Below, in pieces: positions 1 through 28,250 of a stretch of DNA of 28,250 nucleotides. This DNA is from a virus, in the IMG/VR virus record IMGVR_UViG_3300042541_001054, positions 1 through 28,250 of that record; one strand, given 5' to 3'. The notes under the pieces were generated by a model. The model had not been told where the DNA came from and did no database searches. It saw only the letters and a program-made list of their open reading frames with translations. A program made the translations under genes and the position numbers. How positions within the stretch are numbered: position 1 is the first letter of the stretch; each line of letters starts with the position of its first letter.

Positions 1-126
1 ACCTCGTTCTCGGCGGTGGATGCAGACATCATCGGCAAGTTGATCGCCTTGCAGCTCAAGCCATGGCAAGATGGTTTCCTGATCGTGGACGTCCAGGTGG
101 TGGTGGAAGAGGAGGTGCCGTTTTGA
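1..126 (+). CDS. 3' end of putative ssDNA-binding/annealing protein (copy A, truncated by window edge)
   Basis: The last 41 codons and the TGA stop are present, in frame from base 1. They are base-for-base identical to 15720-15845, the end of the complete gene at 15063-15845, which shows that the window starts inside another repeat of the same genome. The encoded segment is the end of an OB-fold-like C-terminal domain finishing in an acidic EEEVPF tail. A GAGGAGG Shine-Dalgarno lies inside the last codons, and the stop overlaps the TTG start of the next gene in a TTGA junction. The function is inferred from the full-length copy. Confidence 0.8.
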   Translation, partial: TSFSAVDADIIGKLIALQLKPWQDGFLIVDVQVVVEEEVPF

Positions 127-788
127 TTCGTCCCCAACCATCGGAAGTTTGGCGCTGCGGAGCGCTCGACGGCACCCAAAAATTGGTGCTGTTGGCGATT
201 CTTGACTACGGACGCATCGCCTACCCACGCCAGGCAGTGCTGGCGGCGAAGTGCGGGATCAGCCGTTCGACTTGCCAGCGCACAGTTGACTCACTACGTC
301 TAAGTGGCGTACTGACAACGACTACCCGCGGCAAGTCGCTTGTCTACCGCGTCAACCTGACAGGACAGGAGATGCCTCAATCTGACGCATCGAGAAGCAT
401 CAAATTGACGCCGGAGATGCATCAGAATGACGCTTCTATCGGCGTCAAATTGACTTCGGGATCCTATCTAGCCAATGGAACTCTCCCACCTAACCAGCAA
501 ACGGCTACCGCCGTCAGTGGGTGGGAGGTTCAAGATGAGATAGCAAACCGGATCAAGCAACGTGACCCGAGAGCGGACATCAAGAGCCACTGTTCGGTGT
601 GCCGACGTGTGTTGATCTCGTACGGCCTGAGCGACCGCGACGCAGTCGGAGCCTGGCGGCTCCTCTTGGAGCATTGGGCCCGTAGCGGCAATGACGCGTA
701 CAGCACACTTAAGTTCCACACCGAGAACCTGGGAGGCGCTCGTGACGTCGCCAAGGTTGTCTTACATCGCTTGCAGGGAGTCGCATGA
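123..788 (+). CDS. Winged-helix replication-initiator-like protein, allele A
   Basis: A 221-residue protein. Residues 17-75 form a winged helix-turn-helix; the HTH core runs from about Q37 to L64 (QAVLAAKCGISRSTCQRTV). A variable linker (about 80-130) precedes a well-conserved C-terminal domain (about 134-221) with a CSVC pair at 157-160. I choose TTG at 123 because allele B starts at the homologous residue with ATG at 16300, because GAGGAGG stands just upstream, and because the start overlaps the upstream TGA. The linker-coding DNA holds five regularly spaced near-palindromes. N-terminal DNA-binding domain, internal iterons and C-terminal partner domain follow the lambda O plan, so it probably opens the origin and recruits a host helicase or loader. 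A transcription regulator is the main alternative. Confidence 0.6.
   Translation: MIRPQPSEVWRCGALDGTQKLVLLAILDYGRIAYPRQAVLAAKCGISRSTCQRTVDSLRLSGVLTTTTRGKSLVYRVNLTGQEMPQSDASRSIKLTPEMHQNDASIGVKLTSGSYLANGTLPPNQQTATAVSGWEVQDEIANRIKQRDPRADIKSHCSVCRRVLISYGLSDRDAVGAWRLLLEHWARSGNDAYSTLKFHTENLGGARDVAKVVLHRLQGVA
351..454 (+). repeat. Iteron array inside initiator gene, candidate replication origin (allele A)
   Basis: Five 11-base elements, consensus RTCAANYTGAC, lie at 351-361, 376-386, 399-409, 421-431 and 444-454. Their centres are 25, 23, 22 and 23 bases apart, about two helical turns, so a bound protein would line up on one DNA face. TCA at positions 2-4 and TGAC at 8-11 are invariant. They sit in the part of the gene coding for the linker between the DNA-binding and C-terminal domains. 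Origin function is inferred by analogy with lambda ori within O. Confidence 0.55.
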
Positions 789-1027
789 GCCAACCACAGA
801 GCCTCGAAGATCAGATCCTCCAGCAAGTTCTTGTGATCCAAGCGCTACGCCTACGCATCGCACGCATGGAGTCGATTTACACCACACCACGAACCATCCG
901 ATCCACTGGGCAGAATGGGACAACCGAGGACACACGCCACCAGCGTGACACTATCGAGGAATACGGGCCCAGCACGCCACGTTGTGTCACGGATCAGGAA
1001 GTCGAACGCGCTGAGGATGACTCGTGA
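785..1027 (+). CDS. Small hypothetical protein (80 aa), allele A
   Basis: Not recognised. The ATG overlaps the previous stop (ATGA). The N-terminal half (about residues 5-30, LEDQILQQVLVIQALRLRI) is a short amphipathic, Leu/Ile-rich helix that could form a coiled coil. The rest is polar and probably disordered, ending in acidic residues. Allele B (16962-17207) is nearly identical except near the end, so it is under protein-level constraint. Its place just before the nuclease/terminase genes makes a small-terminase or replication-accessory role conceivable, but there is no DNA-binding motif to support it. Confidence 0.6.
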   Translation: MSQPQSLEDQILQQVLVIQALRLRIARMESIYTTPRTIRSTGQNGTTEDTRHQRDTIEEYGPSTPRCVTDQEVERAEDDS

Positions 1028-1512
1028 CCAACTCACGCATGAAGGGCAAGAACGGTGAGTTGGACGCCTGCCGTGCGCTGGAGAAGTTGTTCCCATTCAA
1101 GTGGGAACGTACTGCCCAACGCTATGGCAAAGGCAAAGCAGACATTGAAGCACAGTGCAGCTGGCAGATACACGTTGAAGTAAAACGCCGAAAGACAGGC
1201 TATTCGTACGTGTATGGGCGCTTGAAATCCGATCCACTCATTAGCAGTGGCAGCCTCTTGATATGCCGATTGAGTCGGCTCATGCAAGTCATGGACGATG
1301 GCATCTGTTTGCCCAATGTTGCACCACGTTGCGCTGGCCTTGAAGATGCCATGCTGCAAGCACGTACTGATGCAAGGGTAGGGTGGTTACCCATTGTCCT
1401 TGCCAGGCAGGATGACGAAGAGTGGCTATTAGCGTGGAGGGAAGAGGTAGATACGCGACTCATGGAAGAGGTGCGAACATGGCTAGGCGATGGCGATACG
1501 AAGGTGGTATAG
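1024..1512 (+). CDS. PD-(D/E)XK nuclease, Holliday-junction-resolvase-like, allele A
   Basis: A 162-residue protein with the compact PD-(D/E)XK layout: E12 (KGKNGELDA), D40 (GKGKADIE) and E52-x-K54 (HVEVKRR), which would bind metal and cut DNA. The family includes phage and archaeal junction resolvases and VRR-type nucleases. A role in resolving recombination or packaging intermediates is inferred from the position before HNH and TerL. The GTG start at 1024 overlaps the previous stop (GTGA); allele B has ATGA at the same place. The 3' end overlaps the HNH gene by 34 bases. Confidence 0.7.
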   Translation: MTNSRMKGKNGELDACRALEKLFPFKWERTAQRYGKGKADIEAQCSWQIHVEVKRRKTGYSYVYGRLKSDPLISSGSLLICRLSRLMQVMDDGICLPNVAPRCAGLEDAMLQARTDARVGWLPIVLARQDDEEWLLAWREEVDTRLMEEVRTWLGDGDTKVV

Positions 1513-1739
1513 GCAAACCTATCAGCATGATTAACACCATTCGCTCACGCGGTGGTACATGGACACGCATAGCCAAAGCACATAAGGCTGTGCATATGTG
1601 CTGTGCTGTATGTGGTGCAGTGGCTGACCTTGAGACAGATCACATCATTCCACTGCATCGCGGTGGCACGAATGAATGGCGAAATTTGCAGTCATTGTGC
1701 CGCACACATCACATTATCAAGACTACGGCTGAAATTTGA
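1479..1739 (+). CDS. HNH endonuclease next to terminase, allele A
   Basis: An 86-residue protein. Zinc-binding C42-x2-C45 and C74-x2-H77 frame the HNH core: D54-H55 (ETDHIIPLHRGG), N69 and the C74/H77 region. Small HNH proteins beside TerL stimulate terminase cleavage in HK97-type phages (established for HK97 gp74), so a packaging role is likelier than homing. I prefer ATG 1479 to an upstream in-frame start at 1422 because allele B also begins MARRWRYEGG. Bases 1531-1648 are identical to allele B although the neighbouring genes are diverged. Confidence 0.85.
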   Translation: MARRWRYEGGIGKPISMINTIRSRGGTWTRIAKAHKAVHMCCAVCGAVADLETDHIIPLHRGGTNEWRNLQSLCRTHHIIKTTAEI

Positions 1740-3565
1740 CCAGGCCCCGTCATAGGGCCGAGGGGCCTATACCCGCTAAGGCACCGCGGTGTGGATCCAC
1801 GAAGACAGACGCGCGTCGTAAACACCTGAAACGACCACCTTTATGCGCCGACCTAGCCGATGCCTACGCCGAGTCGATCGCCAGCGGCAGCGCCGTCGCC
1901 AATCTGCGAATCGTCGACTCATGCAAGCGCTACTTAGCCGAGCGCAAAGCGCCGGCGGCGCACCAGGTGTGGTGGGACGAGCCACGCGCCGAGGACGCCC
2001 GAGCGTTCGCCCGCAAGTGTGGCCAGGGCGTGGAAGAGGACGCCGGCAAACCACTGGAGTGGATGCCGTGGCAGTGCATGGTGGCAATGATCCTGCTCGC
2101 TCGCCGACGCGTGATCGCCAAGGTGAAGACCGACACGCCGGCGACCAAGGCGCTGCTGCTGGTGGTGGCGCGCGGCAACGGGAAGACCGAGTTCGCGGCA
2201 TCGATGATCATGGCAGCGATGCGCGACACCAGCACTAGCCTGGAGTTCTCAAGCGTGGCGCCGGATGGGCGCTTGGCGCAGAAGACCTTTGAGCGGATGC
2301 AGACCATGTGCCGCACACTGGCCCTAGATGACACGGACAAAGACGATAAGGGATGGACGTCCTCAGGTGGCTCGACGCCGGCGCATCCCGGCAGAGTGCG
2401 CCACGGTGGCAACCGGTACATCTCTTTGCCATGCACCGACCGTGCGCTTGACGGATTGACCACGCGCTTGATCGTCGCGGACGAGACAGCGCGCATGGAC
2501 AAGGCGTTCGGGCGCTTGCTCACCGGCCTTGCCAAGTTCGCTACCTCGCAACTGTTGGCGATCACCACGCCCGATCCGGAGCAGAAGACGCGCCCGATTT
2601 GGGGCTACTGGCAAGCGTGCGAGGCTGCAATCGCTGACGGAACGCCCTATCCGGCGGGCTGGTGGCCCATGATTTACGGTCTAGATGCCGACGATCAAGC
2701 CTCAGATCCTGCCGTATGGGCGAAGGCGCACCCAGGTTTGGGCGTCATTGTTGACCCAACGCAGTTGCAACTGGCCGCGCAGACGATGCTAAACACGGGT
2801 GATCCCGTGCAGATTGCCGAGTTTGAAACGCAGTTGGCGTGCAGATACCACGAGATTGCCACGACTGACATTGATCTTGCAGTGCTTGAGCGGCAAATGG
2901 TGGACTGCGATTGGGATCGCTTGCGCGGCGCGCCAGCGGTCATCGGTCTTGACTTGAGCCGCGGTGGTTATGGAAGTCAACTTGACTTGACGGCGCTCAC
3001 CATCATGGTGGTCGATGGCGGCATCATTCGTGCGCGAAACGTGTGCTGGTGGGCGGGTACGGACATCGCGCTCGACGAAAAGCGCTGCAAAAACCCGCTA
3101 CAGGTGTGGATTGAGGCCGGACATCTGCGCCGAATGCCTGGTGAATGGCAGGATATGAGCATTGTGGAGGCTGAAATTGAGCACTTAATGACGCTTTACG
3201 ACGTGCGAAAGATCGGCGTAGACCCGCATCCAGCGCAAGCGCGAGACATAAAGCGATGGCAGGATCGCGGCTGGCCCATCATTCCGGTCGATCAGAGCAT
3301 CCGAACGATGGCGCCGGCATGGAAACTGTGGGGCGACCTATTGAAGTCCAAGCAACTTTGCTACCAAATCGATCCGGTACTCGCGTCGGGACTAAACAAC
3401 GTGCGCCTAATCCGCGACAACGTCGGCAACACGCGACCAGTGAAGGGACGCAGCGCGGGCAACATGGACGTCATCGTGTCCGGCAACATGGCAGCGCTTC
3501 TCATGGAACATCACCAGGTGCGCGAGTCGACCGGACTCAGCACCAGCGCTTGTCCGATTGGTTGA
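1736..3565 (+). CDS. terL: Terminase large subunit, allele A
   Basis: A 609-residue packaging motor and nuclease. The N-terminal ATPase shows Walker A VARGNGKT at 144-151 and Walker B LIVADE at 245-250 (catalytic E250), with a coupling ITTPD motif near 276-280. The C-terminal RNase-H-like nuclease has candidate acidic residues D406 (GLDLSRGG), D496 (IGVDPHP) and D578 (NMDVIVSGN). Length and motif order fit the Terminase_1-type family that works with HK97-type portals. It starts with TTG overlapping the HNH stop (TTGA), conserved in allele B, which suggests translational coupling. No small terminase subunit is recognisable nearby. Bases 2556-2679 are identical to allele B within otherwise diverged sequence. 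Confidence 0.93.
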   Translation: MTRPRHRAEGPIPAKAPRCGSTKTDARRKHLKRPPLCADLADAYAESIASGSAVANLRIVDSCKRYLAERKAPAAHQVWWDEPRAEDARAFARKCGQGVEEDAGKPLEWMPWQCMVAMILLARRRVIAKVKTDTPATKALLLVVARGNGKTEFAASMIMAAMRDTSTSLEFSSVAPDGRLAQKTFERMQTMCRTLALDDTDKDDKGWTSSGGSTPAHPGRVRHGGNRYISLPCTDRALDGLTTRLIVADETARMDKAFGRLLTGLAKFATSQLLAITTPDPEQKTRPIWGYWQACEAAIADGTPYPAGWWPMIYGLDADDQASDPAVWAKAHPGLGVIVDPTQLQLAAQTMLNTGDPVQIAEFETQLACRYHEIATTDIDLAVLERQMVDCDWDRLRGAPAVIGLDLSRGGYGSQLDLTALTIMVVDGGIIRARNVCWWAGTDIALDEKRCKNPLQVWIEAGHLRRMPGEWQDMSIVEAEIEHLMTLYDVRKIGVDPHPAQARDIKRWQDRGWPIIPVDQSIRTMAPAWKLWGDLLKSKQLCYQIDPVLASGLNNVRLIRDNVGNTRPVKGRSAGNMDVIVSGNMAALLMEHHQVRESTGLSTSACPIG

Positions 3566-3568
3566 TCT

Positions 3569-3598
3569 CACGCAATGCCACGCAATGCCACGCACTAG
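3569..3598 (+). repeat. CACGCA direct repeats, 10-bp period
   Basis: CACGCAATGC occurs twice in tandem (3569-3578, 3579-3588), followed by CACGCACTAG (3589-3598). The word CACGCA returns at 3647 and 3668 inside the following 21-base repeats. This is the left end of a non-coding repeat block that begins right after the terL stop and is absent from copy B. Confidence 0.8.
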
Positions 3599-3632
3599 GA
3601 AAAACTAGGAAAAACTCGGAAAAACTCGGAAA
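3595..3632 (+). repeat. Helically phased A-tracts (predicted bent DNA)
   Basis: The 10-base unit CT(A/C)GGAAAAA is repeated at 3595, 3605 and 3615, with a partial fourth unit at 3625. Runs of five A fall at 3600-3604, 3610-3614 and 3620-3624, exactly one helical turn apart. This is the classic arrangement for intrinsic curvature, often found at origins, packaging sites and upstream of promoters. The array is present in copy A only. Confidence 0.8.
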
Positions 3633-3672
3633 GCGGTACGCAACTTCACGCAAGCGGTACGCAACTTCACGC
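3631..3672 (+). repeat. Two perfect 21-bp tandem repeats
   Basis: Bases 3631-3651 and 3652-3672 are identical 21-mers beginning AAGCGGTACG and ending CTTCACGC. Each holds a TTCAC word, the reverse complement of the GTGAA core in the next array. The second TTCAC (3666-3670) and the first GTGAA (3676-3680) form an inverted repeat with a 5-base gap. Confidence 0.85.
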
Positions 3673-3674
3673 AC

Positions 3675-3714
3675 TGTGAAGAGGTGTGAAATAGTGTGAA
3701 ATTCTGTGAAACGC
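3675..3714 (+). repeat. TGTGAA-N4 array, four units, 10-bp period
   Basis: TGTGAA recurs at 3675, 3685, 3695 and 3705 with variable 4-base spacers, so the conserved part is the motif rather than the whole unit. That is expected of protein-binding sites on one DNA face. The array lies about 30 bases upstream of a TTGACA box before the portal gene. It may be an activator or operator array, a terminase-binding site or a replication/partition site; the sequence does not decide. Confidence 0.75.
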
Positions 3715-3745
3715 TGTATTTAGATGCGAGGTCTGAAATAATCGC

Positions 3746-3774
3746 TTGACACGCTGAGGCACATTTGTTCCATG
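3746..3774 (+). promoter_or_regulatory. Possible promoter for the structural operon (copy A)
   Basis: TTGACA at 3746-3751 is a perfect sigma-70 -35 hexamer. The region 17 bases downstream (TCCATG) is a poor -10. The stretch from GTCTGAAATAATCGC to the portal start is conserved in copy B, where the rest of this gap is missing, which argues for function. CTGAG (3754) and CTCAG (3778) form a small inverted repeat reaching the GTG start. Upstream, 3715-3745 holds nothing else I recognise. Confidence 0.35.
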
Positions 3775-3781
3775 CATCTCA

Positions 3782-4942
3782 GTGAGCATCTTCGCACGAT
3801 TCTTCGGGTTCAAAAGCGGCGTAGTTGTCTATGCACGCCCGGAACCACTGGCAACGCCAGCGCCACAGCATTTACCCGCTGTCGTTCGTGCCATGAATCT
3901 CATCAGCACCGACTTGGCGCGGCTTCCGTTCTCGATCATTGACTCACAGGGCCAGGTTGTCGATTCGCCGATCACGCAATTGATGACGCGGGAAGCCTCG
4001 CGCTGGCAGTCGGGCTTTGAGTTCAGACGCTATTTGACTACGTGCGCGCTTGATTCGGGCAACGGTTTGGCACTCATTCGCCGCGATTCGTCGGGCACCG
4101 TCGCCGAATTGCAACCACTTCCGAGCGGAACGTCCACGGTTGAACTGACCGAAGAGGGTGTTCAGTACCGCTTGGGCGGGAATCTCCTCAAGGCAGACCA
4201 GGTGCTACACCTCGGCTGCTATCCGGATCCGCTGTCGCCGAGTTGGTATATGTCGCCGATGGACGCTTGCAAGTTCGCCATGGAACTGGCAGCAGACCAG
4301 GACGCGGCCCACAAGAGCCTGATCCGCACCGGCAGCACCGGCAAGGTTTCGATCTCTCACCCGGGCGCGATGTCCGATCAAACGGTTCAAGCCATCCGCG
4401 ACGCCTGGCAAACCATGCACGCAACCGCGGAGGGTGCATCGCGCCCGTTGATCCTGCGCGAGGGCATGAAGGCTGAGCGCATCAGCGCTGAATCAACCAC
4501 CACAAGTTTGGAGTCGCGCCGGTTCTCAATCCAAGAGATCGCCCGCGCATTCGGCGTACCGCCCGAAATGCTCTACCAGCAGGGCGGCGGGGCGCTGTCC
4601 TCACAATCAGAAACCGCACGCGCCTACGTTGACGGCGCGCTAGCCCAATGGGTGACAGCGTGGGAATCGGAGATCACGCGAAAACTCTGCGGGCCCGGCG
4701 AACACGCAAGGCTCGATACCGACGTCCTGCTCCGCGGCAATATGCGAGATGCCGGCATGGCGCTGTCGAAACTTGTCCTCGCCGGGATCCTCTCACCGAA
4801 CGACGGGCGCAAGCGAATGGGCCTCCCGCCTATTCAGGGCGAACAGTTCGACATTCCAAGTGTGTCCATGCCAGGCGGAATGAGCGCCATGCAAGGCGAC
4901 GGCGCCACGGAAAACATCGATGGAGGTGAAGACATTGCTTGA
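3782..4942 (+). CDS. Portal protein, HK97 family (copy A)
   Basis: A 386-residue portal forming the dodecameric DNA channel at the capsid vertex. Family hallmarks include an N-terminal AVVRAMNLISTDLARLPF helix (about 34-51), a central wing and clip, and the FSIQEIARAFGVPPEMLYQ motif (about 248-266) before a C-terminal helical region. It starts with GTG. There is no good Shine-Dalgarno, and the ATG ten bases upstream is out of frame. The first 66 codons differ from copy B at 12 sites, all synonymous; after base 3980 the two copies are identical. Confidence 0.93.
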   Translation: MSIFARFFGFKSGVVVYARPEPLATPAPQHLPAVVRAMNLISTDLARLPFSIIDSQGQVVDSPITQLMTREASRWQSGFEFRRYLTTCALDSGNGLALIRRDSSGTVAELQPLPSGTSTVELTEEGVQYRLGGNLLKADQVLHLGCYPDPLSPSWYMSPMDACKFAMELAADQDAAHKSLIRTGSTGKVSISHPGAMSDQTVQAIRDAWQTMHATAEGASRPLILREGMKAERISAESTTTSLESRRFSIQEIARAFGVPPEMLYQQGGGALSSQSETARAYVDGALAQWVTAWESEITRKLCGPGEHARLDTDVLLRGNMRDAGMALSKLVLAGILSPNDGRKRMGLPPIQGEQFDIPSVSMPGGMSAMQGDGATENIDGGEDIA

Positions 4943-5456
4943 AATCCGTACCGCCAAGATCAGTATGCAAGGCGACAAGATCGGCGGCTACGCCAGCGTC
5001 TACGACGCTCCGAGCCACCCGCTCACCGTGCGTGGCATCAACGGTGGCAAGCCATTTACTGAGAAGGTCGCCCGCGGCGCGTTCGACAACTCGCTCCGCT
5101 CCAACATCTCGCTGCTTGTCGGTCATGATTCGCGCGACCTCTTGGCAAATACCAAGAGCGGGCTGCTCCAGCTGAACAGCGACGCGCACGGTTTGGCGTT
5201 CGAAGTAACGCTCCCCGACACGCAGCGAGCAAAAGATATCCGAGCACTCGTGGACGCCAACGTCCTGAGCGAGATGTCATTCGGCTTCAACGTGATCTCA
5301 GATTCTTGGAGCGGCAACACACGCACACTCACCCAGGTGAGGCTATTGGAAGTCTCAATCGTAGAAAACGGCGCCTATCCGCAGACGAGCGCCGAAGCAC
5401 GACATCTTTCCTCGGGCTTAGCCCGTCTTCGTCTGCGTCTAAGGATGCCGCTATGA
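4935..5456 (+). CDS. HK97-type prohead protease (copy A)
   Basis: A serine protease (S78/U35 family) that trims capsid scaffolding during maturation. From the TTG start, the catalytic candidates are H64 (LLVGHDSR), S115 (LSEMSFGF) and E139 (LLEVSIVENGAY), the spacing seen in HK97 gp4. I prefer TTG 4935 because GGAGGTGA at 4922-4929 gives ideal spacing. An in-frame ATG at 4920 would add five residues but has no ribosome-binding site. It overlaps the portal end by 8 bases, and its stop overlaps the capsid ATG (ATGA). Confidence 0.9.
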   Translation: MLEIRTAKISMQGDKIGGYASVYDAPSHPLTVRGINGGKPFTEKVARGAFDNSLRSNISLLVGHDSRDLLANTKSGLLQLNSDAHGLAFEVTLPDTQRAKDIRALVDANVLSEMSFGFNVISDSWSGNTRTLTQVRLLEVSIVENGAYPQTSAEARHLSSGLARLRLRLRMPL

Positions 5457-6724
5457 AACTGTCCGAACTCTTTGAAAGCCGTAAGGCGCTCACCGCTGAG
5501 CGCGATTCCATTCTCGCACAAGATTCCCTCACCGTCGAGATCGAAGCTCGCGGCCATGAAGTCGCAAACGAACTCGCAACCGTTGAAGCCGAGATCCGTT
5601 CCGCGCAAATGCGCGAGCGTTTCGCTTCCTCAAGCGCCGTCGAGATCATCGCCAAGCGCGATATGGAACTCGGACGCGAAGAGCGCGACACCAAGAAGTA
5701 CCGCGACCAGTTCATCGGTTGGCTCAAGGGTGGCGCTGCACCTGAAGTGCGCGCACTAACGACCGCAACCACTCCCGCAACCGTTGCTGGCACCATCATG
5801 GTGCCTGCCGTTTACGAGACAGAGATTCTGAAGTTCCTCGATAGCCAAGATTTCATGCGTTCGTTGGCTGATTATCGCGGTGGAGTCACTGGCTACCCAT
5901 CGCTCCGTTACAACACGCAGACCAGCGCGGCCTACGGTGGCGGCACCGGTTCGTGGATCGCGGAAGGTGGCAACGCCGTTGTGAACGACATGGCACTCGC
6001 TGAGGTGCTCTTGCCGCCACGACTCTGCTCACCGACCACGCAAGTTTCGCAGACGCTCTTGCGCCAAGCGAATTTTGACGTGGAAGCCGAAGTCATGATG
6101 GATCTTCAGAAGAAGATTTCCAAGAATCAGGCCTTCGGGTTCATCGGAGGTATCGGTGGCACAGCGATGCCAACGGGCATCTTCGATCCTGCAACCACAA
6201 CTACTGGCGTTCGCACTGGTGCAACGGTTGGAGCAGGTAACACGCGAGCATTGAAGGTGACTGCTGCAACTTCAGACGCTGCCGTGACCATTGCGAACCT
6301 GACCAAGATGCGTTACGACATCTTGCCAGCGGCTTACTGGAATAGTCCGACCTGCGCCTGGATCATTCCGCAAGACGTTTACGCAGCGATCGCTGGCATT
6401 CTTGTAAACAATGTGCCGCTGTTTGTCCCTTCTGCTGATGCTGGCATCAGGAATGCAGCACCATTTACGCTCATGGGCCTCCCGGTCTACGTAACTCCGT
6501 ATGTCCCGGCTCTTATCACAACTTCGGCAGCGAAGACCGTGATGGCAGTGGTTGGAGACATCCGAGAGTCCTACAGTATTCGGGAGTGGGCAGGCATCGG
6601 CATGATCCGCGACGACATCACGCTGGCGACCACTGGCCAAGTGAAGTACACCGCGATGTCGTTCGCCAACGCGAACATCACCCGCGGCGATGCGCTCGTT
6701 CAACTGCGCGTCACCAACGTCTGA
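5453..6724 (+). CDS. Major capsid protein, HK97 fold (copy A)
   Basis: A 423-residue protein. Residues 1 to about 58 are a charged coiled coil (MKLSELFESRKALTAERDSI), the delta/scaffold domain that the upstream protease removes. After a linker (about 60-105) the HK97 core begins near TPATVAGTIMVPAVYETEI. The core carries SWIAEGG, an E-loop/A-domain pattern and a C-terminal region ending RGDALVQLRVTNV. ATG 5453 has AAGGA upstream and overlaps the protease stop. The long in-frame upstream extension to 5306 lies inside the protease gene and is rejected. Confidence 0.93.
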   Translation: MKLSELFESRKALTAERDSILAQDSLTVEIEARGHEVANELATVEAEIRSAQMRERFASSSAVEIIAKRDMELGREERDTKKYRDQFIGWLKGGAAPEVRALTTATTPATVAGTIMVPAVYETEILKFLDSQDFMRSLADYRGGVTGYPSLRYNTQTSAAYGGGTGSWIAEGGNAVVNDMALAEVLLPPRLCSPTTQVSQTLLRQANFDVEAEVMMDLQKKISKNQAFGFIGGIGGTAMPTGIFDPATTTTGVRTGATVGAGNTRALKVTAATSDAAVTIANLTKMRYDILPAAYWNSPTCAWIIPQDVYAAIAGILVNNVPLFVPSADAGIRNAAPFTLMGLPVYVTPYVPALITTSAAKTVMAVVGDIRESYSIREWAGIGMIRDDITLATTGQVKYTAMSFANANITRGDALVQLRVTNV

Positions 6725-6743
6725 TTCTGATCCTCTCATCCTT

Positions 6744-6775
6744 TAGGTGGGTGGGGCTTCGGCCCCACCTACCTA
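6744..6775 (+). terminator. 14-bp hairpin with TTCG tetraloop after capsid gene (copy A)
   Basis: TAGGTGGGTGGGGC (6744-6757), loop TTCG (6758-6761) and GCCCCACCTACCTA (6762-6775) form a 14-bp stem with one G-U pair and a very stable UUCG loop. No T-run follows, so it is not a classic intrinsic terminator. It lies in the only sizeable gap between capsid and connector genes. It may cap or stabilise the 3' end of capsid mRNA or lower downstream expression. Confidence 0.7.
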
Positions 6776-6787
6776 CAGCGAGGAACA

Positions 6788-7291
6788 ATGGCTTTAGACA
6801 TTGCAAAGTTCCGCAGTTGGGCCCGCATTCCTCACACGGAGGATGACCCGGCTATTGGCATTGCATGGGCAGCAGCCGTACGCGAACTGGAAGAGCGAAC
6901 CGGGTGGTGCGTGGAGTCGGTCACTAGGACGCAGTGGGTGCCCGCAGCGCCCTTGACGATTTACCGCGGTCTGTACCTCCGTTTGGAGCGCCAAGGCGAT
7001 CTGGCAGGAACTACGGTCACCTACAGCGATAGCGCGACGGTGCCGCTCACCGGCACGTGCTCAAAGATCCAAATCAATGGCCTGATCTACGTCGATATGG
7101 ACATCGACAATCTGACCTACCCAGTGACGCTGACCGTAACAGCAGGTAACGCGGCGCTCAATCCACTGCTAGAGATGGCGTTACTCCAGCGCGTGGCACA
7201 CCATGTGGCAAGCCGTGGCGATGACACCATCGCGCTCGACTCGACCTACTGGGACAGGGTGACATCAATGATGGGCAAAGGAATAGCGTAA
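6788..7291 (+). CDS. Head-tail connector, HK97 gp6-like (copy A)
   Basis: A 167-residue adaptor that binds the portal ring. The N-terminal region matches the family pattern: short helix FRSWARIP, acidic EDDPAIGIAWAAAVRELEERTG (about 19-40), then beta strands, and a C-terminal helix with LLEMALLQRVAHHV. The ATG is preceded by GAGGAA just after the hairpin. It is the first of four connector/completion genes in the standard siphovirus order. Confidence 0.8.
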   Translation: MALDIAKFRSWARIPHTEDDPAIGIAWAAAVRELEERTGWCVESVTRTQWVPAAPLTIYRGLYLRLERQGDLAGTTVTYSDSATVPLTGTCSKIQINGLIYVDMDIDNLTYPVTLTVTAGNAALNPLLEMALLQRVAHHVASRGDDTIALDSTYWDRVTSMMGKGIA

Positions 7292-7636
7292 GTGGCTGGG
7301 CACGTCCCATCCGGAATGCTGAGGCTTTCGATGACGGTACAGAATCCCGTGCGAACCGTCGACAGCGTCGGACAAGCCACTGTGGCATGGTTGAGTGTCG
7401 CTCAGATTGCTTGCCACATTGACTCAGCACGAACGAACGAAGTTGTAGACGATCTCGGCGTCAACACCCGCTCCGACTGGCGCATCCTGGCCGCCTGGCA
7501 TCCTGCCGTGACCACGAACAGCCGATTGCTTTACTTGGACAACGGCACCGAGCGCGTGTTCAACGTCCGCGCTTGCTTTGACCGTGACCAGAAGCGCCGA
7601 CGCTTGGAGATGGAAGCCACGGAGGTAACCGAATGA
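7292..7636 (+). CDS. Head-tail joining/stopper protein, SPP1 gp16-like (copy A)
   Basis: A 114-residue small beta-barrel protein of the head-completion type (Phage_H_T_join). It has AGHVPSGMLRLSMTVQNPV at the start, the VGQATVAWLSVAQIACHI strand pair and the closing FNVRACFDRDQKRRRLEM segment. It plugs the connector after packaging. GTG immediately follows the previous TAA, with AAAGGA upstream. It overlaps the next gene by ATGA. Confidence 0.8.
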   Translation: MAGHVPSGMLRLSMTVQNPVRTVDSVGQATVAWLSVAQIACHIDSARTNEVVDDLGVNTRSDWRILAAWHPAVTTNSRLLYLDNGTERVFNVRACFDRDQKRRRLEMEATEVTE

Positions 7637-8331
7637 CGGCTACCAAGATCACGATGAAGACGCAGTTTGTAGACGGCAATGTCCGCAAGGCGCTTGCACG
7701 TCTTGGGCCCAAGGTTGCAGAGAACGTCATGAAGCGCTCAATGCGCAAAGCATTGCAGCCAGTGCGCACCGCGCTGACTCGGACTTGGTTGTCTGCGAGT
7801 TACCGTGGATACCCATGGAGCCGCCAAGACATTGCCAACGCAACTATGGTCGACGTACGCCGAGCTGGCGGTAAAGCCTCTTCAGGAGTTGCAGGGCGCG
7901 TAGGCGTCATGTACGGCAAAAAGGCGGGCAACTCCAGTGGCCGCCAAAAGATTTGGCACTTGCTTGAAGGTGGATTTCGGCACTACGCCAAGGGATCCAA
8001 GGCGTACGCAAACTTCAGCAAGGACGCCAAGGCAGAGCAAGTGAACTACAAGGCGATCATCGCCGCCAAGCGCCCAGCGGCACTAACTGGGCCACGATCA
8101 GAGCGCGCCGGGAAACTCCGCGCCGTCTTCGCCGCAGCACGCGAGGCAGCGCCTACGTTCGTCGCAGAGCGCTCCGGACGCACTGAACAGCGAAAGACCG
8201 CCACAGCGAAGCAGATCCCCGGGGCGTGGCGTTCTCGGGCCGTGGCGTCGCAAATGATTCCACAGGTGACAAAGAACCTACGCGACTACATCCTCCAAGC
8301 GTGCAAGGAGGCTTTACGTGCCGGTAAGTAG
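7633..8331 (+). CDS. HK97 gp10-like tail/neck protein (copy A)
   Basis: A 232-residue basic protein. Its N-terminus (VRKALARLGPKVAENVMKRSMRKALQ pattern, about 17-42) and the KIWHLLEGGFRHYAKGSK segment (about 115-132) fit the HK97 gp10 family of neck/tail-completion proteins. The C-terminal half is an Ala/Arg/Lys-rich helical extension, longer than the usual 130-150 residues. The ATG overlaps the preceding stop; the 3' end overlaps the next gene by 14 bases. Confidence 0.75.
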   Translation: MTATKITMKTQFVDGNVRKALARLGPKVAENVMKRSMRKALQPVRTALTRTWLSASYRGYPWSRQDIANATMVDVRRAGGKASSGVAGRVGVMYGKKAGNSSGRQKIWHLLEGGFRHYAKGSKAYANFSKDAKAEQVNYKAIIAAKRPAALTGPRSERAGKLRAVFAAAREAAPTFVAERSGRTEQRKTATAKQIPGAWRSRAVASQMIPQVTKNLRDYILQACKEALRAGK

Positions 8332-8728
8332 ATCGCTCGAAAACATCACGAAAGCGCTGTACTCGTATTTGACTGGAGAGCTGACAAGAGCGGAACTCTC
8401 GCCGCGCTGGCGTCGCCAGGGTGATCCGCTCCCTTACGTTGTTTACGAGTTTACCTCGGCCGCGTGGGTACAGACCACGAGCGAAGTCACCAACATGGTG
8501 ACCTTGTCGGTGAACTTCTCTTGCGTCGGTGCAACCGTAGCCGACTCCCTTGAGGTAGCGGATGAGATCACCGCAGCCTTTTACCAAACGGTTCTGGAAA
8601 ACAGGATCACGTTTCAGATGGTTGATATCAACATGAGAACCTTGGACGCTGTACCTGATGACGGTACCGGCGATGCCGAACGAATTATCGTAGTTACCAC
8701 AACATTCCTTACCCACGACGAAAGTTAA
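8318..8728 (+). CDS. Tail terminator/completion protein, DUF3168-like (copy A)
   Basis: A 136-residue protein. The N-terminal helix ENITKALYSYL, then PLPYVVYEF, a strand region VTLSVNFSCVG and SLEVADEITAAFYQTVL fit the tail-terminator family, which caps the tail tube and joins it to the neck. GTG at 8318 with a perfect AAGGAGG at 8305-8311 fixes the start inside the previous gene. Confidence 0.75.
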   Translation: MPVSRSLENITKALYSYLTGELTRAELSPRWRRQGDPLPYVVYEFTSAAWVQTTSEVTNMVTLSVNFSCVGATVADSLEVADEITAAFYQTVLENRITFQMVDINMRTLDAVPDDGTGDAERIIVVTTTFLTHDES

Positions 8729-8731
8729 ACG

Positions 8732-9109
8732 ATGCCAACGACATACACAGCGGGCTACGGCGGGACACTCACGATTAACTCGGTAACTATTCCGGTACAG
8801 AACGTGACGATTGACCTATCGCGCCAAGAGATTGACATCACCACCACGCTTGACCTCACCACGCTGGCAATGGCTGGCCGTGTTACGCGCAAAATCACTT
8901 GCACGGCAATGGCAACAATCGCCGCGGAAACGGCGCTCACGCTGCTAATCAATACCGCAACGGACACCAAGACCGTGGTGGGATGGACAGATGGCAACTC
9001 GGGCACGTCGTACAGCATCACGTGCATGTTGAACAGTGCCAGCCGTTCGTACGACGGGCAGGGCGCGGCGACTATCAACTTCAGTTTCTCGGAAGCGAAG
9101 CCAGCCTAA
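8732..9109 (+). CDS. Major tail (tube) protein (copy A)
   Basis: A 125-residue, almost all-beta protein: Thr/Ile-rich strands such as GGTLTINSVTIPVQNVTIDL, a central VTRKITCTAMATI strand and a closing GAATINFSFSEAKPA. Size, fold and position between tail terminator and tape measure mark it as the tube subunit, at the small end of the family. Its stop overlaps the next start (TAATG). Confidence 0.75.
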   Translation: MPTTYTAGYGGTLTINSVTIPVQNVTIDLSRQEIDITTTLDLTTLAMAGRVTRKITCTAMATIAAETALTLLINTATDTKTVVGWTDGNSGTSYSITCMLNSASRSYDGQGAATINFSFSEAKPA

Positions 9110-9381
9110 TGCCAATTGGAACCGAATATCTAGGCGACGGCTGGCGCGATGCCGACATCGAAGGACTGCCTCCACTCCAGGTGCGCCGGCCAGTGATGCG
9201 CGACATTGCCGGCGGCGGCCAGTACTGGTGGATTGCTTGCGTGCGTTGCGCCGACGGTACGCCGTTGCTTGCTGAAGGCGTAGCCGCTGCCGATCTACGC
9301 GTGGAAGTCGGTAACGCCATCATCGCGGAGGTAATGAAAGAGCGCCCTATTCAAGCGCCGAAAGGCGCATCTGGAGGATGA
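9109..9381 (+). CDS. Putative tail assembly chaperone, first gene (copy A)
   Basis: A 90-residue protein between tail tube and tape measure, the place of lambda gpG-type chaperones. Visible: an acidic N-terminus (GTEYLGDGWRDADIEGLPPL), a YWWIACVRCADG strand and a C-terminal helix. No domain match is certain. The next ORF lies in the -1 frame and overlaps its stop (ATGA), as expected of a G/T pair, but I found no canonical slippery heptamer. The long upstream in-frame extension to 8899 lies inside the tube gene and is rejected. Confidence 0.6.
   Translation: MPIGTEYLGDGWRDADIEGLPPLQVRRPVMRDIAGGGQYWWIACVRCADGTPLLAEGVAAADLRVEVGNAIIAEVMKERPIQAPKGASGG
9355..9368 (+). promoter_or_regulatory. GNRA-loop hairpin before the 48-aa ORF (copy A)
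   Basis: GCGCC-GAAA-GGCGC is a perfect 5-bp stem with a GAAA tetraloop, ending nine bases before the ATG at 9378. GGAGG lies between hairpin and start. It may tune translational coupling or pause ribosomes for frameshifting. Confidence 0.45.
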
Positions 9382-9524
9382 CTCCAGCAGCCCGAATGGA
9401 TATGCCAGTCGGGCTGATGAGTGAGGCGACGCCGGAAGAACGGATTGAAAGTCTGCTTATAACGATTGCTTGCGCGCTCACAAGCGCACCACCTCACAGG
9501 ATTGCACCATGGCTAATGACTTAA
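9378..9524 (+). CDS. Small ORF (48 aa), possible second tail-chaperone segment (copy A)
   Basis: MTPAARMDMPVGLMSEATP begins a 48-residue ORF overlapping the previous stop (ATGA), with GGAGG upstream and its end 16 bases inside the tape-measure gene. It fits the chain of overlaps exactly and bridges an otherwise empty 127 bases. Content: PEERIESLL helix and a hydrophobic LLITIACAL stretch. It is in the -1 frame relative to the upstream gene, like lambda T relative to G. Function is not established. Confidence 0.5.
   Translation: MTPAARMDMPVGLMSEATPEERIESLLITIACALTSAPPHRIAPWLMT
9388..9416 (+). promoter_or_regulatory. Inverted repeat just after the 48-aa ORF start (copy A)
   Basis: CAGCCCGA (9388-9395) and TCGGGCTG (9409-9416) give an 8-bp stem with a 13-base loop, starting ten bases after the ATG. 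Together with the GNRA hairpin it brackets the start site. Confidence 0.45.
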
Positions 9525-10135
9525 AGGCATCGGTAAGCATCACAGCGGATACGAGCGGACTGATCTCCGGCGTGAATGGTGCCATGGAAAAGATCAACCG
9601 CATCAGCGCCAGTAGCACTGCCATGGCTGGCATGATGGGCGCACAGAAGGTGCTGCAACTTGCTCAGCAAATGTACACGGCTATTTCGGATCGCTCTGAG
9701 CATCTATCGAAACTTGCGCACACGTTCTCGCCTGAAGCGATGACGAGCGCCGCCAATCTTTCACAGGCTCAATTGCGATCGGATATGGCGGTCGGTCAAG
9801 CCATGGGCCCGGCACAGGCGGGCATTGACCGAGCCAAGCAGGACGCCATAGCCGAAGAGACTGCCAGCACTCTTCAGAACGCAAAGCAAATCGGCGAAGG
9901 GATGATCGTCCTCAACGCCATTTGGAACCAAACGAAACTTATCGCCACGGAAAGCGCCGACGCCACACTTATGGCGCTCGGTTCATTGAATCAGATGCCG
10001 GAGATGGCGGCAGCCGCTGTTGCAAACCCAGTCGAAACTGCGACCGGATCAATACTCGGCGTAAGCGCTGGGCCGCTCCTGCAAGCCATTGGCAGCACAC
10101 TTGAAGCCATGTTCGCAAAGGTAAAGGGAGACTAA
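9509..10135 (+). CDS. Tape-measure-like protein, very short (copy A)
   Basis: A 208-residue, almost wholly helical, Ala/Met-rich protein. The N-terminus (ASVSITADTSGLISGVNGAM) is the usual tape-measure opening, followed by MEKINRISASSTAMAGMMGA and long heptad-like helices. Position after tube and chaperone-like genes agrees. Most tape measures exceed 600 residues. At about 1.5 angstrom per residue this one implies a tail near 30 nm. I choose ATG 9509; the upstream extension to 9470 has no ribosome-binding site. Confidence 0.65.
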   Translation: MANDLKASVSITADTSGLISGVNGAMEKINRISASSTAMAGMMGAQKVLQLAQQMYTAISDRSEHLSKLAHTFSPEAMTSAANLSQAQLRSDMAVGQAMGPAQAGIDRAKQDAIAEETASTLQNAKQIGEGMIVLNAIWNQTKLIATESADATLMALGSLNQMPEMAAAAVANPVETATGSILGVSAGPLLQAIGSTLEAMFAKVKGD

Positions 10136-11148
10136 TGGGAGCGCTCAAGATCGTTAAACACGCCAGTGGCCCACAGTACAAGGTGCAAAGCCCCGGGCAA
10201 CCGTTCACCATGACGGAGCATTACGTTGTTTCGTGGGTACCAACGAGCCCGGAAGACGTTCAATCTTGCCCGGAAGATATTGCGATCATCGTCGCTGCAT
10301 CAGAAACTGGCGCGGGCGGCTTGAAGATCCCGAAGGTACAAGAGCGGTACGTCGGTTGCGACGCCAACGCATCGTTCCTCGTCTGCGAATCGGTCGATTG
10401 GCGCGTTATGCCAGGTGCGCTGAAGACTTGGATGGTTACCGCGAACTGGTCAAGCCTGATGGAGTTTGTGTACAACGCCACACTCCCCGAGCCATGGACG
10501 CGCATTACGCGCACCAGTTCTATGAGGCAGATGCCCATATGGCGAATCGATGCCGCGATACCTACTGGGGCTTACACATACCCGCCAACAACTGCTGCGG
10601 GCGACATCGGCGGAACAAAGGTAGATATTGGTGGACAGCCTGCAAATCGGTTTGTACAGCAGATGCAAATCATTTGCGAGTTCTACTACGACCGTACGTT
10701 CACGCTTGGGCCCGATGACGAGATTGCCGCAGAGCCTGGCCCATTCTTCAGCGGCTGGCTCGGCACGCGCAATTCGGAAGAGTTCCTCGGCTATGACCCG
10801 GGGCAGATCCTTTGCAACGGCATCAGCATCTCGCCAGTGAACGATCAGATTTACATTATGCAGTTCAAGTTCTTGTTTGATTGGCTGTCGTTCTTTGAGC
10901 AGCGCCCAGCACCAAACACTGGTGGCGCGTCATTCCTTGCCGCGGCGGCTACCAATTTTCTTGGAGTTCCATACAGACAGTCCAGCTTGGTTTCGTGGTA
11001 CCAACCGTACCCGGATCTTGAGGATCTGAAACTCATGTTCCCGGCGGCTGTGTACGACGCGTTCCTGACCGCATTGCCAGCCGTCAACACGTGCGCCACA
11101 CCGGGACGCAGTCTCGCCGATCGTCAATTCGATTTCCCTGCTTCATGA
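10135..11148 (+). CDS. Putative distal-tail/baseplate structural protein (copy A)
   Basis: A 337-residue protein, not recognised at family level. It is rich in Trp, Tyr and Pro, with mixed strands, an MPIWRIDAAIP segment (about 131-141), a DIGGTKVDIGG turn (about 156-166) and a helix-poor C-terminus. It directly follows the tape measure (TAATG overlap, GGGAG upstream), where distal-tail or hub proteins normally sit, so a tail-tip role is inferred from position only. Confidence 0.6.
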   Translation: MGALKIVKHASGPQYKVQSPGQPFTMTEHYVVSWVPTSPEDVQSCPEDIAIIVAASETGAGGLKIPKVQERYVGCDANASFLVCESVDWRVMPGALKTWMVTANWSSLMEFVYNATLPEPWTRITRTSSMRQMPIWRIDAAIPTGAYTYPPTTAAGDIGGTKVDIGGQPANRFVQQMQIICEFYYDRTFTLGPDDEIAAEPGPFFSGWLGTRNSEEFLGYDPGQILCNGISISPVNDQIYIMQFKFLFDWLSFFEQRPAPNTGGASFLAAAATNFLGVPYRQSSLVSWYQPYPDLEDLKLMFPAAVYDAFLTALPAVNTCATPGRSLADRQFDFPAS

Positions 11149-11663
11149 GTAACCAGCGTCCAATCTTCAACAACGGTCTGTACGGGAAAGCCAACCGTAC
11201 GGTTATGAACGCATTCATGGACTCAGCGGACACGATCGCCGCAAATCAGGGCGCTATTGAGTGGGCGTACCGCGCATCGATGCCAGAGCCGTTTGCCACG
11301 CGCACGTTCCTTGCACGTATCCAAACTGCGACGGTCATTACTGCAAATTGCAGATGGTCTTACGCGGGCACCGAGGCCGTGCTACTGTCCGCTTCGCCTT
11401 GGCATGAGATTGTGACAGGCAGTAATTACGATTTTGCGGGCGCACTCAACCTACGCGAGTTGTTTAACACGAGCGGCACGGACATTGACGGTATGGACAT
11501 TTCAAGCCCGGCGTCTACTGTCGGACCAGTTGGATCGGCTTACGTGAGCGGAGCATGGGGCACCACTGGCCTCGAAGCGCTTGTAGTCATGACAATGAGT
11601 TACACGAAAACGGGCGCAGTGTCGTATTACTTCGATCGACCTAATCCAATCAGGTGCACCTAA
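11145..11663 (+). CDS. Putative minor tail protein (copy A)
   Basis: A 172-residue protein beginning MSNQRPIFNNGLYGKANRTV at the ATGA overlap. An N-terminal helical part (about 15-45) is followed by beta-rich, Thr/Ser/Gly-rich sequence ending SYYFDRPNPIRCT. No family recognised. Context (tail-tip cluster) suggests a minor tail or baseplate component. The apparent N-terminal extension from 11091 lies within the previous gene. Confidence 0.6.
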   Translation: MSNQRPIFNNGLYGKANRTVMNAFMDSADTIAANQGAIEWAYRASMPEPFATRTFLARIQTATVITANCRWSYAGTEAVLLSASPWHEIVTGSNYDFAGALNLRELFNTSGTDIDGMDISSPASTVGPVGSAYVSGAWGTTGLEALVVMTMSYTKTGAVSYYFDRPNPIRCT

Positions 11664-12010
11664 TGGCCAACCTCACGCTCGTTACTCCAATTCCGCCACA
11701 AGTCATCTGCAAGGGTGAAGTATTCGCAATCTCGATGCACGTCCACGATGACGGCTCAAACTTCAACTGGACGAACTTCACGCCCGTCGGCAAGATCACC
11801 GTCGGCACGATCACCATTGCAGCTAGCACCGCGACGGTCATTAACGCTGGCGGCGGAACGGCCACCGTGTCCTGGACTGTGGCGCAGACGCTGACCGTAG
11901 ACGCCAATTCGTGGGGCACCATCGTCCTTTACGCAGACCCGACATCCGGCAGCGAAAATCGGCACATCGCGACCATCTTCGCACGCATAACAGCAGAAAG
12001 CATTCCGTAA
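11663..12010 (+). CDS. Small beta-rich tail protein (copy A)
   Basis: A 115-residue protein starting MANLTLVTPIPPQVICKGEV at a TAATG overlap. It reads as one Ig-like or BppU-N-like beta sandwich: strands with FAISMHVHDDG, a FNWTNFTPVGKITVG turn and WGTIVLYADP. Lying just before the adhesin, it may anchor that protein to the tail tip; this is inference. Confidence 0.55.
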   Translation: MANLTLVTPIPPQVICKGEVFAISMHVHDDGSNFNWTNFTPVGKITVGTITIAASTATVINAGGGTATVSWTVAQTLTVDANSWGTIVLYADPTSGSENRHIATIFARITAESIP

Positions 12011-12811
12011 ATGTACACCTCAATGATGCGACGCGCCCTTTTCGGAACGGGTAGCGCAGGCAGCGTTACTGCTGACCTATTAGTAGTCGCTGGCGGCGGC
12101 GGTGGTGGTGAAACGGGCGGAGGCGGTGGTGGCGCCGGAGGAGCAAGAACATTTACGCAAGTTATATCGGCTGGTTCTTACACCGTCACTATCGGCGCGG
12201 GAGGAGCGGCTAGCGCTAGTGGTTCAAATAGTGTGTTTGATAGCACTACGTCTACTGGCGGTGGCCGCGGTGGGTTTGCTGGCAATGAGAACGCCGCAAA
12301 CGGCGGAAGCGGTGGCGGCGCACGCGGTACTGGAACGGCTGGAACTGGCATTTCTGGACAAGGCAACGCAGGCGGAACGGCTATCAATGCAAACGCTTTT
12401 CCCAATGGCGGCGGTGGTGGCGCTGGAGCAGTCGGTTCGAACGCTCCATCAAATACTGTGGGTGGCGCTGGCGGCGCTGGCTTGCTGTCTTTCATCAGTG
12501 GATCAGCAACGTATTACGGCGGCGGCGGTGGTGGTGGGTGCTACGGAGGAAACGGAACCGGAGGTGCTGGTGGTAATGGTGGCGGAGGAACTGGTGGCAA
12601 TTTCGCTACTTCATCTACTAGCGGTACAGCAAACACAGGCGGCGGCGGTGGCGGCAGGGGCGGAAACAATGTCGGAACATCACTGGGAGGATCTGGAATT
12701 GTCATTGTGTCGTATCCAGGCTCATCAAGAGGAACGGGCGGAACAATCACGACTTCGGGCGGCAACACCATCCATACATTCACGGCTAGTGGAACGTTGG
12801 TGATCTCATGA
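12011..12811 (+). CDS. Glycine-rich tail adhesin (receptor-binding candidate), copy A
   Basis: A 266-residue protein dominated by poly-Gly blocks separated by short hydrophobic strands, from about residue 30 to 230. It opens with DLLVVAGGGGGG, has SYTVTIGAGG and closes with GIVIVSYPGSSRGTGGTI and IHTFTASGTLVIS. This is the Gly-rich adhesin pattern of phage tail tips (compare the polyglycine-II sandwich of phage S16 gp38), where the variable loops contact the host receptor. ATG follows the previous TAA directly. The GGC/GGT repeats make it prone to slippage and recombination. Confidence 0.75.
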   Translation: MYTSMMRRALFGTGSAGSVTADLLVVAGGGGGGETGGGGGGAGGARTFTQVISAGSYTVTIGAGGAASASGSNSVFDSTTSTGGGRGGFAGNENAANGGSGGGARGTGTAGTGISGQGNAGGTAINANAFPNGGGGGAGAVGSNAPSNTVGGAGGAGLLSFISGSATYYGGGGGGGCYGGNGTGGAGGNGGGGTGGNFATSSTSGTANTGGGGGGRGGNNVGTSLGGSGIVIVSYPGSSRGTGGTITTSGGNTIHTFTASGTLVIS

Positions 12812-13017
12812 AATACGCAGCACAAATCATCGAAGATATGGTTGCTCAAGTTGTCGTTACGCCCACTCTTTCATGGGTGCGCGACAACCTCGGCGGCGAG
12901 TGGGTGGAATGCAAGACTGACGGCAGTATCCGCGGGTGCTATCCGGGCCCGGGCTACACGTATGACCGCGTGAACGACCTGTTCGTACCACCACCAGCAC
13001 CGCCCGAAGAGCCATGA
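12808..13017 (+). CDS. Small hypothetical protein (69 aa), tail-associated
   Basis: ATGA overlap with the adhesin. The pattern WVRDNLGGEWVECKTDG, then YPGPGYTYDRVNDLFVPPPA, resembles small aquatic-phage proteins with a GG-W and GYTYD signature that often lie near tail-fibre genes. Function is unknown; it may be an adhesin chaperone or tip component. Pro-rich C-terminus. Confidence 0.6.
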   Translation: MKYAAQIIEDMVAQVVVTPTLSWVRDNLGGEWVECKTDGSIRGCYPGPGYTYDRVNDLFVPPPAPPEEP

Positions 13018-13316
13018 TTCACCTTGCACTGTTCATCATCTTGGTGCTCACCAGCGGCTGTGCATCGAGCACGGCGGCGATCTCACAGAGTGCCAACACT
13101 TCGCGAGAGGCGGCGACGTCGGCACGCTCCCACCTGGCGAAAGCCAACGCGGAGCTCGAGCGCATCGAGGCGCTTGCCGCGGAGATCTCGGCACGGATCC
13201 CGTACGTCTCTGATGATCAAAGTCCGATCCATTCAACGCTCCAGTATGTGTCGATCGCAGTGGTGGCCGCTGTGATCGGAGCACTGATCTACACCTACAT
13301 ACCTCGAGGCCGCTGA
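13014..13316 (+). CDS. Candidate unimolecular spanin
   Basis: A 100-residue protein. A short N-terminal hydrophobic signal ends in a lipobox-like LTSGC (C16). A helical, Ala/Glu-rich coiled coil runs from about 25 to 62, followed by a C-terminal transmembrane segment (about 77-93, VSIAVVAAVIGALIYTYI) and a basic tail. Lipid anchor at one end and inner-membrane anchor at the other is the u-spanin layout (phage T1 gp11), used to disrupt the outer membrane in the last step of lysis. The -3 lipobox residue (T13) is not ideal. If correct, the host is diderm. Confidence 0.6.
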   Translation: MIHLALFIILVLTSGCASSTAAISQSANTSREAATSARSHLAKANAELERIEALAAEISARIPYVSDDQSPIHSTLQYVSIAVVAAVIGALIYTYIPRGR

Positions 13317-13456
13317 TGCTTACGACAGCCCAATATACGACATGGCTCTTAGGACTTGTAATTCTCACCTTCGCCGCCGGGTGCAGCGTTGGCTCAACCT
13401 TCCGCCGCACCCGCATTTCAACAAAGGCATCAAATGCTCAACCTCGCAAGCGCTGA
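13316..13456 (+). CDS. Small membrane protein (46 aa), possible lysis gene
   Basis: Starts in a TGATG overlap with the spanin candidate. One hydrophobic segment (about 9-22, TWLLGLVILTFAAG) is followed by C23 and a strongly basic tail (FRRTRISTK ... QPRKR). AAGC could be a second lipobox, which would make this an Rz1-like lipoprotein; otherwise it is a one-pass holin-like protein. The tight overlaps on both sides support it as a real gene despite its size. Confidence 0.5.
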   Translation: MLTTAQYTTWLLGLVILTFAAGCSVGSTFRRTRISTKASNAQPRKR

Positions 13457-13550
13457 ATCGTTTTTAGGATCAATTTTCTTCGCCACCACTTTGGGCTTAA
13501 TTGGTGCCTTGGCAGGATATTTTTGGTGCCGCAGTAAGGGCAGCAAATGA
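13434..13550 (+). CDS. Very small membrane protein (38 aa), holin-like
   Basis: MLNLASAESFLGSIFFATTL opens a 38-residue protein with one transmembrane segment (about 9-30), an aromatic border (YFW) and a basic tail (CRSKGSK). It overlaps the previous gene by 23 bases and the next by ATGA. Size and topology fit a class III-like or pinholin-type holin; no sequence family is recognised. Confidence 0.45.
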   Translation: MLNLASAESFLGSIFFATTLGLIGALAGYFWCRSKGSK

Positions 13551-14386
13551 GCCGACGGCGCTGCTGTGGGCCCACGGATCCGCACGTGCCGGATGCAGGG
13601 TGCCACGCCGTTCCGACCGGATGGAACGCGCGTACCTATCGCATTGTGTTGCCACGTTTTGATCCAATGTCACACGGTCGAGAAATTCCAGGCGTTCCAT
13701 TGGATCTAGAGGACACGGGCATATGCGCCGGGAACGCATCTCATCCCGGATGGGCAGCGACGCTATGCGAGTACATCCCAGAGTTGTATTTCTTCCATCG
13801 AATACGGACGTTTCCAACGTGTACTGGCCCTGGAATATTGCCGTTTTGTCATAAAGCATTCGGGCCATGCACGGACTATGTTCCAGCAGGAAACATTGCG
13901 TTTTCCGGGGCAGATTTGAATGCTGGAAATAGTTACACAAAGTCGTATTTTACCGACTTTGCAGCGGGCGCAAACACTGCATCTCGCTCTGTGTTCTTGA
14001 CTCGTTGCTCTTTGTGCGAAGCCTCAGCACCGCAAGGGTTTTACGGCAATGCAAACCGGACTTATTTAAGCATTAAAATTGTAAACCGATGCGGTTTTAG
14101 CACGCGAGACTGTGAGCCGAGCGGACCGTTGTCGACGCTTTTTACAAACGGCGAGTATTACGCCACGTACTATTCTGATCCGTTTACGGCGAGCGAAGGA
14201 ATTGCGCCGCGCGTGTATTTAAAATCATTACTGCATGTGGAGCCATCGTATGCGCCGTCTTGCAATGCCCCTGATTTCACTTGGACTGTGAACGACCAGT
14301 GCCGAAAATCTTGGGAGAAAGGAACGCTATTAGACTTTCCAATAAACATAGTACCGACCGAGATCGAAATCGAACGGCTGACTTAA
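13547..14386 (+). CDS. Cys-rich hypothetical protein (279 aa)
   Basis: Not recognised. It has 14 cysteines, beginning MSRRRCCGPTDPHVPDAGC, with pairs such as RCSLC, and many aromatic residues (Tyr, Phe). It is predicted mainly beta, without signal peptide or membrane segment. Codon choice is more AT-rich (TTT, TTA, AAA, ATT) than in flanking genes, which suggests a separate origin. It lies after the membrane-protein genes. It could be a virion or host-recognition protein, or an unusual lytic factor; no catalytic motif supports an endolysin. Confidence 0.6.
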   Translation: MSRRRCCGPTDPHVPDAGCHAVPTGWNARTYRIVLPRFDPMSHGREIPGVPLDLEDTGICAGNASHPGWAATLCEYIPELYFFHRIRTFPTCTGPGILPFCHKAFGPCTDYVPAGNIAFSGADLNAGNSYTKSYFTDFAAGANTASRSVFLTRCSLCEASAPQGFYGNANRTYLSIKIVNRCGFSTRDCEPSGPLSTLFTNGEYYATYYSDPFTASEGIAPRVYLKSLLHVEPSYAPSCNAPDFTWTVNDQCRKSWEKGTLLDFPINIVPTEIEIERLT

Positions 14387-14391
14387 AAGCA

Positions 14392-14559
14392 ATGCTCGAA
14401 CGTCAACATCCACCACGGCAAGGGATTGGCGACGTCGTCGCCAGTGCCACAAAGGCGGTCGGTATTAAGCCGTGCCCGCCGTGCGCCCAGCGCCAGGCGG
14501 CGCTGAACCGGGCTACGCCGGGATGGGTAGGAAAGATCCTCAGTTGGTTTAAGAGGTAA
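14392..14559 (+). CDS. Small protein with CPPC-AQRQAALN motif (55 aa)
   Basis: MLERQHPPRQGIGDVVASAT followed by KAVGIKPCPPCAQRQAALN and a basic C-terminus (ILSWFKR). Small proteins of the type G-I/L-GD-x-V...GIKPCxxCxxRxxxLN are common in tailed phages near the late-gene end; their role is unknown. I start at ATG 14392, six bases after the previous stop; a longer in-frame reading from 14281 would overlap the Cys-rich gene. Confidence 0.6.
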   Translation: MLERQHPPRQGIGDVVASATKAVGIKPCPPCAQRQAALNRATPGWVGKILSWFKR

Positions 14560-14577
14560 ACCAAGTACCTTCCGGTC

Positions 14578-14859
14578 ATGAGACACCGGGGCCTAATAGA
14601 AAAATTGGATCGCCAGCGCGGCGAATGGTGGCTTTGCCGCAAGGATTCTGACCCTCGCGGGAAGTGGACGATTACGGCTGACCCGGGCCCGCAGTGGGAC
14701 TGGCGCTTCAAGGTGGGCTTTAGTTATGAGCGCGCAGTACGCAGATTATTGGTGGCTCAGGATGAAGAAAAGCGCACAAGAAAACTTGCTCTAAAAACCG
14801 CGGAAAGAGTCAAGCAAATTTGCTCACTCGCCGATAAACTCTCAAATGGCCGCACTTGA
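14578..14859 (+). CDS. Hypothetical basic protein (93 aa)
   Basis: Not recognised. The N-terminal half is aromatic and Trp-rich (GEWWLCRKDSDPRGKWTITA, then QWDWRFKVGF). The C-terminal half is a charged amphipathic helix (about 48-85) rich in Lys/Arg/Glu. It is soluble, with no signal or membrane segment. ATG lies 18 bases after the previous stop with no clear Shine-Dalgarno. Confidence 0.55.
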   Translation: MRHRGLIEKLDRQRGEWWLCRKDSDPRGKWTITADPGPQWDWRFKVGFSYERAVRRLLVAQDEEKRTRKLALKTAERVKQICSLADKLSNGRT

Positions 14860-14879
14860 GAGGGTGTACGTCAGGTTGG

Positions 14880-14917
14880 GGATGGCTGGTATTTGAATTT
14901 AACGTAACAGCCAATCC
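14880..14917 (+). promoter_or_regulatory. Hairpin in the gap before the early genes
   Basis: GGATGGCTG (14880-14888) can pair with CAGCCAATCC (14908-14917) through nine base pairs with one bulged A and a 19-base AT-rich loop. The gap 14860-14961 is the only one over 100 bases in the second half of copy A and presumably separates late from early genes. A weak -35-like TTGAAT (14893) lies in the loop without a convincing -10. There is no T-run, so terminator function is uncertain. Confidence 0.3.
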
Positions 14918-14937
14918 TTATCTGCACCAGTTCATGT

Positions 14938-14958
14938 GCGTTCTCTTGAGAGGAACGC
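14938..14958 (+). promoter_or_regulatory. Hairpin covering the ribosome-binding site of the 34-aa ORF
   Basis: GCGTTC (14938-14943) pairs with GAACGC (14953-14958) around the loop TCTTGAGAG. The GAGAGGA Shine-Dalgarno of ATG 14962 lies partly in the loop and 3' arm, so folding would hide it. The stem is short; control of translation is a suggestion only. Confidence 0.3.
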
Positions 14959-14961
14959 AAG

Positions 14962-15066
14962 ATGGAACTTTTCTACGTAGTAATTGGTTGTTTCGCTGCT
15001 GGTGTGTTTATGCTGATGCTGCTTGACCCGTCGCACGAATCGTGCAAGCCGGAGGTCAAGCGATGA
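14962..15066 (+). CDS. Tiny membrane protein (34 aa)
   Basis: MELFYVVIGCFAAGVFMLML followed by LDPSHESCKPEVKR: a single N-terminal transmembrane segment (about 3-21) and a short polar tail. AGAGGA stands upstream, and the stop overlaps the next start (ATGA), which supports real translation. It could be a lysis or host-membrane protein, or a leader peptide coupling expression of the next gene. Confidence 0.45.
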   Translation: MELFYVVIGCFAAGVFMLMLLDPSHESCKPEVKR

Positions 15067-15845
15067 ACGAACTAACTGCCACGGATGGCATCAACCCGGG
15101 CGCTATCGTCAAGCGCAACGAGGAAGTGTGCCGCATCGTCGGGCCCATCGTCCGCGCCAAGTACACGCAAGTAATTCAGGGCCGCAACTACCTCACCGTG
15201 CAGGGCGCCCAGGCGATCGCCTCATCGCTCGGCTACACCTCAGGCACTGCCAGCGTTCGCCACGTCGACCCGACGGAAAGCGTGGCTGGATACTGGGAAG
15301 CGACCTGCACGGTGATGTTGAATGGCGTCGTAGTGGGCTCGGGCATTGGCTCGGTCTTCGACGACGAGCGCCCGTGGAATACGCGTCCGCAGTTCGCCAG
15401 GCAAATGATGGCGCAGACCCGCGCTACCGGTCGGGCGCTTAAGGGCGTGATGGGGTGGGCGTTTGCAGCGCTCGACTACGAGGGCAGCATCGCTGAGGAA
15501 ATGCCGGAGGAAGCCACGAGGATGCCTCAGGACGCGCCCGCGCCTCGCAAGGCACTCGCTGCGCCCTCAAAGGCGTCGAGGCCGGCTCAAGTCAAGCCTG
15601 AGCCTAAAGGCGACCGCCTCCAAGTACGCGGCGTTTGTGTCGGAGTTGATCCAAAGACGGCAAAATCGGGAAAGGAATACTGGCGCGTAGGGCTCGAAGC
15701 CAACGGCGTCGAGTGGTTTACCTCGTTCTCGGCGGTGGATGCAGACATCATCGGCAAGTTGATCGCCTTGCAGCTCAAGCCATGGCAAGATGGTTTCCTG
15801 ATCGTGGACGTCCAGGTGGTGGTGGAAGAGGAGGTGCCGTTTTGA
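15063..15845 (+). CDS. Putative ssDNA-binding/annealing protein
   Basis: A 260-residue protein in two parts. Residues 1 to about 147 carry a conserved block: IVGPIVRAKYTQVIQGRNYL, DDERPWNTRPQFARQMMAQT and RATGRALKGVMGWAFAALDY ending EEMP. The Q-T-R-A-x-G-R-A-L motif recalls phage single-strand annealing and ssDNA-binding proteins. An Ala/Pro linker (148-184) leads to an OB-fold-like domain (185-255, DRLQVRGVCVGVD ... KEYWRVGLEA) and an acidic tail, as in SSBs. It probably coats or anneals DNA during replication. No family assignment is certain. The next gene starts on its stop codon (TTGA). Confidence 0.55.
   Translation: MNELTATDGINPGAIVKRNEEVCRIVGPIVRAKYTQVIQGRNYLTVQGAQAIASSLGYTSGTASVRHVDPTESVAGYWEATCTVMLNGVVVGSGIGSVFDDERPWNTRPQFARQMMAQTRATGRALKGVMGWAFAALDYEGSIAEEMPEEATRMPQDAPAPRKALAAPSKASRPAQVKPEPKGDRLQVRGVCVGVDPKTAKSGKEYWRVGLEANGVEWFTSFSAVDADIIGKLIALQLKPWQDGFLIVDVQVVVEEEVPF
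15720..15845 (+). repeat. 126-bp exact repeat of window bases 1-126
   Basis: The last 126 bases of the ssDNA-binding-like gene are identical at 1-126 and 15720-15845, an offset of 15719. After the shared TTTTGA the copies part: allele A goes straight into the initiator gene, allele B into an extra nuclease gene. Confidence 0.95.
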
Positions 15846-16303
15846 ACATGCAACTTCGCGGCAATGGACATTGGACAGCGCTAAGGGGCCAAAGATCTGA
15901 AGCGGTGGTCGCGCAGTATTTCCGGAACCGGAAATTGGAGGTCGTTGAGCAAGGGCACGAGCGGTTGAATCATGACCTGCTAGTTGAAACCTTTGGGCGC
16001 GTCCAGGTGAAGACTTGTCACATGATCGATCGGAAGGAATCCGGTCGCAAGAGTTGGCTTCCGACTTCCAAACGACTTCGATGCAATTTGTGTGCGTCTG
16101 ATCGGCGTTACGCCACTGGCGTAATCGATTGGTTTGCGTTCGTTTACTACCAAAGCGACAGCCCAAGAGTTTGGCTTGTACCGGAATCGAAACTGCGGGC
16201 GAATGAGGAATACCTCATCAGCGGTTATTCAATCGCCCTTAACTCCGCTCGTGCTTGTTGGGAATCGGTCGACCTAACCCCAACACTTTTGGAGGCCGTA
16301 TGA
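15842..16303 (+). CDS. PD-(D/E)XK homing-endonuclease-like gene (copy B only)
   Basis: A 153-residue protein from TTG (151 from ATG 15848). Motif: E20 (LRGQRSEAVVA), D45 (LNHDLLVE) and Q55-x-K57 (RVQVKTCHM). This is the Q-x-K variant seen in I-Ssp6803I-type intron endonucleases (PDDEXK_11-like), followed by GVIDWFAFVYY and VWLVPESK, also typical. I prefer TTG 15842: it overlaps the upstream stop exactly as the initiator start does in copy A and keeps the same GAGGAGG spacing. Its end carries a new GGAGG and an ATGA overlap for the initiator. It is probably a free-standing mobile nuclease; a junction resolvase is the alternative. Confidence 0.65.
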   Translation: MNMQLRGNGHWTALRGQRSEAVVAQYFRNRKLEVVEQGHERLNHDLLVETFGRVQVKTCHMIDRKESGRKSWLPTSKRLRCNLCASDRRYATGVIDWFAFVYYQSDSPRVWLVPESKLRANEEYLISGYSIALNSARACWESVDLTPTLLEAV

Positions 16304-16965
16304 CCCGTCCTCAACCATCGGAAGTTTGGCGCTGCGGAGCTCTTGACGGCACCCAAAAATTGGTGCTGTTGGCCATTCTTGACTACGGACGCCTGGCGTA
16401 CCCTCGCCAGGCAGTGCTGGCAGCGAAGTGCGGCATTAGCAAATCGACTTGCCAGCGCACTGTTGACGGACTACGCGCAAGTGGCGTCTTGACAACGACT
16501 ACCAAGGGCAAGGCGCTTTCCTATCGCGTCAACTTGACAGGGCAGGAGATACCTCAATCTGACGTTTCACGAAACGTCAATCTGACGTCGGAGAAGAGTC
16601 AATTTGACGTTTCTAGCGAAGTCAAATTGACGTCGGGATCCTATCTAGCCAAGTTAACTAGTCCACCTAACCAGGGAAACGCTACCGCGTTCAACGGGTG
16701 GGAGGTTCAAGATGACATGGCAAACCGGATCAAGCAACGTGACCCGAGAGCGGACATCAAGAGCCACTGTTCGGTATGCCGGCGCGTACTCATCTCGCAC
16801 GGTCTGAGCGACCGTGACGCACTCGGAGCCTGGCGCTTGCTCTTGGAGCATTGGGCCCGTAGCGGCAACGACGCATACTCGACATTGAAGTTCCACACAG
16901 AGAACCTGGGAGGCGCACGTGACGTCGCCAAGGTTGTCTTACACCGATTGCAGGGAGTCGCATGA
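16300..16965 (+). CDS. Winged-helix replication-initiator-like protein, allele B
   Basis: 221 residues, the same length as allele A. The winged helix (17-75) and C-terminal domain (about 134-221) are nearly unchanged, while the linker (about 82-133) has many substitutions (for example QSDVSRNVNLTSEKSQFDVS). The ATG overlaps the nuclease stop, with GGAGG eight bases upstream. Conserved ends around a variable middle that still keeps its DNA sites argue that the protein recognises those sites and that the linker itself is tolerant. Confidence 0.6.
   Translation: MTRPQPSEVWRCGALDGTQKLVLLAILDYGRLAYPRQAVLAAKCGISKSTCQRTVDGLRASGVLTTTTKGKALSYRVNLTGQEIPQSDVSRNVNLTSEKSQFDVSSEVKLTSGSYLAKLTSPPNQGNATAFNGWEVQDDMANRIKQRDPRADIKSHCSVCRRVLISHGLSDRDALGAWRLLLEHWARSGNDAYSTLKFHTENLGGARDVAKVVLHRLQGVA
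16528..16631 (+). repeat. Iteron array inside initiator gene, candidate origin (allele B)
   Basis: Elements at 16528-16538, 16553-16563, 16576-16586, 16598-16608 and 16621-16631. Three are perfect 11-base hyphenated palindromes (GTCAACTTGAC, GTCAATTTGAC, GTCAAATTGAC). Centre spacing is 25, 23, 22 and 23, identical to allele A although the bases between them differ. The downstream TATCTAGCCAAGTTAACTAG stretch is somewhat AT-rich and could be the unwinding element. Confidence 0.6.
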
Positions 16966-17207
16966 GCCAACCACAGAGCCTTGAAGATCAGATCCTCCAG
17001 CAAGTGCTTGTGATCCAAGCGCTACGGCTACGCATTGCGCGGATGGAGTCGATTTACACCACGCCACGAACCATCCGATCCACTGGGCAGAATGGGACAA
17101 CCGAGGACACGCGCCATCAGCGTGACACTATCGAGGAATACGGCCCCATTACGCCTCGTTGTGTCACGGATCAGGAAGTCGATCAAGCGGAAGATGACGG
17201 AGCATGA
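16962..17207 (+). CDS. Small hypothetical protein (81 aa), allele B
   Basis: Same protein as 785-1027 apart from GPITPRC and the last residues (VDQAEDDGA). ATGA overlaps join it to genes on both sides. No function recognised; a helical N-terminal third precedes a polar tail. Confidence 0.6.
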   Translation: MSQPQSLEDQILQQVLVIQALRLRIARMESIYTTPRTIRSTGQNGTTEDTRHQRDTIEEYGPITPRCVTDQEVDQAEDDGA

Positions 17208-17692
17208 CCAATTCACGCATGAAAGGAAAGAACGGCGAGCTCGACGCTTGTAGAGCGTTGGGAAAGTTGTTTCCATTCACCTGGGAGCGCACGGCCCAGC
17301 GCTATGGCAAAGGCAAAGCCGACATTGAAGCACAGTGCGATTGGAAGATTCACGTTGAAGTAAAGCGCCGTAAATCAGGCTATTCGTACGTGTATGGGCG
17401 TCTTGCGAATGACAATCTGATCGTGAGTGGAAGCCTATTGATTTGCCGGCTAAGCAAACTGCGCACAGTGATGGACGATGGCGTATGTCTGCCCAATGTT
17501 GCACCACGTTGCGCTGGCCTTGAGGATGCAATGCTTCAGGCACGTACTGATGCAAAGGTAGGGTGGTTACCCATCGTTCTTGCAAGGCAGGATGATGAGG
17601 AATGGCTATTAGCGTGGCGTGAAGAGGTGGATACACGACTCATGGAAGAGGTACGCACATGGCTAGGCGATGGCGATACGAAGGTGGTATAG
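17204..17692 (+). CDS. PD-(D/E)XK nuclease, resolvase-like, allele B
   Basis: 162 residues with E12, D40 and E52-x-K54 retained. Substitutions relative to allele A cluster outside the active site (for example YGRLANDNLIVSGSLLICRL). The start codon is ATG rather than GTG. It is distinct from the Q-x-K nuclease at 15842, so this strain carries two different PD-(D/E)XK enzymes and one HNH within 2.1 kb. Confidence 0.7.
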   Translation: MTNSRMKGKNGELDACRALGKLFPFTWERTAQRYGKGKADIEAQCDWKIHVEVKRRKSGYSYVYGRLANDNLIVSGSLLICRLSKLRTVMDDGVCLPNVAPRCAGLEDAMLQARTDAKVGWLPIVLARQDDEEWLLAWREEVDTRLMEEVRTWLGDGDTKVV

Positions 17693-17919
17693 GCAAGCCC
17701 ATCAGCATGGTTAACACCATTCGCTCACGCGGTGGTACATGGACACGCATAGCCAAAGCACATAAGGCTGTGCATATGTGCTGTGCTGTATGTGGTGCAG
17801 TGGCTGACCTTGAGACAGATCACATCATCCCACTGCATCGTGGTGGCACGAATGATTGGAAGAATTTGCAGTCATTGTGCCGCACACATCACGTTATTAA
17901 GACTACGGCGGAAATTTGA
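17659..17919 (+). CDS. HNH endonuclease next to terminase, allele B
   Basis: 86 residues, starting MARRWRYEGG. All zinc and HNH residues of allele A are kept (C42/C45, D54-H55, N69, C74/H77). Only a few residues differ (for example NDWKNL for NEWRNL). The central 118 bases (17711-17828) are identical to allele A, unlike the genes on either side. Confidence 0.85.
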   Translation: MARRWRYEGGIGKPISMVNTIRSRGGTWTRIAKAHKAVHMCCAVCGAVADLETDHIIPLHRGGTNDWKNLQSLCRTHHVIKTTAEI

Positions 17920-19748
17920 CCAGCCCCCGTCATAGGGTCGAGGGGCATACAAGCGCTAAGGCACCGCGGTGTGGATCCACCAAAACAGACAGACGACGTA
18001 ACCACAGCAAAAAGCCACCTTTATGCGCCGACCTTGCCGATGCGTACGCCGAATCGATCGCCAGCGGAAGCGCCGTCGCCAATCTGCGAATCGTCGACTC
18101 TTGCAAGCGCTATCTAGCCGAGCGAAAGTCGCCCGCGGCGCACCAGGTGTGGTGGGATGAAACCCGCGCCGAAGACGCCCGGTCGTTTGCCCGCAAGTGT
18201 GGCCAGGGCGTCGAAGAGGGCGCGGGGCAACCACTGGAGTGGATGCCGTGGCAGTGCATGGTCGCGATGATCTTGCTCGCCCGGCGTCGAGTGGTGTCGA
18301 AGGTAAAGACCGACACGCCCGCCACCAAAGCGCTGCTGCTGGTGGTGGCCCGCGGAAATGGGAAGACCGAGTTCGCGGCGTCGATGATTATGGCGGCGAT
18401 GCGAGATGGATCGCAAGCGCTTGAGTTCTCGTCAGTCGCGCCTGATGGGCGCTTGGCGCAGAAGACCTTTGAGCGAATGCAGACCATGTGCCGGACGCTG
18501 GCGCTCGATGACACCGACAAAGACGAGCAGGGATGGAAAGTATCGGGCGGTTCAACGCCAGCGCACCCTGGCAAAGTCAGGCACGGTGGCAATCGGTACG
18601 TGTCTCTGCCATGCACTGATGCCGCCCTCGACGGTTTAACGAGTCGGCTTACGGTGAGCGATGAGACAAGTCGCATGAACAAAGCGTTCGGTCGCTTGCT
18701 CACTGGTCTTGCGAAGTTCGCTACGTCGCAACTGCTGGCGATCACCACGCCCGATCCGGAGCAGAAGACGCGCCCGATTTGGGGCTACTGGCAAGCGTGC
18801 GAGGCTGCAATCGCTGACGGAACGCCCTATCCGGCGGGCTGGTGGCCCATGATTTACGGGCTAGATGCCGACGATTGTGCCTCGGATCCCGCTGTTTGGG
18901 CGAAGGCGCACCCAGGTTTAGGCGTCATTGTCGACCCGACGCAGTTGCAACTGGCCGCGCAAACGATGCTAAACACGGGCGATCCCGTGCAGATTGCTGA
19001 GTTTGAGACGCAGTTGGCGTGCCGTTACCACACGATTGCGACCTCTGATGTCGATACTGCGATCCTCGAGCGGCAGTTTGAAGAGGTTGACTGGACGCGC
19101 CTACGCGGTGCGCCCGCAGTCATCGCAGTGGATTTAAGTCGAGGTGGCTACGGGGCCCAACTTGATTTGACAGCGTTGACAATCCTTGTGGTCGACGGGA
19201 AAATGATTCGAGGCCGCAACGTGTGTTGGTGGGCGGGCGTAGACATTGCGCTTGACGAAAAGAGATGCCGAAACCCGCTACAGAAGTGGATTGAGGCAGG
19301 ACATCTGCGCCGAATGCCTGGTGAGTGGCAGGACATGAGCGTCGTCGAAGCGGAGATCGAGAACTTGATGGCCACTTATGACGTCCGCAAGATCGGAGTC
19401 GACCCGCATCCAGCGCAAGCGCATGACATCAAGCGATGGATTGATCGCGGATGGCCCATCATTACCGTGGATCAGGGCATCCGAACGATGGCCCCTGCCT
19501 GGAAGGTGTGGGCAGATCTCCTGAAAAGTAGGCAGTTGACATACGCGGCAGACCCAGTTTTGGTGTCCGGGCTCGGTCAAATCACCTTGATTTCAGACAA
19601 TGTGGGCAACATCCGGCCGGTAAAGGGACGCGGCGGGAAGGGCAACATGGATGTGATTGTCTCCGGCAACATGGCAGCGCTTCTGATGGAACATCACCAG
19701 GTGCGCGAGGCAACCGGATTGAGTACAAGCGCTTGCCCGATTGGTTAA
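17916..19748 (+). CDS. terL: Terminase large subunit, allele B
   Basis: 610 residues, TTG start in a TTGA overlap as in allele A. Walker A VARGNGKT is unchanged; the Walker B strand reads LTVSDE instead of LIVADE with the catalytic DE kept. Nuclease acids remain in VDLSRGG, IGVDPHP and NMDVIVSGN. Differences are spread over the gene, except for the identical block 18736-18859. It ends with TAA (TGA in A) and is followed by only 59 bases before the portal, without the repeat array. Confidence 0.93.
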   Translation: MTSPRHRVEGHTSAKAPRCGSTKTDRRRNHSKKPPLCADLADAYAESIASGSAVANLRIVDSCKRYLAERKSPAAHQVWWDETRAEDARSFARKCGQGVEEGAGQPLEWMPWQCMVAMILLARRRVVSKVKTDTPATKALLLVVARGNGKTEFAASMIMAAMRDGSQALEFSSVAPDGRLAQKTFERMQTMCRTLALDDTDKDEQGWKVSGGSTPAHPGKVRHGGNRYVSLPCTDAALDGLTSRLTVSDETSRMNKAFGRLLTGLAKFATSQLLAITTPDPEQKTRPIWGYWQACEAAIADGTPYPAGWWPMIYGLDADDCASDPAVWAKAHPGLGVIVDPTQLQLAAQTMLNTGDPVQIAEFETQLACRYHTIATSDVDTAILERQFEEVDWTRLRGAPAVIAVDLSRGGYGAQLDLTALTILVVDGKMIRGRNVCWWAGVDIALDEKRCRNPLQKWIEAGHLRRMPGEWQDMSVVEAEIENLMATYDVRKIGVDPHPAQAHDIKRWIDRGWPIITVDQGIRTMAPAWKVWADLLKSRQLTYAADPVLVSGLGQITLISDNVGNIRPVKGRGGKGNMDVIVSGNMAALLMEHHQVREATGLSTSACPIG

Positions 19749-19771
19749 GGTGGCAAGTCTGAAATAATCGC

Positions 19772-19800
19772 TTGACATCCTGAGGCACATTCGTTCCATG
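19772..19800 (+). promoter_or_regulatory. Possible promoter for the structural operon (copy B)
   Basis: TTGACA at 19772-19777 with a weak -10 region, in a 59-base gap (19749-19807). GTCTGAAATAATCGCTTGAC and the following GAGGCACATT are shared with copy A. In this strain nothing resembling the phased repeats lies upstream, so the promoter would have to work without them. Confidence 0.35.
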
Positions 19801-19807
19801 CATCTCA

Positions 19808-20968
19808 GTGAGCATCTTCGCACGATTCTTCGGTTTCAAAAGCGGCGTGGTTGTCTACGCACGCCCGGAACCACTGGCAACGCCAGCACCACAGCATTTA
19901 CCGGCTGTCGTTCGTGCAATGAATCTCATCAGCACCGACTTGGCGCGGCTCCCGTTCTCGATCATCGACTCACAGGGCCAGGTTGTGGACTCGCCGATCA
20001 CCCAACTGATGACGCGGGAAGCCTCGCGCTGGCAGTCGGGCTTTGAGTTCAGACGCTATTTGACTACGTGCGCGCTTGATTCGGGCAACGGTTTGGCACT
20101 CATTCGCCGCGATTCGTCGGGCACCGTCGCCGAATTGCAACCACTTCCGAGCGGAACGTCCACGGTTGAACTGACCGAAGAGGGTGTTCAGTACCGCTTG
20201 GGCGGGAATCTCCTCAAGGCAGACCAGGTGCTACACCTCGGCTGCTATCCGGATCCGCTGTCGCCGAGTTGGTATATGTCGCCGATGGACGCTTGCAAGT
20301 TCGCCATGGAACTGGCAGCAGACCAGGACGCGGCCCACAAGAGCCTGATCCGCACCGGCAGCACCGGCAAGGTTTCGATCTCTCACCCGGGCGCGATGTC
20401 CGATCAAACGGTTCAAGCCATCCGCGACGCCTGGCAAACCATGCACGCAACCGCGGAGGGTGCATCGCGCCCGTTGATCCTGCGCGAGGGCATGAAGGCT
20501 GAGCGCATCAGCGCTGAATCAACCACCACAAGTTTGGAGTCGCGCCGGTTCTCAATCCAAGAGATCGCCCGCGCATTCGGCGTACCGCCCGAAATGCTCT
20601 ACCAGCAGGGCGGCGGGGCGCTGTCCTCACAATCAGAAACCGCACGCGCCTACGTTGACGGCGCGCTAGCCCAATGGGTGACAGCGTGGGAATCGGAGAT
20701 CACGCGAAAACTCTGCGGGCCCGGCGAACACGCAAGGCTCGATACCGACGTCCTGCTCCGCGGCAATATGCGAGATGCCGGCATGGCGCTGTCGAAACTT
20801 GTCCTCGCCGGGATCCTCTCACCGAACGACGGGCGCAAGCGAATGGGCCTCCCGCCTATTCAGGGCGAACAGTTCGACATTCCAAGTGTGTCCATGCCAG
20901 GCGGAATGAGCGCCATGCAAGGCGACGGCGCCACGGAAAACATCGATGGAGGTGAAGACATTGCTTGA
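19808..20968 (+). CDS. Portal protein, HK97 family (copy B)
   Basis: Encodes exactly the same 386 residues as 3782-4942. Twelve synonymous differences fall in the first 199 bases (last at 20006) and none afterwards. GTG start. Confidence 0.93.
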   Translation: MSIFARFFGFKSGVVVYARPEPLATPAPQHLPAVVRAMNLISTDLARLPFSIIDSQGQVVDSPITQLMTREASRWQSGFEFRRYLTTCALDSGNGLALIRRDSSGTVAELQPLPSGTSTVELTEEGVQYRLGGNLLKADQVLHLGCYPDPLSPSWYMSPMDACKFAMELAADQDAAHKSLIRTGSTGKVSISHPGAMSDQTVQAIRDAWQTMHATAEGASRPLILREGMKAERISAESTTTSLESRRFSIQEIARAFGVPPEMLYQQGGGALSSQSETARAYVDGALAQWVTAWESEITRKLCGPGEHARLDTDVLLRGNMRDAGMALSKLVLAGILSPNDGRKRMGLPPIQGEQFDIPSVSMPGGMSAMQGDGATENIDGGEDIA

Positions 20969-21482
20969 AATCCGTACCGCCAAGATCAGTATGCAAGGCG
21001 ACAAGATCGGCGGCTACGCCAGCGTCTACGACGCTCCGAGCCACCCGCTCACCGTGCGTGGCATCAACGGTGGCAAGCCATTTACTGAGAAGGTCGCCCG
21101 CGGCGCGTTCGACAACTCGCTCCGCTCCAACATCTCGCTGCTTGTCGGTCATGATTCGCGCGACCTCTTGGCAAATACCAAGAGCGGGCTGCTCCAGCTG
21201 AACAGCGACGCGCACGGTTTGGCGTTCGAAGTAACGCTCCCCGACACGCAGCGAGCAAAAGATATCCGAGCACTCGTGGACGCCAACGTCCTGAGCGAGA
21301 TGTCATTCGGCTTCAACGTGATCTCAGATTCTTGGAGCGGCAACACACGCACACTCACCCAGGTGAGGCTATTGGAAGTCTCAATCGTAGAAAACGGCGC
21401 CTATCCGCAGACGAGCGCCGAAGCACGACATCTTTCCTCGGGCTTAGCCCGTCTTCGTCTGCGTCTAAGGATGCCGCTATGA
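20961..21482 (+). CDS. HK97-type prohead protease (copy B)
   Basis: Identical to 4935-5456, including the GGAGGTGA site and TTG start (alternative ATG at 20946). H64, S115 and E139 are the catalytic candidates. Confidence 0.9.
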   Translation: MLEIRTAKISMQGDKIGGYASVYDAPSHPLTVRGINGGKPFTEKVARGAFDNSLRSNISLLVGHDSRDLLANTKSGLLQLNSDAHGLAFEVTLPDTQRAKDIRALVDANVLSEMSFGFNVISDSWSGNTRTLTQVRLLEVSIVENGAYPQTSAEARHLSSGLARLRLRLRMPL

Positions 21483-22750
21483 AACTGTCCGAACTCTTTG
21501 AAAGCCGTAAGGCGCTCACCGCTGAGCGCGATTCCATTCTCGCACAAGATTCCCTCACCGTCGAGATCGAAGCTCGCGGCCATGAAGTCGCAAACGAACT
21601 CGCAACCGTTGAAGCCGAGATCCGTTCCGCGCAAATGCGCGAGCGTTTCGCTTCCTCAAGCGCCGTCGAGATCATCGCCAAGCGCGATATGGAACTCGGA
21701 CGCGAAGAGCGCGACACCAAGAAGTACCGCGACCAGTTCATCGGTTGGCTCAAGGGTGGCGCTGCACCTGAAGTGCGCGCACTAACGACCGCAACCACTC
21801 CCGCAACCGTTGCTGGCACCATCATGGTGCCTGCCGTTTACGAGACAGAGATTCTGAAGTTCCTCGATAGCCAAGATTTCATGCGTTCGTTGGCTGATTA
21901 TCGCGGTGGAGTCACTGGCTACCCATCGCTCCGTTACAACACGCAGACCAGCGCGGCCTACGGTGGCGGCACCGGTTCGTGGATCGCGGAAGGTGGCAAC
22001 GCCGTTGTGAACGACATGGCACTCGCTGAGGTGCTCTTGCCGCCACGACTCTGCTCACCGACCACGCAAGTTTCGCAGACGCTCTTGCGCCAAGCGAATT
22101 TTGACGTGGAAGCCGAAGTCATGATGGATCTTCAGAAGAAGATTTCCAAGAATCAGGCCTTCGGGTTCATCGGAGGTATCGGTGGCACAGCGATGCCAAC
22201 GGGCATCTTCGATCCTGCAACCACAACTACTGGCGTTCGCACTGGTGCAACGGTTGGAGCAGGTAACACGCGAGCATTGAAGGTGACTGCTGCAACTTCA
22301 GACGCTGCCGTGACCATTGCGAACCTGACCAAGATGCGTTACGACATCTTGCCAGCGGCTTACTGGAATAGTCCGACCTGCGCCTGGATCATTCCGCAAG
22401 ACGTTTACGCAGCGATCGCTGGCATTCTTGTAAACAATGTGCCGCTGTTTGTCCCTTCTGCTGATGCTGGCATCAGGAATGCAGCACCATTTACGCTCAT
22501 GGGCCTCCCGGTCTACGTAACTCCGTATGTCCCGGCTCTTATCACAACTTCGGCAGCGAAGACCGTGATGGCAGTGGTTGGAGACATCCGAGAGTCCTAC
22601 AGTATTCGGGAGTGGGCAGGCATCGGCATGATCCGCGACGACATCACGCTGGCGACCACTGGCCAAGTGAAGTACACCGCGATGTCGTTCGCCAACGCGA
22701 ACATCACCCGCGGCGATGCGCTCGTTCAACTGCGCGTCACCAACGTCTGA
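21479..22750 (+). CDS. Major capsid protein, HK97 fold (copy B)
   Basis: Identical to 5453-6724: N-terminal coiled-coil scaffold domain, then the HK97 core. 423 residues. Confidence 0.93.
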   Translation: MKLSELFESRKALTAERDSILAQDSLTVEIEARGHEVANELATVEAEIRSAQMRERFASSSAVEIIAKRDMELGREERDTKKYRDQFIGWLKGGAAPEVRALTTATTPATVAGTIMVPAVYETEILKFLDSQDFMRSLADYRGGVTGYPSLRYNTQTSAAYGGGTGSWIAEGGNAVVNDMALAEVLLPPRLCSPTTQVSQTLLRQANFDVEAEVMMDLQKKISKNQAFGFIGGIGGTAMPTGIFDPATTTTGVRTGATVGAGNTRALKVTAATSDAAVTIANLTKMRYDILPAAYWNSPTCAWIIPQDVYAAIAGILVNNVPLFVPSADAGIRNAAPFTLMGLPVYVTPYVPALITTSAAKTVMAVVGDIRESYSIREWAGIGMIRDDITLATTGQVKYTAMSFANANITRGDALVQLRVTNV

Positions 22751-22769
22751 TTCTGATCCTCTCATCCTT

Positions 22770-22801
22770 TAGGTGGGTGGGGCTTCGGCCCCACCTACCT
22801 A
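22770..22801 (+). terminator. 14-bp hairpin with TTCG tetraloop after capsid gene (copy B)
   Basis: Same stem-loop as 6744-6775, without a trailing T-run. Confidence 0.7.
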
Positions 22802-22813
22802 CAGCGAGGAACA

Positions 22814-23317
22814 ATGGCTTTAGACATTGCAAAGTTCCGCAGTTGGGCCCGCATTCCTCACACGGAGGATGACCCGGCTATTGGCATTGCATGGGCAGCA
22901 GCCGTACGCGAACTGGAAGAGCGAACCGGGTGGTGCGTGGAGTCGGTCACTAGGACGCAGTGGGTGCCCGCAGCGCCCTTGACGATTTACCGCGGTCTGT
23001 ACCTCCGTTTGGAGCGCCAAGGCGATCTGGCAGGAACTACGGTCACCTACAGCGATAGCGCGACGGTGCCGCTCACCGGCACGTGCTCAAAGATCCAAAT
23101 CAATGGCCTGATCTACGTCGATATGGACATCGACAATCTGACCTACCCAGTGACGCTGACCGTAACAGCAGGTAACGCGGCGCTCAATCCACTGCTAGAG
23201 ATGGCGTTACTCCAGCGCGTGGCACACCATGTGGCAAGCCGTGGCGATGACACCATCGCGCTCGACTCGACCTACTGGGACAGGGTGACATCAATGATGG
23301 GCAAAGGAATAGCGTAA
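22814..23317 (+). CDS. Head-tail connector, HK97 gp6-like (copy B)
   Basis: Identical to 6788-7291; 167 residues with the EDDPAIGIAWAAAVRELEE helix typical of portal-binding adaptors. Confidence 0.8.
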   Translation: MALDIAKFRSWARIPHTEDDPAIGIAWAAAVRELEERTGWCVESVTRTQWVPAAPLTIYRGLYLRLERQGDLAGTTVTYSDSATVPLTGTCSKIQINGLIYVDMDIDNLTYPVTLTVTAGNAALNPLLEMALLQRVAHHVASRGDDTIALDSTYWDRVTSMMGKGIA

Positions 23318-23662
23318 GTGGCTGGGCACGTCCCATCCGGAATGCTGAGGCTTTCGATGACGGTACAGAATCCCGTGCGAACCGTCGACAGCGTCGGACA
23401 AGCCACTGTGGCATGGTTGAGTGTCGCTCAGATTGCTTGCCACATTGACTCAGCACGAACGAACGAAGTTGTAGACGATCTCGGCGTCAACACCCGCTCC
23501 GACTGGCGCATCCTGGCCGCCTGGCATCCTGCCGTGACCACGAACAGCCGATTGCTTTACTTGGACAACGGCACCGAGCGCGTGTTCAACGTCCGCGCTT
23601 GCTTTGACCGTGACCAGAAGCGCCGACGCTTGGAGATGGAAGCCACGGAGGTAACCGAATGA
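23318..23662 (+). CDS. Head-tail joining/stopper protein (copy B)
   Basis: Identical to 7292-7636; GTG start, 114 residues, SPP1 gp16-like beta-barrel. Confidence 0.8.
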   Translation: MAGHVPSGMLRLSMTVQNPVRTVDSVGQATVAWLSVAQIACHIDSARTNEVVDDLGVNTRSDWRILAAWHPAVTTNSRLLYLDNGTERVFNVRACFDRDQKRRRLEMEATEVTE

Positions 23663-24357
23663 CGGCTACCAAGATCACGATGAAGACGCAGTTTGTAGAC
23701 GGCAATGTCCGCAAGGCGCTTGCACGTCTTGGGCCCAAGGTTGCAGAGAACGTCATGAAGCGCTCAATGCGCAAAGCATTGCAGCCAGTGCGCACCGCGC
23801 TGACTCGGACTTGGTTGTCTGCGAGTTACCGTGGATACCCATGGAGCCGCCAAGACATTGCCAACGCAACTATGGTCGACGTACGCCGAGCTGGCGGTAA
23901 AGCCTCTTCAGGAGTTGCAGGGCGCGTAGGCGTCATGTACGGCAAAAAGGCGGGCAACTCCAGTGGCCGCCAAAAGATTTGGCACTTGCTTGAAGGTGGA
24001 TTTCGGCACTACGCCAAGGGATCCAAGGCGTACGCAAACTTCAGCAAGGACGCCAAGGCAGAGCAAGTGAACTACAAGGCGATCATCGCCGCCAAGCGCC
24101 CAGCGGCACTAACTGGGCCACGATCAGAGCGCGCCGGGAAACTCCGCGCCGTCTTCGCCGCAGCACGCGAGGCAGCGCCTACGTTCGTCGCAGAGCGCTC
24201 CGGACGCACTGAACAGCGAAAGACCGCCACAGCGAAGCAGATCCCCGGGGCGTGGCGTTCTCGGGCCGTGGCGTCGCAAATGATTCCACAGGTGACAAAG
24301 AACCTACGCGACTACATCCTCCAAGCGTGCAAGGAGGCTTTACGTGCCGGTAAGTAG
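23659..24357 (+). CDS. HK97 gp10-like tail/neck protein (copy B)
   Basis: Identical to 7633-8331; 232 residues with the long basic C-terminal extension. Confidence 0.75.
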   Translation: MTATKITMKTQFVDGNVRKALARLGPKVAENVMKRSMRKALQPVRTALTRTWLSASYRGYPWSRQDIANATMVDVRRAGGKASSGVAGRVGVMYGKKAGNSSGRQKIWHLLEGGFRHYAKGSKAYANFSKDAKAEQVNYKAIIAAKRPAALTGPRSERAGKLRAVFAAAREAAPTFVAERSGRTEQRKTATAKQIPGAWRSRAVASQMIPQVTKNLRDYILQACKEALRAGK

Positions 24358-24754
24358 ATCGCTCGAAAACATCACGAAAGCGCTGTACTCGTATTTGACT
24401 GGAGAGCTGACAAGAGCGGAACTCTCGCCGCGCTGGCGTCGCCAGGGTGATCCGCTCCCTTACGTTGTTTACGAGTTTACCTCGGCCGCGTGGGTACAGA
24501 CCACGAGCGAAGTCACCAACATGGTGACCTTGTCGGTGAACTTCTCTTGCGTCGGTGCAACCGTAGCCGACTCCCTTGAGGTAGCGGATGAGATCACCGC
24601 AGCCTTTTACCAAACGGTTCTGGAAAACAGGATCACGTTTCAGATGGTTGATATCAACATGAGAACCTTGGACGCTGTACCTGATGACGGTACCGGCGAT
24701 GCCGAACGAATTATCGTAGTTACCACAACATTCCTTACCCACGACGAAAGTTAA
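24344..24754 (+). CDS. Tail terminator/completion protein (copy B)
   Basis: Identical to 8318-8728; GTG start with AAGGAGG at 24331-24337. Confidence 0.75.
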   Translation: MPVSRSLENITKALYSYLTGELTRAELSPRWRRQGDPLPYVVYEFTSAAWVQTTSEVTNMVTLSVNFSCVGATVADSLEVADEITAAFYQTVLENRITFQMVDINMRTLDAVPDDGTGDAERIIVVTTTFLTHDES

Positions 24755-24757
24755 ACG

Positions 24758-25135
24758 ATGCCAACGACATACACAGCGGGCTACGGCGGGACACTCACGA
24801 TTAACTCGGTAACTATTCCGGTACAGAACGTGACGATTGACCTATCGCGCCAAGAGATTGACATCACCACCACGCTTGACCTCACCACGCTGGCAATGGC
24901 TGGCCGTGTTACGCGCAAAATCACTTGCACGGCAATGGCAACAATCGCCGCGGAAACGGCGCTCACGCTGCTAATCAATACCGCAACGGACACCAAGACC
25001 GTGGTGGGATGGACAGATGGCAACTCGGGCACGTCGTACAGCATCACGTGCATGTTGAACAGTGCCAGCCGTTCGTACGACGGGCAGGGCGCGGCGACTA
25101 TCAACTTCAGTTTCTCGGAAGCGAAGCCAGCCTAA
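24758..25135 (+). CDS. Major tail (tube) protein (copy B)
   Basis: Identical to 8732-9109; 125 residues, all-beta. Confidence 0.75.
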   Translation: MPTTYTAGYGGTLTINSVTIPVQNVTIDLSRQEIDITTTLDLTTLAMAGRVTRKITCTAMATIAAETALTLLINTATDTKTVVGWTDGNSGTSYSITCMLNSASRSYDGQGAATINFSFSEAKPA

Positions 25136-25407
25136 TGCCAATTGGAACCGAATATCTAGGCGACGGCTGGCGCGATGCCGACATCGAAGGACTGCCTCCA
25201 CTCCAGGTGCGCCGGCCAGTGATGCGCGACATTGCCGGCGGCGGCCAGTACTGGTGGATTGCTTGCGTGCGTTGCGCCGACGGTACGCCGTTGCTTGCTG
25301 AAGGCGTAGCCGCTGCCGATCTACGCGTGGAAGTCGGTAACGCCATCATCGCGGAGGTAATGAAAGAGCGCCCTATTCAAGCGCCGAAAGGCGCATCTGG
25401 AGGATGA
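25135..25407 (+). CDS. Putative tail assembly chaperone, first gene (copy B)
   Basis: Identical to 9109-9381; 90 residues, TAATG overlap with the tube gene. The hairpin GCGCC-GAAA-GGCGC recurs at 25381-25394. Confidence 0.6.
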   Translation: MPIGTEYLGDGWRDADIEGLPPLQVRRPVMRDIAGGGQYWWIACVRCADGTPLLAEGVAAADLRVEVGNAIIAEVMKERPIQAPKGASGG

Positions 25408-25550
25408 CTCCAGCAGCCCGAATGGATATGCCAGTCGGGCTGATGAGTGAGGCGACGCCGGAAGAACGGATTGAAAGTCTGCTTATAACGATTGCTTGCG
25501 CGCTCACAAGCGCACCACCTCACAGGATTGCACCATGGCTAATGACTTAA
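25404..25550 (+). CDS. Small ORF (48 aa), possible second tail-chaperone segment (copy B)
   Basis: Identical to 9378-9524, in the -1 frame relative to its neighbour. The inverted repeat CAGCCCGA/TCGGGCTG recurs at 25414-25442. Confidence 0.5.
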   Translation: MTPAARMDMPVGLMSEATPEERIESLLITIACALTSAPPHRIAPWLMT

Positions 25551-26161
25551 AGGCATCGGTAAGCATCACAGCGGATACGAGCGGACTGATCTCCGGCGTG
25601 AATGGTGCCATGGAAAAGATCAACCGCATCAGCGCCAGTAGCACTGCCATGGCTGGCATGATGGGCGCACAGAAGGTGCTGCAACTTGCTCAGCAAATGT
25701 ACACGGCTATTTCGGATCGCTCTGAGCATCTATCGAAACTTGCGCACACGTTCTCGCCTGAAGCGATGACGAGCGCCGCCAATCTTTCACAGGCTCAATT
25801 GCGATCGGATATGGCGGTCGGTCAAGCCATGGGCCCGGCACAGGCGGGCATTGACCGAGCCAAGCAGGACGCCATAGCCGAAGAGACTGCCAGCACTCTT
25901 CAGAACGCAAAGCAAATCGGCGAAGGGATGATCGTCCTCAACGCCATTTGGAACCAAACGAAACTTATCGCCACGGAAAGCGCCGACGCCACACTTATGG
26001 CGCTCGGTTCATTGAATCAGATGCCGGAGATGGCGGCAGCCGCTGTTGCAAACCCAGTCGAAACTGCGACCGGATCAATACTCGGCGTAAGCGCTGGGCC
26101 GCTCCTGCAAGCCATTGGCAGCACACTTGAAGCCATGTTCGCAAAGGTAAAGGGAGACTAA
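25535..26161 (+). CDS. Tape-measure-like protein, very short (copy B)
   Basis: Identical to 9509-10135; 208 residues. The short length is present in both copies, so it is not a local deletion in one of them, unless the copies represent one collapsed sequence. Confidence 0.65.
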   Translation: MANDLKASVSITADTSGLISGVNGAMEKINRISASSTAMAGMMGAQKVLQLAQQMYTAISDRSEHLSKLAHTFSPEAMTSAANLSQAQLRSDMAVGQAMGPAQAGIDRAKQDAIAEETASTLQNAKQIGEGMIVLNAIWNQTKLIATESADATLMALGSLNQMPEMAAAAVANPVETATGSILGVSAGPLLQAIGSTLEAMFAKVKGD

Positions 26162-27174
26162 TGGGAGCGCTCAAGATCGTTAAACACGCCAGTGGCCCAC
26201 AGTACAAGGTGCAAAGCCCCGGGCAACCGTTCACCATGACGGAGCATTACGTTGTTTCGTGGGTACCAACGAGCCCGGAAGACGTTCAATCTTGCCCGGA
26301 AGATATTGCGATCATCGTCGCTGCATCAGAAACTGGCGCGGGCGGCTTGAAGATCCCGAAGGTACAAGAGCGGTACGTCGGTTGCGACGCCAACGCATCG
26401 TTCCTCGTCTGCGAATCGGTCGATTGGCGCGTTATGCCAGGTGCGCTGAAGACTTGGATGGTTACCGCGAACTGGTCAAGCCTGATGGAGTTTGTGTACA
26501 ACGCCACACTCCCCGAGCCATGGACGCGCATTACGCGCACCAGTTCTATGAGGCAGATGCCCATATGGCGAATCGATGCCGCGATACCTACTGGGGCTTA
26601 CACATACCCGCCAACAACTGCTGCGGGCGACATCGGCGGAACAAAGGTAGATATTGGTGGACAGCCTGCAAATCGGTTTGTACAGCAGATGCAAATCATT
26701 TGCGAGTTCTACTACGACCGTACGTTCACGCTTGGGCCCGATGACGAGATTGCCGCAGAGCCTGGCCCATTCTTCAGCGGCTGGCTCGGCACGCGCAATT
26801 CGGAAGAGTTCCTCGGCTATGACCCGGGGCAGATCCTTTGCAACGGCATCAGCATCTCGCCAGTGAACGATCAGATTTACATTATGCAGTTCAAGTTCTT
26901 GTTTGATTGGCTGTCGTTCTTTGAGCAGCGCCCAGCACCAAACACTGGTGGCGCGTCATTCCTTGCCGCGGCGGCTACCAATTTTCTTGGAGTTCCATAC
27001 AGACAGTCCAGCTTGGTTTCGTGGTACCAACCGTACCCGGATCTTGAGGATCTGAAACTCATGTTCCCGGCGGCTGTGTACGACGCGTTCCTGACCGCAT
27101 TGCCAGCCGTCAACACGTGCGCCACACCGGGACGCAGTCTCGCCGATCGTCAATTCGATTTCCCTGCTTCATGA
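26161..27174 (+). CDS. Putative distal-tail/baseplate structural protein (copy B)
   Basis: Identical to 10135-11148; 337 residues, tail-tip role inferred from position only. Confidence 0.6.
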   Translation: MGALKIVKHASGPQYKVQSPGQPFTMTEHYVVSWVPTSPEDVQSCPEDIAIIVAASETGAGGLKIPKVQERYVGCDANASFLVCESVDWRVMPGALKTWMVTANWSSLMEFVYNATLPEPWTRITRTSSMRQMPIWRIDAAIPTGAYTYPPTTAAGDIGGTKVDIGGQPANRFVQQMQIICEFYYDRTFTLGPDDEIAAEPGPFFSGWLGTRNSEEFLGYDPGQILCNGISISPVNDQIYIMQFKFLFDWLSFFEQRPAPNTGGASFLAAAATNFLGVPYRQSSLVSWYQPYPDLEDLKLMFPAAVYDAFLTALPAVNTCATPGRSLADRQFDFPAS

Positions 27175-27689
27175 GTAACCAGCGTCCAATCTTCAACAAC
27201 GGTCTGTACGGGAAAGCCAACCGTACGGTTATGAACGCATTCATGGACTCAGCGGACACGATCGCCGCAAATCAGGGCGCTATTGAGTGGGCGTACCGCG
27301 CATCGATGCCAGAGCCGTTTGCCACGCGCACGTTCCTTGCACGTATCCAAACTGCGACGGTCATTACTGCAAATTGCAGATGGTCTTACGCGGGCACCGA
27401 GGCCGTGCTACTGTCCGCTTCGCCTTGGCATGAGATTGTGACAGGCAGTAATTACGATTTTGCGGGCGCACTCAACCTACGCGAGTTGTTTAACACGAGC
27501 GGCACGGACATTGACGGTATGGACATTTCAAGCCCGGCGTCTACTGTCGGACCAGTTGGATCGGCTTACGTGAGCGGAGCATGGGGCACCACTGGCCTCG
27601 AAGCGCTTGTAGTCATGACAATGAGTTACACGAAAACGGGCGCAGTGTCGTATTACTTCGATCGACCTAATCCAATCAGGTGCACCTAA
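27171..27689 (+). CDS. Putative minor tail protein (copy B)
   Basis: Identical to 11145-11663; 172 residues, ATGA overlap with the preceding gene. Confidence 0.6.
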   Translation: MSNQRPIFNNGLYGKANRTVMNAFMDSADTIAANQGAIEWAYRASMPEPFATRTFLARIQTATVITANCRWSYAGTEAVLLSASPWHEIVTGSNYDFAGALNLRELFNTSGTDIDGMDISSPASTVGPVGSAYVSGAWGTTGLEALVVMTMSYTKTGAVSYYFDRPNPIRCT

Positions 27690-28036
27690 TGGCCAACCTC
27701 ACGCTCGTTACTCCAATTCCGCCACAAGTCATCTGCAAGGGTGAAGTATTCGCAATCTCGATGCACGTCCACGATGACGGCTCAAACTTCAACTGGACGA
27801 ACTTCACGCCCGTCGGCAAGATCACCGTCGGCACGATCACCATTGCAGCTAGCACCGCGACGGTCATTAACGCTGGCGGCGGAACGGCCACCGTGTCCTG
27901 GACTGTGGCGCAGACGCTGACCGTAGACGCCAATTCGTGGGGCACCATCGTCCTTTACGCAGACCCGACATCCGGCAGCGAAAATCGGCACATCGCGACC
28001 ATCTTCGCACGCATAACAGCAGAAAGCATTCCGTAA
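27689..28036 (+). CDS. Small beta-rich tail protein (copy B)
   Basis: Identical to 11663-12010; 115 residues. Confidence 0.55.
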   Translation: MANLTLVTPIPPQVICKGEVFAISMHVHDDGSNFNWTNFTPVGKITVGTITIAASTATVINAGGGTATVSWTVAQTLTVDANSWGTIVLYADPTSGSENRHIATIFARITAESIP

Positions 28037-28250
28037 ATGTACACCTCAATGATGCGACGCGCCCTTTTCGGAACGGGTAGCGCAGGCAGCGTTACTGCTG
28101 ACCTATTAGTAGTCGCTGGCGGCGGCGGTGGTGGTGAAACGGGCGGAGGCGGTGGTGGCGCCGGAGGAGCAAGAACATTTACGCAAGTTATATCGGCTGG
28201 TTCTTACACCGTCACTATCGGCGCGGGAGGAGCGGCTAGCGCTAGTGGTT
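28037..28250 (+). CDS. Glycine-rich tail adhesin, 5' part (copy B, cut by window end)
   Basis: The first 71 codons, identical to 12011-12224, ending within the poly-Gly/GAGGAAS region. The remaining two thirds lie beyond the window, so it is unknown whether the receptor-contacting loops differ between the copies. Confidence 0.75.
   Translation, partial: MYTSMMRRALFGTGSAGSVTADLLVVAGGGGGGETGGGGGGAGGARTFTQVISAGSYTVTIGAGGAASASG

Follow-up and report, generated by a model that had tools for sequence, protein, structure and literature searches.

The window analysed here is the whole of a 28,250-bp viral contig from the IMG/VR collection, which contains about 1.8 copies of a tailed-phage genome of about 16 kb. 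The structural region is near-identical between the copies (3731-12224 and 19757-28250, at 99.8%), and the early regions have diverged (129-3563 and the second copy, 84%). Related contigs were found to be single units of 15.8-16.4 kb, several of which end in identical 127-bp terminal repeats. Therefore, the record probably joins two co-occurring strains in assembly, and the two initiator alleles, A and B, are probably the versions of those strains. The phage family is uncultured and tailed, with a tiny genome (~16,000 bases) whose gene order comprises an early gene of unassigned function, the initiator, a small open reading frame (ORF), a resolvase-like nuclease, an HNH nuclease, the large terminase (TerL), portal, protease, capsid, connectors and tail. 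At 1736-3565 of the window, the HNH gene is followed directly by the TerL gene. A gene with weak PD-(D/E)XK nuclease similarity (15846-16303) is located just upstream of initiator B and is absent upstream of initiator A. The small ORF followed the initiator in every lineage checked (the window, L080, L083, L085, L092 and L139), and in several distant lineages its end is a GGGxDxRGLxGDP-like motif. No Pfam or PHROG match was obtained for the small ORF of allele A, which could be a partner of the initiator. The features of the initiator region are listed in Table 1.

Table 1 Features of the initiator region in the window, with positions counted from its first letter.
Feature	Position	Strand	Remarks
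Initiator gene, allele A	123..788	+	TTG start overlaps the stop of the upstream gene; open frame
Iteron array A	348..457	+	Five 17-bp sites: 348-364, 373-389, 396-412, 418-434, 441-457
Putative unwinding stretch A	458..500	+	G-poor, A/C-rich, low duplex stability, CTAAC motif
Short inverted repeat A	501..514	+	ACGGC TACC GCCGT
Segment encoding the C-terminal helical domain (conserved), allele A	515..785	+	
Small ORF, 80 aa	785..1027	+	Overlaps the end of initiator A; open frame; candidate partner
Early gene upstream of the initiator	15042..15845	+	Conserved; matches phrog_19042 only (no function assigned)
Initiator gene, allele B	16300..16965	+	ATG start; 86% protein identity to A
Iteron array B	16525..16634	+	Five 17-bp sites starting at 16525, 16550, 16573, 16595, 16618
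Putative unwinding stretch B	16635..16677	+	
Short inverted repeat B	16678..16691	+	AACGC TACC GCGTT; both arms changed relative to A

The probable initiator gene and its internal iteron array

The product of initiator A matched Pfam HTH_36 (2.8e-07) and PHROG families of replication initiation or O-like proteins (best 2.6e-08), and such families were matched by all the homologues scanned (21/21). The matches to phrog_391, phrog_678 and phrog_270 were confined to residues 5-135. AlphaFold2 predicted a winged helix (residues 1-79) and a helical domain (131-220) joined by a disordered stretch (80-130); when predicted alone, the helical domain had a mean pLDDT of 91.6. The disordered stretch coincides with the site-encoding part of the gene, so the predicted layout agrees with the initial annotation, in which the sites were placed between a winged helix and a conserved C-terminal domain. 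Structural matches assigned the DNA-binding domain to a generic MarR/ArsR-like winged-helix fold; the N-terminal domain of DnaD was among them, and weak PHROG matches to DnaD-like loaders were also obtained. The C-terminal domain alone gave no PHROG match in three lineages up to E = 1, and neither a Foldseek search nor a second look yielded a clear counterpart in the PDB, the highest Z (6.2) being to a designed protein.

The motif TCANNNTGAC occurs in allele A at 352, 377, 400, 422 and 445 and in allele B at 16529, 16554, 16577, 16599 and 16622. These start positions bear out the five sites per allele with a shared spacing of 25/23/22/23 that had been described, and TCA and TGAC are indeed kept at 10 of the 10 sites. 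On both strands of the whole window, TCANNNTGAC was matched 22 times against 3.5 expected, with a maximum of 9 in 100 dinucleotide shuffles. The consensus originally proposed, RTCAANYTGAC, is strongly enriched as well (13 matches against 0.24 expected) but slightly too strict, being exact at only three of the five A sites and four of the five B sites; site 2 starts with CTCAA in both alleles, and site 4 of A reads ATCAGAATGAC. Three B sites (16528, 16598 and 16621) are perfect 11-bp palindromes, as had been reported, and so is one A site (444). One more perfect site stands by itself at 2976, within the terminase gene of copy A and without a counterpart in copy B. A 17-bp 6-5-6 palindrome is a better description of the functional unit than an 11-bp element.

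As a control for chance and coding constraint, synonymous codons were permuted within each gene with the protein kept (60 shuffles per gene). For 19 of the 21 genes to which an array had been assigned, no shuffle came up to the observed array score (0/60 each), and the result for arrays A and B was 0/60. The two class IV genes escaped the automatic search for palindromes, because in each of their sites a single half had switched. The conservation might alternatively follow from codon bias or from a peptide repeat, and the linker does have recurring V-N/K-L-T and Q-x-D-x-S stretches. Against this, a single gene presents the DNA motif in two or three reading frames and hence as different peptides, so that no single repeated peptide explains the sites. 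Furthermore, codon shuffles fail to give arrays, homologues change DNA and peptide together with palindromes and spacing kept, and the linker is predicted to be disordered. A peptide or codon origin of the pattern is hardly credible; the repeated peptide had been named in the initial annotation as a possible refutation. Conservation of the sites relative to synonymous positions was weak for classes I and II together (P 0.09-0.22) and stronger for class II (0.013) and for classes III and IV (0.008); being weak in the window's own clade, it does not serve as the main evidence.

The 36-43 bp after the last site were G-poor, and in most lineages the least stable 40-bp stretch of the gene coincided with the last site or adjoined it, with an AT content of only 35-53% over 60 bp downstream. 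The inverted repeat has a stem of 5-6 bp and a loop of 3-4 nt. Its stem was perfect and in a fixed register in 34 of 34 sequences of classes I-IV, which carry three different stem sequences, and paired non-synonymous changes were observed on both arms (T..V / N..F / S..L). Across ten lineages, the stem covariation was 0.73 compared with 0.17 after shuffling, with two-sided changes in five of six pairs; since these ten were chosen for their hairpins, the fixed-register count is the fairer test. Within single genes, the hairpin was not significant.

The generic fold would also suit a transcription regulator, with the sites acting as operators that repress its own gene or operon. However, the sites are located well within the coding region, about 225-330 bp in, and not at a promoter, the PHROG matches are to initiators, and an origin would better account for four or five palindromes in even phase with a low-stability stretch behind them. 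A regulatory role is thus judged very unlikely. The array could also serve in partition, as a centromere to which a winged-helix adaptor binds, as archaeal plasmid centromere-binding winged helices were among the weak structural matches. This is highly improbable, given that the genome yielded no ParA-like ATPase match and that the gene context is one of recombination, nuclease and packaging.

Site classes and their co-variation with the predicted recognition helix

Viral scans recovered homologues down to about 40% protein identity, and these carried 3-5 palindromes at the same place in the gene. About 12 site classes were distinguished, which share a common geometry of 17-bp 6-5-6 palindromes with 22-23 bp between starts and hence a half-site about every 11 bp. 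The half-sites were lineage-specific, including CGTC, TGCGCC in class III, TGTGAC on one side in class IV, TGCGCA in classes V and VI, TGCGTC in class VII, TACCTC in class VIII, TACGYC in class IX, GAGGCA in class X, GGTGTC in class XI and others. Relatives near the window had TCA...TGA at nearly all sites, and the centre was changed clade-wide to AGA in class II. In L094, TGCGCACCACGTGCGCA occurs four times without any difference between the copies. The isolated Rhodococcus phage Tonitrus represents class XII, with four CGTCCC sites further along its gene (gp63). The sites lay within the coding region in all lineages. Homologues lacking the sites had been named in the initial annotation as a second possible refutation, and this objection failed: in distant relatives without TCA...TGAC, another palindrome occupies the same places, and all copies have switched together.

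The widest viral scan by alignment gave no new lineage, the final scan added class XI, and a search of genome contigs for host or prophage copies gave no relatives. In an INPHARED tblastn search, the window protein matched only Vibrio phage p42 (26%) and L094 matched none. An Azospirillum plasmid match (L149) was dropped because its best array was elsewhere in the gene and was equalled by codon shuffles. The Vibrio, Microcystis and Sphingopyxis relatives failed the array test and were used for gene context only. The initiator-type genes of the Vibrio and Sphingopyxis phages are related to that of the window through the winged helix, and the neighbours of these distant relatives include a DnaC/IstB-type ATPase gene in Vibrio phage p42 and a DnaB helicase gene in the Sphingopyxis phage. 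The initiator-like gene of Vibrio phage p42 (L145 3983-4777) contains two GGTC...GACC palindromes mid-gene, and the ATPase gene follows it.

The gene context also bears on whether the protein is instead the small terminase subunit and the array a packaging recognition site, comparable to phages with pac or cosB in or near that gene. Small terminases are also helix-turn-helix proteins, and the gene is located upstream of the HNH nuclease and large terminase genes. Since the genome yielded no recognisable small terminase gene, this assignment keeps a low probability. It is nevertheless unlikely, since the homologues uniformly match replication-initiation profiles with no small terminase among the families matched, the winged-helix-related genes of the Vibrio and Sphingopyxis phages adjoin loader and helicase genes, and three genes lie between the initiator and the large terminase gene.

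The association of the protein with its sites was analysed over 59 variable winged-helix columns in 13 class representatives. The best-scoring alignment column was column 55 for half-site position 3 and column 56 for position 6, both of which are in the predicted recognition helix. At position 3, Q was paired with C, R with G, and K or A with T; at position 6, Arg was paired with C and Asn or Met with A. The helix was the top 12-column window of 68, and none of 5000 permuted pairings reached the observed score (p < 1/5000). Well-supported branches of the tree force three independent occurrences of the change at position 6, and the sisters L092 and L094 have opposite states at this position. 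Between classes III and IV, whose winged helices share 86-87% DNA identity, the start of the recognition helix changed from GR to NK and all four sites changed on one side. A residue-base code at the recognition helix is put forward as a proposal and not as a result, because the association emerged post hoc from a small number of classes.

Between winB and L034, the DNA identity was 60% in the winged helix and 91% in the C-terminal domain. Such a conserved C-terminal domain next to a divergent winged helix and sites points to exchange of the winged helix and its sites as one cassette. Judged from these sequence comparisons, the DNA sites and the DNA-reading helix seem to have diverged in step, giving about a dozen matched lock-and-key versions.

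Probable origin function and relation to known initiators

Very probably, the locus is a self-contained replication module of the phage that functions in the manner of lambda O, with the origin inside the initiator gene. This reading of the initial annotation stands as regards the way of working, for which the PHROG matches, the layout, the concerted switching of sites and the co-variation argue, and membership in the O family is not claimed. As the searches found neither a C-terminal domain of the O type nor a loader gene next to the initiator, the protein is classified as lambda-O-like in its working and not as a member. In line with the reported lack of a helicase, primase or polymerase gene, the scanned genes gave no Pfam or PHROG match to any of these or to a loader; host replication may therefore be hijacked, though a loader may have gone unrecognised. 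GC skew did not point to the locus; after detrending, its extremes were 12-14 kb and about 3.5 kb away from the initiator. A raw cumulative minimum near the initiator in five complete genomes was rejected as a product of net drift.

We infer that the initiator binds the iterons, dimerises, promotes unwinding and recruits the replisome. The winged-helix domain would bind the 17-bp palindromic iterons in the linker-encoding part of its own gene, probably as a dimer, for which the palindromic form of the sites and the helix-site co-variation speak only indirectly. The half-sites are about 11 bp apart, which is close to one helical turn, so that several dimers could line up on the same face of the DNA and wrap it. 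The adjacent G-poor, low-stability stretch would open next, with the host replication machinery brought in by the helical C-terminal domain, either directly or via an unrecognised partner. Because reader and target adjoin in one gene, specificity could shift by cassette exchange, or by mutation of the recognition helix with concerted replacement of all iterons.

Lambda O has an N-terminal DNA-binding domain, a flexible linker encoding four inverted-repeat iterons and a C-terminal interaction domain, and a strand-asymmetric stretch adjoining the iterons opens in ori-lambda (PMC6022878, PMC5043065, PMC4488673). The present module resembles this arrangement in its DNA-binding domain, the iterons in the linker part of the gene and the presence of a C-terminal domain, and may also do so in the adjacent putative opening stretch. 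It differs in having 3-5 copies of a 17-bp repeat, whereas the lambda repeats are 18-19 bp, in the C-terminal domain, which has no recognisable similarity to O families, and in that no P-like loader gene was found. The downstream stretch is moderately AT-rich, less so than the AT-rich region of lambda, and the genome is only about 16 kb.

In the account of Furth and Yates 1978 cited in PMC6022878, the lambdoid specificity types (lambda, phi80 and 82) have related initiators with matched or altered iterons, and Stx-phage origins have near-identical iterons that differ in number, 4 versus 6 (PMC7466680). The likeness to these origins consists in related initiators with matched or altered iterons; in contrast to the Stx-phage origins, about 12 sequence classes occur here within one gene family. 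In the PLE satellites of Vibrio cholerae, the DNA-binding domain of RepA_N and the iterons co-vary, the C-terminal domain is conserved and the module has been swapped repeatedly (PMC8263062). As with PLE RepA_N and its origin, the pair here appears to be exchanged as a module against a conserved C-terminal domain. However, PLEs have RepA_N proteins and an intergenic origin, whereas here the origin is inside the initiator gene, so that one crossover carries both. DnaD-type helicase loaders have a winged-helix N-terminal domain in common with the initiator, whose C-terminal domain, in contrast, is without a clear PDB match.

A more far-reaching version, which we hold only tentatively and consider rather doubtful, is that of a new initiator lineage. 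Its new helical C-terminal domain would recruit the host helicase without a phage loader, and the gene would carry its own origin in a single exchangeable initiator-origin cassette, with a dozen or more mutually exclusive pairs and an approximately readable residue-to-base code. It would also involve a functionally required DNA hairpin, and diversification would be driven by competition or by origin-targeting parasites.

In one compact gene, the family offers a natural collection of initiators matched to their origins, and the target base appears to be set by one or two residues of the recognition helix. With such pairs, the evolution of replication specificity becomes testable with short DNA and small proteins. 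The arrangement suggests how 16-kb phages may start replication with a single recognised gene, and how an origin embedded in its initiator can move between genomes as one module.

Follow-up and report, generated by a model that had tools for sequence, protein, structure and literature searches.

A hypervariable noncoding slot with exchanged inserts lies between terL and the portal gene in a family of small tailed phages

Intercistronic stem-loops can set differential mRNA stability, and the sites bound by protein p4 of phage phi29 contain A-tracts. For the region of the phi29 late promoter A3, at the early/late boundary, a multi-site nucleoprotein complex with p4 and p6 is described, which controls the structural operon (PMC10899789, passages on this region). 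With regard to DNA ends, end repair leaves a gap at 3' cohesive ends and assemblers tend to set such ends at contig limits, and the PhageTerm table lists the HK97 termini as 2047/2036 (PMC5557969, parts on termini). Here, we analyzed a block of phased repeats between terL and the portal gene of an uncultured environmental phage. In this family of tailed phages with genomes of around 16 kb, the terL/portal junction forms a hypervariable noncoding slot, and the block is one of its alleles. No published description of such a slot was found in a literature search, in which entries were mostly judged as listed.

The window, the whole stretch of 28,250 bases that was analyzed, is a single IMG/VR record, IMGVR_UViG_3300042541_001054. 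Bases 1-126 are identical to 15720-15845, the contig thus meeting the same 126-base stretch twice; positions 129-3563 and 16306-19746 (up to terL) are 84% identical, and positions 3731-12224 and 19757-28250 (after terL) are 99.8% identical. The relatives are contigs of approximately 15.8 to 17.2 kb, some of which are closed with a 127-base end overlap, while others are linear. Based on the repeated stretch, the two levels of identity and the size of the relatives, the window is most simply explained as an assembly path that runs about 1.8 times round a tailed-phage genome of around 16 kb, via two strains, referred to as copies A and B. It had been proposed that copy B is a sister strain; copy B is probably not a second genome lying beside the first, as the contig re-enters the identical 126-base stretch and then follows a second strain. 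The genes are arranged in the order O-like replication protein with internal repeats, RusA-like resolvase, HNH, terL, portal, protease, capsid, connector and tail genes. On the plus strand of copy A, terL (phrog_9) occupies 1736-3565, with its stop at 3565, and the portal gene (phrog_12) 3782-4942, with its start at 3782; HNH and terL are adjacent. In a search for isolated relatives, all terL matches in the phage records were below 60% identity. Repeats of 22-23 bp within the O-like replication gene (368-454 and 16554-16633) differ between strains A and B and are candidate origin iterons.

The slot is in the array state in copy A, where it spans 216 bp (3566-3781, no strand assigned), and empty in copy B, where it spans 59 bp (19749-19807, no strand assigned); as noted before, TTGACA is present in both. 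The block of 146 bases contains, in agreement with the original prediction, four repeat families with a period of 10 or 21 bp, all of which are given for the plus strand: the outer left units CACGCAATGC with a 10-bp period (3569-3595, units at 3569-3594), the phased A-tract units ACT(A/C)GGAAAA, which are likewise spaced by 10 bp and predicted to be bent (3594-3632), the inner left units, which are two perfect 21-mers AAGCGGTACGCAACTTCACGC (3631-3672), and a right arm of four TGTGAA-N4 units with a 10-bp period (3675-3714), whose GTGAA words start 70, 60, 50 and 40 bp upstream of TTGACA. The centre of the inverted arrangement, TTCAC-GCACT-GTGAA, is located at 3666-3680 (no strand assigned). 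At a lag of 10, the block matches itself at 87 of 136 positions, compared with 34.7 (sd 6.0) on average when every 146-base stretch of the window is scored and no more than 54 outside the block, and the match fraction of 0.64 lies above that of all 2000 dinucleotide shuffles, none of which exceeded 0.43. DNA bending had also been predicted, and a wedge model yields a predicted bend of 73 degrees for the A-tract section 3590-3640 (shuffles 24 +/- 12; 0/500 as high); the 69 degrees calculated for the entire block are less remarkable, as 7.4% of the shuffles are equally high. When relatives were searched for the block, related arrays were recovered in five further IMG/VR contigs (L011, L022, L068, L069 and L102), so that the repeat block is real and not an assembly error peculiar to this contig. 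Comparison of the array with phage and plasmid records gave no match.

Relatives were fetched with terL and portal as the best 80 of 258, the best 80 of 201 and the best 80 of 283 matches, and the slot tally therefore covers near relatives. The resulting 105 sequences comprise 103 contigs and copies A and B; 98 of them cover the gap, and seven were dropped as the gap is not covered. The slot is empty (57-59 bp) in 64 of the 98 near-relative gaps, 16 contain a 93-bp form, 12 an unrelated insert of 225-227 bp, and 6 an array, which occurs in five alleles of 140, 158, 158, 216 and 217 bp. The 93-bp form resembles the array by eye, but homology of the two was dropped, with a local alignment score of 17 versus a shuffle maximum of 22. 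The terL tree (84 rows) implies 15 or more changes of slot state and the portal tree (96 rows) 16 or more; for the array alone, four or more are needed on either tree. Identical portal proteins occur with different slot states. As seen from the scatter of the states over the trees, the slot is exchanged among the empty, array, hairpin and 93-bp states, and the suggestion that the array was recently gained or lost is supported.

Two short elements in front of the portal gene are kept throughout. TTGACA (3746-3751, plus strand) is present in 98/98 near-relative gaps and resembles a -35 element; no -10 hexamer was recognised downstream of it in this phage family. It is followed by a GGC-N4-TTGTTCCATGC block (3758-3775, plus strand), whose family form is GGC-N4-T(T/C)GT(T/C)(C/T)CATGC and which is found with small changes in all 98 gaps. 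Both TTGACA and the downstream block are also retained in L161, a distant relative with a portal identity of 66%. The stretch 3746-3775 is noncoding, yet it is kept in 98/98 near relatives. GTGAA (or GTGAC) starts 40, 50 and 60 bp upstream of TTGACA in all five array alleles and 70 bp upstream in four of them; this fixed spacing derives from one conserved block and should be taken as about a single observation. The length of the left arm is variable, with steps of 10 or 11 bp, or of 48 bp across the A-tracts, and its unit sequences are unlike between alleles; unrelated repeat families share the 10-11-bp step.

The slot most likely acts in cis on the expression of the portal and structural genes, and we tentatively favor the possibility that it is an exchangeable cassette that regulates the portal operon in cis and acts as a phased DNA array. 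The phased repeats would align several putative half-sites for a DNA-binding protein along one side of the helix, in 10-bp steps upstream of TTGACA, and an A-tract section with a predicted bend is present in two alleles; from this position, a host or core phage DNA-binding protein could activate or repress initiation at a putative promoter. The proposal that the block is an activator array agrees with the constant distance to the invariant TTGACA and with a parallel in an unrelated phage group described below; the lack of a -10 box speaks against it. Within 3400-4000, no intrinsic terminator was found, and the sole promoter-like site for sigma-70 is unrelated and on the minus strand, and was discarded. 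A scan of 8 genomes revealed no further occurrence of the TTGACA-linked motif. No ORF cluster is common to the array carriers and missing elsewhere, as judged by eye from a listing in which some genomes are partial, and no candidate for a dedicated regulator was thus recognised. The phased DNA array also has to be weighed against the 64 of 98 near relatives that manage without any insert, and against the RNA-like character of the alternative insert in the slot and the better folding of non-empty alleles on the plus strand. Compared with the A3/p4/p6 region, as far as it is covered by the phi29 passages cited above, the array is similar in that a multi-site complex, proposed here, would control a structural operon. 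However, phi29 encodes its own regulators, whereas none was recognised in the present phage; the repeats of the two systems are unrelated, and most relatives lack the array.

A pattern scan for three TGTGAA-N4 units retrieved 49 contigs, 45 of which are outside the family. For 32 distinct arrays outside the family, promoters were examined, and flanking proteins were typed at around a dozen loci; arrays near packaging genes are therefore to be taken as examples rather than as an enrichment. In contig L239 (terL phrog_9, portal phrog_12), three TTCACA-N4 units are located 10, 20 and 30 bp upstream of TTGACA-17-TACAGT in the terL-portal gap, and its sister contigs carry TATGCA, TGTGCA and TATGCG at 10-bp steps before TTGACA-17-TATATT in the same gap; in L177, the units of the scan are positioned just upstream of a portal frame. 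The L239 group resembles the locus studied here in that 10-bp-phased hexamers, which vary among sister contigs, precede TTGACA in the terL-portal gap. It differs in that it is another phage group with shorter arrays and a clear -10 box, followed by a hairpin with a T run. In L239 and L246-L272, which form an unrelated group, the terL-portal gap is highly variable and contains promoters, phased hexamers and hairpins with T runs. A promoter-like site beside the L245 array overlaps a terminator-like hairpin and was discarded. Phased or inverted TGTGAA/TTCACA arrays are also found beside primase-helicase genes of the unrelated phages L182, L215, L218 and L220; these may resemble the origin iterons of phage P4.

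The main competing explanation, which we regard as possible but somewhat less likely, is that the slot holds swappable RNA hairpins between two co-transcribed genes, which would set mRNA processing or stability and lead to unequal amounts of terL and portal. In the array form, TTCACGC units would pair with GUGUGAA units to give a long interrupted stem, and in other strains a multi-hairpin RNA would be formed at the same place. In 20/20 distinct inserts, folding is better on the plus than on the minus strand; many of these inserts are related, and base composition explains part of the effect. Several arrays fold well, with z scores of -4.0 to -4.3 for L011/L190 and, with flank, -4.3 for L011, -3.9 for L068 and -2.2 for L102, whereas L069 and the array of the window with its flank are unremarkable (about -0.8; the array of the window alone reaches -2.1). 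Co-evolution of the two array arms was looked for and not shown: pairing of own arms ranked 24 of 120 for the hairpin and 7 of 120 for the duplex, which is slightly but not clearly above swapped arms, and the minus strand behaved similarly. Moreover, an RNA would need neither the A-tracts nor the 10-bp step. The likeness to intercistronic stem-loops is that putative hairpins lie between co-directional genes, but here unrelated inserts are swapped at one place; no direct published match for this parallel was among the entries listed by the literature search.

A case for RNA is made by the 225-bp insert, whose nine distinct alleles yield a consensus of 59 pairs with 99.1% of the cells paired. 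Six pairs are changed on both sides, which 0/500 shuffles reach, and all one-sided changes result in G-U pairs on the plus strand. On account of this consensus and its two-sided changes, the insert is a good candidate for a new structured RNA. Searches against Rfam gave no match in the slot (six sources at E up to 1; four sources at E up to 5), nor was the insert matched in phage records; within the viral collection, a 24-base core of the insert occurs in 12 contigs, each of which belongs to this phage family. The insert of 225-227 bp, located at 9492-9688 in L188 and also present in L046, L054, L055, L058, L064, L065, L076 and L092, contains several hairpins as well as GNRA-like loops. In phages with this insert, terL ends with GGGTAG, and a short TTGG-like repeat is found at the right end of the insert.

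It is doubtful that the array is a near-neutral minisatellite, produced by slippage and recombination in a tolerated gap and devoid of function. Such an origin would be in keeping with the 64 of 98 near relatives that lack any insert and with the varying copy number and unit composition. However, other junctions of the structural module are mostly tight and near-invariant (for example, -4 in 26/26 and -1 in 22/22), 5/5 alleles retain the right-arm units at an unchanged distance from TTGACA, and the same period recurs in several unrelated unit families.

The array was also considered as a packaging element, that is, a cos or pac site or a terminase-binding array, since it adjoins terL; in addition, TGTGAA arrays are located near terS/terL in some unrelated phages (L173, L183 and L218). 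Packaged DNA ends, mapped via contig ends, lie elsewhere. Among the best 80 terL relatives, 46 contigs have an end within terL or shortly before it, of which 32 (32/80) begin at the same base, 1797; the array carriers L211, L212 and L213 likewise begin at 1797. Three near-full-length contigs end at 1784, and two other right ends are at 1694 and 1801. The gap of 12 bases between 1784 and 1797 corresponds to the loss expected when 3' cohesive ends undergo end repair; the DNA termini are thus probably at 1784/1797, with a 12-nt 3' cos at 1785-1796 (no strand assigned), deduced from contig ends and end-repair logic. The putative cos is positioned inside CACCGCGGTGTGGATCCAC (1782-1800), between HNH and the conserved terL portion; with terL opened at 1736, it falls within the reading frame of this gene. 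It is similar to the HK97-type 3' cos, as far as the PhageTerm table shows, in the short gap between right and left termini and in the adjacency of HNH and terL in the window; the comparison differs in that it concerns 1785-1796 and not the array, and that the 12 nt are inferred here. As the putative cos is approximately 1.77 kb away, the array is not the cut site. No termini fall at the array, which occupies 6 of the 98 near-relative gaps rather than being family-wide, and the proposal of a cut site is contradicted by these ends, including those of array carriers, and by the 92/98 gaps without an array. A role as cut site is thus largely refuted, and a packaging element of any of these kinds seems highly improbable. 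Equally improbable are putative replication, incompatibility or partition iterons, for which the short, phased repeats and the TGTGAA arrays adjoining primase genes in some unrelated phages (L182, L215, L218 and L220) would speak, but separate repeats (368-454) are present within the O-like replication gene itself and most near relatives possess the same gene set without the array.

Taken together, a real noncoding slot, in which unrelated inserts are often exchanged, is located beside an invariant pre-portal element and away from the DNA ends, and the array probably tunes virion gene expression. It is conceivable, and proposed here with reserve, that the terL/portal junction is a noncoding exchange locus, the counterpart of a swappable accessory-gene slot, at which unrelated cis-acting modules, namely a phased DNA array, a new multi-hairpin RNA class, a small palindrome or no insert at all, replace one another as alleles, thereby retuning the expression of the packaging motor relative to virion proteins. 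Phage diversity is usually told via genes; here, near-fixed gene neighbors are parted by often-exchanged noncoding inserts, including one with the behavior of an undescribed structured RNA, which is a candidate for this class. Furthermore, the analysis of contig ends leads to the likely DNA termini of an uncultured environmental phage family. If the inserts set virion-gene expression, the slot would represent a compact natural allele series for the balance between motor and structural proteins in a very small phage.
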